Under the pieces are notes generated by a model. That model did no database searches, was not told the origin of the DNA, and saw only the letters and a program-made list of their open reading frames with translations. A program made the translations under genes and the position numbers. A DNA stretch of 62,579 bases from Nevskiaceae bacterium (GTDB lineage Bacteria > Pseudomonadota > Gammaproteobacteria > Steroidobacterales > Steroidobacteraceae), in contig VEQP01000015.1 of the NCBI GenBank assembly GCA_018883185.1, positions 1 through 62,579 on the forward strand, given 5' to 3'. This document shows positions 1-62,579 of this stretch, piece by piece; the first letter of the stretch is position 1; the number at the start of each line of letters is the position of its first letter.

Positions 1-152
1 AGCCAGCATACCTCGCAGATCATGATCTTCAACGGGAGGGTCACTTCGGCGCGGCGAAGATCCTCGGCGCGCAGGTAGGCATTCGACGGTGGCGCAAAGC
101 CCAAATCGAGGAAGGGGTGCGTCAGGGGCGTCGCGCAGTGTCGGCAGTTCAT
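1..152 (-). CDS. C-methyltransferase of deoxysugar biosynthesis, N-terminus only
   Basis: Partial: only the first 50 codons lie in the window. The start (MNCRHCATPL) has Cys at residues 3 and 6 and a second CxxC (ICEVC) at 46 and 49. This is the zinc-binding head of the SAM-dependent NDP-hexose 3-C-methyltransferase family (TylCIII/Methyltransf_13 type); the motif LDLGFAPPSNAYL between the Cys pairs is characteristic. Its ATG overlaps the stop of the epimerase gene in an ATGA, so the two are translationally coupled. With rfbF, rfbG and the epimerase upstream, it should methylate a CDP-4-keto-6-deoxyhexose. The catalytic domain is not visible, so the position methylated is inferred from the family. 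Confidence 0.75.
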   Translation of the reverse strand, partial: MNCRHCATPLTHPFLDLGFAPPSNAYLRAEDLRRAEVTLPLKIMICEVCW

Positions 153-709
153 GACTTTGTTCCGAAGAAATCGTCCTCAAGCAAGGGATGTGCGGCATCC
201 CGAGCCGACAGCGTACTGACAGGCAGTGGCCATCGAATGCCGAGCGCCGGGTCTGTGGGTCTGAGTCCCACTTCCGCGGCTGCGCAATAGGGAGAGCTGT
301 GGAAATACAGCAGCTCGACGTCATCGACAAGGCTCTGAAAGCCGTGTGCACAGCCTTCTGGGATCAGCACGCTCACGGGCTCCTGCGCCGATAGGTGCAC
401 CGCATGCCAGTGCAGGAAGGTGTTCGAGCCTTGGCGTAAATCGACGATGACGTCAAACACTTCCCCTCTAAGGCAGGTCACGAGTTTCATCTCGGCATGA
501 GGTGGCTGCTGGTAATGCAGGCCTCGCACGGTACCCCTTGCCACAGTTCGCGTGAGATTGACCTGGGCGATCGGCTTGCGCCAGCCCGCGGCGGCCAGAT
601 CGTCCTGGCAAAACAGACGTTCGAGCGAGCCGCGGTCATCGCCGATGGGTTTGCGACGGATTTGGTTGAGACCCGCTAGGGGCAAAGATTGAATGTCGAA
701 GCGGCTCAT
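149..709 (-). CDS. RmlC-like dTDP/CDP-4-keto-6-deoxysugar epimerase
   Basis: A 186-residue cupin of the dTDP-4-dehydrorhamnose 3,5-epimerase family, of normal length. It shows the family core RGLHYQ (the His is the catalytic base in RmlC), then KLVTCLRGEVFDVIVDLR, the IPEGCAHGF cupin strand and a C-terminal TDPALGIRWP. It lies 30 bp downstream of rfbG and overlaps the C-methyltransferase start by 4 bp. No rmlA/B/D is in view and the neighbours are rfbF and rfbG, so the substrate is more likely CDP-4-keto-6-deoxyglucose than the dTDP sugar. Whether it epimerises C3, C5 or both cannot be read from the sequence. Confidence 0.85.
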   Translation of the reverse strand: MSRFDIQSLPLAGLNQIRRKPIGDDRGSLERLFCQDDLAAAGWRKPIAQVNLTRTVARGTVRGLHYQQPPHAEMKLVTCLRGEVFDVIVDLRQGSNTFLHWHAVHLSAQEPVSVLIPEGCAHGFQSLVDDVELLYFHSSPYCAAAEVGLRPTDPALGIRWPLPVSTLSARDAAHPLLEDDFFGTKS

Positions 710-739
710 GTGCAGGGCTCGTTTAGGTGCAGGGGTCGC

Positions 740-1798
740 TCATGCGCAGGATTCGAAGGCGGCAATGTCCTGTTCGCAAAGCTGACGCGCCGCCGAGGCG
801 GCGGCCTGTGCGCGGTACCACTCGAGGGTGCGCCGCACAGACTCGTCGAGAGACCAGCGCGGTATGTAGCCGAGGACACTGCGCGCTTTGGCAATTTCCA
901 GCGCCAGCCACCCGGCTTCGTGGGGGCCCTCGATGGTGGGCGTCATCACGACGTCGCCCGATCCGTACAGGGCTTGTGCGCGCTCGATCACCGCCTGCAC
1001 CGAAGCTGCTTCATGCGGCTCGGGTCCGAAGTTGTATTCGCCTGCGGCAGCGGGATCGACGTGCAGTTGTTCGGCAAGACGGAGATATCCCGAGAGCGGC
1101 TCGAGCACGTGCTGCCAGGGGCGGGTGGCCTGAGGTCGGCGCAGGGTCAAAGATTGACCCGACTGCCACGCGCGGATCGCATCGGGGATGAGTCGATCCT
1201 CGGACCAATCGCCACCACCGATGACGTTGCCGGCGCGCGCCGTGGCGAGTGCGACGCCTTGCTCGCGCAAGAACGACTCGCGATAACTCGCGGTGACGAT
1301 TTCGGCGGCGGCCTTGCTCGCGCTGTACGGATCATGCCCGCCGAGGGCGTCGGTTTCGCGGTAGGGCCATACCCATTCGTGGTTGCGGTACACCTTATCG
1401 GTGGTCACGATTACGGCGGCCTTCAGTGTTGGCACGGCACGCAGCGCTTGCAGCACGTGCACGGTGCCCAGCACGTTGGTAGCGAAGGTTTCGACCGGTT
1501 CGCGATAGCTTGCGCGGACCAGTGGCTGTGCAGCGAGGTGAAAGGCGACTTCGGGTCGCGCAGCCGCAATGATGGGCTTGAGCGTCGCGAAGTCACGGAT
1601 ATCGCAAAAGTGGCTGGTGCAGAGCGTATCGATGTGCGCCAGCGCGAAGAGATTGGGTTCGGTGGCGGGAGGCAGACTGATTCCGGTGACCTGCGCACCG
1701 AGGCGGTGCAGCCAAAGTGTCAACCAAGCGCCCTTGAAGCCCGAGTGGCCCGTTACCAGCACCCGTTTGCCGCGCCAGTGGTCCCCGCTCGGATTCAT
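740..1798 (-). CDS. rfbG: CDP-glucose 4,6-dehydratase
   Basis: An extended short-chain dehydrogenase of 352 residues that converts CDP-glucose to CDP-4-keto-6-deoxyglucose. The NAD-binding motif TGHSGFKG is at residues 16-23, the VTTDKVY segment at 131-137 and the catalytic YxxxK pair at Y158/K162. The start used here (MNPSGDHW) lies 5 bp after the rfbF stop; an earlier in-frame start would run into rfbF by about 14 codons and lacks family similarity. It is the second committed step after rfbF, in the same minus-strand operon. Confidence 0.92.
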   Translation of the reverse strand: MNPSGDHWRGKRVLVTGHSGFKGAWLTLWLHRLGAQVTGISLPPATEPNLFALAHIDTLCTSHFCDIRDFATLKPIIAAARPEVAFHLAAQPLVRASYREPVETFATNVLGTVHVLQALRAVPTLKAAVIVTTDKVYRNHEWVWPYRETDALGGHDPYSASKAAAEIVTASYRESFLREQGVALATARAGNVIGGGDWSEDRLIPDAIRAWQSGQSLTLRRPQATRPWQHVLEPLSGYLRLAEQLHVDPAAAGEYNFGPEPHEAASVQAVIERAQALYGSGDVVMTPTIEGPHEAGWLALEIAKARSVLGYIPRWSLDESVRRTLEWYRAQAAASAARQLCEQDIAAFESCA

Positions 1799-1803
1799 GC
1801 GGC

Positions 1804-2574
1804 TCACCACTTCTTCCAGGGTGCCCGCCCGGATTGCCACAGATCCTCGAGCAAATTCTTATCCCGCAAGGTGTCCATCGCCTGCCAGAACCCCGGATGT
1901 TCGTAAGCCATCATCTCGCCACGACGGGCGAGTTCGGTGAGCGGTTCAGCCTCCCAGACGGTGCCGTCACCGTCGAGCAAGTCCAGCACCTTGGGCGAGA
2001 GCACAAAGAACCCGCCATTGATCAGCGCACCGTCACCACGTGGCTTCTCTGTGAATGCCGTCACCCGCGAGCCGTCGCGCTGTATGGCGCCGTAGCGTCC
2101 CGGCGGTTGCACGGCTGTCACCGTCGCACACTTACCGTGCGCACGATGAAAATCGATGGTGGCTCGGATGTCGATGTCCGCAAGCCCGTCGCCGTAGGTG
2201 AAACAGAATGCCTCCTCGTCGCGGATGTAGTCCGCGACGCGTCGCAATCGACCACCCGTCATGCTGCGCTCGCCGGTATCGATCAGCGTCACCCGCCACG
2301 GTTCGGCATTGCGCTGGTGGACTTCCATCTTGTTTTGACCCATGTCGAAGGTGACGTCCGACATGTGCAGAAAATAGTTGGCGAAGTATTCCTTGATGAC
2401 GTAGCCCTTGTAGCCGCAACAAATGACGAAGTCGTTGACCCCATGGGCGGAGTACAGCTTCATGATGTGCCACAAGATCGGCTTGCCGCCGATTTCGATC
2501 ATCGGCTTGGGCTTCAAGTGCGTTTCCTCGGAAATCCGGGTGCCAAGACCGCCCGCCAGCACGACGCACTTCAT
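1804..2574 (-). CDS. rfbF: Glucose-1-phosphate cytidylyltransferase
   Basis: A 256-residue nucleotidyltransferase that makes CDP-glucose from glucose-1-phosphate and CTP, the first step of CDP-deoxyhexose synthesis for O-antigen or capsule. The signature [10 protein letters not shown] is at residues 4-13, followed by [25 protein letters not shown] is the metal/sugar-binding segment and GFWQAMDT the C-terminal family motif. The length matches RfbF exactly. It begins 3 bp after the glycosyltransferase stop and is followed 5 bp later by rfbG. Confidence 0.94.
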
Positions 2575-2577
2575 CGA

Positions 2578-3639
2578 TTAACCCCCTGCGAGCCCGACTG
2601 CCTTGGCGATTGCCGGATCGAGCACATTATCAAAGAAATTCTGGTACGGCTCTCGAAGTTGCGGCAACCACATTTCTAAGATGACGATGCACGCTGAAAG
2701 CTGTTCGGCGGGTTGCTGGGCAGACAAGGCGATTTTGGCTGTTTGCAATAGTTTTGGCGTCGGTGTTTCGTTTGATTCAAAGCGCTTCTGCAAAGCGCCA
2801 ACCAGTGAATTGAAATAGACACTGGTTGCGAGCAGTCCAGCCTCCAACTTCTCATCCGCCGGTAGCGCCAAATCAGCGCGACATATAGCTACGAATGTAT
2901 CAACTGCCTGTAAAGCCATCTGGATTTGCGAGGCTTCATTGGGTAGCCCGACGCTCTTCATGCCGCGATCGGTGTTACTGCGGATTTTCTCTGCCGAGTC
3001 CCAGTTCGCGTTGTTGTACAGATAGAGAAGGTTCCCCTGCTGTGTGAGCGGCGCCGTCGCGACCAATGCGAATGTCAACGACCAGTCCGTATAGCCGGCA
3101 CGGGACGGGTGGTGGGCGAGGTAGCCGGCAAAGAGACTTCTCCAGATGTCACGGCGCACGGCGCTGTACACCGTCACATTTGATCCGCCGTTTTTGACGA
3201 GGTAATCCTGTACGCGGTCCGTGGCTCGAGCACCTTGCACTGCGAAGTTGGTGGGTCGGTACACGCCCTGTCCCTCGCTGAACATTGCAAATGCGGGTCG
3301 AAAGCCTGCGAGGCCGGCCAACGACTGTGCACTGGGCACGGCGAATCCCGGTAGCGCGGTGACGATGTCGTCGTCTCCCAGCATCATCACTAGAACCCCG
3401 GAAGCGTTATCGACCGCGTGGCTCCAGTTGTGCATGGCGTCTTGGTGAGAAGACCGCAGATAGCGAAACCCTTCACGCTGCAGAGCCCCGTAATAGGCAG
3501 CTTTCTGTTCATCCCCCGAGTTGTCGCTGACCACGACTTCGACCTCGCCATACGGCAGCAGCGCCAGGGCGGAATCGATCGATGCGCGTGCAGCCGGAAG
3601 CCCCGCGTGCGAAGGGATGCAGATGGATAGGGTCGTCAT
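2578..3639 (-). CDS. Family 2 glycosyltransferase
   Basis: About 353 residues. The N-terminus TTLSICIPSHAG and the following VEVVVSDNSGDE are the nucleotide-binding start of a GT-A fold family 2 glycosyltransferase; LGDDDI about 90 residues in is the metal-binding DxD. No transmembrane segment is evident, so it probably acts at the cytoplasmic face on a polysaccharide repeat unit. I prefer ATG 3639; a GTG at 3651 is possible. It is the first gene of the minus-strand rfbF-rfbG group. Its sequence is visibly more AT-rich than its neighbours, which is common for transferred O-antigen glycosyltransferases. The sugar acceptor and donor are unknown. Confidence 0.78.
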   Translation of the reverse strand: MTTLSICIPSHAGLPAARASIDSALALLPYGEVEVVVSDNSGDEQKAAYYGALQREGFRYLRSSHQDAMHNWSHAVDNASGVLVMMLGDDDIVTALPGFAVPSAQSLAGLAGFRPAFAMFSEGQGVYRPTNFAVQGARATDRVQDYLVKNGGSNVTVYSAVRRDIWRSLFAGYLAHHPSRAGYTDWSLTFALVATAPLTQQGNLLYLYNNANWDSAEKIRSNTDRGMKSVGLPNEASQIQMALQAVDTFVAICRADLALPADEKLEAGLLATSVYFNSLVGALQKRFESNETPTPKLLQTAKIALSAQQPAEQLSACIVILEMWLPQLREPYQNFFDNVLDPAIAKAVGLAGG

Positions 3640-3735
3640 GGCGTACTGCACGAAGCATAGCAGGCGAAGGCGGGCACCGGCCGCTGGGCGCCCGGGATGA
3701 GTCGGCAGGGGTGGGATTCCGGCCCGCTGTGGTGC

Positions 3736-3759
3736 TAGACTTCGCGCCCCCGTTGGGGG
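3736..3759 (+). promoter_or_regulatory. Putative promoter and leader of tRNA-Arg(ACG)
   Basis: TGC followed by TAGACT (3736-3741) resembles an extended -10 box. The same TGCTAGACT string precedes the second tRNA-Arg at 51941-51949. A CCCCC-GTT-GGGGG hairpin (3747-3759) lies in the short leader ahead of the tRNA. No convincing -35 is visible. Confidence 0.4.
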
Positions 3760-3771
3760 TCAGACGACAAC

Positions 3772-3848
3772 GCGCCCGTAGCTCAGTTGGATAGAGCGCA
3801 TGGCTACGAACCATGAGGTCAGGAGTTCGAATCTCTTCGGGCGCGCCA
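3772..3848 (+). tRNA. tRNA-Arg (anticodon ACG)
   Basis: A 77-nt cloverleaf. The acceptor stem GCGCCCG pairs with CGGGCGC, the discriminator is G and CCA is encoded. The D-arm has GCTC/GAGC, the anticodon stem CATGG/CCATG encloses loop CTACGAA with anticodon ACG, and the T-loop is GTTCGAATC. ACG is the arginine anticodon that is normally deaminated to ICG in bacteria. Confidence 0.97.
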
Positions 3849-3851
3849 TTT

Positions 3852-3869
3852 GACGGTTTAGTTACCGTC
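3852..3869 (+). terminator. Hairpin after tRNA-Arg, possible terminator
   Basis: GACGGT and ACCGTC form a perfect 6-bp stem with a 6-nt loop, 3 bp after the tRNA CCA. The downstream tract (GGTTGATTTC) is only modestly T-rich, so this may be a weak terminator or a processing element separating the tRNA from the SPFH operon. Confidence 0.4.
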
Positions 3870-3871
3870 GG

Positions 3872-3900
3872 TTGATTTCAAAGTGATATCACTTTAATAT
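3872..3900 (+). promoter_or_regulatory. Sigma70-type promoter with palindromic operator in the spacer
   Basis: The -35 TTGATT (3872-3877) and -10 TAATAT (3895-3900) are separated by 17 bp. The perfect 16-bp palindrome AAAGTGATATCACTTT (3880-3895) occupies almost the whole spacer. This is the layout of a repressor operator that blocks RNA polymerase. The SPFH gene starts 50 bp downstream with an AGGAG ribosome-binding site. The ribbon-helix-helix protein encoded two genes later is the obvious candidate ligand (inference). Confidence 0.7.
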
Positions 3901-3949
3901 TGCTGTGCCCGTTGGGGTTCCTACCCCCGTTCTTTACAGGAGCACAGTC

Positions 3950-4918
3950 ATGAATACCGGTCTTCGCCCCGCCAGCAAAGAACTTGAAGTCAGCGTGCAG
4001 AGCGGCTGGCTGATGCTGTTGCCGGTGCTGTTGTCTTACCCCATTGGCATCGCCTTGATCATCGCCTCTGCCAATGATGACCTTAGCGCTGCCTCCGGCA
4101 TCCTCGGCGGTGTCGTGCTTCTGGTGGGCATCATCTGCTCCAGCGGCTTTTTCACGCTCCAACCCAACGAGTCGCGGGTGTTGGTCTTGTTTGGCGATTA
4201 CAAGGGCACGGTCCGTAAAGAAGGCTTTCATTGGGGCAACCCGTTCTACGCCGGTGGCGCAAGCAAGACCTCCATCTCCACCGACGACAAGGGCCAGCAC
4301 ATCACTGTGCAAGAAAAGCGCAATCCGCGCATGAAGGTGTCGCTTCGTGCGCGCAATCTCAACGGCGAGCGCCTCAAGGTCAACGACAAGAACGGCAATC
4401 CGATCGAGATCGCCGCGGTGGTCGTGTGGCGGGTTCAGGACACGGCCCAGGCCATGTTCGATGTGGATGATTACGAGGATTACGTGAGCGTGCAGGCCGA
4501 GTCCGCCGTGCGCCACCTCGGCAGCCAGTACGCCTACGATCACGGCGAGGCCCATGAAGTCACGCTGCGCAGTGGTACTGGCGAAGTCACCGCCGCGCTG
4601 CAGGATGAGCTGCAAGAGCGCTTGGCGCGGGCCGGCGTGGTCGTGGAAGAGGCGCGGCTGACGCACCTCGCCTACGCGCCGGAAATCGCGCAGACCATGC
4701 TGCGTCGCCAGCAAGCCGATGCCGTACTCGCGGCGCGACAAAAGATCGTGCAGGGCGCCGTGGGCATGGTGGAGATGGCGCTCAGCGAACTCGCCAAGCG
4801 TGGCGTCGTTGAGCTCGACCCGGAACGCAAGGCTGCGATGGTTTCGAATCTGATGGTCGTGCTGTGCGGCGAGTCGGATGCGAAGCCTGTGATCAACGCC
4901 GGGACGCTGTACGGCTGA
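3950..4918 (+). CDS. SPFH/Band 7 (stomatin-prohibitin type) membrane protein
   Basis: 322 residues. Two hydrophobic N-terminal segments (about residues 19-38 and 48-65) are followed by an SPFH domain beginning near LQPNESRVLVLFGDYKG. A helical C-terminal part carries QQADAVLAARQKIVQGAVGMVEMAL. Such proteins oligomerise in membrane microdomains, often as scaffolds or protease partners. The start is ATG 3950, with AGGAG about 8 nt upstream; the frame is open further 5' but lacks a ribosome-binding site. It leads an operon with the RHH regulator (4-bp gap) and the MFS-PCuAC fusion, under a palindrome-containing promoter. Its exact function is unknown. Confidence 0.88.
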   Translation: MNTGLRPASKELEVSVQSGWLMLLPVLLSYPIGIALIIASANDDLSAASGILGGVVLLVGIICSSGFFTLQPNESRVLVLFGDYKGTVRKEGFHWGNPFYAGGASKTSISTDDKGQHITVQEKRNPRMKVSLRARNLNGERLKVNDKNGNPIEIAAVVVWRVQDTAQAMFDVDDYEDYVSVQAESAVRHLGSQYAYDHGEAHEVTLRSGTGEVTAALQDELQERLARAGVVVEEARLTHLAYAPEIAQTMLRRQQADAVLAARQKIVQGAVGMVEMALSELAKRGVVELDPERKAAMVSNLMVVLCGESDAKPVINAGTLYG

Positions 4919-4922
4919 TCGC

Positions 4923-5117
4923 GTGACGGCGCGCAAGTCGTTCCTGCTGCGGATGGATCCGGCGCTCTACGCGCAACTGGAGCGCTGGGCCGCTGACGAA
5001 TTTCGCAGCGTGAACGGACAGGTCGAATTCATCCTGCGTGACGCCCTGCGCAAGCGCGGCGGTGAGCCTGCTGGCCATCCGGCAAACGAGACCCGGCAGG
5101 ACGATGATGCGATCTGA
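4923..5117 (+). CDS. Arc-like ribbon-helix-helix DNA-binding protein
   Basis: 64 residues with a GTG start 4 bp after the SPFH stop. The N-terminal strand KSFLLRMDPALYAQLERWAADEFRSVNGQVEFILRDALRKR fits the Arc/MetJ fold: beta-strand, helix A starting DPALYAQLE, helix B around SVNGQVEFILRDAL. The tail is short and polar. Automatic annotation often labels such proteins HicB-like antitoxins, but no toxin gene lies nearby. Its 3' end overlaps the transporter gene by 14 bp. It is probably the autoregulator of this operon acting at the palindrome at 3880-3895; this is inference. Confidence 0.8.
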   Translation: MTARKSFLLRMDPALYAQLERWAADEFRSVNGQVEFILRDALRKRGGEPAGHPANETRQDDDAI

Positions 5118-6879
5118 GGCAGGGGCACGGGGTTTAGGCGGCTGGTTTGCCGTTGGGGTATTGCTCGCCGCGTACACGGTGTCGTTTCTCGATCGGCAGT
5201 TGCTGACCCTGCTGGTGCAACCCATCAAGGCAGATCTCGGTCTCAGCGATACGCAGATCGGCATCCTCCAGGGCCCTGCGTTCGCGCTCTTCTACGCCAC
5301 CATGGGCTTGCCGCTCGGTTGGCTCGCGGATCGCATCAACCGCGTGCACCTCATGGCCGTGGCCATTGCGTTCTGGTCGTTGATGACGTTTCTTTGTGGT
5401 TTCGCTACCGACTACACGCATCTGCTGTTCGCGCGTTTTGGTGTCGGTTTCGGCGAGGCGGCGCTCGTGCCGGCTGCGGTGTCGTTGCTCGCGGATCTGT
5501 TCAAACCCGAAAAGCGCGCGCTGCCCGTGAGCGTTTTCACCTGCGGCCTTGCGGTGGGCTCGGGGCTAGCGCTGATGCTGGGTGGCAGCTTCATCGCCTT
5601 TGCCGAGCAGGGGGCGCGTGAACTACCGATCGTGGGTGAATTCTTTGCCGCACAGGCTCCTTGGCAAGTGGTCTTCATGCTCGCCGGGCTCGTGGGGCTG
5701 CCGGTGGCTGCGTTGATGCTGGCGCTCGCTGAGCCCCGAACTGTGGCGGTGGCGCAGAGCGCACCGCTGCTCTCGGCCGTATGGGATCACCTGCAGGCTC
5801 GAGGCGATTATTTCCGTCCGCTGTTGGCCGCCATGGCAGCACTCTTTGTCGTGACCACGGCGCTATCGGCTTGGTTGCCATCAGTGCTGATTCGGGACTT
5901 CGGTTGGACGGCAATCGCCACAGGCGGAGCGCTGGGCCCTGTGATCCTGTTCGGCGCCTTGATTGGCAACCTCGCCGGTGGTGCCCTCGCCACGTGGCTG
6001 GCGGCACGCGGGCGTGTCGAGGCAACCGTGCTCACCATGTTCATGGGTGCCAGCATCATGGTGCCCGCGGCCATCCTGGCCTCGGCCGCGGCATCGCCTG
6101 AGTGGCTGCTGGGTATCGCGGCGGTGTTGTACCTCGCGATGGCCGCGACCTTCGGAGTCGCTTCGCTCGCCTTCGTCGAAGTGACCCCGGCACAGTTACG
6201 CGGCCAAGTGGTCGCCATCTATTTGCTGTTCGCCAACTTGCTCGGTCTCATGCTGGGTCCGCCGGCGGTCGGCGTGTTCACCGACAGCGGTCTGCCGTTG
6301 CTCGCTCCTGTGGGGCATGCACTTGCGCTCGTGATGGTGCTCGCGGGTCTGCCTGGCTTGTGGTGGCTCTGGCGAGCGCTGCAGCGTCGCGCCTCGGTGG
6401 CGGCGGCAGTCGCGCTGCTCGGTGTCGCTGCGGCTCTGGGTGGATGGGCTGCGCCAGTCGCTTCGGCGGCGGCGCCCGCTTCGGCCGCGGCACCCGCCTC
6501 GGTCAGCGCCCATGCTGCTCTCGAGATCCGCGAGGCGTGGCTGCGCCCATCACCGCCTGGAGTGCCCGTCGGCGCGGGCTACATGACGATCGTCAATAAC
6601 GGTGCGGCGGCCGACGAACTGCTCGACGTTGCTACCTCGCGCGCCTCGATGGTGCAGGTGCACGAGACGCGCATGGAGCAGGGCGTTATGCGGATGCGCG
6701 AACTAGAGGAGCTCGTGATACCGCCGCGCAGCCGCGTCGCATTGGCGCCGAATGGCACGCACCTGATGCTGATGGGATTGACCGACCCGTTGCGGGTCGG
6801 TGAGAAGGTGCCCGTCAGGCTGCGCTTTGCGCGCAGCGGCGAGCGTACGGTGATCTTCGAGGTGCGCGAGCCGCGTTAA
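5104..6879 (+). CDS. MFS transporter fused to a C-terminal PCuAC copper-chaperone domain
   Basis: 591 residues from ATG 5104, with GGCAGG just upstream. Residues 1-427 are a 12-helix major facilitator of the spinster-like type (SFLDRQ in TM1; GWLADRINRVH after TM2). Residues 428-469 are a hydrophobic stretch plus an Ala/Pro-rich tail that look like a signal peptide. Residues 470-591 are a PCuAC (DUF461) domain whose ligands fit H-X10-M-X21-H-X-M exactly: H520, M531, H553, M555. Twelve helices end in the cytoplasm and the thirteenth would place PCuAC in the periplasm, where such domains bind Cu(I). The reading frame is uninterrupted across the junction. The transported substrate is unknown; coupling to copper is inferred from the domain. 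Confidence 0.87.
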   Translation: MMRSEAGARGLGGWFAVGVLLAAYTVSFLDRQLLTLLVQPIKADLGLSDTQIGILQGPAFALFYATMGLPLGWLADRINRVHLMAVAIAFWSLMTFLCGFATDYTHLLFARFGVGFGEAALVPAAVSLLADLFKPEKRALPVSVFTCGLAVGSGLALMLGGSFIAFAEQGARELPIVGEFFAAQAPWQVVFMLAGLVGLPVAALMLALAEPRTVAVAQSAPLLSAVWDHLQARGDYFRPLLAAMAALFVVTTALSAWLPSVLIRDFGWTAIATGGALGPVILFGALIGNLAGGALATWLAARGRVEATVLTMFMGASIMVPAAILASAAASPEWLLGIAAVLYLAMAATFGVASLAFVEVTPAQLRGQVVAIYLLFANLLGLMLGPPAVGVFTDSGLPLLAPVGHALALVMVLAGLPGLWWLWRALQRRASVAAAVALLGVAAALGGWAAPVASAAAPASAAAPASVSAHAALEIREAWLRPSPPGVPVGAGYMTIVNNGAAADELLDVATSRASMVQVHETRMEQGVMRMRELEELVIPPRSRVALAPNGTHLMLMGLTDPLRVGEKVPVRLRFARSGERTVIFEVREPR

Positions 6880-6888
6880 TCGGCTGAG

Positions 6889-7611
6889 TCAGGCGAGCGT
6901 ATGAAAGACGCTCTGGACGTCGTCTTCCTGCTCGAGTTTATCGACGAGCGCCAGCACCTCCGCTGCCTCGGCTTCGCCGAGGTGGGTCGGTGCCATCGGT
7001 ATGTACTCGTGCTCCGCCGAGAGCGGCGCGATCTTGCGAGTCTCGAGTGCTTCCTGCAGCTTGCCGAAGTCCTCGAAGGCGCAGCGCGCCACGAGTTGCG
7101 CTTCGCCTTTCTCACCGGTGCTTTCGCCCATCTCATCGAGGCCGTGGTCGATGAGGTAGAGCTCGAGATCGTCCTGGTCGATGCCAGCAGGGTCGAGACG
7201 GAACACGCCCATCTTGCGGAACATGAAGCTCACGCTGCCGTTGGTGCCGAGGTTGCCGCCATTCTTGGAGATGATGTTGCGCACGGTGGCGACAGTGCGG
7301 GTCGGGTTGTCGGTCGCCGTCTCGATGAGCAGCGCCACGCCATGCGGCGCGTAGCCCTCGTAGATCACGGTTTCGTAGTTGGTGGCGTCACGCCCGCTCG
7401 CCCGCTTGATGGCGGCTTCGACCTTGTCTTTTGGCATGTTGACCGCGCGCGCGTTCTGCAGGATGCGGCGCAACGTCGGGTTGCCTTGAGGGTCCGGCCC
7501 ACCGGACTTGACGGCCATGTTGATGTCTTTGGAGATGCGCGCGAACTGCTTGGCCATGCGGTTCCAGCGCGCGAACATGGCATGTTTGCGAACTTCGAAT
7601 ATGCGACCCAT
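6889..7611 (-). CDS. yebC: YebC/PmpR-family regulator
   Basis: 240 residues, the usual YebC length. It carries the family landmarks: the segment [18 protein letters not shown], then [45 protein letters not shown] and [12 protein letters not shown]. YebC proteins act in transcription regulation and, in recent work on the family, on ribosomes at difficult peptide motifs. The start [16 protein letters not shown] is chosen because family members begin close to this; an upstream in-frame Met adds an unrelated extension. It ends 9 bp from the convergent transporter gene. Confidence 0.92.
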
Positions 7612-7644
7612 GCGCCATGTTAACCGGCAGGGCCGCTCCGGCGC

Positions 7645-7658
7645 TATGATCCACGCCA
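7645..7658 (+). promoter_or_regulatory. Putative -10 box giving a leaderless methyltransferase mRNA
   Basis: TATGAT (7645-7650) is a near-consensus -10 and lies 7 nt before the ATG at 7658, so transcription would begin at or next to the start codon. No Shine-Dalgarno sequence precedes the ATG. The -35 is weak (TTAACC at 7620-7625 with a 19-bp spacer). Confidence 0.4.
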
Positions 7659-8791
7659 TGGAAACCTTAAGACAACTCTACAAGCCCGCGCATGATGAAG
7701 CCGCGCGTCAGCGCTTCGTCGGCGTACTCAAGGGCTTCGCCAACGGCACGCTCGAGCAGCAGCTTGCGGCACGCTACGAGTCGACTCTGCGCCCGGCGTT
7801 CTCTGCAGCGAACGGCCGTGCAGCCCCTGCTACGCGCGACGAGGCGCGGCCGTTGTTCGAGTCGGATCCGCTGTATCAGCTTTGGGGTTCGATGGTCTAT
7901 GCCTCGCAGGGTTTGATGTGGCAGACGGTCGGCACGACCTGCCGGCGCATTGGGCCTGCCTTCGAGGCCCGCGCCGCGAGCCTGCAAAGCGCACCGCGAG
8001 GCTCGTTGACACTCGATCCCGCACTCGAGCTGCCGCAGCCGATCGCGCAGGTGGAGATCCACCGACAACCCGGGGGTTACTTCCACGAGTCGCACTCCCA
8101 AGATCTGCATGCTGCGCTGATCTATTTCGGCACGCTTGAGCTGTACCGGGCCGCCAAGGGGCTCACGGCCAACGCGCCGGTGGGCGAGCCCGGTATCGGT
8201 CGATTCATCGCGCAGATCGTCAAGCGGCGCTACCCCAATCTCAAGCCTCGACGCATCCTCGATCTCGGCTGCGGGCCAGGCACGGAGACCATTGCCTATC
8301 AAGAGGCTTTCCCAGACGCTGAGGTGCACGGACTCGATTTGTCGGGGCCGTTCGTACGCTTCGCCCACGCCTGGGCCGAGGAGCGCGGTTTGGCGATGCA
8401 CTTTCGCCAGGCTGACGCGCGTGCCACGGGCTATCCGGACGGGCACTTCGATCTGATCGTCTCGCATATTCTGTTTCACGAGACCTGGCACGACGTTGCG
8501 CCGGGCATCTTTGCCGAGGCGCGGCGCATTCTGGCCCCCGGTGGCGTGTTCCTGAACGCCGACGTGCCCTACCAACCCGCGCGGATGCCGATTCCGAAGC
8601 AGGTCACGAACGACTGGCAGGTACGCAACAACGGCGAGCCGTTCTGGACGGGTTTTGCCGATACCGACGTGCCGGCTGTGTTGCGCAAGGCAGGCTTTGC
8701 GGCGGGCGAGATCGTGGCGGATTACGAGCCGCTGGGTGCCGGTCACTACTATTTCTTTGGTGCGGGTCCTGCGGGCGTGGTGCAAGCATGA
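7658..8791 (+). CDS. Class I SAM-dependent methyltransferase, family copy 1
   Basis: 377 residues. The C-terminal half is a Rossmann methyltransferase: motif [10 protein letters not shown] (DLGCGPG at 202-208), acidic motif II HGLDLS, motif [13 protein letters not shown], then [15 protein letters not shown]. The N-terminal 190 residues are helical and not recognised; they include EIHRQPGG at 133-140. [17 protein letters not shown] near the end recurs in the copy at 53650, and GGEPFWRE in the copy at 10609. The downstream helical-protein gene overlaps its stop in an ATGA. No substrate can be assigned. An alternative ATG at 7646 would add four residues. Confidence 0.82.
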
Positions 8792-9069
8792 GCGAGGCTC
8801 CGATCATGGCGCCCACGGCCGGGCCCGATCAGCCGCTTTCAGCAGCCAACGTCTCGCAGTTGGTTGCGGTAGCGCTTCGCCTGGCCATGGAAGTCAGCAC
8901 GCTGCGCGAGCGTCTTCGTACCCAGCAGTTGCTGCTCGAACAAGCCGGGGTGCTCGCACCCGGTGCGGTTGACGGCTTCGTGCCGCAGGGCGAAGAGTTG
9001 CAGGCGCGGCTCGCCGCGGATCGCGAACTGATCGAGGCGCTGGCCAGCGATATTCGAACCCAGGGTTGA
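8788..9069 (+). CDS. Small helical partner protein, copy 1
   Basis: 93 residues, not a named family. After a low-complexity start it is predicted to be almost entirely helical, with heptad-like LRLAMEVSTLRERL, the turn AGVLAPGAVDGFVP and a second helix ELQARLAADRELIEALASDI. Residues about 23-88 align by eye with the small protein at 11649: both read long helix, then G-[FV], then D-[AG]-F-x-P, then a second charged helix. The gene overlaps the methyltransferase stop by 4 bp, so it is co-translated and may be a stoichiometric partner. No signal peptide or membrane segment is seen. Confidence 0.75.
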   Translation: MSEAPIMAPTAGPDQPLSAANVSQLVAVALRLAMEVSTLRERLRTQQLLLEQAGVLAPGAVDGFVPQGEELQARLAADRELIEALASDIRTQG

Positions 9070-9083
9070 ACGTCGGTGATCGG

Positions 9084-10511
9084 CTAGGCGTCGGTCATCG
9101 AGGCGAGATCACCGGTGGCTCCACGGTTGATGACGATGGCTTGCGTCCGTAGGTAGCGCGCGATCCCCGAGGGGCCCATGCGCGAGCGACCGAGGCCCGA
9201 GAATCGAAAACCCTCCCACTCGAAGTCCGAGATCATGCTGGAGAGCGATGCATCATTGATGCTGACGAATCCCGCTTCGAGTCGTTCGGCGATGGCAAGA
9301 GCCTGCTGCTCGCTGCCCGCGATCACGTTGGCACTGAGTCCGTAGTCGCTGTCGTTGGCGAGCGCTATAGCCTCTTCGATCGTGTCGTACCCCATGACGG
9401 CGATCACCGGTCCGAACGTTTCATCGCGCATCACCTTCATGCGGTGGTCCACGCCCGTGAGCAGCGTTGGTTCACACCACAGGCCACCGCGCTCGATGAT
9501 GTGGCCGCCATGTTCGAGCGTTGCGCCGTGCTCGAGTGCATCGGCAATGTGCTCGCGAACGATGTCAGCTTGTCTCGCCATGATGAAGGGACCGATATGG
9601 CCCGCTGCATCATCGCAGGTGAGAGTGATACCGCGGATGCTCTGGCGCAGCCGCGCGATCACCTCTGGCAGCACCCGGCGATCCACATAGACCCGCTCGA
9701 GGGACTGACAGGCTTGGCCGGTGGCGAGTAGTGAGGCCCGCAGGATCACCCGGGCCGCACGATCGAGATCCGCATCGTGTGTGACGATCAGCGGATCTTT
9801 ACCGCCGAGTTCCAGAAACGCCGGAATGAAACGCCGCGCCGCATGCTCCGCTACGAGCCGACCCGTGCGCACACTGCCGGTACAGACCACGGCGTCCACT
9901 TCCTCGATCAGCTCGGCTCCGGTGCTGCCCGATCCGAGCACGATACGGGTGACGGCTGCGATGGCAGGCACGCTAGCCAGAATTTGCTGCAGCGGGCGCG
10001 TGTAGCGCGGCGTCACTTCGCTCGGCTTCAAGATCACCGCAGCACCCGCGAGCAGGGCGGGTAGGGTGTCGATCATCGACAAGATCAACGGGAAGTTCCA
10101 TGGTGCAATCACGCCGACGAGCGGGTAAGCGGTATGACGCTCACGGCCGACGATGGTCGGGATGGACGAGGCTCGCCACTCGGTAGCGCGAAACACCTCG
10201 CGTGCATGATGCAACCCGAGATGGATCATGCCCTGCACGGCGCCGGTTTCGATGTGGGCGATGCGCTCGCGGCCGGTGTCTTGGGCGAGCGCAGCCTGCA
10301 GTGCGGGTGCATGCGCGGCGAAGGCGGCGCCAAGTTCCGCGAGCGCTGCGCTACGACCCTCGGCGCCGAGGGCTTGCCACCCGCGCTGCGCTTGGCGCAG
10401 CTCGCCCGCGGCAGCAGCGATCTCGGCGCGCGAGCTGATGTGTAGTGTGTCGTCGATGAGCCCTGTGCGTGGATTACGGACGGGCAGGGTGCTGATATGC
10501 GTCGCTGACAT
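9084..10511 (-). CDS. Aldehyde dehydrogenase, coniferyl-aldehyde-dehydrogenase-like
   Basis: 475 residues. The catalytic Cys is in GQACQS, the general-base Glu in LELGGK, and the NAD-binding segment GVIAPWNFPL is present. The lack of the usual N-terminal extension, the sequence FEWEGFRFSGLGRSRMG near the end, and overall similarity recall class-3/coniferyl aldehyde dehydrogenases. The start MSATHIS is preceded by CCGGAG at good spacing, so the upstream in-frame ATG (10532) is less likely. It sits on the minus strand between the two methyltransferase modules and diverges from the second (97-bp gap), suggesting it handles an aldehyde in the same pathway. Confidence 0.88.
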   Translation of the reverse strand: MSATHISTLPVRNPRTGLIDDTLHISSRAEIAAAAGELRQAQRGWQALGAEGRSAALAELGAAFAAHAPALQAALAQDTGRERIAHIETGAVQGMIHLGLHHAREVFRATEWRASSIPTIVGRERHTAYPLVGVIAPWNFPLILSMIDTLPALLAGAAVILKPSEVTPRYTRPLQQILASVPAIAAVTRIVLGSGSTGAELIEEVDAVVCTGSVRTGRLVAEHAARRFIPAFLELGGKDPLIVTHDADLDRAARVILRASLLATGQACQSLERVYVDRRVLPEVIARLRQSIRGITLTCDDAAGHIGPFIMARQADIVREHIADALEHGATLEHGGHIIERGGLWCEPTLLTGVDHRMKVMRDETFGPVIAVMGYDTIEEAIALANDSDYGLSANVIAGSEQQALAIAERLEAGFVSINDASLSSMISDFEWEGFRFSGLGRSRMGPSGIARYLRTQAIVINRGATGDLASMTDA

Positions 10512-10571
10512 GGGTGACTCCGGATGGCGCATGGTGGGGGTTCACACCGCAGTCTACCGTCAGCGGAGATC

Positions 10572-10609
10572 TTGCTCGCAGGGGGGGCAAGAGGTGTAGT
10601 CTGCGAAAA
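10572..10609 (+). promoter_or_regulatory. Putative promoter of methyltransferase copy 2, short or no leader
   Basis: TTGCTC (10572-10577) and TAGTCT (10597-10602, preceded by TG) are spaced 19 bp. The -10 ends 6 nt before the ATG at 10609, so the mRNA would be leaderless, as proposed for the copy at 7658. The inverted repeat CTTGC...GCAAG (10571-10591) overlaps the -35. The region also serves the divergent aldehyde dehydrogenase gene. Confidence 0.35.
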
Positions 10610-11652
10610 TGGAATTCCAACTCAAGCAGCGCGGACGCGCCTCACTGCACTTCCTCTCCGACCTTGCGGTATCGACCTCGCGGTTCAAGTCGCGTATCGA
10701 TGCAGACATCAAGGCTGCAGGCCTTGATGAGGCTAGCTTGGCGGACGATCTCGACGAGCGTCTGCGCCAAGTCGATGCCGCACTGGCTGAATCGCCCGCT
10801 GCGGCGGCGCTCGCGGCACTCACCGAATACAGCGGCGTCAACCACGGGCGCGTGGCGGCTGCGGCGTTTGATGAGGTTCGGGGCGATCTCGAGCCGCGTC
10901 TTAAGGCTTTGATGCAGGGGCCGACCACTATTGAGCCAATCCCGGGCGAGCGTAGACCGTCCTATGCGGATGCCGCTTGGATACACCGCACCACAGGCGG
11001 CTGGGACGGACACGAGTACCAAGGTTTCATCCACGGCGAGTTGATTCATCGCGAATACGTGGCACGCAATTATCCAGGCGATATCTTTGCACAGCGCCGA
11101 CAGATCCTCTCGGTACTGCCACGGCGTGATTATCAAAGAATTTTTGAGATCGGTACCAGCAGCGGTCATTACACGCTGCAGATTGCCGCGGAGTTTCCGC
11201 AGGCCGAAATCTGGGGCTGTGACCCGTCGCTGCGCATGCTCGAACAGGCGCAGCGGGTCGCCAACGAGCGTGGCTTGCGCTGGCGCTTGTTTCACGGCTC
11301 TGCCGACGACACAGGTCTCGAGGCGGGTAGCGTGGATCTCGTCACCTCCTACATCGTTCTGCACGAGATTCCGCGCACCGCCATCCACACCCAACTGCGC
11401 GAGGCGTATCGGTTGTTGCGGCCGGGTGGCGATATCCTGTTTTCCGACGTCACGCGTTACGCGGCACTCAACAAGGCCGGTGTGCGTTGGGCGGAGTACA
11501 ACGCCGTGCACGGTGGCGAACCCTTCTGGCGCGAAAGTGCGAGCCTCGATCTGGCCGACGCCGCGCGCGCGGCAGGCTTCGTCAATGTGCGCTCCGAGGG
11601 TTTCGGCGGCGGCATTTATCCTTGGTTCGTTTACGGACACAAGGCGTCATGA
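10609..11652 (+). CDS. Class I SAM-dependent methyltransferase, family copy 2
   Basis: 347 residues. Motif I is FEIGTSSGHY (179-188), followed by WGCDPS (motif II), SVDLVTSYIVLHE and RLLRPGGDILFSDV. The N-terminal 160 residues are helical and unrecognised, with IHRTTGGW at about 125-132 in the place where copies 1 and 3 have [16 protein letters not shown] near the end matches their GEPFW. It is the most divergent of the three copies. Its stop overlaps the next small gene by 4 bp, repeating the arrangement at 8788. Substrate unknown. Confidence 0.82.
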   Translation: MEFQLKQRGRASLHFLSDLAVSTSRFKSRIDADIKAAGLDEASLADDLDERLRQVDAALAESPAAAALAALTEYSGVNHGRVAAAAFDEVRGDLEPRLKALMQGPTTIEPIPGERRPSYADAAWIHRTTGGWDGHEYQGFIHGELIHREYVARNYPGDIFAQRRQILSVLPRRDYQRIFEIGTSSGHYTLQIAAEFPQAEIWGCDPSLRMLEQAQRVANERGLRWRLFHGSADDTGLEAGSVDLVTSYIVLHEIPRTAIHTQLREAYRLLRPGGDILFSDVTRYAALNKAGVRWAEYNAVHGGEPFWRESASLDLADAARAAGFVNVRSEGFGGGIYPWFVYGHKAS

Positions 11653-11921
11653 GTATCGAGTTGACCCCGAATGACTCGGCAGTGCGGGCCGACCGCGCGA
11701 CGCAACTCGCACTCACTCTCGCCCGCGAGTTGTGGGTGGTCAAAGATCGACTGTTGGTGCTTGAGGCCGTGCTGGCCAGTGAGGGTTTTGCCGCGCTAGG
11801 CGCGAGAGTCGATGCGTTTCAGCCGGATACTGCGACGCGTGCCGCGATCGACGCTGAGCGCAAGCGTTTTATCGCTGAGGTGACGGCGGCGCTGGACTCG
11901 CCGCCTGACCGGCAGAGTTGA
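11649..11921 (+). CDS. Small helical partner protein, copy 2
   Basis: 90 residues of unknown family, predicted mostly helical: ALTLARELWVVKDRLLVLEAVLA, then GFAALGARVDAFQPD, then a charged helix AAIDAERKRFIAEVTAAL. It parallels the protein at 8788 in length, helix pattern, central turn and position behind a methyltransferase of the same family. Start ATG 11649 overlaps the methyltransferase stop. The last 53 bp overlap the 3' end of the convergent motB gene. Confidence 0.72.
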   Translation: MSIELTPNDSAVRADRATQLALTLARELWVVKDRLLVLEAVLASEGFAALGARVDAFQPDTATRAAIDAERKRFIAEVTAALDSPPDRQS

Positions 11922-12837
11922 CCGCTGCGGGTCGACGGGCCTGGTTTTCAAAGTTGTCCGTCTTGCGCATGGCCTCCTCGGCCTGCTTAGTCATCACCAC
12001 CACGCTGATGCGTCGGTTCATAGGATTACGTGGATTTTTCTCATCGAGCAGCACGTACGACGACATGCCGATGACCCGCGCAAACTTTTCGTCAGGCAGG
12101 CCAGCCAATTTGAATGTTCGACGCGCGGTATTGGCGCGATCGGCTGACAACTCCCAGTTGGTGTAGTTCTGGCCACCGCCAGCGAAGGGTGTTTCGTCCG
12201 TGTGCCCGGAGATCGTCACGCGGTTTGGCACCGTCGCGAGATATTTGCCGACCTCAAGTAATAGCTCGCGTGCATAGGGTTTGAGCTGTGTGCCACTGAG
12301 GTCGAACATCGGCCGGTTTTGCGCATCGACGATCTGGATGCGCAGACCTTCGGGCGTGATATCGAGCAGCAATTGATCCTTGAATTCCTCGAGGGTCTTG
12401 CTCTTCTCGATGGCCTCGCGCAGTTCGTTGCGCAGGGATTCGAGTTTCGCCTTGTCGTTGACTTCGGCGTTTTTGTCTACCTCCGGCATGCCAGCGCCTG
12501 AGCCGGCGATGGGGGCTGGGGCCGAGGCGGTCAGGCCGCCGCGAAGTTCGATGGGGCTGGTGCTCGCACCACCCGGGCCCGCACCGCCTGGTGAGGACAC
12601 CGATGAGAGCCCGCGCTCCATGCTCGGATTCTTGAAGTACTCGAAAATGGCTGATTTTTGCTGGTCGTTGACCGAGGCGACGAGCCACATGACGAGAAAA
12701 AAAGCCATGAGCGCGGTGACGAAGTCGGCGTAGGCCACTTTCCATGCGCCGCCGTGATGGCCGCCCGCGACGACCTTCTTGCGCCGGATAATGACCGGAC
12801 GCGCTTCCTCGGCGGCGGGTTTTTCCTTGGTGGCCAT
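11869..12837 (-). CDS. motB: Flagellar motor stator protein MotB
   Basis: 322 residues. The N-terminal HGGAWKVAYADFVTALMAFFLVMWL contains the proton-channel Asp (AYADF) and the single membrane helix. A Gly/Pro-rich linker follows, then an OmpA-like peptidoglycan-binding domain with VTISGHTDETPF and LSADRANTARR. It anchors the stator to peptidoglycan and forms the ion channel with MotA, encoded 16 bp upstream. Length and motifs are normal. The C-terminus is Pro/Ser-rich and runs 53 bp into the convergent small gene. Confidence 0.94.
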   Translation of the reverse strand: MATKEKPAAEEARPVIIRRKKVVAGGHHGGAWKVAYADFVTALMAFFLVMWLVASVNDQQKSAIFEYFKNPSMERGLSSVSSPGGAGPGGASTSPIELRGGLTASAPAPIAGSGAGMPEVDKNAEVNDKAKLESLRNELREAIEKSKTLEEFKDQLLLDITPEGLRIQIVDAQNRPMFDLSGTQLKPYARELLLEVGKYLATVPNRVTISGHTDETPFAGGGQNYTNWELSADRANTARRTFKLAGLPDEKFARVIGMSSYVLLDEKNPRNPMNRRISVVVMTKQAEEAMRKTDNFENQARRPAAVNSAGQAASPAPPSPQR

Positions 12838-12853
12838 TACTGGCGTCTGCGCC

Positions 12854-13720
12854 TCAGGCCTTTGGCGGCTTGTTCTTCAGCGAACCTTCGAGATCCGAGA
12901 AGGTCGGTCGAACATCGCTGTAGAGCAACTTGCGCGCGAACTCGATCGCGACCGGCGGCGGATAGCCGCGCACGCTCGCCACGAGCGCCATCTTGACAAC
13001 CTCGAAGGCCTTGCCTTCTTCTTCAGCGCGCGCCTTCATAGCCGCCGAAATGGGTCCGACAAACCCGTAGGCCACGAGAATACCGAGGAAGGTGCCGACC
13101 AGTGCGGCACCGACTTTTTCACCGAGTTCCGCGGCGCTCGAATCCGCTACCGCCGCCATCGTGTTCACGATGCCGAGAACCGCCGCGACGATGCCGAACC
13201 CGGGCAGCGCATCGGCGACCTGCTGCACGGCGTGCGCGGGCTCGTGTGCTTCCTTGTGATGGGTTTCGAGCTCGTAGTCGAGCAAGGTTTCGAGTTCGTT
13301 CGGGTCGAGATTGCCGCCGACCATGAGTCGCAGACAGTCGACGACGAATTCCGTCATGTGATGATCGTCGAGGATGCGAGGGTATTTCGAGAACAGCGGG
13401 CTCTTGGCGGGCTCGGAGATGTCGTTCTCGATCGCGAGCAGGCCCTCTTTGCGTGACTTGACGAGCAAGTCAAAGATCAGTTTCAACAATTCGACATACG
13501 TCTCGCGGTTGTAGCGCGGTGGCTTGATGAGGCCGATCGCGTTGCCGAAAGCGGCCTTGATGACCTTCAGGGAATTACTGGTGACGAAGGCGCCAATGGC
13601 TGCCCCCAAGATGACCACCACCTCCGAGGGGTGCCACAGCAGCAGCAAATTGCCGCCGGCCATGAGGAATCCGGCCACCACGGACACGACGACGATGATC
13701 GAACCAAAAAGTGCGAGCAT
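12854..13720 (-). CDS. motA: Flagellar motor stator protein MotA
   Basis: 288 residues from ATG 13720; an in-frame start 27 bp further up adds a polar, unrelated stretch. Four membrane segments: the N-terminal pair (LFGSIIVVVSVVAGFLM; VVILGAAIGAFVT) and the C-terminal pair around ALPGFGIVAAVLGIV, which holds the conserved functional proline, and GTFLGILVAYGFVGPI. The cytoplasmic loop between them interacts with FliG in the family. It is the first gene of a motA-motB pair; no other flagellar gene is in the window. Confidence 0.94.
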   Translation of the reverse strand: MLALFGSIIVVVSVVAGFLMAGGNLLLLWHPSEVVVILGAAIGAFVTSNSLKVIKAAFGNAIGLIKPPRYNRETYVELLKLIFDLLVKSRKEGLLAIENDISEPAKSPLFSKYPRILDDHHMTEFVVDCLRLMVGGNLDPNELETLLDYELETHHKEAHEPAHAVQQVADALPGFGIVAAVLGIVNTMAAVADSSAAELGEKVGAALVGTFLGILVAYGFVGPISAAMKARAEEEGKAFEVVKMALVASVRGYPPPVAIEFARKLLYSDVRPTFSDLEGSLKNKPPKA

Positions 13721-13913
13721 GGGCTGGCTACACGGGGCGTCCGACAAGGACGGATACTGGCAGTTTACCCCGAATTCGTGCCTAGCAAAGGATTGTGCAT
13801 CCCCAACTTTTCCGGCCCCTCGTGGGGCTACCGTTGTTCTGCCGCAGCGCAGCAGTCACACTAGGCCAGAGCCTTCCCATCGCCAGAGTCTTGCCGCCCT
13901 TCGAGGTCGACCG
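13721..13913. other. Intergenic region between motA and the DUF1295 gene
   Basis: 193 bp between divergent genes, so it should carry both promoters. I see a GCCCC-TCGT-GGGGC hairpin at 13815-13828 without a T-run, and GAGGTCG ahead of the plus-strand start. No convincing -10/-35 pair or operator stands out. Confidence 0.4.
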
Positions 13914-14684
13914 ATGCTACAGCCGTTTTCGTATGTGATGGCCCTGCCCGTCCTGTTTGTCCTCGCCTTCGTCGGCTGGTGCATTTCCCTGCCGCGCCGG
14001 AACGTCGATGTCGTCGATACGCTTTGGTCGCTGATGTTCCTGCTGGCGGTGGTGCTGTACGCGGGATTCCCGCCTGAGACCGTCCGTGGGCGCTTGCTGT
14101 TCGTGCTTGTGGCCGTTTGGGCCATCCGCTTGTCGGTCTATATCACCGCGCGCAACTGGGGTCACGGCGAGGATAGGCGTTATCAGGCCATCCGAGCCCG
14201 CAACCAGCCGGGGTTCGAGTTCAGCAGCCTTTACCGGGTGTTTCTCTTCCAGGCGGTACTGGCGTGGATTATCTCTTTGCCCCTTTATGGTGCGGTGGGC
14301 AGCGACACGCCTCTCGGCGTGCTCGATTACCTTGGCATCGCCCTGTGGCTGATTGGCTTCGTGTTCGAAGCGGGCGGAGATTGGCAGCTCGCGCGCTTCA
14401 AGCGCGACCCCGCCAATGCCGGCAAGGTCATGGATCGCGGTTTCTGGCGCTACACGCGCCACCCGAATTATTTCGGCGACTTTGCGATCTGGTGGGGGTT
14501 CTACCTGATCGCCCTGTCGGCAGGGGCCTGGTGGAGCATCGTCGGTCCGCTGATCATGAGCGGGTTGCTGTTGCGAGTGTCAGGGGTTGCGTTGCTCGAG
14601 AAGGACATCGGGCAACGGCGCCCGGCCTATGCCGAGTACATCCGTCGCACCAATGCTTTCTTCCCGGGGCCGCCGCGGGACTGA
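13914..14684 (+). CDS. DUF1295 membrane protein (steroid 5-alpha-reductase-like)
   Basis: 256 residues with about six hydrophobic segments. The diagnostic C-terminal motif YTRHPNYFGDFAIWWGFY belongs to the DUF1295/isoprenylcysteine-methyltransferase-like superfamily, whose eukaryotic members include steroid 5-alpha reductases. The N-terminal RNVDVVDTLWS and GHGEDRRY are also typical. The start ATG 13914 has GAGG upstream and precedes the first hydrophobic segment directly. Enzymatic substrate is not established for bacterial members. It stands alone between motA and typA. Confidence 0.85.
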   Translation: MLQPFSYVMALPVLFVLAFVGWCISLPRRNVDVVDTLWSLMFLLAVVLYAGFPPETVRGRLLFVLVAVWAIRLSVYITARNWGHGEDRRYQAIRARNQPGFEFSSLYRVFLFQAVLAWIISLPLYGAVGSDTPLGVLDYLGIALWLIGFVFEAGGDWQLARFKRDPANAGKVMDRGFWRYTRHPNYFGDFAIWWGFYLIALSAGAWWSIVGPLIMSGLLLRVSGVALLEKDIGQRRPAYAEYIRRTNAFFPGPPRD

Positions 14685-14701
14685 GCGCGGTCAGCCCGCG
14701 C
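14685..14701. terminator. GC-rich hairpin between convergent genes
   Basis: GCGCGG and CCGCGC form a 6-bp stem with a 5-nt loop immediately after the DUF1295 stop and just before the typA 3' end. No T-run follows on either strand, so it may stall transcription but is not a classical intrinsic terminator. Confidence 0.3.
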
Positions 14702-14708
14702 CCTTAGA

Positions 14709-16550
14709 CTAAGCTTCCGACTCGCGTGAGGCGCGTTTGCGCTCGTGTTCCTTTAGGAAGCGCTTGCGCAACCGGATCGATTGCGGCGTGACCTCAACAA
14801 GCTCGTCCTCGTTGATGAATTCCACGGCGTACTCGAGCGTCAACGGGATCGGCGGCACCAGCAGCAAGGCATCGTCCTTGCCGGCGGCGCGCACGTTGCT
14901 GAGCTTCTTTTCCTTGATCGGATTGACGACGAGATCGTTGTCCCGGCTGTGGATGCCGATGATCATGCCCTCGTACACCTTCGAGCCGTGCTCGACGAAT
15001 AACCGACCGCGCTCCTGCAGCGTGAACAGCGAATAGGCCACGGCCTCGCCGTTTTCGTTGGAGATCAGCACTCCGTTGTGGCGCTCGGGAATTTCGCCCT
15101 TGACGACGTCATAGCCATCAAAAATATGGCTCATCAGGCCCGTGCCACGGGTCATGGTGAGGAACTCCCCCTGAAAGCCGATCAGGCCTCGCGCCGGGAT
15201 GCGGTACTCGAGGCGGACTCGCCCAAGGCCGCGCCCGGTGGGGTCGCCCTCGACCACCATATCGAGCAACTCGCCCCGACGGGTGCCGAGCTCGGACATC
15301 ACACCGCCCTGCAAACCTTCGTCGATGTCGATGGTCAGGGCCTCGAAGGGCTCCTGCACGACGCCATCGACCACACGTCGCAGCACCTGCGGCTTACCCA
15401 CCGCAAGTTCGTAGCCCTCGCGGCGCATGTTCTCCACGAGGATGGTGAGGTGCAGTTCACCGCGCCCGGAAACACGAAAGATGTCGGCATCTGCTGTTTC
15501 TTCGACGCGTAGAGCAACGTTGCTCTGCAGTTCGCGCATCAGCCGGTCGCGAATCTGCCGGCTGGTGACGAACTTGCCCTCGCGACCTGCGAGCGGCGAG
15601 GTGTTGACCTGGAAGGTCATCGACAACGTGGGCTCGTCGATCTTGATCGGGGCCAAGCCCTCGGCCTGCTCAGGATCGCAGAGGGTCAGACCGATGTTGA
15701 CTTCGTCGATGCCGGTCACTGCGACGATGTCGCCGGCTGAGGCTTCCTCGACCGGAAAGCGTTCCAAGCCGCGGAAACTCAGGATCTGGGCGATCTTCCC
15801 GGCGCCTCGATCTTCATCTCCCCAGCGCAGCGCCACATTGCGACCGCTTTTGAGTGTGCCGCGACGAATGCGACCGATACCGATCCGGCCGACGTAGGGG
15901 TTGTAGTCAAGTTGCGAAATCTGCAGTTGCAGCGGCGCGTCGATTTCGGTGGGCGGCGGCGGCACGTGCTTGAGCACGGCTTCGTAGAGAGCCGTCATGT
16001 CCGTCGCGGGCTTGGTCAGATCGGGGGTGGCCCAGCCCTGCAATGCCGAGGCGTAGATGATGGGGAAGTCAAGCTGCTCGTCGGTGGCGCCGAGCTTGTC
16101 GAACAGTTCAAAGGTTCGGTCAATGACCCAGTTCGGGCGCGAGCCCGGTCGGTCCACCTTGTTGACCACGACAATGGCCTTGTGCCCGAGCGCCAGCGCT
16201 TTACGCGTCACGAAGCGGGTTTGCGGCATCGGCCCCTCGACGGCATCGACCAGCAGCAGCACTCCGTCGACCATCGACAGCACCCGCTCCACTTCACCAC
16301 CGAAGTCCGCGTGACCCGGGGTGTCAACGATGTTGATGCGCGTGCCGTGGTATTCGATGGCGCAGTTCTTGGCGAGGATGGTGATGCCACGCTCACGCTC
16401 GATATCGTTGGAGTCCATCACACGTTCGCCGACGCGCTCGTGTGCCGCGAACGTGCCCGATTGCTTGAGCAGGCAATCGACCAGAGTGGTCTTGCCATGA
16501 TCGACATGGGCGATGATGGCGATGTTGCGGATCGGACGAGCGCTGGACAT
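14709..16550 (-). CDS. typA: Translational GTPase TypA/BipA
   Basis: 613 residues, the family length. The G1 loop is AHVDHGKTT, switch II is [15 protein letters not shown] and the G4 motif is NKVDRP. The EF-Tu-like domain 2, EF-G-like domains and BipA-specific C-terminal domain ([25 protein letters not shown] region) are all in order. TypA acts on the ribosome during stress and 50S assembly. It diverges from the cytochrome c' gene with a 122-bp gap. Confidence 0.96.
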
Positions 16551-16672
16551 GGGGAGCCTGAACGGGCAAAAAAGGCCGCGCAGTGTACTCCGCCGCAGTC
16601 GCGGTTGCGACCGTCACTGCGCTTGTGAGTAAATCCGCAGGTTGCGGACCTTCCAGTCCATAGGAGTGCATC

Positions 16673-17128
16673 ATGATGAATCGTTTCCTTTGCGGCGCCT
16701 TGGCGCTCGCTCTCGTCGGATTGTCCTTGCCGGCCAGTGCCCAAGACGCGCGGGTCGCAGGTCAAGTGAAGCTGCGTCAGTCGGCCTATACCGTGCTCGG
16801 TGCGCAGATGGGCATCATGGCGGGCATGGTGCAGGGGCGGGCACCGTATGACGCCAAGGCTTTCCAGCTCGCAGCAGATCGTGCGGCGTTCATGGCGACG
16901 GTGGTACCGGATGTATTCCCGGCGGGGTCGATCAACGCCAGTAGCAAGGCGAAGGCGGAGTTGTGGGACAACGCAGCCGAGTTCCAAAAGCTCATGAAGG
17001 ACATGCAGACTCGCACGGCGGCGTTGTCGACGGCAGCTAAGAGCGGCAACCTCGACACCATCAAGCCGGCCTTTGGCGCCACGGGCGCCAGCTGCAAGGC
17101 CTGTCACGACAAGTACAAGGCTGACTGA
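16673..17128 (+). CDS. Cytochrome c'
   Basis: 151 residues with a Sec signal peptide (RFLCGALALALVGLSLPASAQD) and a four-helix-bundle cytochrome c' ending in the heme-attachment CKACHDKYK, the C-terminal location typical of this class. Located in the periplasm; family members bind NO and CO at a five-coordinate heme and give protection from nitrosative stress. An AGGAG ribosome-binding site is at 16662-16666; either of two adjacent ATGs (16673, 16676) could start. The next gene begins 12 bp downstream. Confidence 0.92.
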   Translation: MMNRFLCGALALALVGLSLPASAQDARVAGQVKLRQSAYTVLGAQMGIMAGMVQGRAPYDAKAFQLAADRAAFMATVVPDVFPAGSINASSKAKAELWDNAAEFQKLMKDMQTRTAALSTAAKSGNLDTIKPAFGATGASCKACHDKYKAD

Positions 17129-17140
17129 GGCCATCGCCCG

Positions 17141-17935
17141 ATGTTGGCAGGGTCCATTGAGCGCCCGGGCGGGCGTTTGCACTACGAAGTGTCGGGGCGT
17201 AACCACGCCCCGACGCTTGTGCTGCTGCATCCGCTCGGTGCGAGTCTCGGGGTATGGGACCCGCAGATGCCGCAGTTCGAGCGGTTTTTTAGAGTGTTGC
17301 GCTTCGATGCTCGCGGGCACGGCAAATCCACCCTGAGCGCCGGCGCGGAGGCGACCTGCACGCTCGGTGATTTGGCCGGCGATGCCATTGAGATCCTGGA
17401 TGCCTTGCACATCGAGCGGGCGCACTGGTGCGGGTTGTCGCTCGGTGGCGCGGTCGCCTTGCACGCCGCGATCCACTCGCCCGCGCGGGTGCAGCGGCTC
17501 GTGCTTGCGAACACAGCGGCCTATTTTCCACCGCCGTCCATGTGGGACGAGCGACGGACTGTAGCGCTAGGGCAGGGCCTCGCGCCGCTGATCGAAGCTG
17601 TGCCACAGCGCTGGTTCACCGAGCCCTTCCGTACGGCACAGCCCGAGCGTGTCGAGGCGGTGCTCGAATTGATGCGCCGCACCCAGCCTGAAGGCTACGC
17701 TGCCGCCTGCACGGCCTTGCGCGATGCCGATCTGCGCAGTGATCTCACCGGTGTTCGCGCCGCTACGCTCGTGATTGCGGGCGCCCAGGATGCCGCCACG
17801 CCGCTGGAGCGCGCTGAGGAGCTCTGCGAGCATATTTCGGGGGCCGATTTGCTCGTGCTCGATGCGGCACACCTCTCGAGCGTCGAGCAGGCCGAAGATT
17901 TTACGCGCGCGGTCATCGACTTCCTGCGTGACTGA
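17141..17935 (+). CDS. Alpha/beta hydrolase, 3-oxoadipate enol-lactonase-like
   Basis: 264 residues. The oxyanion region LLHPLGASLGVWD, the nucleophile elbow CGLSLGGAVALH, the acid in AGAQDAATP and the base His in DAAHLSSVE form a complete catalytic triad. It most resembles PcaD (beta-ketoadipate enol-lactone hydrolase), but no protocatechuate or catechol gene is nearby, so the substrate is uncertain. It overlaps the next gene by 8 bp. Confidence 0.8.
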   Translation: MLAGSIERPGGRLHYEVSGRNHAPTLVLLHPLGASLGVWDPQMPQFERFFRVLRFDARGHGKSTLSAGAEATCTLGDLAGDAIEILDALHIERAHWCGLSLGGAVALHAAIHSPARVQRLVLANTAAYFPPPSMWDERRTVALGQGLAPLIEAVPQRWFTEPFRTAQPERVEAVLELMRRTQPEGYAAACTALRDADLRSDLTGVRAATLVIAGAQDAATPLERAEELCEHISGADLLVLDAAHLSSVEQAEDFTRAVIDFLRD

Positions 17936-18695
17936 GCCCTCGGCAACCGCGTCGCTGGTTGCGGACTATGTACCGTTGTGGATCGCGGGCGCCATACGCG
18001 GCCGTGTGCGCCGTGACTTGCTGCCGCTCTTGCGCGAGTTTCCTGAGATCGACTCGGCCGAGTTAGGGCTGCGCTTACGTGATGCCAACGCCAGTCGACC
18101 GGTACGCAGCCGACGCTTGCAGGCGCTGGCGCAGCGCCTGCGCGCGCGCGGCTGGATCGCCGACTGGCGTAACGAACTGTGCGCCGTGCTCGACGAAAAC
18201 GGTGCAGAGTTGGCGCGCTGCGAGCGCGGCTTGTTTCGGACTTTGGGTCTACAGAATCGCGCCGTGCACATCAACGGCTACCGCAGCGACGGGCGCCTGT
18301 GGATCGCGCGGCGAAGTCCGCAGAAACGCGCCGATCCCGGCATGCTCGATAACCTCGCCGCCGGTGGCGTCGGCGCGGGCGAATCGCTGCGGCGCACCGC
18401 GATGCGCGAGTTGTGGGAGGAGGCTGGGGTACCGGCGGCACTCGCCCGCAGGGTCGATTTTCCGGGCATGGTCATCCGCAGCCTGCGCGAGACGCGCTAT
18501 GGCGTTCACGATGAGCTGGTGATCGTCGCGGACATCCTGCTGCCTGACGGGTTCGAGCCGAGCGGGCGGGATGGTGAAGTTCAGGAGTTCATGTGCCTGC
18601 CCACTGAGGCGGTCCATGCAGCACTCGAGCGCGGCGAGTTCACGGTCGAGGCCGCGATGGCGACCCGAGAATGGCTGCAGCGCCGAACTGCGTGA
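17928..18695 (+). CDS. DUF4743-Nudix hydrolase (thiamine-pyrophosphokinase-related type)
   Basis: 255 residues from a GTG at 17928 inside the preceding stop region. The N-terminal ~115 residues match the DUF4743 domain that precedes Nudix in plant-like Nudix20/24 proteins; the Nudix box GVGAGESLRRTAMRELWEEAG is complete with its REXXEE core. FMCLPTEAVHAALERGEFT is a typical C-terminal segment. Family members hydrolyse damaged thiamine diphosphate derivatives. No other thiamine gene is nearby. Confidence 0.83.
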   Translation: MTEPSATASLVADYVPLWIAGAIRGRVRRDLLPLLREFPEIDSAELGLRLRDANASRPVRSRRLQALAQRLRARGWIADWRNELCAVLDENGAELARCERGLFRTLGLQNRAVHINGYRSDGRLWIARRSPQKRADPGMLDNLAAGGVGAGESLRRTAMRELWEEAGVPAALARRVDFPGMVIRSLRETRYGVHDELVIVADILLPDGFEPSGRDGEVQEFMCLPTEAVHAALERGEFTVEAAMATREWLQRRTA

Positions 18696-18699
18696 TGCG

Positions 18700-19200
18700 T
18701 CAGGCTCGACGGTGCTCGAGCGCAAGGGTCTGCAGTGCTTCACCGGTCACGCGGTGCGGAATCCACTCCCTAAGACCCAACGCACCGAGCGATTCATAGA
18801 ATCGTAACGCCGGTTCATTCCAATCGAGCACGGACCATTCGAGTCGCGTCAGGCCTTCGCGCACGCAGCGCTCGGCCAATTGCACGAGCAGCGCCTTGCC
18901 GATGCCGCGCCCGCGGTACTCGGGTCTGACGTAAAGGTCCTCGAGGTAGATGCCGTGGCGGCCGCGAAAGGTCGAGAAGTTGTAGAACCAGAGGGCGAAG
19001 CCCGCCACACGGCAGGTGGTACCGTCATGCCACTCGGCGATATCGCAAAACACGCGTGGGCTCTCGGCGAATAGTGCGGCACCCAGCGTGTCCTCGGTCG
19101 CATCGACGGCGTGCAGCAGTTTTTCGTAGTCGGCGAGCTCGCGGATCAAGGCGAGGATCAGGGGGACATCGGCGGCTTCGGCGCAGCGCAGGGTCAGCAT
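18700..19200 (-). CDS. GNAT-family N-acetyltransferase
   Basis: 166 residues. The acetyl-CoA-binding motif is YVRPEYRGRGIGKALL, flanked by GIYLEDL (motif D/A) and VLDWNEPALRFYESLGA (motif B). The layout IRELADYEKLLHAV near the N-terminus is that of the diamine/thialysine acetyltransferase (SAT-like) subgroup. The start MLTLRCAEAADV fits family N-termini better than an upstream in-frame ATG. It is convergent with the Nudix gene and divergent from the SDR. Confidence 0.87.
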   Translation of the reverse strand: MLTLRCAEAADVPLILALIRELADYEKLLHAVDATEDTLGAALFAESPRVFCDIAEWHDGTTCRVAGFALWFYNFSTFRGRHGIYLEDLYVRPEYRGRGIGKALLVQLAERCVREGLTRLEWSVLDWNEPALRFYESLGALGLREWIPHRVTGEALQTLALEHRRA

Positions 19201-19279
19201 AGTCGGCGGAGTATACTGCTCGCCCGGCCGCATGCCGTCGCATCGACCGGACACCACAGCGTTTCTAGGGAGTCAGTGC

Positions 19280-20056
19280 ATGCAGCTTCAGGGAAAAACC
19301 GTTGTCGTCACCGGCGGGGGTCGCGGGATCGGTCGTGAAATCGCCAAGGGCTTTGCCGCCAAAGGCGCGCACCTGGCCTTGTTCGATCTGCGCCAGGAGG
19401 ATCTCGACGAGACTGCGCGGCAGTGCGTGGCCGCGGGTGCGGCGTTCGGCACGCGCGCCGCGGGTTATCTCGTCAACGTGACTCGCGAGGCCGACATCAT
19501 CGCGGCGCTCGATGCGGTGGTGGGCGATCTGGGTGGGCTCGACGTGCTGGTCAACAACGCCGGCATCGTCAAGGACGGGCTGCTCATCAAAGCCAAGGAC
19601 GGGGAGGTCACCGGCAAGATGTCGCTCGATCAATGGCAGGCCGTGATCGACATCAACCTGACGGGAGTGTTTCTCTGCGCTCGTGAGGCCGCTGAGCGCA
19701 TGGTGCGGCGCAAGCAAGGTGGGGTGATCATCAATATCTCCAGCATCTCCCGCTACGGTAATGCGGGCCAGTCCAATTACTCCGCGGCTAAGGCGGGCGT
19801 GGCTGCCATGGCCGAGGTTTGGGCCAAGGAGTTGTCGCGCTACGGTATACGCACGGGTTCGATTGCGCCGGGCTACACGCGCACCGAGATCCTCGCCGCG
19901 ATGCGTCCGGAGATGCTCGAAAAGCTCACGGCACAGGTGCCATTGCGTCGGTTGGGCGAGGTCAGTGAAATCGCTCATGCGGCCATCTTCATCGCTGAAA
20001 ACGATTTCTTCACGGGGCGCTGCATCGACCTCGACGGCGGCATGAGACTCGGCTGA
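19280..20056 (+). CDS. Short-chain dehydrogenase/reductase, FabG-like
   Basis: 258 residues. The coenzyme motif TGGGRGIG, NNAG, the catalytic Ser in INISSISRYG and YSAAK complete the classical SDR active site; PGYTRTEI follows. It resembles 3-oxoacyl-ACP reductases. Start ATG 19280 has AGGGAG 8 nt upstream. It overlaps the next gene in TGATG, so the two are co-translated. No acyl-carrier or fatty-acid synthase gene is near, so the keto substrate is not assigned. Confidence 0.87.
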   Translation: MQLQGKTVVVTGGGRGIGREIAKGFAAKGAHLALFDLRQEDLDETARQCVAAGAAFGTRAAGYLVNVTREADIIAALDAVVGDLGGLDVLVNNAGIVKDGLLIKAKDGEVTGKMSLDQWQAVIDINLTGVFLCAREAAERMVRRKQGGVIINISSISRYGNAGQSNYSAAKAGVAAMAEVWAKELSRYGIRTGSIAPGYTRTEILAAMRPEMLEKLTAQVPLRRLGEVSEIAHAAIFIAENDFFTGRCIDLDGGMRLG

Positions 20057-20865
20057 TGCGAACGTCGTCCACGCGATGGGCAGGGCTGCGCGCGGCGCTC
20101 GCTAGGCTGATTGCCGCGATCGTCGTCACGACCGGCATCGTGGCGTTGGACGTCGCGTCCAGCGTGGCGCATGCCGCGGATTCAGCACGCGAGAGTGTGG
20201 CGATACTCGGTACCGGGCGCGTGGGCGCCGCACTGGGGCCGCGGCTCGCGGCGCTCGGTCACCCGGTTATCTATGGCTCGCGAGAACCGCAGCGAGCCGA
20301 TGTGCAGGCGCTGGTCGCTCGCAGCGGCGCGCGCGCCTCGGCAGCATCCATCGCAGAGGCCGTGGCGCGTGCTGATTGGGTACTGATCGCCTTGCCGTGG
20401 ACCGCCACCGAATCGACGCTGCGCACTGTCGATCTGGCGGGCAAGTTAGTGATTGACCCCACCAATGCACTGCGGTTCGTGCCGGCGACCGGCTACATGG
20501 AGATGGCGGTCGAGACCTCGGCGGCCGAGCGCATTGCCGATCTCGCGCCGCGGGCGCGTCTCGTGAAAGCTTTCAATACCCTCGGCGCCCACGTCATGGC
20601 GGATCCTGCGGCAGCGGGCGGCCCCGTCACCGTGCCGCTCGTGGGTGACGATGCGGCAGCCAAGGCGCGGGTCGGCACGCTGGTGCGTGAACTCGGTTTC
20701 GAAGCTCAGGACCTTGGGCCGCTGCGGCATGCGCGCCAGCTCGAGGGCATGGCCTTGCTCTACATGGTGCCCTTGCTCAAGGGGCCACGAACGGATGTGT
20801 TCGAGTACCACCTGCGACGTGGAACGGCGCCGGTTCGCAGTCAAGGCGTGCGTCCGGCCGAATGA
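20056..20865 (+). CDS. Exported NADPH-dependent F420 reductase-like protein
   Basis: 269 residues. The Rossmann motif AILGTGRVGAALGPRLAALGHPV, then YGSREP (NADP phosphate pocket) and VKAFNTLGA identify the F420:NADP oxidoreductase/NADP_oxido_coenz_F420 family. Unlike the family, it begins with about 40 residues that look like a signal peptide: ARLIAAIVVTTGIVALDVASSVAHA. An exported NADP-binding enzyme is unusual unless Tat-exported with cofactor; the N-terminus lacks a clear twin-Arg motif. The start overlaps the SDR stop by 1 bp. Confidence 0.75.
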   Translation: MRTSSTRWAGLRAALARLIAAIVVTTGIVALDVASSVAHAADSARESVAILGTGRVGAALGPRLAALGHPVIYGSREPQRADVQALVARSGARASAASIAEAVARADWVLIALPWTATESTLRTVDLAGKLVIDPTNALRFVPATGYMEMAVETSAAERIADLAPRARLVKAFNTLGAHVMADPAAAGGPVTVPLVGDDAAAKARVGTLVRELGFEAQDLGPLRHARQLEGMALLYMVPLLKGPRTDVFEYHLRRGTAPVRSQGVRPAE

Positions 20866-20874
20866 GTCGCTGAG

Positions 20875-22677
20875 GTGTTTGCCCGCGCCTTTCGCTTGGT
20901 GTGGTCCACTAGCCGCTCGCTGACGCTGGCGTTCGTGCTGTTGACCGTGGTGGCGGGCGTCCTGCCTGCGGCCATCGCCTATGTCGGTGCACAGATCGTC
21001 GATGCCGTGGTGATTGCCTCGCGCAGCTGGCCGGCTGGCGCTGGGTTCGATGTTGCCGCGCTGCGCGCACATCCCGATGCCATCATCGTTCTCGAGTTCG
21101 TACTGCAGGAGGGCGTACTGGTGGCAGCCCTGGCTGCCGTGCAGCGAGCGCTCAGTTTTTGTCAGTCGTTGTTGCGTGCCCAGCTTGGTCAACGCGTCAA
21201 CGTAATGATTCTCGAGAAGGCGCTGACGCTGTCGCTTGCGCAGTTTGAAGACGCCGAGTTTTACGACAAGCTGACTCGGGCGCGTCGCGAAGCCTCCAGC
21301 CGTCCGCTCGCGCTGGTCATCAAGGCCTTTGGTTTGCTGCAAAACGGGATTTCGCTCGCGAGCTTTGCGGCCTTGCTGATCGCCTTTTCGCCTTGGGCCG
21401 TGGCGGTGCTGCTACTGGCGGGACTGCCCGCCTTCATTGCTGAGACGAAGTTTTCGGGCGATGCGTTTCGCCTGTTCAAATGGCGTTCGCCTGAAACGCG
21501 TATGCAGCTTTATCTCGAAACGGTACTGGCGCGCGAGGATCACGCCAAAGAGGTGAAGTTGTACGGTCTCGGTGAGCGCTTGCTGCAGCGCTATCGCAAT
21601 ATCTTTGCGCGGCTGTACCGCGAGGATCGTGCCTTGACGCTGCGCCGCGACAGCTGGGGTTTCGCGCTTGGCCTGTTCGGCACCGCGGCTTTGTATGGCG
21701 CTTACAGCTGGATCGCACTTGAGGCGATCGCCGGTCTCATCACGCTCGGTCAGATGACGATGTACCTGATGCTCTTTCGTCAGGGTCAGTCGGCCGTTTC
21801 TGCCGGGCTCTCGGCGATCGGCGGCATGTACGAGGATCGTCTGTATCTGTCTACTTTGTACGACTACCTCGAAACGCCGGCGGAGCCGCGCACCGGCGGT
21901 CACCTGAGTGGCCCCAACCCAGCCGATGGTCTGCGGTTCGAGCACGTGGGGTTTTGCTATCCTGGCGCAGATCGACCGGCACTTGAGGACGTCAATCTGC
22001 ACGTCAAGCCGGGTGCGACGCTGGCGCTCGTCGGCGAGAACGGTTCTGGCAAGACCACGCTCATCAAGTTGTTGGCACGTCTTTACCAGCCGACCGCGGG
22101 ACGCATCCTGCTCGATGGACGAGACTTGCGCGAGTGGGACGAGCAGCGGCTGCGCGCGCGGATCGGCGTAATCTTCCAAGACTTTGCGCGCTACCAATGG
22201 TTGGTGGGCGAGAACATTGGCGCGGGTGACGAACCCTCTTTCGAGGATGAGGCGCGCTGGCGCGAGGCGGCGCGAAAGGGGCGCGCTGAGGCCTTTATAG
22301 CCACGCTTCCGGGGGGCTATCGCACTCAGCTCGGCAAGTGGTTCAAAGAGGGGCGCGAGTTGTCCGGGGGGCAGTGGCAGAAGATCGCCTTGTCGCGCGC
22401 TTTCATGCGCACGAGTGCCGATATTTTAGTACTGGATGAGCCAACCGCAGCGATGGATGCACAGGCGGAAGCCGAAATCTTTGCCCATTTCCGCGAGCTC
22501 GCGCGTGACAAGATCGCGATCCTTATTTCGCATCGATTTTCTACCGTGCGCATGGCCGACCATATCGCCGTGATTTCCGAGGGACGGATCACCGAACAGG
22601 GCGACCATACGAGCTTGATGGCGAAGGATGGCGTGTACGCGCGCCTGTTCTCCCTGCAGGCGCAGGGTTATCGTTAA
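20875..22677 (+). CDS. ABC exporter, fused permease-ATPase
   Basis: 600 residues with a GTG start 9 bp after the previous stop. The N-terminal ~310 residues hold six membrane helices. The ATPase has Walker A VGENGSGKTT, Q-loop FQDFARYQW, signature ELSGGQWQK, Walker B ILVLDEPTAAMD and H-loop SHRFSTV. The Q-loop FQDF and signature resemble peptide/antibiotic exporters rather than MsbA. It may be co-transcribed with the two reductase genes. Substrate unknown. Its 3' end overlaps the convergent phosphatase by 4 bp. Confidence 0.88.
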   Translation: MFARAFRLVWSTSRSLTLAFVLLTVVAGVLPAAIAYVGAQIVDAVVIASRSWPAGAGFDVAALRAHPDAIIVLEFVLQEGVLVAALAAVQRALSFCQSLLRAQLGQRVNVMILEKALTLSLAQFEDAEFYDKLTRARREASSRPLALVIKAFGLLQNGISLASFAALLIAFSPWAVAVLLLAGLPAFIAETKFSGDAFRLFKWRSPETRMQLYLETVLAREDHAKEVKLYGLGERLLQRYRNIFARLYREDRALTLRRDSWGFALGLFGTAALYGAYSWIALEAIAGLITLGQMTMYLMLFRQGQSAVSAGLSAIGGMYEDRLYLSTLYDYLETPAEPRTGGHLSGPNPADGLRFEHVGFCYPGADRPALEDVNLHVKPGATLALVGENGSGKTTLIKLLARLYQPTAGRILLDGRDLREWDEQRLRARIGVIFQDFARYQWLVGENIGAGDEPSFEDEARWREAARKGRAEAFIATLPGGYRTQLGKWFKEGRELSGGQWQKIALSRAFMRTSADILVLDEPTAAMDAQAEAEIFAHFRELARDKIAILISHRFSTVRMADHIAVISEGRITEQGDHTSLMAKDGVYARLFSLQAQGYR

Positions 22678-23303
22678 GCGGTGGCGAGCGTCAGTAGATC
22701 GATCGGTGCGTGCGGCCCTTCACCTAGCGCCTGCCCGTAGCCCCAGCCTGCGGCAAAGAATCGCAGCGCGTTGCCTTCGGCCGAACTCTGGTCCTCGCGG
22801 GAGTCGCCGACCATCCAAGTGTCGGCAGCGCGAAGGCTCTCGCGTTGCAGAACCTCTCTGACTAGGGTTTTTTTGTTCGGTGCGGGGGGTTGCAGCGCGT
22901 CAAGTGCGTAAACGCCGCGAAACCAGTGGTCCCAGCGCAGATGTTCCAGGATACGCCGCGTCGGCGCGATGCGTTTGTTGGTGACGATGAAAAGGCGGAC
23001 ACCGGCCTCGTGCAACCCCTCGAGCAGCGCCGGTACGCCCTCATACGCGATCGTCTGCCGATAGCCTGCCAGATCGTACTGCTCGCGAAACACCGCTGCG
23101 AAACGCTGCCGAGTGGCCTCATCGTCGGTGCCGAGCACGGTGCCTATCGTCGTCAGCAGAGGCGGGCCGATGAGCGAAGGCGTTAGCGGCACGACCGCTT
23201 CGAGACCCGTCTGCTCCAGTGCCGCCGCGTACGAGGCGAGGATGCTCGGTGCTGAGTCGATGAGCGTGCCGTCGAAGTCGAACAGAATCGCCGCGGGCTT
23301 CAT
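22674..23303 (-). CDS. HAD-family hydrolase, phosphoglycolate-phosphatase-like
   Basis: 209 residues. Motif I is FDFDGTLIDS, motif II IVTNKR, the Lys is in PAPNKK, and motif III is MVGDSREDQSSAEGN. The cap domain sits after motif I as in Gph/PGP phosphatases. It overlaps the upstream MsbA-like gene by 4 bp, so the two form a unit. Substrate specificity cannot be called from the sequence. Confidence 0.85.
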   Translation of the reverse strand: MKPAAILFDFDGTLIDSAPSILASYAAALEQTGLEAVVPLTPSLIGPPLLTTIGTVLGTDDEATRQRFAAVFREQYDLAGYRQTIAYEGVPALLEGLHEAGVRLFIVTNKRIAPTRRILEHLRWDHWFRGVYALDALQPPAPNKKTLVREVLQRESLRAADTWMVGDSREDQSSAEGNALRFFAAGWGYGQALGEGPHAPIDLLTLATA

Positions 23304-25102
23304 GCGCTCGCGGGCTGTCCGTCGGTGAATTGCAGGGCCGCGAGCTTCGCGTACAGCGGATTGCTGGCGACGAGCTCGTCGTGGCTGCCGCTCGCGATGA
23401 TTTTGCCGTGGTCCATGACGATGATCCGATCCGCTTTGAGCACCGTGGCGAGGCGGTGCGCGATGATCAGCGTCGTGCGGGTCTTCATCAATTCTTCCAG
23501 TGCGTGTTGCACTACGCGTTCGCTCTCGGCATCGAGTGCGCTCGTGGCTTCATCGAGCAGCAACAACGGCGGGTTCTTGAGGATGGCGCGGGCGATGGCG
23601 ATGCGCTGCCGTTGGCCACCGGAGAGCCGCGTGCCGCGCTCACCTAGGAAAGTGTCGTAGCCCTCGGGCAGACGGCGGATGAATTCATCGGCAGCCGCTG
23701 CGACGGCCGCCGCCTCGACCTCTTCATCGGTGGCATCGGGACGACCGTAGCGGATGTTTTCGCGGGCACTGGTGCCGAAGAGCGTGGTGTCTTGAGGGAC
23801 TAGACCAATACGGCGCCGTACCTCTTGTGGGTCGGCCTCGGCGATGTCCACCCCGTCGAGACGAATGCGACCCACTTGCGGGTCGTAGAACCTCAGTAAC
23901 AACTGAAACACCGTGCTCTTGCCTGCACCCGAAGGGCCGACGAAGGCTACGGTTTCACCCGGCTCGATGTGCAGCGAGAAATCATCGAGCGCCGGCGTTT
24001 CCGGGCGCGACGGATAATTGAAGCGTACGTGATCGATGCTGACTCGACCGGCTGCCGTGCCAGCAGTGACGGCGGGCAATGCGACGGGCTTCGCGGGTGC
24101 CACGATCGCAGGCGTTGCACTCTGCAATTCCACCAGCCGCTCCATGGCGCCGGCGGCTCGCTGCACCTCGCTCCACATTTCGCTCAGCGAGGCTGCCGCC
24201 ACGCCCGCATAAACCGCGAGCAGCAAAAATTGTCCGAGTTCACCGCCCGTCATGGTGCCGGCCAGCACCTGATGCGCGCCGAACCACAGCACGAGTGTGA
24301 TCGCTCCGAAGACGAGCACGGTGGATAGCGCCGTAAGCCAAGCGCGCGCGCGCGTACGGATCACCGCGACATCGAATGCGGTCTCGACGGAGCGGTCGTA
24401 GCGCCCGGCGTTGAGCGCTTCAAGCGTGAACGCCTGCACTGTCTGGATGGCGTTCAGCGTCTCACCGGCAAGTCCGCTGGTGTCCGCCACGGTGTCTTGC
24501 GAGCGACGAGACAGGTTGCGCAAGCGACGTCCGAGCGCGATCACTGGGACGATCACCACGGGCATGGCGACCACGATGAGCGATAACAACTTCAAGTTGG
24601 TGATCGCCAGCAATACCAGAGAGCCCACCAAGTTGATGGAAGAGCGTAAGGCGATGGAGAGCCCGACGCCTGAGATCGATTGCACCAGCGTGGTGTCGGT
24701 GGTCAGGCGAGAAAGCACTTCGCCCGTCCGCGTTACTTCAAAAAATTGCGGATCCATGCGGATCACGTTGCGGTAGACCGCCGAGCGCATGTCGGCGACC
24801 ACGCGCTCACCCAGCCAGGTGACGAGATAAAAGCGCAGGGCTGCAAAGCCACCGAAGAGCACGGCGGCGCCGAGGAACAGCACGAAGTAGATGTTGATCG
24901 TGTCGGCGTTACCGACCGCCATGCCTCGATCGATGAGACCCTTCAGTGCGATGGGCAGCGCGAGCATCGCGCCCGAGGCCAGCAACAGCGCCACCATCGC
25001 CGCGGCGAGCACGCCGCGATAGGGACGCAGATAGGGCCAGAGTGCGGCCAGCGGCCGGACGGATTTGGCTTTGGGACGATCAGCGAGAGCGGGGTCGGAC
25101 AC
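23300..25102 (-). CDS. MsbA-like ABC exporter, fused permease-ATPase
   Basis: 600 residues: a six-helix permease (start MSDPALADRPKAKSVRPLAALWPYLRPYRG region) and an ATPase with Walker A GPSGAGKST, signature LSGGQRQR, Walker B LLLLDEATSALD and AHRLATV. Its motifs are canonical for type IV homodimeric exporters of the lipid A/multidrug subgroup (ABC transporter related to MsbA, BmrA). It is a different subgroup from the exporter at 20875. Start ATG 25102; 9 bp follow the oxidoreductase stop. Confidence 0.88.
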   Translation of the reverse strand: MSDPALADRPKAKSVRPLAALWPYLRPYRGVLAAAMVALLLASGAMLALPIALKGLIDRGMAVGNADTINIYFVLFLGAAVLFGGFAALRFYLVTWLGERVVADMRSAVYRNVIRMDPQFFEVTRTGEVLSRLTTDTTLVQSISGVGLSIALRSSINLVGSLVLLAITNLKLLSLIVVAMPVVIVPVIALGRRLRNLSRRSQDTVADTSGLAGETLNAIQTVQAFTLEALNAGRYDRSVETAFDVAVIRTRARAWLTALSTVLVFGAITLVLWFGAHQVLAGTMTGGELGQFLLLAVYAGVAAASLSEMWSEVQRAAGAMERLVELQSATPAIVAPAKPVALPAVTAGTAAGRVSIDHVRFNYPSRPETPALDDFSLHIEPGETVAFVGPSGAGKSTVFQLLLRFYDPQVGRIRLDGVDIAEADPQEVRRRIGLVPQDTTLFGTSARENIRYGRPDATDEEVEAAAVAAAADEFIRRLPEGYDTFLGERGTRLSGGQRQRIAIARAILKNPPLLLLDEATSALDAESERVVQHALEELMKTRTTLIIAHRLATVLKADRIIVMDHGKIIASGSHDELVASNPLYAKLAALQFTDGQPASA

Positions 25103-25111
25103 GCGTCGATT

Positions 25112-26218
25112 CTACTCTGCAGCCGGCTCCGCTGCGCGGTGCGGTTCGAGGACAAGTTTGCCCATCGTCTTGCCCGATTGGATCGCCGCGAGTGCCGCCT
25201 GGGCATCTTCGAAGGCATAGCACCCGCCGATGTGGGGCGGATTCGGAATCAGCGCCAGTGTGCCGCGCATGGCCTCAGGCAGGCGCGAGGCCTCGTGCCA
25301 TAACCAGATCAGATTGAACGCCAGCAGACCGCGGTTTTGGGAAATCATGGCGAGCGGATCGAGTCGTGGGCGACGCAGATACTGCCAGGCGAGACGCAAC
25401 GGGTTCGGTCGACGTCCGACACTCATGAAATCCGCCGCGCCGAACAGCACGTGGCGACCCTCTGCTGCGAGGCGTGCGAACGACGGTTCAAAATCCGCGC
25501 CATACACGGCGTCGAAAACGACATCGAAGCCTTGGGCACCCAGCGAGGCGAGGGCGGCATCGAGGTCGGCTGCAAGTCGCGGGCTACGCACGATCACGGT
25601 CTCGGGCGTCAGCCCATATTGACCCCCGTATTGACCGATGAGCCACTCGCGTTTGGCGGCTGAGCCCACCACCGCAACGGCGCGCGCACCGAGCGTTTGC
25701 AGTGCTTGCAGCGCATTTAAACCCACCCCGCCCGCGGCCGATTGGACAAGAACCACGGCACCCGGTCGGGCATTGCCGAGTGCGGTCAGACCGTACCATG
25801 CGGTCAGGGCCTGCACGGGATAAGCCGCTGCTTCAGCGTCGCTCCAAGACTCGGGGATTGGCCAGAGGGTTGCCGCGCTGGCGTTGAGGGCGGTGGCGTA
25901 ACCGCCGAAGCGGGTGAGCACCATCACCCGATCGCCCGGCCGCCAGCGATCGACGTCGGCGCCGACGGAGCGCACCCGTCCCGCACATTCGAGACCGGGT
26001 GTAAATTTTCCGCTGGGCGTCGCTGAGTACAGACCGAGACAGGCAAAGACATCGGCGAAATTCACGCCGACGGCGGTGACCTCAACCTGGACTTCGCCGC
26101 TGCCCGGCGGGGCGAGCGGCTCGGTGTGCAAGGCTAAACGGGAGAGCGACCCGGCGCGCGGGATGCTCCAAACTCTGCGAGGGGTGGCGAGCGGTTTACT
26201 CGGCAGCGTGTCCGACAT
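25112..26218 (-). CDS. Medium-chain dehydrogenase/quinone oxidoreductase (VAT1-like)
   Basis: About 368 residues from MSDTLPSKP. The N-terminal GroES-like domain has VEVTAVGVNFADVFACLGLY and PGLECAGRV; the Rossmann part has SAAGGVGLNALQALQTLGARAVAV. Typical catalytic-zinc ligands are absent, so it belongs to the zinc-free quinone reductase branch. It would reduce quinones or enones with NADPH. Its start overlaps the AraC-type gene by 23 bp. Confidence 0.85.
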   Translation of the reverse strand: MSDTLPSKPLATPRRVWSIPRAGSLSRLALHTEPLAPPGSGEVQVEVTAVGVNFADVFACLGLYSATPSGKFTPGLECAGRVRSVGADVDRWRPGDRVMVLTRFGGYATALNASAATLWPIPESWSDAEAAAYPVQALTAWYGLTALGNARPGAVVLVQSAAGGVGLNALQALQTLGARAVAVVGSAAKREWLIGQYGGQYGLTPETVIVRSPRLAADLDAALASLGAQGFDVVFDAVYGADFEPSFARLAAEGRHVLFGAADFMSVGRRPNPLRLAWQYLRRPRLDPLAMISQNRGLLAFNLIWLWHEASRLPEAMRGTLALIPNPPHIGGCYAFEDAQAALAAIQSGKTMGKLVLEPHRAAEPAAE

Positions 26219-26627
26219 GCTGCCGAGCATACTGCGAGGGCAGCATGCCAGTGTACCGGCGGAACATTCGAGCGAAGTAGGACCCGTCGTGGAAGCCGAC
26301 GGCGAAGGCGATTTCGGTGACCGGCATCACGCCCTCAGCCAAACGTTCACAGGCGCGCAGGATGCGGTACCGGAGCAGGTACTCACGGAAGGTGATGCCG
26401 TACACCGCATGGAAACTGCGGCTGAACTGGAAGCGACTGAGGCCACAATAAGCGGCGATGTCGTTGGCCGGAAATTTTTCGTGGTAGTGCTGATCAACGA
26501 ATTCCGGAGCTCGCAACACGCTGCTGTGCAAGGCAGACATGCCGGCACCGGCTGCGCTGATGAGTTCCACGCTGGGCAGGCTGAGCGAACTTGATCCAGC
26601 GCCCGTCGAATCGCCTTGTGCAGTCAT
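26196..26627 (-). CDS. AraC-type DNA-binding protein without sensor domain
   Basis: 143 residues: about 40 polar residues then a complete double-HTH AraC domain (CGLSRFQFSRSFHAVYGITFREYLLRYRI and VTEIAFAVGFHDGSYFARMFRRYTGMLPSQYA regions). Most AraC regulators carry a 150-200 residue sensor, which is lacking here, as in MarA/SoxS-type proteins. It overlaps the quinone-oxidoreductase gene that it probably regulates. The 167-bp AT-rich space upstream is its likely promoter and operator region. Confidence 0.87.
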   Translation of the reverse strand: MTAQGDSTGAGSSSLSLPSVELISAAGAGMSALHSSVLRAPEFVDQHYHEKFPANDIAAYCGLSRFQFSRSFHAVYGITFREYLLRYRILRACERLAEGVMPVTEIAFAVGFHDGSYFARMFRRYTGMLPSQYARQHVGHAAE

Positions 26628-26793
26628 TCACCGCCTCGCGCTCAATCGTCTTGCTGACAGAACGATTTGGATGGTAGGCAGTTTCGCTAGGTGGTTTGAT
26701 TAATATTTGGTAACGTCCTCGCAACAAAGTTGTCATTTAGATCTAAGCGATACGTCCGTCGCAAGGGTTTAATCGGCTAAACTCCGCCCACAA
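26628..26793. promoter_or_regulatory. AT-rich divergent promoter region
   Basis: 166 bp between the AraC-type gene and a plus-strand small gene, clearly richer in A/T than the surroundings (for instance TTGATTAATATTTGG at 26696-26710). For the plus strand, TAAACT (26778-26783) ends 10 nt before the ATG, predicting a very short leader. No clear repeat for an AraC operator was found by eye. Confidence 0.45.
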
Positions 26794-27105
26794 ATGAAAC
26801 CGGAATTTCACGAAGACGCGACCCCTTTCGATGCCGCATTCACCGATGCGGTGGACCTCGGCAACAAACTGGCCGAGCGCGAAAAAGACGCGGATCTTTG
26901 GGACATCGCCGATGGTTTGCTGGCCGGTGCCATCCAGTATTGGCTCTATTCCCGACAGCCCTGTAAGGACCCTCGTTGCACGGAGTGCCTGCCGGTCAGC
27001 ACCGCGGAGGGACGCATGGCGGAGATGCAGCGCTTGATCCGCGAGCTGTCACTCGAGAGCGAGTACTACCACAGTCCGAACGATTCGAACGTCGGGCGCG
27101 CCTGA
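26794..27105 (+). CDS. Hypothetical protein with Cys triplet
   Basis: 103 residues, unrecognised. An acidic, mostly helical protein (DAVDLGNKLAEREKDADLWDIADGLLAGAIQYWLYSR region) with a compact PCKDPRCTECLP that could bind a metal; no signal peptide. Start ATG 26794 with a probable -10 just upstream. Coding appears real because codon use is GC3-rich, and it fills the space between two divergent and convergent neighbours. Confidence 0.65.
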   Translation: MKPEFHEDATPFDAAFTDAVDLGNKLAEREKDADLWDIADGLLAGAIQYWLYSRQPCKDPRCTECLPVSTAEGRMAEMQRLIRELSLESEYYHSPNDSNVGRA

Positions 27106-27131
27106 TGGCATTGTTGGCGCTGCGCTCGGGC

Positions 27132-28412
27132 TCAGCCCGCCACGTCTTCGAGGGCGGCCTCTAGGATGGCGAGCCCCTCGGCGAGAATGGCATCCGGGAT
27201 GGTGAGCGGAGTCAAGAAACGGATCACGTTGCTGTAGATGCCACAAGAGAGCAGCACGAGACCGCGGCGTCCGGCGGCCTGCACCAGGGCTTTGGCTAGA
27301 TCCGCGTCGGGCGCATCGGCACGACGATCCTTGACGAGTTCCATGGCGACCATCGCGCCCAAGCCGCGGACCTCCCCTATGCAGGGCCAGCGTGTTTGCA
27401 GGTCGCTCAGCCGCGCGAGCAGCGTGCTGCCAAGCCGCTCGGCGCGCGAGCAAAGTTTTTCGCTTTCGATGATATCGAGCACGGCAAGGCCCGCGGCGCA
27501 GCCTAGCGGCGAGCCCGCATAGGTTCCGCCGAGACCGCCCGCCAGTGGCGCGTCCATGATCGGCGCTTTGCCGATGACTGCCGACAGCGGCACGCCGCCG
27601 GCGAGACTCTTGGCGACCGTCATCAAGTCCGGTTCCACACCCGAGTGTTCGATGGCGAACATCCGTCCCGTGCGTGCGAAGCCGGTCTGGATCTCATCGA
27701 TGACCAGCACGATGCCGTGCTGAGTGCACAGCGTACGCAGTGCGCGCAGGAACTCGGCGGGCGCGATATAGAATCCGCCTTCGCCCTGCACGGGTTCGAC
27801 GATGATGGCCGCGACGCGCATCGGATCAACGTCCGCCTTGAACAACTGCTCGAGCGCGCCGAGCGATTGGGCCACGCTGACGCCGTGATACGGCATCGGG
27901 AAGGGTGCGTGGAATACCTCGGGCAGCAGCGGACCGAAGCCTGCCTTGTAGGGCTGCACCTTACCCGTCAGGCTCATGCAGGCGAGGGTGCGGCCATGAA
28001 AGCCGCCGCCGAACGCGATGACCGCCGATCGTTGCGTGTGATATCGCGCAATCTTGATGGCGTTTTCCACGGCCTCGGCGCCCGTGGTGAGAAACAGCGT
28101 CTTGTGCGGGCCGGGCGCTGGCATGAGGGCGTTGAGCCGCTCGGCAAGCGCCACGTAACTTTCGTACGGCGTGACCTGGAAACAGGCGTGTGAGAAGCGC
28201 GCCAATTGGGCGCTGACGGCCTCTTGCACCTTCGGGTGTAGGTGGCCGGTGTTGAGCACCGCGATGCCGCTTGCGAAGTCGATCAGCCGGCGGCCTTCAA
28301 CATCCCACAGTTCCGCATTGCTCGCGCGATCTGCATAGACCTGCAGCAGATTGCCGACCCCGCGCGGCACGGCCGCGGCACGCCGGCGCGCGAGATCCTC
28401 GTTGGTGGACAT
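27132..28412 (-). CDS. gabT: 4-aminobutyrate aminotransferase
   Basis: 426 residues of class III PLP aminotransferase. FLTTGAEAVENAIKIAR binds the PLP phosphate, IDEIQTGFARTGRMF contains the cofactor-binding Asp, and the Schiff-base Lys is in TVAKSLAGGVPLSAVIG. The start MSTNEDLARRRAAAVPRG matches GabT; upstream coding in the same frame is antisense to the next gene. It lies 11 bp behind a 2Fe-2S subunit gene with no obvious link. Reaction: GABA plus 2-oxoglutarate to succinate semialdehyde plus glutamate. Confidence 0.92.
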   Translation of the reverse strand: MSTNEDLARRRAAAVPRGVGNLLQVYADRASNAELWDVEGRRLIDFASGIAVLNTGHLHPKVQEAVSAQLARFSHACFQVTPYESYVALAERLNALMPAPGPHKTLFLTTGAEAVENAIKIARYHTQRSAVIAFGGGFHGRTLACMSLTGKVQPYKAGFGPLLPEVFHAPFPMPYHGVSVAQSLGALEQLFKADVDPMRVAAIIVEPVQGEGGFYIAPAEFLRALRTLCTQHGIVLVIDEIQTGFARTGRMFAIEHSGVEPDLMTVAKSLAGGVPLSAVIGKAPIMDAPLAGGLGGTYAGSPLGCAAGLAVLDIIESEKLCSRAERLGSTLLARLSDLQTRWPCIGEVRGLGAMVAMELVKDRRADAPDADLAKALVQAAGRRGLVLLSCGIYSNVIRFLTPLTIPDAILAEGLAILEAALEDVAG

Positions 28413-28423
28413 TGCGGCGCCGG

Positions 28424-28882
28424 TCAGCCCTTGGCGAGTTCCGCGGCGCGGTGGATCGCTGCGCGTATGCGCTGATAGGTGCCGCAGCGGCAGATGTTGC
28501 CGGCCATCGCCGCGTCGATGTCGGCATCGGTGGGCTTCGGCGTCTTGGCGAGCAGCGCGGCGGCCGACATGATTTGGCCGGACTGGCAGTAACCGCATTG
28601 CGGCACGTCGATTTCCATCCATGCCTTCTGCACAGGGTGGCTGCGATCTTTCGAGAGCCCCTCGATGGTGGTGATTTTTTGATCGCCGATCGCGCTCACG
28701 GGTGTCACGCAGGAACGAATGGGTTCGCCTTCGAGATGCACGGTGCAGGCGCCACAAAGGGCCATACCGCAACCGTATTTGGTGCCCGTCAGGCCCACGG
28801 TATCGCGCAACACCCACAGCAGGGGCGTTTGCGGGTCCACGTCGACCTCGATGGAGCGCCCATTGACGTTCAAAGTGATCAT
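28424..28882 (-). CDS. 2Fe-2S small subunit of xanthine-oxidase-family enzyme (IorA-like)
   Basis: 152 residues. The plant-type cluster CGMALCGAC with a further Cys (RSC) is followed by the second cluster CGYCQSG and CRCGTY, the full eight-Cys pattern of isoquinoline 1-oxidoreductase alpha/aldehyde oxidoreductase small subunits. These normally pair with a molybdopterin large subunit encoded next door. None is present in the window: gabT follows in the same direction and a ferredoxin-NADP reductase diverges. Moco genes lie about 18 kb away. Confidence 0.9.
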
Positions 28883-28961
28883 CAGTCCATCCTCCGGCGG
28901 CGGGGGTCGCCGCTGATGTTAGAATTTAACCGGTTTCGAGGTGAGTTGACGAGGAGTTGTC

Positions 28962-29990
28962 GTGACCGAGTGCATCAAGACCGAAGTAGTCATCATCGGC
29001 GCGGGACCCTGTGGATTGTTTCAGGTATTCGAGCTGGGCTTGCTCGGCATTCGAGCCCACCTGCTCGACTCGCTGAAGAGCCCCGGCGGTCAGTGCACGG
29101 AACTCTATCCGGACAAGCCCATCTACGACATTCCGGCGCTGCCGGTGTGCGGCGCACAGGAACTCGTCGATCGGCTGATGCAGCAGATCAAGCCCTTCGA
29201 ACCGCAGTTCCATCTCGGCGAGGAGGTGATGCAGGTCACGCCTCGTGACGATCGGCGCTTTGACGTGGTCACTGCACAGGGCACCCGTTTCGATGCGGGT
29301 GCCATCGTCATCGCTGCGGGCGTCGGCTCCTTTCAGCCACGGCGCCTCGGCGCTGCGGGCGGCGAGCCCTTCGAGGGCAGTCAGATCCACTACCGCGTCA
29401 AGAATGCCGACCTGTACCGAACCGCACCGCTGGTGATTTTCGGTGGTGGTGACTCGGCACTCGATTGGGCGATCGAGTTTGCCCCGACCTCGCCCTCGCT
29501 GACGCTGGTGCATCGGCGCAACGAGTTTCGCGCAGCTCCGGCCTCGGTGGCGCGCATGCGCGAGCTCGAGGCTGCCGGCCAATTGCGCTTCATCGAGGGG
29601 CTCGCCGAGTCGGTGATTACCGAAGCTGATCGGCTCGTCGGTGTGCGCGTGAAGGCCAGCGACGGAGCGGTGCACGATCTGTCCGCTGCGCATCTTTTCG
29701 CGTTCTTCGGCCTGCATCCGAAGCTCGGTCCCGTCGCCGAATGGGGCCTCGAGCTCGAGCGCAAGGCGCTGAAGGTCGATACCGAGAAGTTCCAGACCAG
29801 CGTGCCTGGAATCTTTGCCGTGGGCGACATCAACACTTACCCGGGTAAGAAGAAACTGATCCTCTCCGGCTTCCACGAGGCAGCACTGGCGGCATTTGGC
29901 ATTCAGAGCTGGTTGTATCCGGAGAAGAAACAGTTCCTGCAATACACGACCACCAGCCCCGTCATGCAGAAACGACTCGGGGTGGGCTAA
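28962..29990 (+). CDS. Ferredoxin-NADP reductase (thioredoxin-reductase-like type 2)
   Basis: 342 residues with a GTG start and GAGGAG upstream. The FAD motif IIGAGPCGLFQVFELGLLG, GGQCTELYPDKPIYDIP, the NADP motif GGGDSALDWA, and GIFAVGDINTYPGKKKLILSGFHE are typical of the bacterial YumC-type reductases. No redox CxxC is present, which separates it from thioredoxin reductase. It passes electrons between NADPH and ferredoxin or flavodoxin in the cytoplasm. The TesB gene follows 2 bp later. Confidence 0.92.
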   Translation: MTECIKTEVVIIGAGPCGLFQVFELGLLGIRAHLLDSLKSPGGQCTELYPDKPIYDIPALPVCGAQELVDRLMQQIKPFEPQFHLGEEVMQVTPRDDRRFDVVTAQGTRFDAGAIVIAAGVGSFQPRRLGAAGGEPFEGSQIHYRVKNADLYRTAPLVIFGGGDSALDWAIEFAPTSPSLTLVHRRNEFRAAPASVARMRELEAAGQLRFIEGLAESVITEADRLVGVRVKASDGAVHDLSAAHLFAFFGLHPKLGPVAEWGLELERKALKVDTEKFQTSVPGIFAVGDINTYPGKKKLILSGFHEAALAAFGIQSWLYPEKKQFLQYTTTSPVMQKRLGVG

Positions 29991-29992
29991 GC

Positions 29993-30868
29993 GTGGATCG
30001 TCGGCTCGCCGATCTGTTGCAGCAGTTCGAACTCGAGCGGTTGGAGGTCAACCTGTTTCGCGGCGAGAGTCGCGATATCGGCAGCCCACAGGTGTTCGGC
30101 GGGCAGGTGCTCGGGCAGGCGCTGCTGGCCGCGTATTCGACTATCGATGATTTGCGGGTCCATTCCTTGCACGCCTACTTTCTACGGCGCGGCGATTTCA
30201 ATCTGCCCATCGTGTACCAGGTCGATCGTAGCCGCGATGGCCATTCGTTCTCCTCGCGTCGCGTGATCGCCATTCAGAATGGTGCGCAGATCTTTACCTT
30301 CTCGGCGTCGTTCCAGCGCCCAGAGGAGGGGCTTGAGCACCAGATCAGTATGCCGACGGTGCCTTTGCCGGAGACGCTGCCCGACTGGAGTCGTCCCGCG
30401 CCCGATGTGGCGGCGCGATTGCCCGAGAAGCTGCGACGTTTTCTGTTCCGAGAGCGTCCCGTCGAGATGCGCCCGGTCGAGCCCATCGATTTTTTGAGCC
30501 CGCGGCCGCGACCGCCGGTGGAGCACATTTGGTTCAAGGTTTGCGATCGACTGCCGGACGACCATCGTCTGCACACCTGTTTGCTCGCCTACATGTCGGA
30601 CTTCAGTCTACTGAGCACGGCCACCCAGCCACATGCGGGCGAGTTTTCAGTCGATGAGTTGACCATGGCCAGCATCGATCACGCGATGTGGTTCCACCGC
30701 GAGGTGCGGGCTGACGAGTGGCTGCTCTATTCGATCGACAGTCCGAGCGCTTCGGGTTCCCGCGGCTTCGCACGCGGGTCGGTGTTCAGTCGCGATGGCG
30801 TGTTGGTGGCGAGTACGGCGCAGGAAGGTTTGATGCGTGTCGGCGCGCCGCGACGCAAGAATCAGTAA
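29993..30868 (+). CDS. tesB: Acyl-CoA thioesterase II
   Basis: 291 residues, tandem hotdog fold. GGQVLGQALLAAYSTI, HSLHAYFLRRGD and the second-domain SDFSLL, DHAMWFHR and AQEGLMR correspond to the TesB Asp/Thr-Gln catalytic residues and family signatures. GTG start 2 bp after the ferredoxin reductase stop, so the two are probably co-transcribed. It hydrolyses medium- and long-chain acyl-CoA. Confidence 0.93.
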   Translation: MDRRLADLLQQFELERLEVNLFRGESRDIGSPQVFGGQVLGQALLAAYSTIDDLRVHSLHAYFLRRGDFNLPIVYQVDRSRDGHSFSSRRVIAIQNGAQIFTFSASFQRPEEGLEHQISMPTVPLPETLPDWSRPAPDVAARLPEKLRRFLFRERPVEMRPVEPIDFLSPRPRPPVEHIWFKVCDRLPDDHRLHTCLLAYMSDFSLLSTATQPHAGEFSVDELTMASIDHAMWFHREVRADEWLLYSIDSPSASGSRGFARGSVFSRDGVLVASTAQEGLMRVGAPRRKNQ

Positions 30869-30891
30869 AAACATCACGGGGAGTCGAGGTC

Positions 30892-31374
30892 ATGACGGGG
30901 TTGCTCAAATACGGATCGGGACAGAGAGTCGGACGTCGGGTGCAGGGGTTTTTATGGGCAACGTCACTCGTGGCGCTGTCTCTGCCCGTGTTGATGGCAC
31001 AGCCTGCGGGCGTCACGCCGAATACTGCGGGCACGTCCACGGCCGCGGTAACCGATTCACCCGCCTACAAGCGCGGACGCCTGCTCTTCATCCAGTGCCG
31101 CGCTTGTCACGATTTGAAGCCAAGTCCGGTTGAAAAGGTTGGCCCCAATCTTGCGGGTTTGTTTGGTCGTGCGGCGGCTGCCGCGCCAGACTTTGGTTAC
31201 TCGCCTGCGCTGCGTAGTGCAAAGATCACTTGGGATCGCCAGACACTCGACACCTGGCTCGAAAAGCCGGGCAGCATGGTTCCGGGCAACATCATGGCGT
31301 TCGCGGGCATCGCTAATCCGGCGGATCGCGCTGCCCTCATCAGCTACATCGAAGTTGAGTCGGCCAGCCGCTGA
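30892..31374 (+). CDS. Periplasmic class I cytochrome c
   Basis: 160 residues from ATG 30892 with GGGGAG upstream. A hydrophobic N-terminal segment (VQGFLWATSLVALSLPVLMA) acts as signal or anchor. The heme site is CRACHDLKP, and the distal Met is in VPGNIMAFAGI, which with PNLAGLFGR matches mitochondrial-like/class I cytochrome c of respiratory electron transfer. It stands next to tesB and convergent with the hydrolase. Confidence 0.92.
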   Translation: MTGLLKYGSGQRVGRRVQGFLWATSLVALSLPVLMAQPAGVTPNTAGTSTAAVTDSPAYKRGRLLFIQCRACHDLKPSPVEKVGPNLAGLFGRAAAAAPDFGYSPALRSAKITWDRQTLDTWLEKPGSMVPGNIMAFAGIANPADRAALISYIEVESASR

Positions 31375-31378
31375 GCGC

Positions 31379-32260
31379 TTAGCGGTCGGTGACGAAGCGT
31401 TCGAGTTGTTCGAGCAGTAGCGGGTTGAACCGCGCCGGGTCTTCCATCATCAGGAAGTGGCCGCTTCGCGCCATGACGACGAGTTCGAAACGCGGCACGC
31501 TGCGGCGGATGCGTTCGGCGTCCGTCGGTGCGAGATCCGCGTTGATGGCGATGATAGGCACCGGTAGCTCGGCCATTGCGGGCACCCCGTCCCAATCATT
31601 GAGTCCCTGCACGGCAGCAATGCCCACACGAGGATCCCCTGCCGCCATGTCGGCAGCGATGCGCTCACGCAATGCGGGATCGGCGTCAGGCCGAAAGAAC
31701 GTACGCGTGACGAACATGCGGGTGGTGCCTGCGAAGTCACGCTCGAAAAAGGCGATGCGGGCGGCTGTTTCGGCTGCAGGCGGACGAGGCAATCCCACCG
31801 TCGAGAAGGTATCGACACCGATGACTGCGCGAACCCGCTGACCGAGTTGACGCGCGGCCTCGATGGCGACCGGGCCGCCCATCGAATGTCCGACGAGTAG
31901 CAGCGGCGATTGCGGATCGACCGCATCGACGACGCGCCGTACGTCCTCGCCGAAGGCGCGCATTGACCAGTCGTTGCGATCGGCCGCTGAGCCACCGTGC
32001 CCGGCGAGATCTAGCGTGATGACCCGATAACGGCTGCGCAGTGCTGGCAGTTGGGCCTCCCAATAACTCGCGTCACACGACCAGCCGTGGATGAGCACCA
32101 CGAGTGGTCGGTTGGTCGCTGCAGTTGCCGGCTCGTGGATCGCGTAGCGCAGTGCGGGGCCACCGGTGTCGAGCGTACGAAGGATTGGTTTGGGCATGAC
32201 GGTCTCCGCGGCGAGCGGTAGGCTCAGCAACAGCAGTAATGGTGTGATGAGTCCGCGCAT
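31379..32260 (-). CDS. Secreted alpha/beta hydrolase
   Basis: 293 residues with a signal peptide (MRGLITPLLLLLSLPLAAETV). The oxyanion motif VLIHGWSCDASYWEAQL, the nucleophile VGHSMGGPVAIEAA, and the His in ARSGHFLMMEDP form a complete triad. An epoxide-hydrolase/haloalkane-like fold is possible but the substrate is unknown. Start ATG 32260, preceded by AAAGGA; an upstream in-frame ATG would place residues before the signal peptide. Confidence 0.85.
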   Translation of the reverse strand: MRGLITPLLLLLSLPLAAETVMPKPILRTLDTGGPALRYAIHEPATAATNRPLVVLIHGWSCDASYWEAQLPALRSRYRVITLDLAGHGGSAADRNDWSMRAFGEDVRRVVDAVDPQSPLLLVGHSMGGPVAIEAARQLGQRVRAVIGVDTFSTVGLPRPPAAETAARIAFFERDFAGTTRMFVTRTFFRPDADPALRERIAADMAAGDPRVGIAAVQGLNDWDGVPAMAELPVPIIAINADLAPTDAERIRRSVPRFELVVMARSGHFLMMEDPARFNPLLLEQLERFVTDR

Positions 32261-32273
32261 GGACGCAGGTCCT

Positions 32274-33311
32274 TTAAGGTGAATGCTGCAACAGGATCCA
32301 GTGATAGCCATCGGGGGCAAAGAAACTCAGACTGGGGCGTCCGAACTCATCGACTAGCACGTCGGTGAGTGCGCGCACGCCGGCGCTTTCCAGCCGCCTA
32401 TGCATCCTCTCGATATCGTGCGCGCGCCAGCAGTAGCCGCTGTAGCCGAGGCAGCCCAGACGAGAGTGCTCGAGCAGGCGATCGATGCGGGCCGCACTCG
32501 CAAAGCGTACGCACTTGAGCTTGCCCGAGCGGCGCTCCTGCAGGGCAGGGCCGGTGCGCGGATCGTCGAAATCCACCATGTGGAAGCCTTCGCCCGGCTC
32601 GAGACCGAAAATCAGTCGTGAGCCTGTCGCATTGTCGTAGGGCGTGTGTTCATCGAGCGTGCGTTTTAGCCCGAGGATCTCATCATAGAAATCGAGTGTG
32701 TGGGCATCGTCGTCCGCGATCATCAGTCCCACGTGGGTGTGCTGACTCGTGGCGAGCAGACTGGCGGCGTCGATCTGGCCGTAGGCGGGGCTGTCGTAGC
32801 CGAAGCGCTCGAAGAACACCTGACGATAGTACGGTTGCAGCAGGACCATTTCGCGTACGCCCACGATCGGGTCACGGAATGGTTGAGCTGTACGCTGACC
32901 GCTGACTTCGCCGATGACGGCGAGCAAAGGGGGGATGACTGAGATCGGCAAGCCCGCTTCGCGTGCGCGCTCGGCATGGTTGACGATGTTGAATACGCTG
33001 CGCGTGACGCGTACACCCCAGCGCGAACCGACTGCACGCAGGTTGGGGCCAAGGCCGAGACCCGTATTGAGCGGTTTCTCCCACTGCATCAGGCGAACGA
33101 GGCCATGATCGGACTGCTGATGCCCCAGCCGCGCCGAGCGCAGCACCGAGTTCACGCCGTAGCGGCTCAGAGACTCGGCGGCTGTGAGTGTTCCCTGGGC
33201 GAGCGGGTAACAGCCATAGGCCGCAAAGTCAGCAATGGCCGTTTCAAGATCGGGCACGCCGACGCAGACTTCATGCAGGCCGCCGAAACAGCCTTCCGGT
33301 GCAGAGCTCAT
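32274..33311 (-). CDS. Two-domain VOC (glyoxalase/dioxygenase-like) protein
   Basis: 345 residues. It contains two VOC-type betaalphabetabetabeta modules: the N-terminal GLHEVCVGVPDLETAIADF and the C-terminal HVGLMIADDDAHTLDFYDEILGLKRT region. His and Glu metal ligands appear in HTHVGLMI and late segments, but exact ligands need alignment. It may be a glyoxalase or a ring-cleaving type dioxygenase. It sits between a hydrolase and the Omp85 gene on the same strand. Confidence 0.8.
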   Translation of the reverse strand: MSSAPEGCFGGLHEVCVGVPDLETAIADFAAYGCYPLAQGTLTAAESLSRYGVNSVLRSARLGHQQSDHGLVRLMQWEKPLNTGLGLGPNLRAVGSRWGVRVTRSVFNIVNHAERAREAGLPISVIPPLLAVIGEVSGQRTAQPFRDPIVGVREMVLLQPYYRQVFFERFGYDSPAYGQIDAASLLATSQHTHVGLMIADDDAHTLDFYDEILGLKRTLDEHTPYDNATGSRLIFGLEPGEGFHMVDFDDPRTGPALQERRSGKLKCVRFASAARIDRLLEHSRLGCLGYSGYCWRAHDIERMHRRLESAGVRALTDVLVDEFGRPSLSFFAPDGYHWILLQHSP

Positions 33312-33342
33312 GACGCCGATGATGGCACAGCGGAGCGGTGGA

Positions 33343-35094
33343 TCAGAAGCTGCTCTTGGTCTCGATCACGAGCTGCATGTTGCTGATCGATCGGTCGCCA
33401 TTCAGCGGGAAGGCGAGATCGATATGCAGCACGTTGCCTAGGGCCGTGCGGCTGTTGCCGAGTCGCAGGCCGATACCGACGTCGGTCAACACGCCGCGCG
33501 GCTGGCTGCCATAAGGATTGCGACCCAGGGCGCCGCCGGCGTCGGCGAAAATGGCACCGCCCACGTTGACGAGCCGAAACGGGTACCAGTCAGAGAAAAA
33601 GCGCTGCTCAACGGTGAACAGCCATCGACCCTCGCCAGCCTGATAGCGCAGCGGGTAGCCGCGCAAACCATTGTCGCCGCCGAGCAGAATCTGTCGATCG
33701 GGGTCGAGCTTATGGCCCTGTTCGAGACTCAACGCGGCAAACCACAGTCGCCGTTGCGATTGCCGATGGTAGTAGCGCGCTGAACCCGCGATGACCGTGT
33801 CAATGAAATCGCTGCCATCATGACGGCCCTTCAGGTTGCCGCTGAGCAGCAGAGTCGACTTGCTGTCTAGTTCGATGCCATGCGAGGCGCTGGCATCGAA
33901 GATCAGCGCGTTTTCACTTGAGCCCAAAGACTCGGCGGCATAACCCAGCCGGCCCGACACCTGCCAGCCGTATTGGAAGTCCTCGGTGCGTTCGATCTGG
34001 TCGCGGTTGCGCGCCTCCCGAAATTCGTCCTGCAACCATTCCATGGAAACCCAGGGGTAGACGAGTTTACGATCGGCTGGAACCACCGAACCCGGGCGCA
34101 GGTCGCCGATGGAGTCGAATAGGTGTTCATCCTGGGTGACGCCGATGCGATAGCGAAGCACCTCACCCTTGATAAGCCCCTTGGACCAGCCGCCATAGGC
34201 ACTCGCGACCTTCGACTCGGTGGCGTACTGCCCGACAACCTTACCGAGGTCGTAGCGGGAGTCGACACGGGTGTCGTCGGCGAAGGCGATACCGCCGGCG
34301 CGTCGTGTGTCCAGGGCATAGAAGCCGTGATCCAGTTCCAACACGCGTCGTTTGCCATCGCTGTTATCGGCAAGCTCCGCATCGATCGACCACCAGGTGT
34401 TGCCGAGTTGCCGATCGCGGTAGATCAGCAGGTCGGTCGTCCGGTCGATCTCGGTTCGACGCGATAGGCTGAGCTGCGCGCCGCTCCCGAGCAGATTCAG
34501 ATCCTCGATTTCGAAGCCTGAGGTGCTCTTGCCACCCTTGCGACCAAAGGAAACTCCCGGGTTGAGCGTCCACACATCGCGCGTGGTGACTTCCAGATCC
34601 ACCTTGCCATCTTGCGCGGCGACAGGTGTTACCCAGGCTTCGCGAAGGTAGCGTGTCTGACGCAGCAGTCGTTCTGATTCACGCAGCAGACGCGGGTCGT
34701 AGGCTTGACCGGCTTCGAACAGCAGTTGCCGCTCGATGGTCTTGGGTCGGGTGTTGATGTGCAGCGTGTTGGCCAGCCTGAAGAGGGCGGTGTTCTCTTC
34801 GGGAATCGAGGTATCGAAGATATCGAGCGGCTTGATGGTGATCGAGCCGATAACCGTGCCGGCGCGCAGCAGGCTGGCGTCGTCCGGCAGATTTTCGGGG
34901 CGCTTCGGGGCCTCTGCGGTGGCTCGAGTGTTGAAGCTTGGCAACACCGAGCCCGACGGTGGCGGCGTGGCTGTCTCGTCGGGCGCCGCCGCGAGCGCCG
35001 TGGGAAAAGGCACAGCCAGCAGCGCAAGCCACGGGGCAAACAGGCGAGACTTGTATGGCTTAGTCAAGCGCAAGCAACTCCAATTCGTGGCCAT
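33343..35094 (-). CDS. Omp85-family outer-membrane protein with one POTRA-like domain
   Basis: 583 residues with a signal peptide (about 1-36), a Pro-rich spacer, one POTRA-like region (about 72-175, IERQLLFEAGQAYDPRLL and VDLEVTTRDV) and a long beta-barrel of about 400 residues. The loop-6 motif GGDNGLRGYPLRY and the C-terminal Phe (TKSSF) support a BamA/TamA-superfamily member. TamA carries three POTRAs and BamA five, so this is an abbreviated type. Its start overlaps the upstream VOC gene by 35 bp. The role is unknown. Confidence 0.83.
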   Translation of the reverse strand: MATNWSCLRLTKPYKSRLFAPWLALLAVPFPTALAAAPDETATPPPSGSVLPSFNTRATAEAPKRPENLPDDASLLRAGTVIGSITIKPLDIFDTSIPEENTALFRLANTLHINTRPKTIERQLLFEAGQAYDPRLLRESERLLRQTRYLREAWVTPVAAQDGKVDLEVTTRDVWTLNPGVSFGRKGGKSTSGFEIEDLNLLGSGAQLSLSRRTEIDRTTDLLIYRDRQLGNTWWSIDAELADNSDGKRRVLELDHGFYALDTRRAGGIAFADDTRVDSRYDLGKVVGQYATESKVASAYGGWSKGLIKGEVLRYRIGVTQDEHLFDSIGDLRPGSVVPADRKLVYPWVSMEWLQDEFREARNRDQIERTEDFQYGWQVSGRLGYAAESLGSSENALIFDASASHGIELDSKSTLLLSGNLKGRHDGSDFIDTVIAGSARYYHRQSQRRLWFAALSLEQGHKLDPDRQILLGGDNGLRGYPLRYQAGEGRWLFTVEQRFFSDWYPFRLVNVGGAIFADAGGALGRNPYGSQPRGVLTDVGIGLRLGNSRTALGNVLHIDLAFPLNGDRSISNMQLVIETKSSF

Positions 35095-35476
35095 CGGGGT
35101 CGGTGATGATCGCGAGGCGACGCCCGCCGGGGCGCAGTGCGCGAGGACTTTGCCTCACGGGTACGCCCTGCGCTGCGAGCGTGGCGACAAACTCGTCGAT
35201 CTGGTGCACACCGATGCCGAGATGTCCGTTGTGACTCACGGCTTCGACGGGACCGATAGGCTCGTGCCAGAGCTCGAGCTGCATTCCTGCGCCGTCATCG
35301 CCGTTCGCACCCAAGAATACCAGCGTACGTGGGATTTCTGGAAAGGCGATGCGGCGTTGCTCGCGGAGGCCAAAGTGCCGCTCGTAAAAATCGAGCGAGC
35401 GCTGCAGGTCGCTGACGCGCAGCATGGCGTGCAGCAGCCGAGGCGATGTGAGCGGCCGAGGCGACTCAGGCGACAT
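35060..35476 (-). CDS. Glyoxalase-I-like VOC protein
   Basis: 138 residues of the lactoylglutathione-lyase type: RLLHAMLRVSDLQRSLDFYERHFGL, the metal ligands H in LLHAML and E in QLELWHE, HLGIGVHQID and the terminal DPDGHELELL. Single VOC domain, dimeric in the family. It is read with the FAD-oxidase gene upstream (11-bp overlap) and overlaps the Omp85 gene. Confidence 0.87.
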   Translation of the reverse strand: MSPESPRPLTSPRLLHAMLRVSDLQRSLDFYERHFGLREQRRIAFPEIPRTLVFLGANGDDGAGMQLELWHEPIGPVEAVSHNGHLGIGVHQIDEFVATLAAQGVPVRQSPRALRPGGRRLAIITDPDGHELELLALD

Positions 35477-36896
35477 TCAATACCTTTCCGGGGTTGAGGA
35501 TGCCATTAGGGTCGAGCGTACGTTTGAGCGTGCGCATCAGGTTCAGTTCCACCGGATCGGCGTAATGTTGCAGCTCGGCAAGCTTGGATTGCCCGATCCC
35601 GTGTTCGGCACTGAAACTGCCGCCTTCGTCTTGAACCAAATTGTGGATGATTCGACGGATCTCCTCGCGTCGCGCGGCCAGAGTGCCCGGGGGAACACCG
35701 CGCCGCTCATTCAAATTGAAATGCAGGTTGCCATCGCCCACGTGACCGTAGCAAACGAGGAAACCTTCGGCGACATGGGTCTCGAGCCACGCCGAGGCCC
35801 TGGCCACGAAGCGCGGCAATCGATCGATCGGGATCGAGACATCGTGCTTGAGGCTCATGCCCTCTAAGCGCTGGCTGTGCGGGATGTTCTCGCGAAGCTG
35901 CCAGAACTCACGCCGATCGCGCTCGCTCTGCGCGAGGACGGCATCGGTGGCAAGGCCGCGTTCCATGGCCTCGGCGAGTGCGTCCTCGAGCCGATGTTCG
36001 AGTGGCTCGCCGACGCGTGGACTCGTCAGTTCGCAGAGCACATACCAAGGCGAATCCGCGTCCAAGGGTCGGCGTGCCCCGGGGATGTGTCGCGTGACGA
36101 GTTCTAGCGCCACCGCCGGGATCAGTTCGAAGGAGCTGACCTGATCGCCGCTGGCCTCGCGCAGATGCGAGAGCAGCTGCACTGCGCGCTCGGGATCGGG
36201 GATGGCGACAAAGGCGGTGGCGCTGGCGCGAGGCGCAGGAAATAGTTTGAGGCTGGCTGCGGTGATCACGCCGAGCGTGCCCTCGGCGCCGATGAACAGT
36301 TGCCGCAGGTCATAGCCAGTGTTGTCCTTGCGTAGTGCAGTCAGTGATGAGAGCACGCGCCCGTCGGCCAGCACCACCTCGAGCCCAAGCGTGAGTTCGC
36401 GCATCATGCCGTAGCGCAGTACGTTGACCCCGCCTGCGTTCGTCGAGAGATTGCCGCCGATCTGGCAGCTGCCCTCGGCACCGAGTGACAAGGGAAAGAA
36501 ACGTTCAGCCGTCGCAGCGGCACGCTGCACGTCGGCGAGGATGCAGCCGGCTTCGACCACCATGGAATAGTTGGCCGGGTCGACGCTGCGGATCGCATTG
36601 AGACGGCGAAGCGAGAGCACGACCTGAGTGCCCGAGGCATCGGGCGTGGCGGCACCACAGTATCCGGTGTTGCCGCCCTGCGGCACCACAGGAATGCGCA
36701 GCGCGTTGCAGAGTTTCAATAGGCGGGACACGTCGGCAGTGCTGCGCGGTAGCGCGATACACAGCGCGCGCCCGCGATACGTACGCAACTGATCGATGTT
36801 GACCGCTTCGAGCGCGGTGGGCTCGGTGACGATGCAGTCTGCCCCGAGCAGCGTCGTCAGATGCTGCAACGGGGTTTGCGCGCCGCCCTGCATCAT
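35466..36896 (-). CDS. FAD-linked oxidase of the GlcD/D-2-hydroxyacid dehydrogenase type
   Basis: 476 residues from an ATGATG at 36896 that overlaps the cyclopropane-synthase stop. FAD_binding_4 with VPQGGNTGYCGAATPD, LSTNAGGVNVLRYG and EGTLGVITAASLKLFP; the FAD-oxidase C-terminal domain with HDVSIPIDRLP, GHVGDGNLHFN and SAEHGIGQSK. It most resembles D-2-hydroxyglutarate/D-lactate dehydrogenases. Translational coupling to a lipid-methylation gene is unexpected, but the domain content gives no lipid role. Confidence 0.87.
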   Translation of the reverse strand: MMQGGAQTPLQHLTTLLGADCIVTEPTALEAVNIDQLRTYRGRALCIALPRSTADVSRLLKLCNALRIPVVPQGGNTGYCGAATPDASGTQVVLSLRRLNAIRSVDPANYSMVVEAGCILADVQRAAATAERFFPLSLGAEGSCQIGGNLSTNAGGVNVLRYGMMRELTLGLEVVLADGRVLSSLTALRKDNTGYDLRQLFIGAEGTLGVITAASLKLFPAPRASATAFVAIPDPERAVQLLSHLREASGDQVSSFELIPAVALELVTRHIPGARRPLDADSPWYVLCELTSPRVGEPLEHRLEDALAEAMERGLATDAVLAQSERDRREFWQLRENIPHSQRLEGMSLKHDVSIPIDRLPRFVARASAWLETHVAEGFLVCYGHVGDGNLHFNLNERRGVPPGTLAARREEIRRIIHNLVQDEGGSFSAEHGIGQSKLAELQHYADPVELNLMRTLKRTLDPNGILNPGKVLNVA

Positions 36897-38194
36897 GGTC
36901 GGGCGAGTGAGGGCAGGCGGCAGTCGGGCTTGGTGAGCAGCAACTGCACGTCGCCCAGCTGCCGCTCCATGAAGCCACCCTCGCAGTAGCACAGGTAGTA
37001 CTCCCACATGCGCACGAAACTGTCGGGGTAGCCAAGAGACTTGACTCTCGGCAACTGACCAAAGAAATTCAGTCGCCACTCGCGCAAGGTACGCGCATAG
37101 TGCGGCCCAATGTCTTCGAGGTGGAAGATCTTCAGGTCCGTAGCCCGGGTCAGCGAGCGTGCGATGCATTCGACACTCGGGATGAAACTGCCCGGAAAAA
37201 TGAACCGCTGGATGAAATCCACCGACTTGCGTGCCTGTTCGTAAAACTGGTCCTGGATCGTGATGGCCTGCAGCAGCATGGCCCCGTGCGGCTCGAGCAG
37301 GCTCGAACACTTGCGCAGATAGGTGTCGAGGAAGTCAGCGCCCACGGCTTCGATCATCTCGATCGACATCGCCTTGTCGAAGCGACCTTTCAGGTCACGA
37401 TAGTCCTCGAGCAGTAGCGTGATGCGATCGCCGAGTCCGTGTTGGGCGATCTTTTCGCGGGTGTAGGCGTGCTGTTCGCTCGAGATTGTGGTGGTGGTGA
37501 CGTGGCAGCCGTAGTTTTTCGCGGCGTGGATCGCGAGACCGCCCCAGCCGGTGCCGATTTCCACCACCCGATCGCCGGGTTGTAGCCCCAGCTTGCGACA
37601 CACGGCGTCGAACTTGGCGAGCGAGGCGGCCTCGAGCGTCTCGACACCCTCGGCGAAAATACCGCAGGAATAGGCCATGGTCGGATCGAGCATGAGCTTG
37701 TACAGCTCGTTGCCAAGATCGTAGTGCGCCGAGATGTTACGGGCACTGCCCTGACGACTGTTGCGATTGAGATAATGGAAGGCCTTGAGCAGCGGCCGCG
37801 ACAGGAGCGACCAGCGGCTATCGAGATCGTTCATCATGTGCCGGTTGGCCACGAATAGACGCACGACTCCCGTCAGATCGTCGCAGCGCCAGAGTCCCCT
37901 AATGTAGGCTTCGCCGGCACCCACCGTGCCCCCGAACGCCGCATCGGCGTAGAGCTGCGGATGATCGACCTGCAGCGTGACTGTGAGATCTAGCCGTGGC
38001 GTGCGCCGACCGAAGCGATGACGTTGGCCGTTCCACTCTTCGATGATGAGTTCGCCATCGCGCATGGTCGCAAGGCGCGCCAATAGTAGACGGCGACCGA
38101 GCTGAGGGAGCACACCCGGAGCGTCGGCGGCGGCCAGATGCTCGTCGATGCGCGGCGGGTCGAGCGGAATGATGCTGTCGCGACGGCTATTCAT
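36893..38194 (-). CDS. cfa: Cyclopropane-fatty-acyl-phospholipid synthase
   Basis: 433 residues. The SAM site is VVEIGTGWGGLAIHAAKNYG; HYDLGNELYKLMLDPTMAYSCGIF contains the active-site Cys, and SIEMIEAVG the conserved Glu. The enzyme methylenates unsaturated phospholipid chains in the membrane. It overlaps DUF1365 upstream and the FAD oxidase downstream by 4 bp, showing tight coupling. The desaturase three genes upstream would supply the double bond substrate. Confidence 0.93.
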   Translation of the reverse strand: MNSRRDSIIPLDPPRIDEHLAAADAPGVLPQLGRRLLLARLATMRDGELIIEEWNGQRHRFGRRTPRLDLTVTLQVDHPQLYADAAFGGTVGAGEAYIRGLWRCDDLTGVVRLFVANRHMMNDLDSRWSLLSRPLLKAFHYLNRNSRQGSARNISAHYDLGNELYKLMLDPTMAYSCGIFAEGVETLEAASLAKFDAVCRKLGLQPGDRVVEIGTGWGGLAIHAAKNYGCHVTTTTISSEQHAYTREKIAQHGLGDRITLLLEDYRDLKGRFDKAMSIEMIEAVGADFLDTYLRKCSSLLEPHGAMLLQAITIQDQFYEQARKSVDFIQRFIFPGSFIPSVECIARSLTRATDLKIFHLEDIGPHYARTLREWRLNFFGQLPRVKSLGYPDSFVRMWEYYLCYCEGGFMERQLGDVQLLLTKPDCRLPSLARP

Positions 38195-38943
38195 GCGGGA
38201 TGGGTAAAGAAGGGTGTGCGTTTAAGAAGCAGGCGGAGGGCCTGCCAGTAAATCATGACGCTGACCTTGACGGTGACGAGCGGGAAACGGAGCAAGGCCC
38301 GTGCAAGTGAAGCGTGTGTGATGGGTTCACGGTGCAGGGTCAAGGTGGCATCGAACTGCGATGCACCTTCGCGCCAGTTTTCCATGTGCACCTGCAGCGT
38401 CTCCGCGGGCACGGAAAAACGCCAGTCATAGCGCATGTCCATGGGCAGGAACGGCGAGACATGGAACGCTTTGTCGAATTGCCAGCGCATTACTTGCTGC
38501 CCGACTCGCTCAGCGTCGGTCACGCGCAACACGTAGGCGTGCCGCTCGTCCCAAGGGGTGTTGGTGATTTCCGCCACGATGCTCTCCAGCCGCTCACCTG
38601 CGGCATCGAACACGTAGTAGAAACTGACCGGATTGAAGTTGTAACCGAAGTAGCGGACGTGGGTCAGCAGGCGGATAGGTCCGGTCGGGCGGATGCCGGT
38701 GACCTCAGCCACTCGATCGCGCACGGCCGTATCGAGCGGCACCGCCGGGTCGCCGAGGAAATCAGCGCGTCGGAACCAAGCGACAGCGGGTCGACGGGCC
38801 GACCATAGCCAGAACCGATCGAAGAGCTGTGGCAATTCGGCGAGATCGACGTAAGCGAAGAACAGCCGATATCGGAACGCATTGCGGCGCGGTCCGAAAC
38901 GGCGATGGCGGATGAGTCCGGTATAGAGGCAGCTGGCGGTCAT
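38191..38943 (-). CDS. DUF1365 protein
   Basis: 250 residues. ASCLYTGLIRHRRFGPRRNAFRYRLF at the start and VRYFGYNFNPVSFYYVFD in the middle are diagnostic for DUF1365, a family of unknown activity that regularly accompanies cyclopropane synthase and a COG2907 FAD protein. It overlaps both neighbours by 4 bp. No signal peptide. Confidence 0.92.
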   Translation of the reverse strand: MTASCLYTGLIRHRRFGPRRNAFRYRLFFAYVDLAELPQLFDRFWLWSARRPAVAWFRRADFLGDPAVPLDTAVRDRVAEVTGIRPTGPIRLLTHVRYFGYNFNPVSFYYVFDAAGERLESIVAEITNTPWDERHAYVLRVTDAERVGQQVMRWQFDKAFHVSPFLPMDMRYDWRFSVPAETLQVHMENWREGASQFDATLTLHREPITHASLARALLRFPLVTVKVSVMIYWQALRLLLKRTPFFTHPA

Positions 38944-40280
38944 GAACCGCCAGATTCTCGCAGACTCCGCCGCGCCGGCTCCAGCACGGGCGCATTCGGT
39001 GGGGTCCCCCCGGTCAGCAGCGCCAGATCCTTCAGGGCCCAGAGGCCGCTGACCACCCCGTCTTCGTGGAAGCCGTAGCGCCAGTAGGCGCCACAGTAGA
39101 CGCTGCGTCGCTGTCCACTGATCAGGCTGCGTTGGCTTTGCGCGGCCACGGCCTGCGGCGTGTAGACCGGGTGATGGTAGGTGTAGCGCCCAAGAACGGC
39201 GTTGGGGTCGATGTCGGCACTGCGGTTCAAAGTCACGAGGAAGCGCACCGGGGCCTCAAGGCTCTGCAGCACGTTCATGTCATAGGTCAACGCAACTCGT
39301 TCGGTGTCCGGGTCGAGCAGATGGTAGTTCCAGGCCGCTCGCGCGAGCGGTGTGCGTGGCAGAACGCGCTCGTCGGTGTGCAGCACGGCATCGTTTGCCT
39401 GGTAAGGGAAGGCACCCAGAATTTGCCGCTCCGCCTCGCTGGCATCGGCCAGCATGCCGAGGGCCTGATCGCTGTGGCAGGCGAAGACCACATGATCGAA
39501 GCGATCGGTATGCCCATTCCCGCTCGTGATAGCGACGCCGCCCTCATCGCGCCGAACTTCCCGCACCGGTTCGCGCAGGCGGACGTTGCCTTTGAACAGG
39601 GTTTGCCAGCGGCGCACGTATTCGCGTGAGCCACCGGTGACGGTCCGCCACGTCGGTCGGTCATCGACATTGAGAAAGCCATGACGGTCGAAGAAATCAA
39701 CGAAGAATCGTGCCGGAAAATCCAGCATGCCACGCCCCGTGGCTGACCAGATCGCCCGACCCATCGGGATGATGTAGCGTTCGACGAAGACGCTCGAGTA
39801 GCGTTCGCGCCGCAGATACTCGCCGAGCGTGAGGGCCTGCAAGGCTGCAGCCTCTGCCGGATCGCTGGGCGTGCGCAGCAATTCGCGGGCTTTGCCATTG
39901 AACCGTAGGATGTCGGCGATCATGCGCAGGAATCGCGGGTTGAACGCGTTGCGCCGCTGCGCAAACAAGGAATTGATCGAGGTGCCGTTATACTCGAGAC
40001 CGCTGCGCTCGCAACGCAGCGAGAAACTCATGTTCGACCATTGCCAGCGGGCACCGAGCTCGCCTAGCAGTGCGATGAAATTCGGGTAGGTCCAATCATT
40101 GAAGACGATGAACCCCGTGTCGACGGCGTACTGCCGTCCGCCCCACTCGACATCCACCGTGGCTGTGTGACCGCCAAGAGCGGCGTTGGCCTCGTAGAGC
40201 ACGACCTCGTGCTCGCGCTGCGCGTGCCAGGCGACGGTGAGGCCTGCAATGCCGCTGCCGACGATGGCAATGCGTGCCAT
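38940..40280 (-). CDS. FAD/NAD(P)-binding oxidoreductase (COG2907 amine-oxidase-like)
   Basis: 446 residues. The N-terminal dinucleotide site IAIVGSGIAGLTVAWHA and YEANAALGGHTATVD, then DTGFIVFNDWTYPNF, are those of the COG2907 group linked to unusual fatty-acid synthesis. It starts 2 bp after the desaturase stop and overlaps DUF1365 by 4 bp. In some proteobacteria the relatives of this gene belong to furan or methyl fatty-acid loci. Confidence 0.88.
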   Translation of the reverse strand: MARIAIVGSGIAGLTVAWHAQREHEVVLYEANAALGGHTATVDVEWGGRQYAVDTGFIVFNDWTYPNFIALLGELGARWQWSNMSFSLRCERSGLEYNGTSINSLFAQRRNAFNPRFLRMIADILRFNGKARELLRTPSDPAEAAALQALTLGEYLRRERYSSVFVERYIIPMGRAIWSATGRGMLDFPARFFVDFFDRHGFLNVDDRPTWRTVTGGSREYVRRWQTLFKGNVRLREPVREVRRDEGGVAITSGNGHTDRFDHVVFACHSDQALGMLADASEAERQILGAFPYQANDAVLHTDERVLPRTPLARAAWNYHLLDPDTERVALTYDMNVLQSLEAPVRFLVTLNRSADIDPNAVLGRYTYHHPVYTPQAVAAQSQRSLISGQRRSVYCGAYWRYGFHEDGVVSGLWALKDLALLTGGTPPNAPVLEPARRSLRESGGS

Positions 40281-40281
40281 G

Positions 40282-41244
<963 letters not shown>

Positions 41245-41265
41245 GGGACGAGGCGAACCGTCGGC

Positions 41266-42153
41266 TTATCGCAAACCATGCTGTCGCTTGAGAGCGTCGA
41301 TACGCTCATCGAGCGGCGGATGGCTCATGAACAACCGCTTCAAGCCGCTCGGCGTGCCGGCACTGATACCGAACGCCGCCATCTGCTCCGGCAGACCCTC
41401 CGGCTGATGCGCACGCTTGAGCGCTTCGAGCGCGCCCACCATCGCCGCAGGGCTGGCGAGCAGGGCACCGGCCGCGTCGGCACGGAACTCACGCTTGCGT
41501 GAGAACCAGGAGACGATGATGCTCGCCAAGATACCGAGCAGCAGCTCGGCAACCAGCACCACGCCGAAGTAGGCGATGCCGCCGCCGTTCTCGTTCTTGA
41601 AAATCACCTTGTCGACGAAGTTGCCGATGATGCGGGCGAGGAAGATCACGAAGGTGTTGACCACGCCCTGAATCAGCGTGAGCGTCACCATATCGCCGTT
41701 GGCGACGTGACCGATTTCGTGGCCGAGAACGGCTTCGACCTCTTCCTTGCGCATGCGCTGCAACAGCCCGGTGCTGACCGCAACGAGCGCCTTGTTTTTG
41801 TTCGCACCCGTGGCAAAGGCATTGGGTTCCGCAGAGTCGAAGATGCCGACCTCAGGCATGCCGATCCCGGCTTCCTGCGCCTGCGCGCGCACGGTGTCGA
41901 CGATCCAACGCTCCACATTGTCGCGCGGCTGCTCGATGATGCGCACGCCCATCATGCGTTTGGCGCTCCACTTCGACATCAGCAGCGAGATGATGGCGCC
42001 GCCGAAGCCAAACACCGCGGCGAATATCAGCAGCCCGTAGGCGCTGCCGCCCTGCGCGGCGATGTACTGGTCGATGCCGAGGATGCGCATGACGATCGAC
42101 AGCACGAACACCACGGCGAGGTTGGTGACGAGGAAGAGCAGAATGCGTTTCAT
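41266..42153 (-). CDS. htpX: Membrane zinc protease HtpX
   Basis: 295 residues. Two N-terminal membrane helices, the metalloprotease site [12 protein letters not shown], a hydrophobic pair at [18 protein letters not shown] and [19 protein letters not shown], and [11 protein letters not shown] with the third zinc ligand. It performs quality control of inner-membrane proteins in the cytoplasm-facing active site. Start [13 protein letters not shown] is the standard HtpX beginning. Confidence 0.94.
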
Positions 42154-42322
42154 GGCGGGTCGTAAACTCCTAGTAAGTGGCGGGCCGGCCTGGCCCAACT
42201 GGTGATTGGACTCATTCCAGTTCGGTCAGTTCGGCGGTGAGTGCAAATTTATCCGGGTCTCACGCGTACCGCTAGAGGTTGGGCCGGATCTTTCAAATTC
42301 AATGCCTTAGCGGCAGTCCCGG
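42154..42322. other. Intergenic region between the VIT transporter and htpX
   Basis: 169 bp. It contains an AGGAG upstream of htpX (on the minus strand), the palindromic GGCCGGCCTGGCC near 42182 and otherwise unremarkable sequence. Heat-shock (sigma32) elements for htpX were not recognised by eye. Confidence 0.4.
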
Positions 42323-43363
42323 TCAGCCGATGGCGACCCCCAGGAGGCGACCGACGAACCAGGACAGCAGGCCTGCTCCGCCGCCGATGAGCACCATCCG
42401 GGCGGCGCCGGTCCAGGCGCCGCGACCGGTGAAGAGGCTGATGGCAAGCCCCACGAGGGCAAGGGCCAGCAGGGTCAGGCCCACGGTCCAACCGATCGTG
42501 ACCGTGGCGCTCCATTGCAATGCCGGGGCTGCAAGAAATGGCAGCAACGGCAGGATGGCGCCGATCGAGAACGCCAGGAAGGACGAACTCGCCGCGCCGA
42601 GCGGTGAGCCCAGATCGTCAGGGTTGAGCCCGAGCTCCTCGCGCGCCAACACGTCCAAGGCCTGCTCAGGACGGGTGACCAGCGTGCGGGTCATCTCGCG
42701 TGCCTTATCGAGGTCCATGCCGCGGGCTGCGTAGATCAGCGCCAGCTCCTCGGCTTCCTCTTCCGGATACTCGTCGAGCTCTTCTTTCTCGAGGGCGATC
42801 TGGTACTCATACATATCTCTCTGCGAGCGTACCGATACGTACTCTCCGGCCGCCATCGACAGCGCACCGGCCAGCAGCCCGGCAACGCCGGTCATCAGCA
42901 CCATGCGCGGTTCTGCGCCGGCGCCGGCTACACCCATCACGAGGGCTGCGTTCGAGACGAGTCCGTCATTGACGCCGAAGACGCTTGCTCGAAGGTTCCC
43001 ACCCGACAGGCCGCGATGGCGTTGACCGACTTCGCTGACCGAAGTGGGCATGAGGTGGCCGGGCGCCGCCGGGGCGGTGTAAGCCGACACCCCGCGCAAT
43101 TTCATCGCAGCGAGCAGTGCGCGCGAATTGCGTGGCCCGAAGCGCGCCACCAGTGAGGCCACGATGCGGGCACGCAAGGCGGGGGAGAATCGATAGTCGC
43201 GATCAGGCTGTAGCGCCTGCCACTTCAAGGCCTGCTCTTCGGCAGCGGCACCCAACTGAAGAAACATTTGCCGCTTGATGGAATCCGGTTCGCACGCGGC
43301 GACCTTGGAATACAACCAAGCCGATTCCTTTTCGTGGTACCAACTGTCGAGTGAGTTGCTCAC
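42323..43363 (-). CDS. VIT1/CCC1-family metal transporter with ferritin-like N-terminal domain
   Basis: 346 residues. The N-terminal ~100 residues are helical with KESAWLYSKVAA and AAAEEQALKW, Glu-containing helices of the rubrerythrin/ferritin-like type; the C-terminal part has VIT-family FGVNDGLVSNAALVMGVAGAG, MAAGEYVSVRSQRD with EKEELDEYPEEEAEEL, and three late membrane helices. Such fusions (MbfA-like) export Fe2+ or Mn2+. The acidic-tail gene 9 bp upstream may be co-transcribed. Confidence 0.88.
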   Translation of the reverse strand: MSNSLDSWYHEKESAWLYSKVAACEPDSIKRQMFLQLGAAAEEQALKWQALQPDRDYRFSPALRARIVASLVARFGPRNSRALLAAMKLRGVSAYTAPAAPGHLMPTSVSEVGQRHRGLSGGNLRASVFGVNDGLVSNAALVMGVAGAGAEPRMVLMTGVAGLLAGALSMAAGEYVSVRSQRDMYEYQIALEKEELDEYPEEEAEELALIYAARGMDLDKAREMTRTLVTRPEQALDVLAREELGLNPDDLGSPLGAASSSFLAFSIGAILPLLPFLAAPALQWSATVTIGWTVGLTLLALALVGLAISLFTGRGAWTGAARMVLIGGGAGLLSWFVGRLLGVAIG

Positions 43364-43372
43364 GACCGCGGG

Positions 43373-43708
43373 TCAGCGCTCACGGCCGTCATCGCCGTCG
43401 TCGTCTTCCCAGTCATCCTCGTCGTCGTCCCAGTCGTCGTCCTCGTCTTCGTCTTCGTCGAGCTCCTCATCCTCGTCCTCTTCGTCCTCATCTTCGTCCT
43501 CCGACCAGCCCTCGGGCTCCTCGATGAGTTCGAGGTCGAGCTCGTGCCACTCCTCGACGTCGAGTTCGTCGATTTCACCATCGAGATATTCGATCTCGAT
43601 GAGTTCGGCATCTTCGTCGACCGACAGGACGCGAAAGGTCTCCTCGTCATCGACGTTTTCGTACCATTGTCCCTTGACGGGTTCATTGTCTCTGCTCACG
43701 GCGCTCAC
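43373..43708 (-). CDS. DUF6763-like protein with polyacidic tail
   Basis: 111 residues: a short beta-rich N-terminal domain (VKGQWYENVDDEETFRVLSVDED) of the DUF6763 type, followed by about 45 residues made almost wholly of Asp and Glu. The region reads as a Ser-rich frame on the other strand, but the acidic reading has the start, conserved Trp/Tyr residues and position ahead of the metal transporter. Acidic tails can bind metal ions or basic proteins; its function is unknown. Confidence 0.8.
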   Translation of the reverse strand: MSAVSRDNEPVKGQWYENVDDEETFRVLSVDEDAELIEIEYLDGEIDELDVEEWHELDLELIEEPEGWSEDEDEDEEDEDEELDEDEDEDDDWDDDEDDWEDDDGDDGRER

Positions 43709-43788
43709 CTCGATGCGGCGTTGGTCGAATCCGCAGCGGATTTTACTGCGACTCTGATCTATAGTGCCAACGAAGTGGACAGCGGCTG

Positions 43789-44931
43789 ATGCCCGGCAAG
43801 ACTCCCAACACCCCGACCCCCAACCCCCTGCAGCGAGCGCGACGCGTCGTCATCAAGGTGGGTTCGGCCCTGCTCGTCGATGCGGCGAGTGGACGGCTGA
43901 ACCGCGCCTGGCTCGAGACGCTCGTGGCCGACGTCGTTCGGCTGCACCGTCAGGGCAAGGAAGTGGTGCTGGTGTCCTCGGGTGCCATCGCCCTAGGCCG
44001 GCGACATCTAGGCTTACCCAAGGGCCCGTTGCGGCTCGAAGAGAGTCAGGCGGCTGCCGCGGTAGGGCAGATCCGCTTGGCGCACGCGTACAAAGAGTTG
44101 CTCGAGCAGTGGGATCTGCAGGTGGCGCAGGTGTTGCTCACGCTCGAGGACAGCGAGCAGCGTCAGCGCTATCTGAACGCGCGAGCGACCTTGAGTGCGC
44201 TACTGGCGCGTGGTGCGGTGCCCGTCATCAACGAGAATGACACGGTGGCGACGGCGGAGATCCGCTACGGTGACAATGATCGGCTGGCTGCCCGAGTTGC
44301 GCAGATGATCAGCGCCGATTGCGTGATCCTGCTCTCCGACATCGATGGTCTCTACACGGCGGACCCGCACCGTGACCCGAATGCGCAGTTCATTCCGCTG
44401 GTGCGCGAGATCACCCCGCAGATCGAGGCCATGGGCGGCGAGTCCGCCTCGGATATGGGCCGCGGCGGTATGGCGACGAAGATCATCGCCGCGCGCATCG
44501 CCGTGGCTGCCGGGTGTCATTTCTGTATTGCGGCCGGCGCTCCGCGTCACCCCGTGCGGCGCATCGAACAAGGCGGGCGCAGTACTTGGTTTCGACCGTC
44601 GGCTTCGCCTGTAGCGGCGCGCAAGCAATGGATTGCCGGCACCTTGAAGCCCGCCGGTGTACTGCGCGTGGACGATGGGGCCGCGCGCGCGTTGCGCGCC
44701 GGCAAGAGTTTGCTGCCTGCGGGCGTGACGGCCGTGCAGGGTCGTTTCGAACGGGGCGATACGGTGAGCGTGCAGAGCAGCGATGGGCGGGAACTTGCGC
44801 GAGGCATCGTCGCTTACTCGGATAGCGAGGCGCTGCGGATCTTGGGTCGCCGCAGCGAAGAGATTCCCGCCGTGCTGGGTTTTGCCGGGCGGGATGAACT
44901 CATTCACCGTGACGATTTGGTGCTGTCATGA
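43789..44931 (+). CDS. proB: Glutamate 5-kinase
   Basis: 380 residues: amino-acid kinase domain with [42 protein letters not shown] and [11 protein letters not shown], then a C-terminal PUA domain ([18 protein letters not shown]...). First enzyme of proline synthesis: ATP plus glutamate to glutamyl-5-phosphate. ATG 43789. Its stop overlaps proA in ATGA. Confidence 0.95.
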
Positions 44932-46217
44932 GCACCGCTGCAGTCACCGCAGCGCAGGGCGAACTGCCGCGCTTCATGCGTCGTTTGGGTGAGCAGGCGG
45001 TGGCAGCGCAGGCGACGTTGGCGCGTAGCACGGCAGCCTCGCGGGATACGGCGCTGCGGGCGGCGGCTCGCGCGGTGCGGCAGCAGGCTGCGCAGATTCT
45101 TGCCGCCAACGCTCTGGACATGGCCGAGGGCGAGCAGAAAGGCTTGTCTGCCGCGATGCTCGATCGGCTGCGCCTCGATGCCTCACGGCTCGAGGCCATT
45201 GCGCGTGGACTTGAGCAGATCGCCGAGTTGCCCGATCCGCTCGGTCGGGTGCTTGCGCAGTGGCGTCGTCCGAATGGTTTGCTGATTCGGCGCGTGGCGG
45301 TGCCGCTCGGGGTGATCGGCATCATTTACGAGAGCCGACCAAACGTGACGGCCGATGCCGGTGCGTTGTGCCTGAAGTCGGGCAATGCCGTCATCCTGCG
45401 CGGGGGCTCGGAGAGCCTGCGCTCGAGTGCTGCGATCCATGCCGCGCTCGTCGAGGGTTTGCGTGCCGCGCACTTGCCGGAAGCGGCGATCCAGCTCGTG
45501 CCCGTGGCTGATCGCGAGGCTGTCGGCTTGATGCTCTCGGGTATGACGGAGTTCATCGACGTGCTAGTGCCGCGAGGCGGCAAAGGGCTCGTGGCTCGCG
45601 TGCAGCAGGAGGCGAGGGTGCCGGTGATCGGTCACCTTGATGGCAATTGCCACGTCTATGTCGATCGCGCGGCGGAGGTGTCGATGGCGGTCGCCATCGT
45701 GCTCAACTCCAAATTGCGGCGCACCGGCGTATGCGGTGCCGCCGAGACGCTACTCGTCGATCGTGAGGCGCCGGCAGGCCACCTCTCGGCGTTGGTGAAT
45801 GCACTGCTCGATGCGGGCTGCGAAGTGCGCGGCGATGCCGCGGTGCAGGCGGTCGATGCGCGCGTGCACCCTGCGAGCGAGTCGGACTGGTCCACCGAAT
45901 ACCTTGACGCCATCATCGCGGTGCGTGTGGTGGCTGGGGTCGAAGAAGCGATCGAGCACATCGCCCGCTACGGTTCTGGCCACACCGAATCGATCGTCAC
46001 ACAGGATGCGGCGACGGCGCGTATTTTTCTGGAGCGTGTCGACAGCGCCATCGTGCTGCACAACGCGTCGACACAGTTCGCCGATGGCGGCGAATTCGGC
46101 ATGGGTGCCGAGATCGGCATCTCCACCGATCGGTTCCACGCACGCGGCCCCGTGGGTGTCGAACAATTGACGAGCTACAAATACGTGCTTGAGGGCTCGG
46201 GTCAGATCAGACCGTAG
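44928..46217 (+). CDS. proA: Glutamate-5-semialdehyde dehydrogenase
   Basis: 429 residues. [36 protein letters not shown], and the catalytic Cys region [17 protein letters not shown] with GHTESIVTQ and [18 protein letters not shown]. Second step of proline synthesis, reducing glutamyl-5-phosphate. It overlaps the convergent MoaE-MoeB gene by 11 bp. Confidence 0.95.
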
Positions 46218-47829
46218 TCGGTCGGCGTAAGCGCTCGGCGCCCCCACGCAGCGAATACGTATGCTGCAGGCCTTTTTCCCGTAACGCCCGCGTGGTGTTC
46301 AAACTGCGTCCGCCGCGTGCGCAGACCAGCAGATATCGGCCCTCCGCAGGCAGGTTGCGTCCCTCGAGCAGCTCCTGCATCGGGATGTGCGTGATGCGCG
46401 TGTGGGGCAGGGGCGCAGTGTCGAGCTCGTGCGCTTCGCGAATGTCGATCACGTGAAAGCCTGCAGCGAGCGCGCCATCGAGCGTTTCAAAGTCCACCTC
46501 CAGCGCTGAGCTTGCGCGGGCGGCTGCGAGTCCTGCGGCGGCGCGAGTGCATGCGCCCGCGCACTCGGCAGCGCGTCGTGCCTTGACACGTGTGGTGGTT
46601 AGCTCGAGCAGGTTGACGATCAGCAACTCGTTCGTGAGTCGGCCTGGCAGGCCCAGCAAAATCTTCAGGACCTCGAGTGCTTGAAGGCTGCCGAGCACCC
46701 CGGGGACCGGTCCGAGCACGCCCGCTTCGGCGCAGTTGGCGACGACGCCCTCCTGCGTCGCCTGCGGCCAGAGGCAGCGCAGACAGGCCGAGCCGCGCGC
46801 AGGATCGACGAGCTGCAACTGGCCCTCGAACTGATGCACGCTCGCGAGCACGAGCGGCACGCCGAGACTGTGCGCGATGTCGTTGAGCAGGAATTTACTC
46901 GCGAAGTTATCGGTGCAATCGACGAGGACGTCGCAGCCGGCGAGCAACTGCGTGGCGTTCATCGCATCGAGGCGCCGAGGTTCGGCGCGAACCGCGACCT
47001 CGGGGTTGAGGGCTGTCACGCGCGCGGCCGCCAGCGCGGCTTTCGTTTTGCCGCAATCGGCGAGTGCGTACCAGGTCTGACGGTGCAGGTTGGATGGCTC
47101 GAGTCGATCGCTGTCGATGATGACGAGCGTGCCGACACCGGCCCCCGCGAGGTATTGCAGCACCGGCACGCCGAGACCACCTGCCCCGACGACGCCGACG
47201 GTGCTGGCGCGCAGCCGTGCCTGCCCGGCGGTGCCGACTTCGCGCAGTCGTATCTGTCGCGAGTAGTCGGGTTGTGCCGACGGGGCGTGAGCATGATGGT
47301 GCGCATGCCCGTGATCGTGGGCATGACCATGATCGTGCCTGTGATCATGCCCGTGATCATGTGCTGCCTCGTGTACCTGCGACTCCAAGGTGTGGGCGGA
47401 CGCGGTAGCGCAGCGCTCGCAGTTCACCCAGCCTGTGTCACCGGTGACGTAGTGTTCTTTTTTCCAGATCGGTACGCGGTGCTTGACCTCGTCGATGATG
47501 TAGCGGCAGGCGCGGAACGCCTCGTCGCGATGCCGCGCGCTGACGCCCACCCAGACGGCGATGTCGGTCAGTGCGAGCGCGCCGATGCGATGCACGCATC
47601 GGGCGTTATCGACGCCGAACTTGGCACAGGCCTCGGCGATGATGCGTTCGCCCTCGCGCACGGCGAGCTCGGTGAAAGCTTCGTATTCGAGGCCGGTGAC
47701 CTCGCGACCTTCGTTGTGGTTACGGACCCAGCCTTCGAATGCGGCATAGCCGCCGCAACGGATATCGGCGAGGCTCGTCTGCAGCGCGGGCACGTTCAGC
47801 GCTTCGGTGCTGAAGCTGAAGCGCGACAT
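46207..47829 (-). CDS. MoaE-MoeB-rhodanese fusion with His-rich linker
   Basis: 540 residues with four parts. 1-~142: MoaE, the large MPT-synthase subunit, with [11 protein letters not shown] holding the active Lys residues. 153-181: linker with 15 His in 29 residues. ~188-420: MoeB/ThiF adenylyltransferase with [21 protein letters not shown] and [11 protein letters not shown]; the zinc CxxC is CLRC, while the second site is CAGAC (CxxxC, odd). ~440-540: rhodanese domain, with active Cys in [10 protein letters not shown]. Together these cover adenylation, sulfuration and use of the MoaD thiocarboxylate. It is the last gene of the minus-strand Moco cluster, 7 bp after mobA-moaD. Confidence 0.9.
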
Positions 47830-47836
47830 GCCCTGC

Positions 47837-48682
47837 TTAGCCCCCGGCCACGGGAGGAATGAACACCACGGTGTCGCCTTCGGCGAGCGGTTGCCCCCAA
47901 TCGCCGAACTCGGCGTTGATCGCCACCTTGAGCATCTCCTGCGGCAAGGTGAAGGGATGACGCGTCGCCAGCTCGGCGTACAACTGCGCCGGCGTGCGCG
48001 CCGTGCTGCGAACGGTTTCCGAGCTGCAGCCCGCCTGCTCGCGCAGCAGGGCGAAGTACTGCACGGTCACCGTGCGTGGTGCGTCGCGGGTGTCGGGTGA
48101 TAGCGTCTCCATGGCTTGCCAATATTCCTGCGCCGAGTTGATGTTGTCGAGAGCAGACGGCGCGAGTGGTTCGATCAGCTTTGCTTCATGGGTGATCAGA
48201 AACTTCCGCGGACAACGTCCGCCTCCCGCGATGAAGCTGGGCAGCGCCTGAGCAGCCGACGGTTCGTACACGGCACAGAGTGGTTCGGGTAGGCCGTCGT
48301 GACTCGAGCGGAAAGCCGTCGCCATCCCCGAGTGGTCGCGGTGGGTGAGAAGATGCACGAGGCTCGCCCGATCCAGAAACGGTAGATCACAGGCGAGCAC
48401 CAGCCACGCCGCCTGCGGATGGCGCTGCTGTGCAGCGAGAATGCCATTGATCGGTCCGCCGGGCCCTTCCGCATCGACGATCTGCGCGAAGCCCTTGCGC
48501 AGCGGCTCGTCGATTTGGTCGGCGCGCACCGAGACGTAGCAATGATCGACCACGCTCTGCAGCAGTTCGAACGTCGTCGCCAGTTGCGAGCGACCATGGT
48601 AAGCGAGTGCCGCCTTGTCACGATGCATGCGTGAACTGCGCCCGCCGGCGAGTACGAGACCGCAGAGTGTGGGCTCACTCAT
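47837..48682 (-). CDS. MobA-MoaD fusion
   Basis: 281 residues. 1-~190 is MobA, Moco guanylyltransferase: [11 protein letters not shown] at 9-19, then GPINGI and ACDLPF. About 203-281 is MoaD, the ubiquitin-like small MPT-synthase subunit, ending in PPVAGG with the C-terminal Gly-Gly that must be adenylated and thiocarboxylated. MoaD has a free C-terminus, so the fusion is chemically compatible. It overlaps moaC by 4 bp. Its MoaD half should meet MoaE in the neighbouring fusion. Confidence 0.88.
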
Positions 48683-49176
48683 ACGCTACGTCCGAAATCG
48701 CGCTTGCCGCCACGCTTCGCGAGCAGGCGTACCCGCTCGATGACGATGTCGTGCGAGAGCGCCTTGCACATGTCATATACGGTCAGTGCTGCGACCGTGG
48801 CGCCGGTCAGCGCTTCCATCTCGACTCCCGTGCGATGCGTCGTGCGTACCGTGCAACGAATAACGATGAGGCCGGAGGCCTGCTGCACGATGTCGAGTTC
48901 ACAATGATCGATGGGTAGCGGATGACAGAACGGGATGAGTTCATGGGTGCGCTTGACCGCTTGCACGGCGGCGATCACTGCGGTGTCGAACACCGGGCCC
49001 TTGCGCGTGCGGTGGCCGCTCGCCTTCAGTGCAGTGGCGACGGCGCGCGGCAGACGGACTCGAGCTTCGGCCGTCGCCTCGCGGCGCGAGCTCTGCTTAT
49101 CGCCGACGTCCACCATGGTGGGACGGTGTTGTGCATCGAGATGCGTCAAAGCGGGCTTTCGACTGCGGGCCGGCAT
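48679..49176 (-). CDS. moaC: Cyclic pyranopterin monophosphate synthase MoaC
   Basis: 165 residues. [54 protein letters not shown] and [12 protein letters not shown] are the family blocks. Together with MoaA it converts GTP-derived cyclic dihydro-GTP to cPMP. The start ATG 49176 is 1 bp after the moaA stop; a longer upstream frame would be antisense to moaA. Confidence 0.93.
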
Positions 49177-49177
49177 G

Positions 49178-50230
49178 TCAACCTCCGACGTGGAACATCT
49201 CGACTTTTGGCGTGCTGTCCAATCGCTGCTCGGCGCGCGATTCGCTGTAACGGTCCGTGCGGGCGCGCCACACGCCGCCGAGCAGTTCCTGCAGCTCAGC
49301 GTCACTGGCGCCGCTGCGCAGCGCCGCCCGCAGGTCGGTGCCCCGCGTGGCGAACAGGCAGGTGTAGAGCGTGCCGTCCGAGGACAAGCGCGCCCGAGAG
49401 CAGTCACCGCAGAAGGGCTGGGTGACCGACGAAATAAAACCGACCTCGCCCTGACCGTCGCGGTAACGATAACGCTCGGCGACTTCGCCGACGTAATTGC
49501 GATCCACGGCTTCAATGGGCCAGTGCTGGTGGATGCGCGTAGCAAGCTCTGCCGAGGGCAGCACCAGTTCGGGGCGCCAGTCGTTGCGGTTGCCGACGTC
49601 CATGTATTCGATGAAGCGGACGATCACGCCGCTGCCGCGAAAGTGCTCGAGCAGGGGTAGCAGCGTGTGATCGTTCACGCCGCGTTGCACGACGACGTTG
49701 ACTTTGATGGGCGCGAGCCCTGCGCGCTGCGCGGCCTCGATGCCGGCGAGCACGTCCTCCACGCCGCCGAAGCCGCCACTCATGCGGGCAAATACGTCGG
49801 GCTCCAGGCTGTCGAGACTGACGGTGATGCGGGCAAGCCCTGCGGCTTTCAGTTCGGTGGCGTACTTGCCGAGCAGCACGCCATTGGTGGTGAGGGCCAC
49901 ATCGTCGATGCCGCGCAGTGTGCTCAGATCGCCGATGAGATCGACGAGGTTGGGTCGCAGCAGAGGCTCACCGCCCGTAATGCGCAGCTTGCGCACGCCG
50001 AGGCCCGCAGAGAGGCGGGCCACACGGACGATTTCTTCAAACGAGAGCCGCTCAGCCGATTTCAAGAAGCGGTAACCGTCGTGGAAGGTGTGCTGCGGCA
50101 TGCAGTAAGGGCAGCGAAAGTTGCACCGATCCATGACGGAAATCCGCAAATCCCGCATCGGTCGACCGAGCGTGTCGCTCGTCGTTGCCTGGGCGCGCAG
50201 CGGCAGCAGCGTGTGTTCGCGAGTGCTCAT
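49178..50230 (-). CDS. moaA: GTP 3',8-cyclase MoaA
   Basis: 350 residues of radical SAM enzyme. The N-terminal cluster is [15 protein letters not shown] and the C-terminal [20 protein letters not shown] hold the second 4Fe-4S site, and the chain ends in Gly-Gly as MoaA requires. Start [15 protein letters not shown] is used; the frame is open further upstream into the moeA region. First step of molybdopterin synthesis. Confidence 0.95.
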
Positions 50231-50243
50231 GGTGAACGCGTGG

Positions 50244-51443
50244 CTACCAGCGGTGCAGCCGCGTGACGAACCCTTTCGGGTGGGTGTTGGGTCCTGGCGG
50301 TAACTCCACCACGCCATCGGTACCCACCAGTGCGGCGAAGTCGCCCGAGCCGTTGGTCGGGCAGGGGTGCGCCCAGCTGCGACCCCAGTCGTCGACTTCG
50401 AGCCGCACCGGCACGAAGCTGGTCAGGTTGACCTTCACTTCGATCGGTGCAGCGATGGCAATTTTTTCCGCTGCACGCGACGTCTCGCCCATGGCGGCGT
50501 AGAGCGCCGGGATGACATAGCGGGCGAGACAAACGAGCGTCGAGACCGGGTTGCCGGGCAGGGCGAATACCGCCGTGCCGGAGGGACCGATGCCGAACCA
50601 CATCGGTTTGCCGGGCCGCTGCGAGATCTTGTGGAAAACTTCGCGTACGCCGAGTTTGGCAAGTGCGGCAGGCACCAAATCCAGCTGGCCCATGGAGACA
50701 CCGCCCGACAAAATCAGCACGTCGTGGGTGTCGAGGTAGATGCGCAACCGACGCTGCAGGACGTCCATTTCGTCGGGCAGATGATCGTCCGCGATGCGTT
50801 GGAAGCCGCGCTTGCGCAGTGCCGTCACGATTCCATAAGCGTTTGAGCGCCGGACCTGGTGATCGGCGATGTGCTCGCCAGGCTCGATGAGTTCGTTGCC
50901 GGTGGAGACCACGATAATGGTCGGCTGCGCACTCACGCGGATGCGCGGCATGCCGGCACCTGCGGCCACCGCGATCTCCGGCGCGCCTAGCCGCAAGCCG
51001 GACTGCAGCAACAGAGTGCCTTGCGTGGTGTCGCTGCCGCGGCGATGAACGTTTTGTCCGCGGGTGACCTTCACACCCTCGAGCAGGCTTACCTGATCGG
51101 CGTCGCGTTGCAGTTGTTCGACGGGAACCACAGCGTCGCACCCCGTCGGCAGTACGGCTCCGGTCATGATTTCGATGGCGTGTTCAGCGCTCTGCAGGTG
51201 CAGCGGCGGATCTCCCGCAGCCTGCATCGCCTGCACTTTGAACGAGCGGCGAGCAAGGGCGACGGCCTCGCTGTCGATCGCGATGCCGTCCATCGCCACC
51301 CGGTCGTAGGGGGGCTGGTCGCGCTCGGCGTAGACGTTCTCGCGTAGCACCGCCCCCGTGCACTGCACGAGAGGCAACGACTCGATAGGCAAGCAGACAA
51401 GTTGCTCGCCGATCAGTCGATCGGCTTCACTGGGCGAGATCAT
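50244..51443 (-). CDS. moeA: Molybdopterin molybdenumtransferase MoeA
   Basis: 399 residues from ATG 51443. PYDRVAMDGIAI, MTGAVLPTGCDAVV, STGNELIEPGE, SNAYGIVTALRKRG, LSGGVSMGQLD and ALPGNPVSTLV are the MoeA signatures. Inserts molybdate into adenylated molybdopterin. First gene of moeA-moaA-moaC-mobA/moaD-moaE/moeB; 13 bp separate it from moaA. Confidence 0.95.
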   Translation of the reverse strand: MISPSEADRLIGEQLVCLPIESLPLVQCTGAVLRENVYAERDQPPYDRVAMDGIAIDSEAVALARRSFKVQAMQAAGDPPLHLQSAEHAIEIMTGAVLPTGCDAVVPVEQLQRDADQVSLLEGVKVTRGQNVHRRGSDTTQGTLLLQSGLRLGAPEIAVAAGAGMPRIRVSAQPTIIVVSTGNELIEPGEHIADHQVRRSNAYGIVTALRKRGFQRIADDHLPDEMDVLQRRLRIYLDTHDVLILSGGVSMGQLDLVPAALAKLGVREVFHKISQRPGKPMWFGIGPSGTAVFALPGNPVSTLVCLARYVIPALYAAMGETSRAAEKIAIAAPIEVKVNLTSFVPVRLEVDDWGRSWAHPCPTNGSGDFAALVGTDGVVELPPGPNTHPKGFVTRLHRW

Positions 51444-51476
51444 GCCGGAAAGTGTATCCCGGCCGACCAAAGAGGT

Positions 51477-51496
51477 AACCCGCCCTGCGGCGGGTT
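51477..51496 (-). terminator. Intrinsic terminator of the small secreted protein gene
   Basis: AACCCGCC and GGCGGGTT form a perfect 8-bp stem with a 4-nt loop, only 4 bp past the stop of the minus-strand gene at 51501. On the minus strand it is followed by ACCTCTTT, a modest T-tract. It insulates the Moco operon, whose moeA starts 34 bp beyond it. Confidence 0.65.
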
Positions 51497-51500
51497 GCCG

Positions 51501-51866
51501 TTATTTCTTCGCGTTCTTTTCGCGCCAGACGCGGATCTGAGCGTTGAGCTTGTCGGCCCAGCCCTGCGCGTCATCGACCGCCGCGTTTTGCTTCTGGCCA
51601 AGAATCTTCATCCGCTCTCCCTTCTGCTCGTCGGTGAGCGTGGGGTTGGCGGCGAGCGCCTCGTTGTTTTCGGTTTCGAGGCAGCCCTGGTAGACGGTGA
51701 TGGCCGCATCGAAGGCCTTGACGGCCTTCTGGCTGGCCAACATCTGCTCCAGGGTGGCGCTGTTGCCGTCCGGAATGTTATCCGGTGCCTTCGGATACGA
51801 GCAGGCTGCGTAGCTCGGTACGGCAACGAACGCGGCAACAAGAGCCAGGGAAAGCACGGTCTTCAT
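51501..51866 (-). CDS. Small secreted protein of unknown function
   Basis: 121 residues with a clear Sec signal peptide (MKTVLSLALVAAFVAVPSYAAC). The mature part is helical, with two Cys (ACSYPKAPDN; YQGCLETENNE) that could form a disulfide, and a Lys-rich C-terminus. Conserved family not recognised. GAGGGG lies 14 nt before the ATG. A hairpin terminator directly follows. It is monocistronic between tRNA-Arg(TCG) and moeA. Confidence 0.75.
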   Translation of the reverse strand: MKTVLSLALVAAFVAVPSYAACSYPKAPDNIPDGNSATLEQMLASQKAVKAFDAAITVYQGCLETENNEALAANPTLTDEQKGERMKILGQKQNAAVDDAQGWADKLNAQIRVWREKNAKK

Positions 51867-51919
51867 GTCGAGAGCCCCTCGTGAAATGCTGCGGCGACCA
51901 TTCGCCGGCGCTTCCTATC

Positions 51920-51949
51920 TTAAGTGCCCGACGCCTCCGGTGCTAGACT
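51920..51949 (+). promoter_or_regulatory. Putative promoter of tRNA-Arg(TCG)
   Basis: TTAAGT (51920-51925), 18-bp spacer and TAGACT (51944-51949) preceded by TGC. It shares TGCTAGACT with the promoter of the other tRNA-Arg at 3733-3741. The predicted start is about 3 nt ahead of the mature tRNA. Confidence 0.45.
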
Positions 51950-51958
51950 GCCGCCTAC

Positions 51959-52035
51959 GCGCCCGTAGCTCAGTTGGATAGAGCATCAGGCTTCGAACCT
52001 GAGGGTCGGGAGTTCGAATCTCTCCGGGCGCGCCA
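51959..52035 (+). tRNA. tRNA-Arg (anticodon TCG)
   Basis: A 77-nt cloverleaf almost identical in acceptor stem, D-arm and T-arm to the tRNA at 3772. GCGCCCG pairs with CGGGCGC, G discriminator, encoded CCA. The anticodon stem CAGG/CCTG encloses CTTCGAA, giving anticodon TCG. The binding-protein gene starts 35 bp beyond it. Confidence 0.97.
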
Positions 52036-52069
52036 CCTCCATGATCGTCTGATCGGGTATCGTCGCTAC

Positions 52070-53653
52070 ATGAAGCGATGGCACAAGGCAGTATGGCTGG
52101 TAGCTTGGGTGCTGGCGGCATGGCCGACCGCGCACGCGGCTGAGCGCGTCTTGCATCGGGTTGGTACGGACGATCCGTCCACCATCGACCCGCACAAGGC
52201 CTCTTTCCCCGGCGAGCAGTTGATCATCGTCGATTTGTTCATGAGTCTCACGACCGTGGGCATGAACGGCCGACCGATGCCGGGGGCGGCGGAGTCTTGG
52301 ACCATCAGCCCCGATGGTCGCGTTTATACCTTCACGCTGCGCGCCAACTCCCGCTGGTCGGACGGCAAGCCCATGACGGCGGAGGATTGGGTGTGGTCCT
52401 TCCGACGCATGCTTGACCCCAAGACCGCTTACCCGTTGGCGTCGCGATTGTTTCCGATCCGCAACGCTCGCGAGGTGGCAATGGGTCGGCAACCACCAAC
52501 CTCCTTGGGCGTGCGTGCCATCGATGCCCGAACCTTGCGCGTGGAACTCGACAATCCGACGCCGTATCTCACCGACGTGATGATGACGGCAGCCATGCCC
52601 GCTCCCCGCCACGTGATCGAAAAGCATGGTGCCGCGTGGTTGCGCCCGGAAAATTTCGTCAGTAATGGCCCGTTCGTGCTCGACGAGTGGCGACCCAACG
52701 GCCACGTGCGTGTCAAGCGCAACCCCTACTTCTGGGGGGCTGAGCGTGTGAAGCTCGACGCCGTGTATCACTATCCGCTCGGCAACCCGGCCACAATGCT
52801 GCGCCGTTTCGAGGCGGGCGAACTTGATCTGCTCATGGTGGTGCCGCCCGAGCGCCTCGAGGAGATGCGCAAGGCCGGTAACAAGTCGGTTCGCATCGCG
52901 CGCGGCATCGCCAATGAGGTCATCGTCTTCAACACCCGCAGCGGGCCGACCGCCGACTTGCGTGTGCGACGGGCCCTTTCGATGCTGATCGAGCGAGAAG
53001 TCGTGGCGCGCAACGTTATCGGCTTTCCGGGGGTCGAGGCTTACTCGTTGGTGGCACCCGGCGTGCTGAACTACGGCGAGGCCGCTAAACCCGATTTCGC
53101 CAGTTGGAATGCCGAGCGTCGTTTGAGCGAAGCACGCCGCTTGCTCGCCGCCGCAGGCTACGGCCCTGACAAGCCCTTGCGGTTGCGGCTTGGCTTTCCG
53201 AGCACCGAACTCAATCGCAAGGTCGCTGTGGCGGTGGCGGCCATGTGGGGTCGAGCCGGAGTGCGCGCCGAGTTGCAGCAAAAGGAATCCAAGGCACTCG
53301 TCACGGAGGTCGGCTCCGGCAACTTTGATGCGGTGCGCGCGATTTGGGTGGCTTCGGCCAGTGACCCGTATTCCTATCTCGAGCGCTTGCTGTCGACGGG
53401 TACGGCGCTCGGCATGAACACTTCGGGTTACGCCAATGCACGTTTCGACGCCAAACTCGAGCAGGCAGCCAAAGAGAGCGATGTCGCGCGGCGCGCGGCG
53501 ATCCTGCGTGAGGCGGAGGCGATAGCTCTCGCCGAGCAGCCTGTTGCGCCCGTGTATTACATTGTCGGGCGGCGGCTCGTCGCGCCGCGGGTGCGCGGCT
53601 TCAGCGACAATCCGCGCGGGCTGTATCCAAGTTGGTTGCTGAGCGTGCAATGA
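52070..53653 (+). CDS. Peptide/opine-type ABC solute-binding protein (SBP_bac_5), copy 1
   Basis: 527 residues with a Sec signal peptide (MKRWHKAVWLVAWVLAAWPTAHA). Family features are DDPSTIDPHKA, SPDGRVYTFTLRANSRWSDGKPMTAEDWVWSFRRML, NGPFVLDEWRPNGHVRVKRNPYFWG and LRVRRALSMLIERE. OppA/DppA-like proteins bind peptides, but no permease genes are in this operon. ATG 52070, 35 bp after a tRNA. The stop overlaps the methyltransferase start in ATGA. First gene of a six-gene operon. Confidence 0.9.
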   Translation: MKRWHKAVWLVAWVLAAWPTAHAAERVLHRVGTDDPSTIDPHKASFPGEQLIIVDLFMSLTTVGMNGRPMPGAAESWTISPDGRVYTFTLRANSRWSDGKPMTAEDWVWSFRRMLDPKTAYPLASRLFPIRNAREVAMGRQPPTSLGVRAIDARTLRVELDNPTPYLTDVMMTAAMPAPRHVIEKHGAAWLRPENFVSNGPFVLDEWRPNGHVRVKRNPYFWGAERVKLDAVYHYPLGNPATMLRRFEAGELDLLMVVPPERLEEMRKAGNKSVRIARGIANEVIVFNTRSGPTADLRVRRALSMLIEREVVARNVIGFPGVEAYSLVAPGVLNYGEAAKPDFASWNAERRLSEARRLLAAAGYGPDKPLRLRLGFPSTELNRKVAVAVAAMWGRAGVRAELQQKESKALVTEVGSGNFDAVRAIWVASASDPYSYLERLLSTGTALGMNTSGYANARFDAKLEQAAKESDVARRAAILREAEAIALAEQPVAPVYYIVGRRLVAPRVRGFSDNPRGLYPSWLLSVQ

Positions 53654-54756
53654 CACAAGACGTTTACGTACCGACGCGCGAAGAGCGTGTTCGACAGGAG
53701 TTCGTGCTGGGCCTGAAGCTGCTCGCCAACGGCGCAGTGCAGCGGCGTGTGCGGGAGGAGTATCGCGGTCGCGTATTGCCGCAGCTCACGCAGGCGCAGG
53801 GCGCGCCACCTTCCGAGCGGCGTCAAGTGGCTCCGGCGCTGCTGCGTACCGAGGCCTATCGGACCTGGGCGGTGCTCACCCACCACTCGCAGTCGATGAT
53901 GTGGGACGCCGTCGAGAGCACGACGCAGCGCGTGTTGCCCTCGGCTGAACAGCGTTATGCAGCGCTGCGTGCGGCGCCGCTGCAGCGTCGTGGCAGCTTG
54001 CAGCTCGACCCCACGCTCGCCGTCCCCCCGCCCATCGGCAACACCGAGATCCACCGGCAACCGGGCGGTTTTACGGGGCGCACCGATGTCGAGGACCTCT
54101 CGCCGGGTTTGCGTTATATCGGCGCGTCGCTCATCTACGGGGCGGGCAAGGGGCAGGAGCATGCGACGGGCGACTCGCGCGCCAATCTGCTGCTGCACGA
54201 GTTGCGCCGTCGTTACCCTGACCTTGCACCGCGGCGGATTCTTGATCTCGGCTGCGGCATCGGGGTGCATTCGCAAGCGATTGCGCTGGCGTTTCCCGAG
54301 GCGGAGTACCACGGTGTCGACGTGGCTGCGGGGCTGCTGCGCTTCGCGCATTTGATCGCCGAGGAGCGGGGCATCGCGCTGCACTTGCACCAGCGCGATG
54401 CGGCGCGCACCGGTTTCGAGCCAGGCAGCTTCGATCTCGTGCTCTCCAACATCTTCTTTCACGAAACCAATTCGGCTCGGTTGCCACAGATTCTGCGCGA
54501 GTGCCACCGCGTGTTGCGCCCCGGCGGCGTGATGCTGCACGTCGATGTGGCTACCCAGACCAGCCGACACGGATTCGATGATCAATTGATGAACGATTGG
54601 CAGGTGCGTTGGAATGGCGAGCCGTTCTGGAGTGGTTTCGCCGAGCGGGATATGTTCAAAGAAATCGTCGCTGCCGGCTTTGCGCCGGAACGCAGTTTCG
54701 CCGAGCACCTCAATCGGCCAGGCGGTGCCAGCTACGTGTTTGGTGCGCTCGCCTGA
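53650..54756 (+). CDS. Class I SAM-dependent methyltransferase, family copy 3
   Basis: 368 residues. Motif I is ILDLGCGIG (DLGCGIG at 199-205), followed by YHGVDVA, SFDLVLSNIFFHE and [22 protein letters not shown] at 133-140 and NDWQVRWNGEPFWSGFA near the end are shared with the copy at 7658, which is closest; the same helical N-terminal half is present. No small helical partner gene follows here; an OYE-type oxidoreductase gene does (1-bp overlap). Substrate unknown. Confidence 0.83.
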   Translation: MTQDVYVPTREERVRQEFVLGLKLLANGAVQRRVREEYRGRVLPQLTQAQGAPPSERRQVAPALLRTEAYRTWAVLTHHSQSMMWDAVESTTQRVLPSAEQRYAALRAAPLQRRGSLQLDPTLAVPPPIGNTEIHRQPGGFTGRTDVEDLSPGLRYIGASLIYGAGKGQEHATGDSRANLLLHELRRRYPDLAPRRILDLGCGIGVHSQAIALAFPEAEYHGVDVAAGLLRFAHLIAEERGIALHLHQRDAARTGFEPGSFDLVLSNIFFHETNSARLPQILRECHRVLRPGGVMLHVDVATQTSRHGFDDQLMNDWQVRWNGEPFWSGFAERDMFKEIVAAGFAPERSFAEHLNRPGGASYVFGALA

Positions 54757-56735
54757 TGTCGGAAGCGTATCCGCGGCTGTTCTCGCCGCTCGAACTTGCC
54801 GGCATGCGCTTGCGCAATCGCATCGTGCACGCCTCGATGTCGACCCGTTACGTGACCGGCGGTGCGGTGACCGACCGACTGATTGCCTACTTTGCCAACC
54901 GCGCGCGGGGCGGTGCCGCGATGCTGGTCACCGAGCCGTTGAACCTATTGCCGCGCCAACGCAACCCGCAAAAAGTCAGCGTGCTCGATCCGGCCAATGC
55001 GCCGCGATTGCAGCGCTGGGCTGCCGCCGTTCGCGCGCAGGATTCGCACTTGATCGCACAGATCCAGGATCCCGGCCGTGGGCGGCATCAGCCCGGTCGC
55101 AGCCACGAGGCCATCGGTGCCTCGCCGCTGCCGGATGATCTCAGTTGGACTGTGCCGTATGCGCTGGCCACCGAAGAGGTTGCAGCGCTGTCGGTCGATT
55201 TCGCGCACGCGGCGCGCATCCTGCAGGATGCCGGTTTTTCGGGTGTAGAAATTTCGGCAGGACATGGGCATCTCTTCCACCAGTTTCTCGCGGCGCGCTC
55301 AAACGTTCGCGAGGATCGCTACGGCGGTGAACTCGCCGGCCGCGCGCGTCTGCTGCTCGAATTGCTCGCCGAGTTGCGTCGGGTCTGCGGCAAGGGATTC
55401 ATCATCGGTGTCAAATTGCCGGGCGAGGATGGCATGCCGCAGGGCATCGACCTCGACACAGCAGCCCGGATCACCGCGCTCGTGCACGAGAGCGGCACCG
55501 CCGATTATTTGACCTGGTGCTGGGGCTCGCACTCCTCGACGCTCGATTGGCATCTGCCCGATATGCATGGATCCCGCGAGCCCTATGTCGCGAAGATTGC
55601 GGCGCTCGCCCGGCATGCACCGGGAGTCGCCATCGGCGCGCTCGGCTTGATCACCGATCCGAACCAAGGCGAGCGCTTGCTCTGCGAGGGAGCAGCGGAT
55701 CTCATCATGCTCGGCCGGCCACTCGTCACCGATGCAGCCTGGGGTTTGAAGGCCGCGAGCGGCCGAGAGGCCGACATTCGCTACTGCGTCTCCTGCAACA
55801 CCTGTTGGGGTGCGATTGTCGGTGGCAGCACGCTGGCCTGTGACAATAATCCGCGGGTTGGCAGCGAAAACGAGGTCGATTGGCAACCCGAGCGGGCGAC
55901 GATTGCAAAGAAAATCGTCATCGTCGGCGCTGGGCCCGCCGGCATGGAGGCGGCTTGGCTTGCTGCCAGTCGAGGTCACGAGGTCACGGTATTCGGCGCT
56001 TCCAGCGATGTGGGCGGTAAGACTCGTCTGCATGCGGCCCTGCCGGGTGGTGAGAGTCTCTCCAGCGTTTACGACTATCAGCGTTTGCGCGCCGACAAAG
56101 CCGGCGTTCGTTTCGTACTGGGGATGCGCGCGCAGGCGAGCGACGTGCTTTCGCTGTCGCCCGATGCCGTCGTGCTGGCGAGTGGTTCGACGCCGGCGTG
56201 GCCCGCGTGGTTGCCCGCCGAATATCGCGACGCCGAGTGGTTTCCCGACGTGCGTACCCTCGCGGCACGATTGCTCGGACGGCGCACGCGGGAAGAGGGC
56301 GTTGCCGTGCTCGTTGATCAAGACCACACGGCTTTTACTTACGCCACCGCGGAATTGCTGGCGCGCTGTTTCTCCAAGGTTTTGCTTGTCTCGCCGCGCG
56401 AGGGTGTCGCGGCCGAGGAGCCGCTCGTCAATCGGCAGGGTATTCAGCGTCGTTTGGCCGCTCTCGGTGTACAGCTGCAGCCGTGGAGTGAGCCGCTGAT
56501 CGACGAGGGCATCGCCGAGGGCCGACTGCGCTTGCGCGATGTGCTCGGGCGCGACGAGCGCGTGATCGAGGGGGTGGTGCTCCTGACCCATGCCACAGCG
56601 CGTGTGCCTGATCTAGATGTACTGACCGGGTTGCGTGCGGCCGGGGTACCCGTGCACCTCATCGGCGATGCCAAGGCACCGCGTTCGCTGTTGATGGCGA
56701 CCAGCGAGGGCTACCAGCTCGGGCTGCAACTGTGA
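54756..56735 (+). CDS. Old Yellow Enzyme-type NADH:flavin oxidoreductase with FAD/NAD domain
   Basis: 659 residues. The N-terminal TIM barrel (LFSPLELAGMRLRNRIVHASMSTRYV; SGVEISAGHGHLFHQFLAARSN) holds the FMN site; CVSCNTC with a later Cys binds 4Fe-4S as in 2,4-dienoyl-CoA reductase and trimethylamine dehydrogenase; the C-terminal part has KIVIVGAGPAGMEAAWLAASRGHEV for FAD or ADP. The whole resembles the dienoyl-CoA reductase/TMADH family, so a reductase or an amine/ether-cleaving dehydrogenase role is possible. It overlaps both neighbours. Confidence 0.87.
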   Translation: MSEAYPRLFSPLELAGMRLRNRIVHASMSTRYVTGGAVTDRLIAYFANRARGGAAMLVTEPLNLLPRQRNPQKVSVLDPANAPRLQRWAAAVRAQDSHLIAQIQDPGRGRHQPGRSHEAIGASPLPDDLSWTVPYALATEEVAALSVDFAHAARILQDAGFSGVEISAGHGHLFHQFLAARSNVREDRYGGELAGRARLLLELLAELRRVCGKGFIIGVKLPGEDGMPQGIDLDTAARITALVHESGTADYLTWCWGSHSSTLDWHLPDMHGSREPYVAKIAALARHAPGVAIGALGLITDPNQGERLLCEGAADLIMLGRPLVTDAAWGLKAASGREADIRYCVSCNTCWGAIVGGSTLACDNNPRVGSENEVDWQPERATIAKKIVIVGAGPAGMEAAWLAASRGHEVTVFGASSDVGGKTRLHAALPGGESLSSVYDYQRLRADKAGVRFVLGMRAQASDVLSLSPDAVVLASGSTPAWPAWLPAEYRDAEWFPDVRTLAARLLGRRTREEGVAVLVDQDHTAFTYATAELLARCFSKVLLVSPREGVAAEEPLVNRQGIQRRLAALGVQLQPWSEPLIDEGIAEGRLRLRDVLGRDERVIEGVVLLTHATARVPDLDVLTGLRAAGVPVHLIGDAKAPRSLLMATSEGYQLGLQL

Positions 56736-58216
56736 GGCGGGCGTCGCCCCTGACTGTGGCACTCGAAGGAGTGTCACTGCACCGCGATGAGCGACACATT
56801 CTCGATCGTATTCACTGGCGACTCGAGCCCGGGCAACGCTGGCTGCTGCTCGGCGGCAACGGCGCCGGTAAGACCCAATTGCTCAAACTGATCGCTGGGG
56901 CGGTCTGGCCCGATCCGACGCCTACGGCGCGGCGTCGATATCTTTGGCGCCGGCAGTGGCACGAGACGCCGCAACAACTGCACGAACATATCGCTTACGT
57001 GGGTCCTGAGCGGCAGGATCGGCACGAACGGCATGGTTGGAATTTTACGGCGATCGAAGTCGTGGGTACGGGCTTGAGCCGTAGCGACATTCCGCAGGGT
57101 CCATTGCGCTCCCGTCAACGAGTCGCTGCGCTCGGCTATCTGCGTACGCTCGGCATTACGCGCCTCGCGGCGCGAAAGTTGCTCGAGTTGTCTTACGGGC
57201 AGCGTCGTCTCGTGCTGTTGGCGCGCGCCCTGGCCACGCGGCCGAGTTTGCTGCTGCTCGATGAGTTGCTGGGTGGACTTGACGCGCAGCACCGCGCGCG
57301 GGTGCTGCGTGCCCTCGCGCGTTGCGACATTCCATGGGTGCTGAGCACTCACCGCATCGAGGAGATGCCGCCGTCGACGACGCATGTGGCGCGGCTCGTT
57401 GCCGGCCGACTGCTCGAGCAGGGTCCGCGCTCATCGCAGGTTCCACACCTGACGAGCGCCTCGCGGGTGGGGTCACGGCCCGCAGGTTCGTCTCGACTGA
57501 AATCTTTGGCCCCAGCCGGTCGGTCGCGCTCGGGTGTGCTGGTTGCGGCGCATGGCATCGATGTCTATCTCGACTACCGGGCCGTCTTGCGCGGGATCGA
57601 TTTCACCGTGTGTGCAGGGCAATGTTGGGTGCTCCATGGTGGCAACGGCTCAGGGAAAACCACCTTGCTGCGCGCGCTCTATGGCGATCACCCGCCTGCA
57701 TTGGGAGGACGCATCGAGCGGCGCGGCCTTGTTCCAGGAGTGCCGCTTGAGGTGTTTCGGCGCTGGTGCGCTATCGTCGCCCCGCACCTGCAAAGCGACC
57801 CGCCGGCCCATGACTCCGCGCTCGAGATCGTTGTCAGCGGCCTGCGCTCGAGCATCGGGCTCGATGGAGCCCCGAGCGCCGGCGAGCAGCGCAGGGCCCT
57901 AGGGGCATTAGCCGAGATGGGGCTGCGCGAGTACGCCGGACAACGGCTGCGGGAGCTCTCCTATGGTCAGGCGCGACGGGTGCTGTTTGCGCGGGCACTG
58001 GTGCTGCGGCCGCGCTTGCTGCTACTCGATGAGCCGCTTGCAGGCATCGATGTGGACACCCGGCGCGTGCTGCGCGAGCGCATCGATGCCTTTGTGTCAG
58101 CCGGTGGCACGGTAATCATGAGTAGCCACCATCGGGACGAGTGGCCGCAGCGAACGAGCCACGAGTTGCATCTCGTGGCCGGGCGTACGCGTTATGCGGG
58201 TGTCGTTCGTCGGTAG
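56732..58216 (+). CDS. ABC ATPase with two nucleotide-binding domains (ModF-like)
   Basis: 494 residues from a GTG that overlaps the upstream stop (GTGA). Domain 1 has GGNGAGKT, LSYGQRR and LLLLDELLGGLD; domain 2 has GGNGSGKTT, LSYGQARR and LLLLDEPLAGID. Both signatures read LSYGQ rather than LSGGQ. The two-ATPase, no-membrane architecture matches ModF-type proteins. No ABC permease gene accompanies it, so its role as transporter motor is not shown. Confidence 0.85.
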   Translation: MRRASPLTVALEGVSLHRDERHILDRIHWRLEPGQRWLLLGGNGAGKTQLLKLIAGAVWPDPTPTARRRYLWRRQWHETPQQLHEHIAYVGPERQDRHERHGWNFTAIEVVGTGLSRSDIPQGPLRSRQRVAALGYLRTLGITRLAARKLLELSYGQRRLVLLARALATRPSLLLLDELLGGLDAQHRARVLRALARCDIPWVLSTHRIEEMPPSTTHVARLVAGRLLEQGPRSSQVPHLTSASRVGSRPAGSSRLKSLAPAGRSRSGVLVAAHGIDVYLDYRAVLRGIDFTVCAGQCWVLHGGNGSGKTTLLRALYGDHPPALGGRIERRGLVPGVPLEVFRRWCAIVAPHLQSDPPAHDSALEIVVSGLRSSIGLDGAPSAGEQRRALGALAEMGLREYAGQRLRELSYGQARRVLFARALVLRPRLLLLDEPLAGIDVDTRRVLRERIDAFVSAGGTVIMSSHHRDEWPQRTSHELHLVAGRTRYAGVVRR

Positions 58217-58310
58217 CGACCGGGCAGCGGATGCGGCGGGTCAGCCGCCGGGGTGTAGGAGCCGGCTGCGGCCGATAATGCGGCACGCAGTTCCCCCGCA
58301 GGCGGTGTTC

Positions 58311-59519
58311 ATGAAAAGTTTGGGCGTGTTGTGGTTGGTGGTCTTCATCAGCCTGGCCGGCTTCGGTATCACCACCATCCCGTTCCCGTTCGTCGCCGAG
58401 TCGATGGGTGCCTCCGACTTCTGGAAGACCTTTGGCGGGGCTGGCGTCTTTTCGCTGTTCCAACTCGCCGCGACTCCGCTATGGGGCCGTGCGAGCGACG
58501 CGTATGGTCGAAAGCCCATCCTGATGCTGAGTTCGGCGGGGACTGTGCTGGCATTTCTTTGGTTGGCTTATGCGCCAACCCTGGAATCATTGCTGATTGC
58601 GCGAGCCTTCGGCGGTGCGATGTCGGGAAATCTCGCCGCAGCCTTCGCCTATGCGACCGACGTGACCGACACGAAAAATCGGGCCAAGGGTCTCGGCATC
58701 GTGGCGTCGGCCTTCGGTGTGGGTTTTGCGATTGGTCCGCCGCTTGGCGGGTTCCTCAGCACGCTCGATGCCGTGCCGAGTATGTACTGGCCCGGTTTGG
58801 CCTCAGCCGGATTGTCAGCCATCGCGTTCCTGGGGACGGTGTTTTTGCTCCCGGAGAGTTTGCCGCCGGAGCTGCGTAAGCCGCTCGGCAAGTCGGCCGA
58901 GCCGCCGCCCGAGGGCGAGGCCCGTGGTCCCAAGGTAACGCCGTGGCAGGCGTTTCGCGGCAATCCGGTGCTCATGGGGCTGGTCGGTGCTTCGCTGATC
59001 GTGGCGGTGGCCGGCGGGGCAATGCAGTCGGTGTTTCAGTTCTGGGGTCGCGACTTGTTCGACTATTCATTGCGTGACATCGGACTGCATTTCATGGCGT
59101 TCGCCTTGCTCTCGGCGATCGGTCAGGCGGGACTCATCGGTCCGTTGACCCGACGTTTTGGCGAGAAGCATGTAGCCGTGGCCTCGATTGTCGGTGTTAC
59201 CGTCGGTTTGGCGCTGTTCGCCATGGCGCAGAACGATGCCATGGTCTGGATCGCCATCAGCCTGTTCGGTCTCGCCAACGGCCTCTTTCTACCGGCGATC
59301 AGCAGCCTCGTCTCGTTCGAGTCGGACCCGAAGTCACGCGGTACGGTGATGGGCATGTTCAATGCCTCAAGCAGCGCAGGGCGAATTGTGGGTCCTGCGC
59401 TATCGGGACCGATCTACTTCAAACTCGGGCCTGCCGCGCCGTTCATTCTTTCGGCGATATTGACGGCGATTGGCGCAGTGTTGCTCAGTCGAGCCCATGA
59501 CAAGCCGCCTCCGTCCTGA
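58311..59519 (+). CDS. MFS transporter, TetA-like
   Basis: 402 residues from ATG 58311 (an ATG at 58278 would add 11). The TM2-TM3 loop GRASDAYGRKP and 12 hydrophobic segments mark a TetA/multidrug-type drug:proton antiporter. It follows the ABC ATPase by 94 bp and is followed 19 bp later by the second binding protein, so it is probably a member of the operon and could export the operon's product. Substrate unknown. Confidence 0.88.
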   Translation: MKSLGVLWLVVFISLAGFGITTIPFPFVAESMGASDFWKTFGGAGVFSLFQLAATPLWGRASDAYGRKPILMLSSAGTVLAFLWLAYAPTLESLLIARAFGGAMSGNLAAAFAYATDVTDTKNRAKGLGIVASAFGVGFAIGPPLGGFLSTLDAVPSMYWPGLASAGLSAIAFLGTVFLLPESLPPELRKPLGKSAEPPPEGEARGPKVTPWQAFRGNPVLMGLVGASLIVAVAGGAMQSVFQFWGRDLFDYSLRDIGLHFMAFALLSAIGQAGLIGPLTRRFGEKHVAVASIVGVTVGLALFAMAQNDAMVWIAISLFGLANGLFLPAISSLVSFESDPKSRGTVMGMFNASSSAGRIVGPALSGPIYFKLGPAAPFILSAILTAIGAVLLSRAHDKPPPS

Positions 59520-59538
59520 CCCCCCGATCCTGGCACGC

Positions 59539-61137
59539 ATGCAGCGACGCGATTTCATCCGTCAATCGGTACTTGCGGCCTGCGTCGCGACCGGCTCGGC
59601 TCGTGTGTTCGCCGATTCATCCGGCACAACCCTGCGCCGCTCGCGCGGCGGCACATTGACCTCGCTGGACCCGCACCGTGGCATCTCCGCGACCGATATG
59701 GAGATCAACGCCGATTTATTCGTCGGACTCACGGCGATCGATGCGCGCGGCGCCATTACCCCGGGACTCGCGAGCGAGTGGACAGTGAGCGCCGATGGAC
59801 GACGTTACGAGTTTCGTTTGCGACGTAACTTGCGCTGGTCGGACGGTTCGAGTCTGGATGCTGTAGATGTGGTAGCAAGTTTTCGTCGCATGCTTGCCGC
59901 CGATACCGGCATGTTGCTCGCCTATCGCTACGACGCGATTGTCGGCGCCGAAGGTTTGCGGCGCGGCAAGGCTTCGTCCGCGGCGCTGGGCGTGCGTGCG
60001 GGCGCTGCGCCCGGTACCGTGATCTTCGAATTGCTGCGCCCTGAGACCGACTTGCTGAAATTGTTGGCCGTCGCGTATGTGGTGCCCGTGCGTCTTATCG
60101 AGCGGCTTGGTCGCGACTGGGCGAAGCCGCCCGCCATCGTGGTCAACGGAGCCTATCGCCCGACGAGCTGGGCGCAGAACGGTCGCTTGACGCTCGCGGC
60201 CAACCCGCGCTGGTACGGGGCGGGCGCGCAAGCCATGGCACCGCAGCTCGAATGGATCACGGGTATCGACGATGCCACGCGGCTGCGCCTGTTTCGATCG
60301 GCGGAGCTCGACATCGCGCAGCTCAGCGAGGCTTCGGTCCTGAAGTTGGCTCGGGCTGAACTCGGGTCCTTCCTGCACAGCGTGCCGTTCTACGGTGGCG
60401 GCTGGTTGGGTCTCAATCTTCGTCGTGGCGCGCTGGCTGATCGGCGGGTGCGCGAGGCGCTCTCCCTCGCCATTGATCGCCGGGTGCTTTGCGACAAGGT
60501 CCGTGGACTCGGCGAGCAACCCACCGAGAGTCTGGTGCCGCAGGCCGTCGGCGACTATCCGGTGCGCGCTGCGCCGGCTTATGCCGCATGGCCTATGCCG
60601 CGCCGAGTCGCGGCGGCACGCGAGCTGCTGCGTGCCGCCGGCATCAGCGGTGCACAAACGCTGCGCCTTGTCGGCATCTTTTCTTCGAACCCGCTCACGC
60701 AGCGCACCTTCCTCGCCATCGATGCCATGTGGGCGCCGCTCGGGGTGCGACTTGAGGCGCGGGGCATGGAATCGCGCGCCTATAACACGGCGCTCAATGC
60801 GGGTGAGTTCGACCTGATGGATTACGGCCCGTTCTCCGCTGTGCAAAGCGCGACGAGTTTCATCGGGCGGTTTCAAAGCGGGTCGTTCCTCAACTATTCG
60901 GGTTACGCAGACGCCGAGGTCGATCGTCTGATCTCGACTGCGGAGGCGAGTGTCGAGCCGTCGGCGCGCGCCCGCGGCTATCTCGCCGTGGAGCGGCTGT
61001 TGGTGCGTGATCTGCCGGTGATTCCCCTGTACTCGGGTGTCACGCATCGGCTTGTCGCGGCCCGCGTCCGCGGCTGGGTAGACAACTCCGGTCTCGCTTC
61101 GCCGTCCCAGTTTCTATCGCTTGCAGCGCGCGCATGA
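59539..61137 (+). CDS. Tat-type SBP_bac_5 solute-binding protein, copy 2
   Basis: 532 residues from ATG 59539. The start MQRRDFIRQSVLAACVATGSARVFA carries a twin-arginine RRDFI and hydrophobic core. The mature part has LTSLDPHRGISATDMEINADLFVGLTA, SADGRRYEFRLRRNLRWSDGSSLDAVDV and RVREALSLAIDRRVLCD, matching SBP_bac_5 copy 1 in order and spacing, with the same C-terminal pattern (RLVAARVRGW versus RLVAPRVRGF). Tat export suggests a folded or cofactor-loaded state. No permease nearby. Confidence 0.87.
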   Translation: MQRRDFIRQSVLAACVATGSARVFADSSGTTLRRSRGGTLTSLDPHRGISATDMEINADLFVGLTAIDARGAITPGLASEWTVSADGRRYEFRLRRNLRWSDGSSLDAVDVVASFRRMLAADTGMLLAYRYDAIVGAEGLRRGKASSAALGVRAGAAPGTVIFELLRPETDLLKLLAVAYVVPVRLIERLGRDWAKPPAIVVNGAYRPTSWAQNGRLTLAANPRWYGAGAQAMAPQLEWITGIDDATRLRLFRSAELDIAQLSEASVLKLARAELGSFLHSVPFYGGGWLGLNLRRGALADRRVREALSLAIDRRVLCDKVRGLGEQPTESLVPQAVGDYPVRAAPAYAAWPMPRRVAAARELLRAAGISGAQTLRLVGIFSSNPLTQRTFLAIDAMWAPLGVRLEARGMESRAYNTALNAGEFDLMDYGPFSAVQSATSFIGRFQSGSFLNYSGYADAEVDRLISTAEASVEPSARARGYLAVERLLVRDLPVIPLYSGVTHRLVAARVRGWVDNSGLASPSQFLSLAARA

Positions 61138-61218
61138 TGCATTTCATCCGTTACAGTGGTGGTGTTCTGCCTGGGTAGGCGTGTCAGCTTTCGTAAGCGT
61201 GAATCAATAGGGGGTCCC

Positions 61219-61788
61219 ATGATTCAACTTGTGGTCGGTCTCGTCATCTTCCTCGGTGTCCACTCGGTATCCATCGTCGCGCGGCCGTGGCGCGATGCAA
61301 TGGTGGCGCGCCTCGGTGCGGGTGCTTGGAAAGCCGGGTATTCGCTCATCTCACTGCTCGGTTTTGTGCTGATGGTCGGCGGTTACAGTGCGGCGCGACT
61401 CGAGCCCTCGCTGCTCTACGTACCGCCGGTGGGGCTGCGTCACGTTGCGGGCTTGCTGATGCTGCCGGTGTTCCCGCTGCTGTTCGCGACCTATCTTCCG
61501 GGAAGGCTGAAGCGATGGGCCAAGCATCCGATGCTGGTGGCCGTGAAGTTCTGGGCCTTGGCACACCTGCTCGCCAACGGCATGCTCGCCGATGTGTTGC
61601 TGTTCGGTTCGCTGTTGCTGTGGGCGGTGCTCGATCGCATCTCGGTCAAGCGCCGCGGTGAGGTGTCACCGGCCGCCGAGGGAAAAGTGATCAACGACGT
61701 GCTCGCGATCGTGCTCGGCCTTGCCGTGTACGGCGTATTCGTCATGGGTGGGCACCTGAAGCTCTTCGGCGTCTCACCGTTCGGCTGA
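61219..61788 (+). CDS. NnrU-family membrane protein
   Basis: 189 residues, five hydrophobic segments. MIQLVVGLVIFLGVHSVSI, RPWRDAMVARLG, and MLVAVKFWALAHLLANGMLADVLLFGS carry the family His positions in the membrane. NnrU occurs near denitrification or c-type cytochrome and carotenoid-type genes and may be a heme/quinone-handling enzyme; its function is not settled. ATG 61219 with AGGGGG upstream; no denitrification gene is in the window. Confidence 0.85.
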   Translation: MIQLVVGLVIFLGVHSVSIVARPWRDAMVARLGAGAWKAGYSLISLLGFVLMVGGYSAARLEPSLLYVPPVGLRHVAGLLMLPVFPLLFATYLPGRLKRWAKHPMLVAVKFWALAHLLANGMLADVLLFGSLLLWAVLDRISVKRRGEVSPAAEGKVINDVLAIVLGLAVYGVFVMGGHLKLFGVSPFG

Positions 61789-61815
61789 GTTTTGTCACGA
61801 ATTGCGGAGTTTAGA

Positions 61816-62295
61816 ATGACTGACATACACGACTTTTCTGCCCGCACCATCGATGGGGCGGAGCAATCGTTGGCCACTTACCGCGGTAAGGTTTTGCTGG
61901 TCGTCAACGTGGCCAGCCGGTGCGGGTTCACGCCGCAGTACGCGGGACTCGAGGCGCTGCAGCGTAAATATTCGGATCGTGGCTTTGCAGTGTTGGGGTT
62001 TCCCTGCGATCAATTCGGTGCGCAGGAGCCGGGCGACGAGAACGAGATCAAAAACTTTTGTCGCCTCAACTACGAGGTCAGTTTCCCGATGTTCGCCAAG
62101 ATCGAAGTCAACGGCGCGGGCGCCCATCCGCTGTACGCCCATTTGAAGAGTTCGGCCAAGGGCTTGCTCGGCTCGGAGTCCATCAAGTGGAACTTCACCA
62201 AGTTCCTGGTCGATCGGTCCGGCAAAGTTCTTAAGCGTTATGCGCCGCAGGACAAGCCCGAGGCCATCGCTGCCGATATCGAAGCCGTGTTGTGA
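61816..62295 (+). CDS. Glutathione peroxidase
   Basis: 159 residues. VNVASRCGFTPQYAGLEAL contains the peroxidatic Cys in place of selenocysteine; FPCDQFGAQEPG and KWNFTKFLVD give the catalytic Gln, Trp and Asn tetrad. Cytoplasmic peroxide detoxification with thioredoxin or glutathione. It precedes a gamma-glutamyltransferase gene by 16 bp. Confidence 0.93.
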   Translation: MTDIHDFSARTIDGAEQSLATYRGKVLLVVNVASRCGFTPQYAGLEALQRKYSDRGFAVLGFPCDQFGAQEPGDENEIKNFCRLNYEVSFPMFAKIEVNGAGAHPLYAHLKSSAKGLLGSESIKWNFTKFLVDRSGKVLKRYAPQDKPEAIAADIEAVL

Positions 62296-62311
62296 CCCAA
62301 ACCGTAAGGTG

Positions 62312-62579
62312 ATGCGAATGACGAGCAATGATCGCGGGGGCGTCGTCGGTACGCTGCTGATGGCGGCGCTACTGACGGGTATGGCGGGATGCACCCCCGC
62401 AGCGGTGCGCGGACCTGCGCCCGTCGCAGGTCCCATCGAGGCGGCTGCGGAGCTGAATTGGCAAAGTGGCGGGATGGTGGCGGCGGCCAATCCGCTGGCG
62501 GCTGAAGCCGGTGCCGAAATCCTGCGCGCAGGCGGCTCTGCGGTCGATGCGGCGGTTGCGGTGCAGGCTGTGCTCGGAC
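62312..62579 (+). CDS. ggt: Lipoprotein gamma-glutamyltransferase, N-terminus only
   Basis: Partial: about 89 codons reach the window edge. A hydrophobic stretch ending LTGMAGC is a lipobox, so the enzyme would be a lipoprotein in the periplasm or outer membrane. GMVAAANPLAAEAGAEILRAGGSAVDAAVAVQAVL is the conserved start of the gamma-glutamyltransferase large chain. The autoprocessing site lies outside. It follows glutathione peroxidase, hinting at glutathione turnover. Confidence 0.83.
   Translation, partial: MRMTSNDRGGVVGTLLMAALLTGMAGCTPAAVRGPAPVAGPIEAAAELNWQSGGMVAAANPLAAEAGAEILRAGGSAVDAAVAVQAVLG

Follow-up and report, generated by a model that had tools for sequence, protein, structure and literature searches.

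A variable tRNA-proximal gene run combining two OppA-like binding proteins, a methyltransferase and an OYE-type oxidoreductase in a freshwater Nevskiaceae bacterium

Genes and junctions behind the tRNA-Arg gene

Six genes that follow a tRNA gene in one direction raise two questions: whether they serve one pathway, and whether they arrived there together. Such a run lies in the window, by which we mean the whole 62,579-nucleotide stretch of DNA analysed here. The source is a freshwater bacterium with a genome of 2.8 Mb. A sequence-only reading had taken the run for one operon, possibly acquired at the tRNA, that would capture, reduce, methylate and export a small molecule.

The left border of the locus, also in relatives, is a tRNA-Arg (TCG) gene located with ARAGORN at 51959..52035 on the forward strand, on which all genes with coordinates given here lie. 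Behind it come an OppA/MppA-like binding protein (SBP1, 52070..53653), a class I SAM methyltransferase with an N-terminal helical extension of about residues 1-115 (MT, 53650..54756), a FadH/TMADH-type oxidoreductase with a 4Fe-4S motif and SGHGH at the site of the FadH Tyr (OYE, 54756..56735), a ModF-like twin ABC ATPase (ABC2, 56732..58216), an MFS transporter (MFS, 58194..59519 as called) and a second OppA-like binding protein (SBP2, 59539..61137). The same-strand run continues past SBP2 into an NnrU family membrane protein (61156..61788, probable start 61219; PF07298) and then a glutathione peroxidase-like gene (GPx, 61792..62295, probable start 61816; PF00255), which together with MFS we regard as the backbone of the site. 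The gene identities proposed earlier agree with the Pfam/NCBIfam families found: SBP_bac_5 twice, class I methyltransferase, Oxidored_FMN with Pyr_redox_2, double ABC_tran and MFS_1.

All the overlaps described before could be read in the DNA, namely ATGA between SBP1 and MT, TGATG between MT and OYE, and GTGA between OYE and ABC2; the distance from the tRNA to the SBP1 ATG is 34 bp rather than 35, and MFS and SBP2 are separated by 19 bp. As called (ATG 58194), the MFS frame overlaps ABC2 by 23 bp. Since the MFS calls in relatives are 395-442 aa long, an ATG at 58278 or 58311 fits better and is the probable start, which would put 61 or 94 bp between ABC2 and MFS. A promoter/terminator scan gave counts not above those of shuffled sequences (1 vs 1.8; 6 vs 9.4), and thus neither backs nor denies a single transcript.

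Comparison with the nearest relatives (L009 and L019) gave dN/dS values of 0.028 for SBP1, 0.049 for MT, 0.057-0.059 for OYE, 0.040 for MFS, 0.061 for SBP2 and, over only part of the gene (177 and 312 codons), 0.105-0.135 for ABC2; the rows for SBP2 of L009 and SBP1 of L019 were left out as cross-matches between paralogues. Values of 0.028-0.135 across the six genes indicate strong purifying selection, and hence functional genes.

The tRNA-proximal site in related genomes

As an anchor we used a 121-aa gene to the left of the tRNA, which was found in 49 of 60 related genomes, and compared the DNA on its right-hand side in 20 of the 23 same-genus genomes (G005, G013 and G018 were left out). The tRNA-Arg(TCG) gene follows closely behind the anchor in 17 of these stretches and lies about 15 kb away in one; the contigs of G008 and G016 end before it. 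To its right the genus shows SBP1-MT-OYE, MT-OYE, a distant OYE only, or tRNA-MFS-NnrU-GPx. SBP1 comes next after the tRNA in nine genomes (G010, G003, G023, G002, G001, G007, G017, G009 and G011, the last with a stretch cut by the contig end) and, in G012, at a distance of about 2 kb from it. In G006 and G019, MT and OYE are present at the site and SBP1 is absent, and G021 and G015 have solely an OYE there, of 49-51% identity. In G014, G022, G020 and G004, MFS directly follows the tRNA, then NnrU and GPx, and the other five genes are absent from the site. MFS is thus part of the backbone, and the rest is a variable insert.

ABC2 was found in six relatives (G010, G017, G006, G019, in part in G003 and in pieces in G002) and not at the site in G001, G007 and G009. 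Several relatives carry interposed genes, among them a VOC protein, a second MFS, a FAD enzyme, an alpha/beta hydrolase, a small helical protein and a second MT. The gene order therefore holds for part of the relatives, behind the same tRNA, and fails in others, where SBP1, ABC2 or SBP2 is missing or other genes are interposed. A single fixed six-gene pathway is not supported by this comparison, each of those three genes being absent from some relatives.

On a MoeA tree, presence and absence of the MT-OYE block is explained by two changes when G021 and G015, with their distant OYE and no MT, are scored as lacking it. Because the earliest-branching members of the genus, G012 and G017, have the block, loss is the simpler reading, and the block is best read as ancestral in the genus, with two losses. 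Most OYEs of the genus form one group in the OYE tree; the G021/G015 pair sits within it on a long branch, and the row of G017 falls outside. The sets of relatives used in this study overlap (L009/G010, L010/G007, L011/G006, L013/G009, L014/G019, L016/G003, L020/G002 and L022/G017) and are not independent.

Predicted redox, methyl-transfer and uptake components

OYE has the FMN barrel, the pyridine-nucleotide half and the four cluster cysteines of the FadH/TMADH class, and aligns to the structures of FadH, NCR and histamine dehydrogenase. Across 82 OYE rows the motif C-x2-C-x2-C-x11-C is conserved, bar one residue in one row. For the FadH active site we assume the residue numbers Tyr166 and His252. 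The His of the His252 region is present in all 82 rows, whereas the position of the Tyr is occupied by His in 81, with a gap in the remaining one, and in this respect OYE departs from the class. One of the six patterns used to retrieve relatives, HGHLFHQF, covered this motif, so the invariance of the His is partly selected; the rows found by position (G021 and G015) also have it. A Roseomonas relative (43% identity) has Phe there; in its vicinity a five-part ABC set is annotated (one binding protein, two permeases, two ATPases). The best NCBIfam match of OYE is mycofactocin OYE2 (TIGR03997), at 439.6 bits against a cut-off of 793.15, and an assignment to the mycofactocin system was rejected on this score.

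MT scores 76 bits against Methyltransf_25 (gathering score 27). A structure model and fold comparison gave it the core fold of small-molecule methyltransferases, with long N-terminal helices; VIA-align was used to re-examine the 1000 top-ranked Foldseek chains, whose rows span mostly residues 120-368. Among the 25 best of 39 NCBIfam matches, none reached the cut-off of a named methyltransferase equivalog, and PHROGs gave no match for MT or OYE that points to a specific function. Residues H135, H271, E272 and E324 are invariant in 47 relatives.

MT had been called the third copy of a family represented at 7658 and 10609, and this stands: it is paralogous to the genes at 7673..8791 (44% identity) and 10609..11652 (32% over a part); MT is one of 18 paralogues in the genome (E<=1e-30). 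Within the class the family is rare, occurring in 6 of 276 genomes. In many relatives a gene for a helical partner of about 100 aa lies alongside. Both other copies in the window have one overlapping their stop, at 8788..9069 (family HMM and alignment; no Pfam match) and at 11649..11921 (family HMM, 42 bits in frame; start read from the DNA). The best Pfam match of the partner family is PspB (E 0.0011), in 8 of 27 members.

MT-family genes and OYE recur together in records from Sphingomonadales, Halieaceae and Chromatiales. Among the loci of the best 80 of 231 relatives (L009-L088), 79 were used, the OYE of one having been missed by gene calling. An MT-family gene lies within 5 kb of OYE in 32 of the 50 loci with at least 5 kb on each side, genus members included and with distances slightly short, as MT and partner positions were taken as stop-to-stop frames. 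At 33 of the 79 OYE loci, some of them on short stretches, no family member was seen. In other clades the MT and OYE genes lie near TonB receptors, VOC, SDR and GntR genes, FAD enzymes, hydrolases and HapK, and near MFS proteins that resemble aromatic-acid symporters, under the cut-off. These catabolic-type neighbours belong to MT and OYE relatives of about 29-70% identity and not to the window operon.

Both binding proteins exceed the PF00496 gathering score of 32.4 (SBP1 280 bits, SBP2 194 bits) and are 34% identical. By eye, SBP1 carries a Sec-type signal and SBP2 a twin-arginine-type signal (RRDFIR). The closest solved structures to SBP1 are OppA and MppA (PDB, E about 1e-93). A complete Opp importer is absent from the operon: no permease was found among the eight genes scanned, from SBP1 to GPx. 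The genome holds six SBP_bac_5 genes and one OppB (E<=1e-20), the latter encoded elsewhere, at C59, where OppC and two ATPases that we named OppD and OppF by eye accompany it. Nearby are an SBP, an SDR, a small partner gene, a TonB receptor, two GSTs, HapK and a VOC-like gene. The nearest paralogue of SBP1 in this genome (47%) lies near these permease genes, and that of SBP2 (45%) on C67. According to the available parts of two papers, E. coli MppA works through Opp, and in Borrelia five binding proteins share the Opp permease (PMC12136057, PMC5736914).

Across 24 genus genomes, 14 carry both SBP and OppB (counting a 66-residue OppB fragment in G023 as present), 3 only SBP, none only OppB and 7 neither. 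Because the association (Fisher 3.5e-4) contains one or two phylogenetically independent contrasts, it is suggestive and not proof. The genomes with SBP and no OppB (G002, G016 and G018) are 81-86% complete. SBP number follows MT number closely in the genus (rho 0.92), and genome size correlates with the two at rho 0.55 and 0.65. Among 16 genomes of 2.3-2.8 Mb, the four without SBPs carry 2-6 MTs and the other twelve 10-18. MT or OYE genes are likewise found close to other SBPs, both in this genome and in L058.

ABC2 has two Walker A motifs, two LSYGQ signatures and two Walker B motifs, with no membrane part seen, and scores under the ModF cut-off (NF008186, 250 vs 459 bits). No modABC genes occur among the eight genes scanned. 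Upstream of the locus, moaA and moeA lie on the opposite strand. A molybdenum link through ModF and these genes was considered and dropped, because ABC2 scores under the cut-off and because L010 and L013 retain moaA/moeA although ABC2 was not found in them. Most probably ABC2 acts in an accessory or regulatory way, as a soluble ModF-like ATPase. MFS falls short of the cut-off for Tet(A)-type efflux pumps (NF012174, 160 vs 475 bits); it may expel products, without being specific to the cassette.

Proposed role and comparison with known systems

Our best explanation, to which we give about an even chance, is that the locus is a variable, genus-ancestral biotransformation cassette on a tRNA-Arg/MFS/NnrU/GPx backbone, with a probable role in breakdown or detoxification. 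In the periplasm, SBP1 and SBP2 would bind an exogenous ligand and pass it to the single Opp-type importer encoded elsewhere; the missing permease, the closest paralogy and the joint absence of SBP and OppB point to such sharing. In the cytosol OYE, from its motifs, could reduce an electron-poor double bond or similar group using NAD(P)H, flavins and the 4Fe-4S cluster, and MT, from its fold, could transfer a methyl group from SAM to the ligand or its product, in the reaction order that we infer. The likeliest ligands would be plant or algal aromatic-type compounds, judging from an MT family rare in its class with 18 copies here, and from the clusters with TonB receptors, VOC, SDR, HapK and FAD enzymes in other clades. 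Uptake, redox and methyl transfer, as proposed from sequence, remain a fair reading. Export as a dedicated step is not supported, since MFS adjoins the tRNA in four relatives that show none of the other five genes there. A lignin-dimer pathway as the named function was rejected: the available part of one report names HapK once among upregulated genes and mentions neither methyltransferase nor TonB (PMC4609964), and that of another mentions a methyltransferase once, for LigM, and no flavin (PMC12997858). Among the titles and abstract openings surveyed, none described this gene combination.

The patchiness of the site could also mean that unrelated genes have merely gathered at a permissive tRNA-proximal position, perhaps on a common transcript and with no common pathway. 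Each part is absent in some relative, MFS occurs without the other five genes in four, and in others the site hosts genes for VOC, a FAD enzyme, a hydrolase or a second MT; however, the start/stop overlaps across SBP1-MT-OYE-ABC2, the recurrent pairing of MT and OYE in three other groups and the purifying selection on the genes make this possible but rather doubtful. It is unlikely that the run makes a methylated small molecule, secretes it via MFS and uses the binding proteins to retrieve it, as none of the eight genes scanned encodes a scaffold-building enzyme, MFS occurs without the rest and the clusters of relatives appear catabolic. Peptide nutrition, with SBP1 as an MppA-like recycler of muropeptides or oligopeptides and the enzymes as bystanders, would suit the structures closest to SBP1, but this protein falls far under the OppA equivalog cut-off (344 vs 947 bits, NCBIfam); together with the MT or OYE genes beside other SBPs and the joint SBP and MT counts, this renders it quite improbable.

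A recent genomic island integrated at the tRNA gene, as the sequence-only reading had suspected, we regard as very improbable. The position 34 bp behind a tRNA and the patchy presence would fit an island, but the only other match to the tRNA 3' end in the window is the other tRNA-Arg, and no repeat was found in the tRNA-bearing stretches of 18 relatives (1-20 kb, some short, 1-6 kb). Moreover, a Pfam scan detected no integrase among the eight genes (52070-62292), the locus GC of 0.63-0.66 is similar to most of the window, the majority of genus OYEs cluster together, and the MoeA tree agrees with a block that was present in the ancestor and lost twice. These results suggest that the operon is an old, modular site rather than a fresh import.

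The locus joins three testable and little-known things: orphan OppA-type binding proteins that may share a permease, an OYE branch whose active site is altered, and an MT family of which this 2.8-Mb genome has 18 copies, although it is rare in its class. If the MTs are catabolic, methylation would have a larger share in bacterial natural-product turnover than is recognised. More tentatively, the MT family and its partner of about 100 residues might form an uncharacterised two-protein methyl-transfer system, expanded in one freshwater lineage to about 18 copies, many of them connected with uptake and redox genes of their own, which would make methylation routine in the dismantling of natural products; the window operon would then be a version in which orphan Opp binding proteins and a His-type OYE feed the methyl-transfer step and the partner gene has been lost.

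The gene families are known, and we take their combination for a new form of biotransformation operon rather than for a system of a new kind. A cluster on Sphingomonas plasmid pJE1 (L157) has HapK, MT, a small protein and a FAD enzyme near a TonB receptor, an MFS, an SDR and a GntR gene; unlike the window operon, it shows no SBP among its listed genes, in a gene table that is perhaps incomplete, and has other catabolic genes. ABC2 shares two ABC modules and the lack of a membrane part with the ModF/PhrA twin ATPases but differs in its score, in the absence of modABC from the eight genes and in having moaA/moeA upstream on the other strand. OYE resembles FadH, trimethylamine and histamine dehydrogenases, BaiCD and mycofactocin OYE2 in its FMN barrel, pyridine-nucleotide half, cysteine motif and the His aligned with the FadH His252 region, and differs from the FadH class in SGHGH, with His at the Tyr position. 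Compared with CouO, NovO, phosphoethanolamine N-MT and GPP C-MT, MT has two N-terminal helices of about 40 residues, mostly outside the aligned part, and its family often has a small partner gene and the invariant H135, H271, E272 and E324. As in the Opp systems with orphan binding proteins (E. coli MppA with OppBCDF, and Borrelia Opp), several OppA-like proteins encoded apart accompany one Opp-type permease set; here, the orphan SBPs stand in one run with redox and methyl-transfer enzymes and would share that permease.

Additional genes in the window

A single 613-aa ORF on the + strand of the window (5038-6879) encodes a fusion of an MFS transporter (residues 42-408) with a PCu(A)C copper chaperone domain (residues 497-605). 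In the case of the two window paralogues of the methyltransferase MT (7673-8791 and 10609-11652), the stop of each is overlapped by a + strand gene for a small helical protein (8788-9069 and 11649-11921, respectively). These small proteins form one family, for which we found no Pfam match above the cut-off.

Fragmented gene matches and record titles among the relatives

In the relative L020, the twin ATPase was matched piecewise (12000-13345; 53% and 35%), which may represent either decay or misassembly. NnrU is split in the relative L019, where two frames share it (6566-7079). The relative L010 is titled Klebsiella pneumoniae, a title that looks wrong, since its genes are those of the same-genus genome G007. 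The titles of L038, L041, L077 and L083 (Planktophila, Janthinobacterium, Bordetella parapertussis) are likewise doubtful, as judged from their neighbours in the OYE tree only.

Related transport genes elsewhere in the source genome

Within the bacterium's own genome, the binding protein closest to SBP2 (6016-7763 of the stretch L105) adjoins a VOC-like gene and a nickel/cobalt transporter-like gene, both assigned by eye. Opp permease genes are found in another stretch (L104; C59:46000-65000), clustered with genes for a TonB receptor, two GSTs, HapK, two FAD enzymes and a hydrolase, the last of which weakly matches chlorophyllase.
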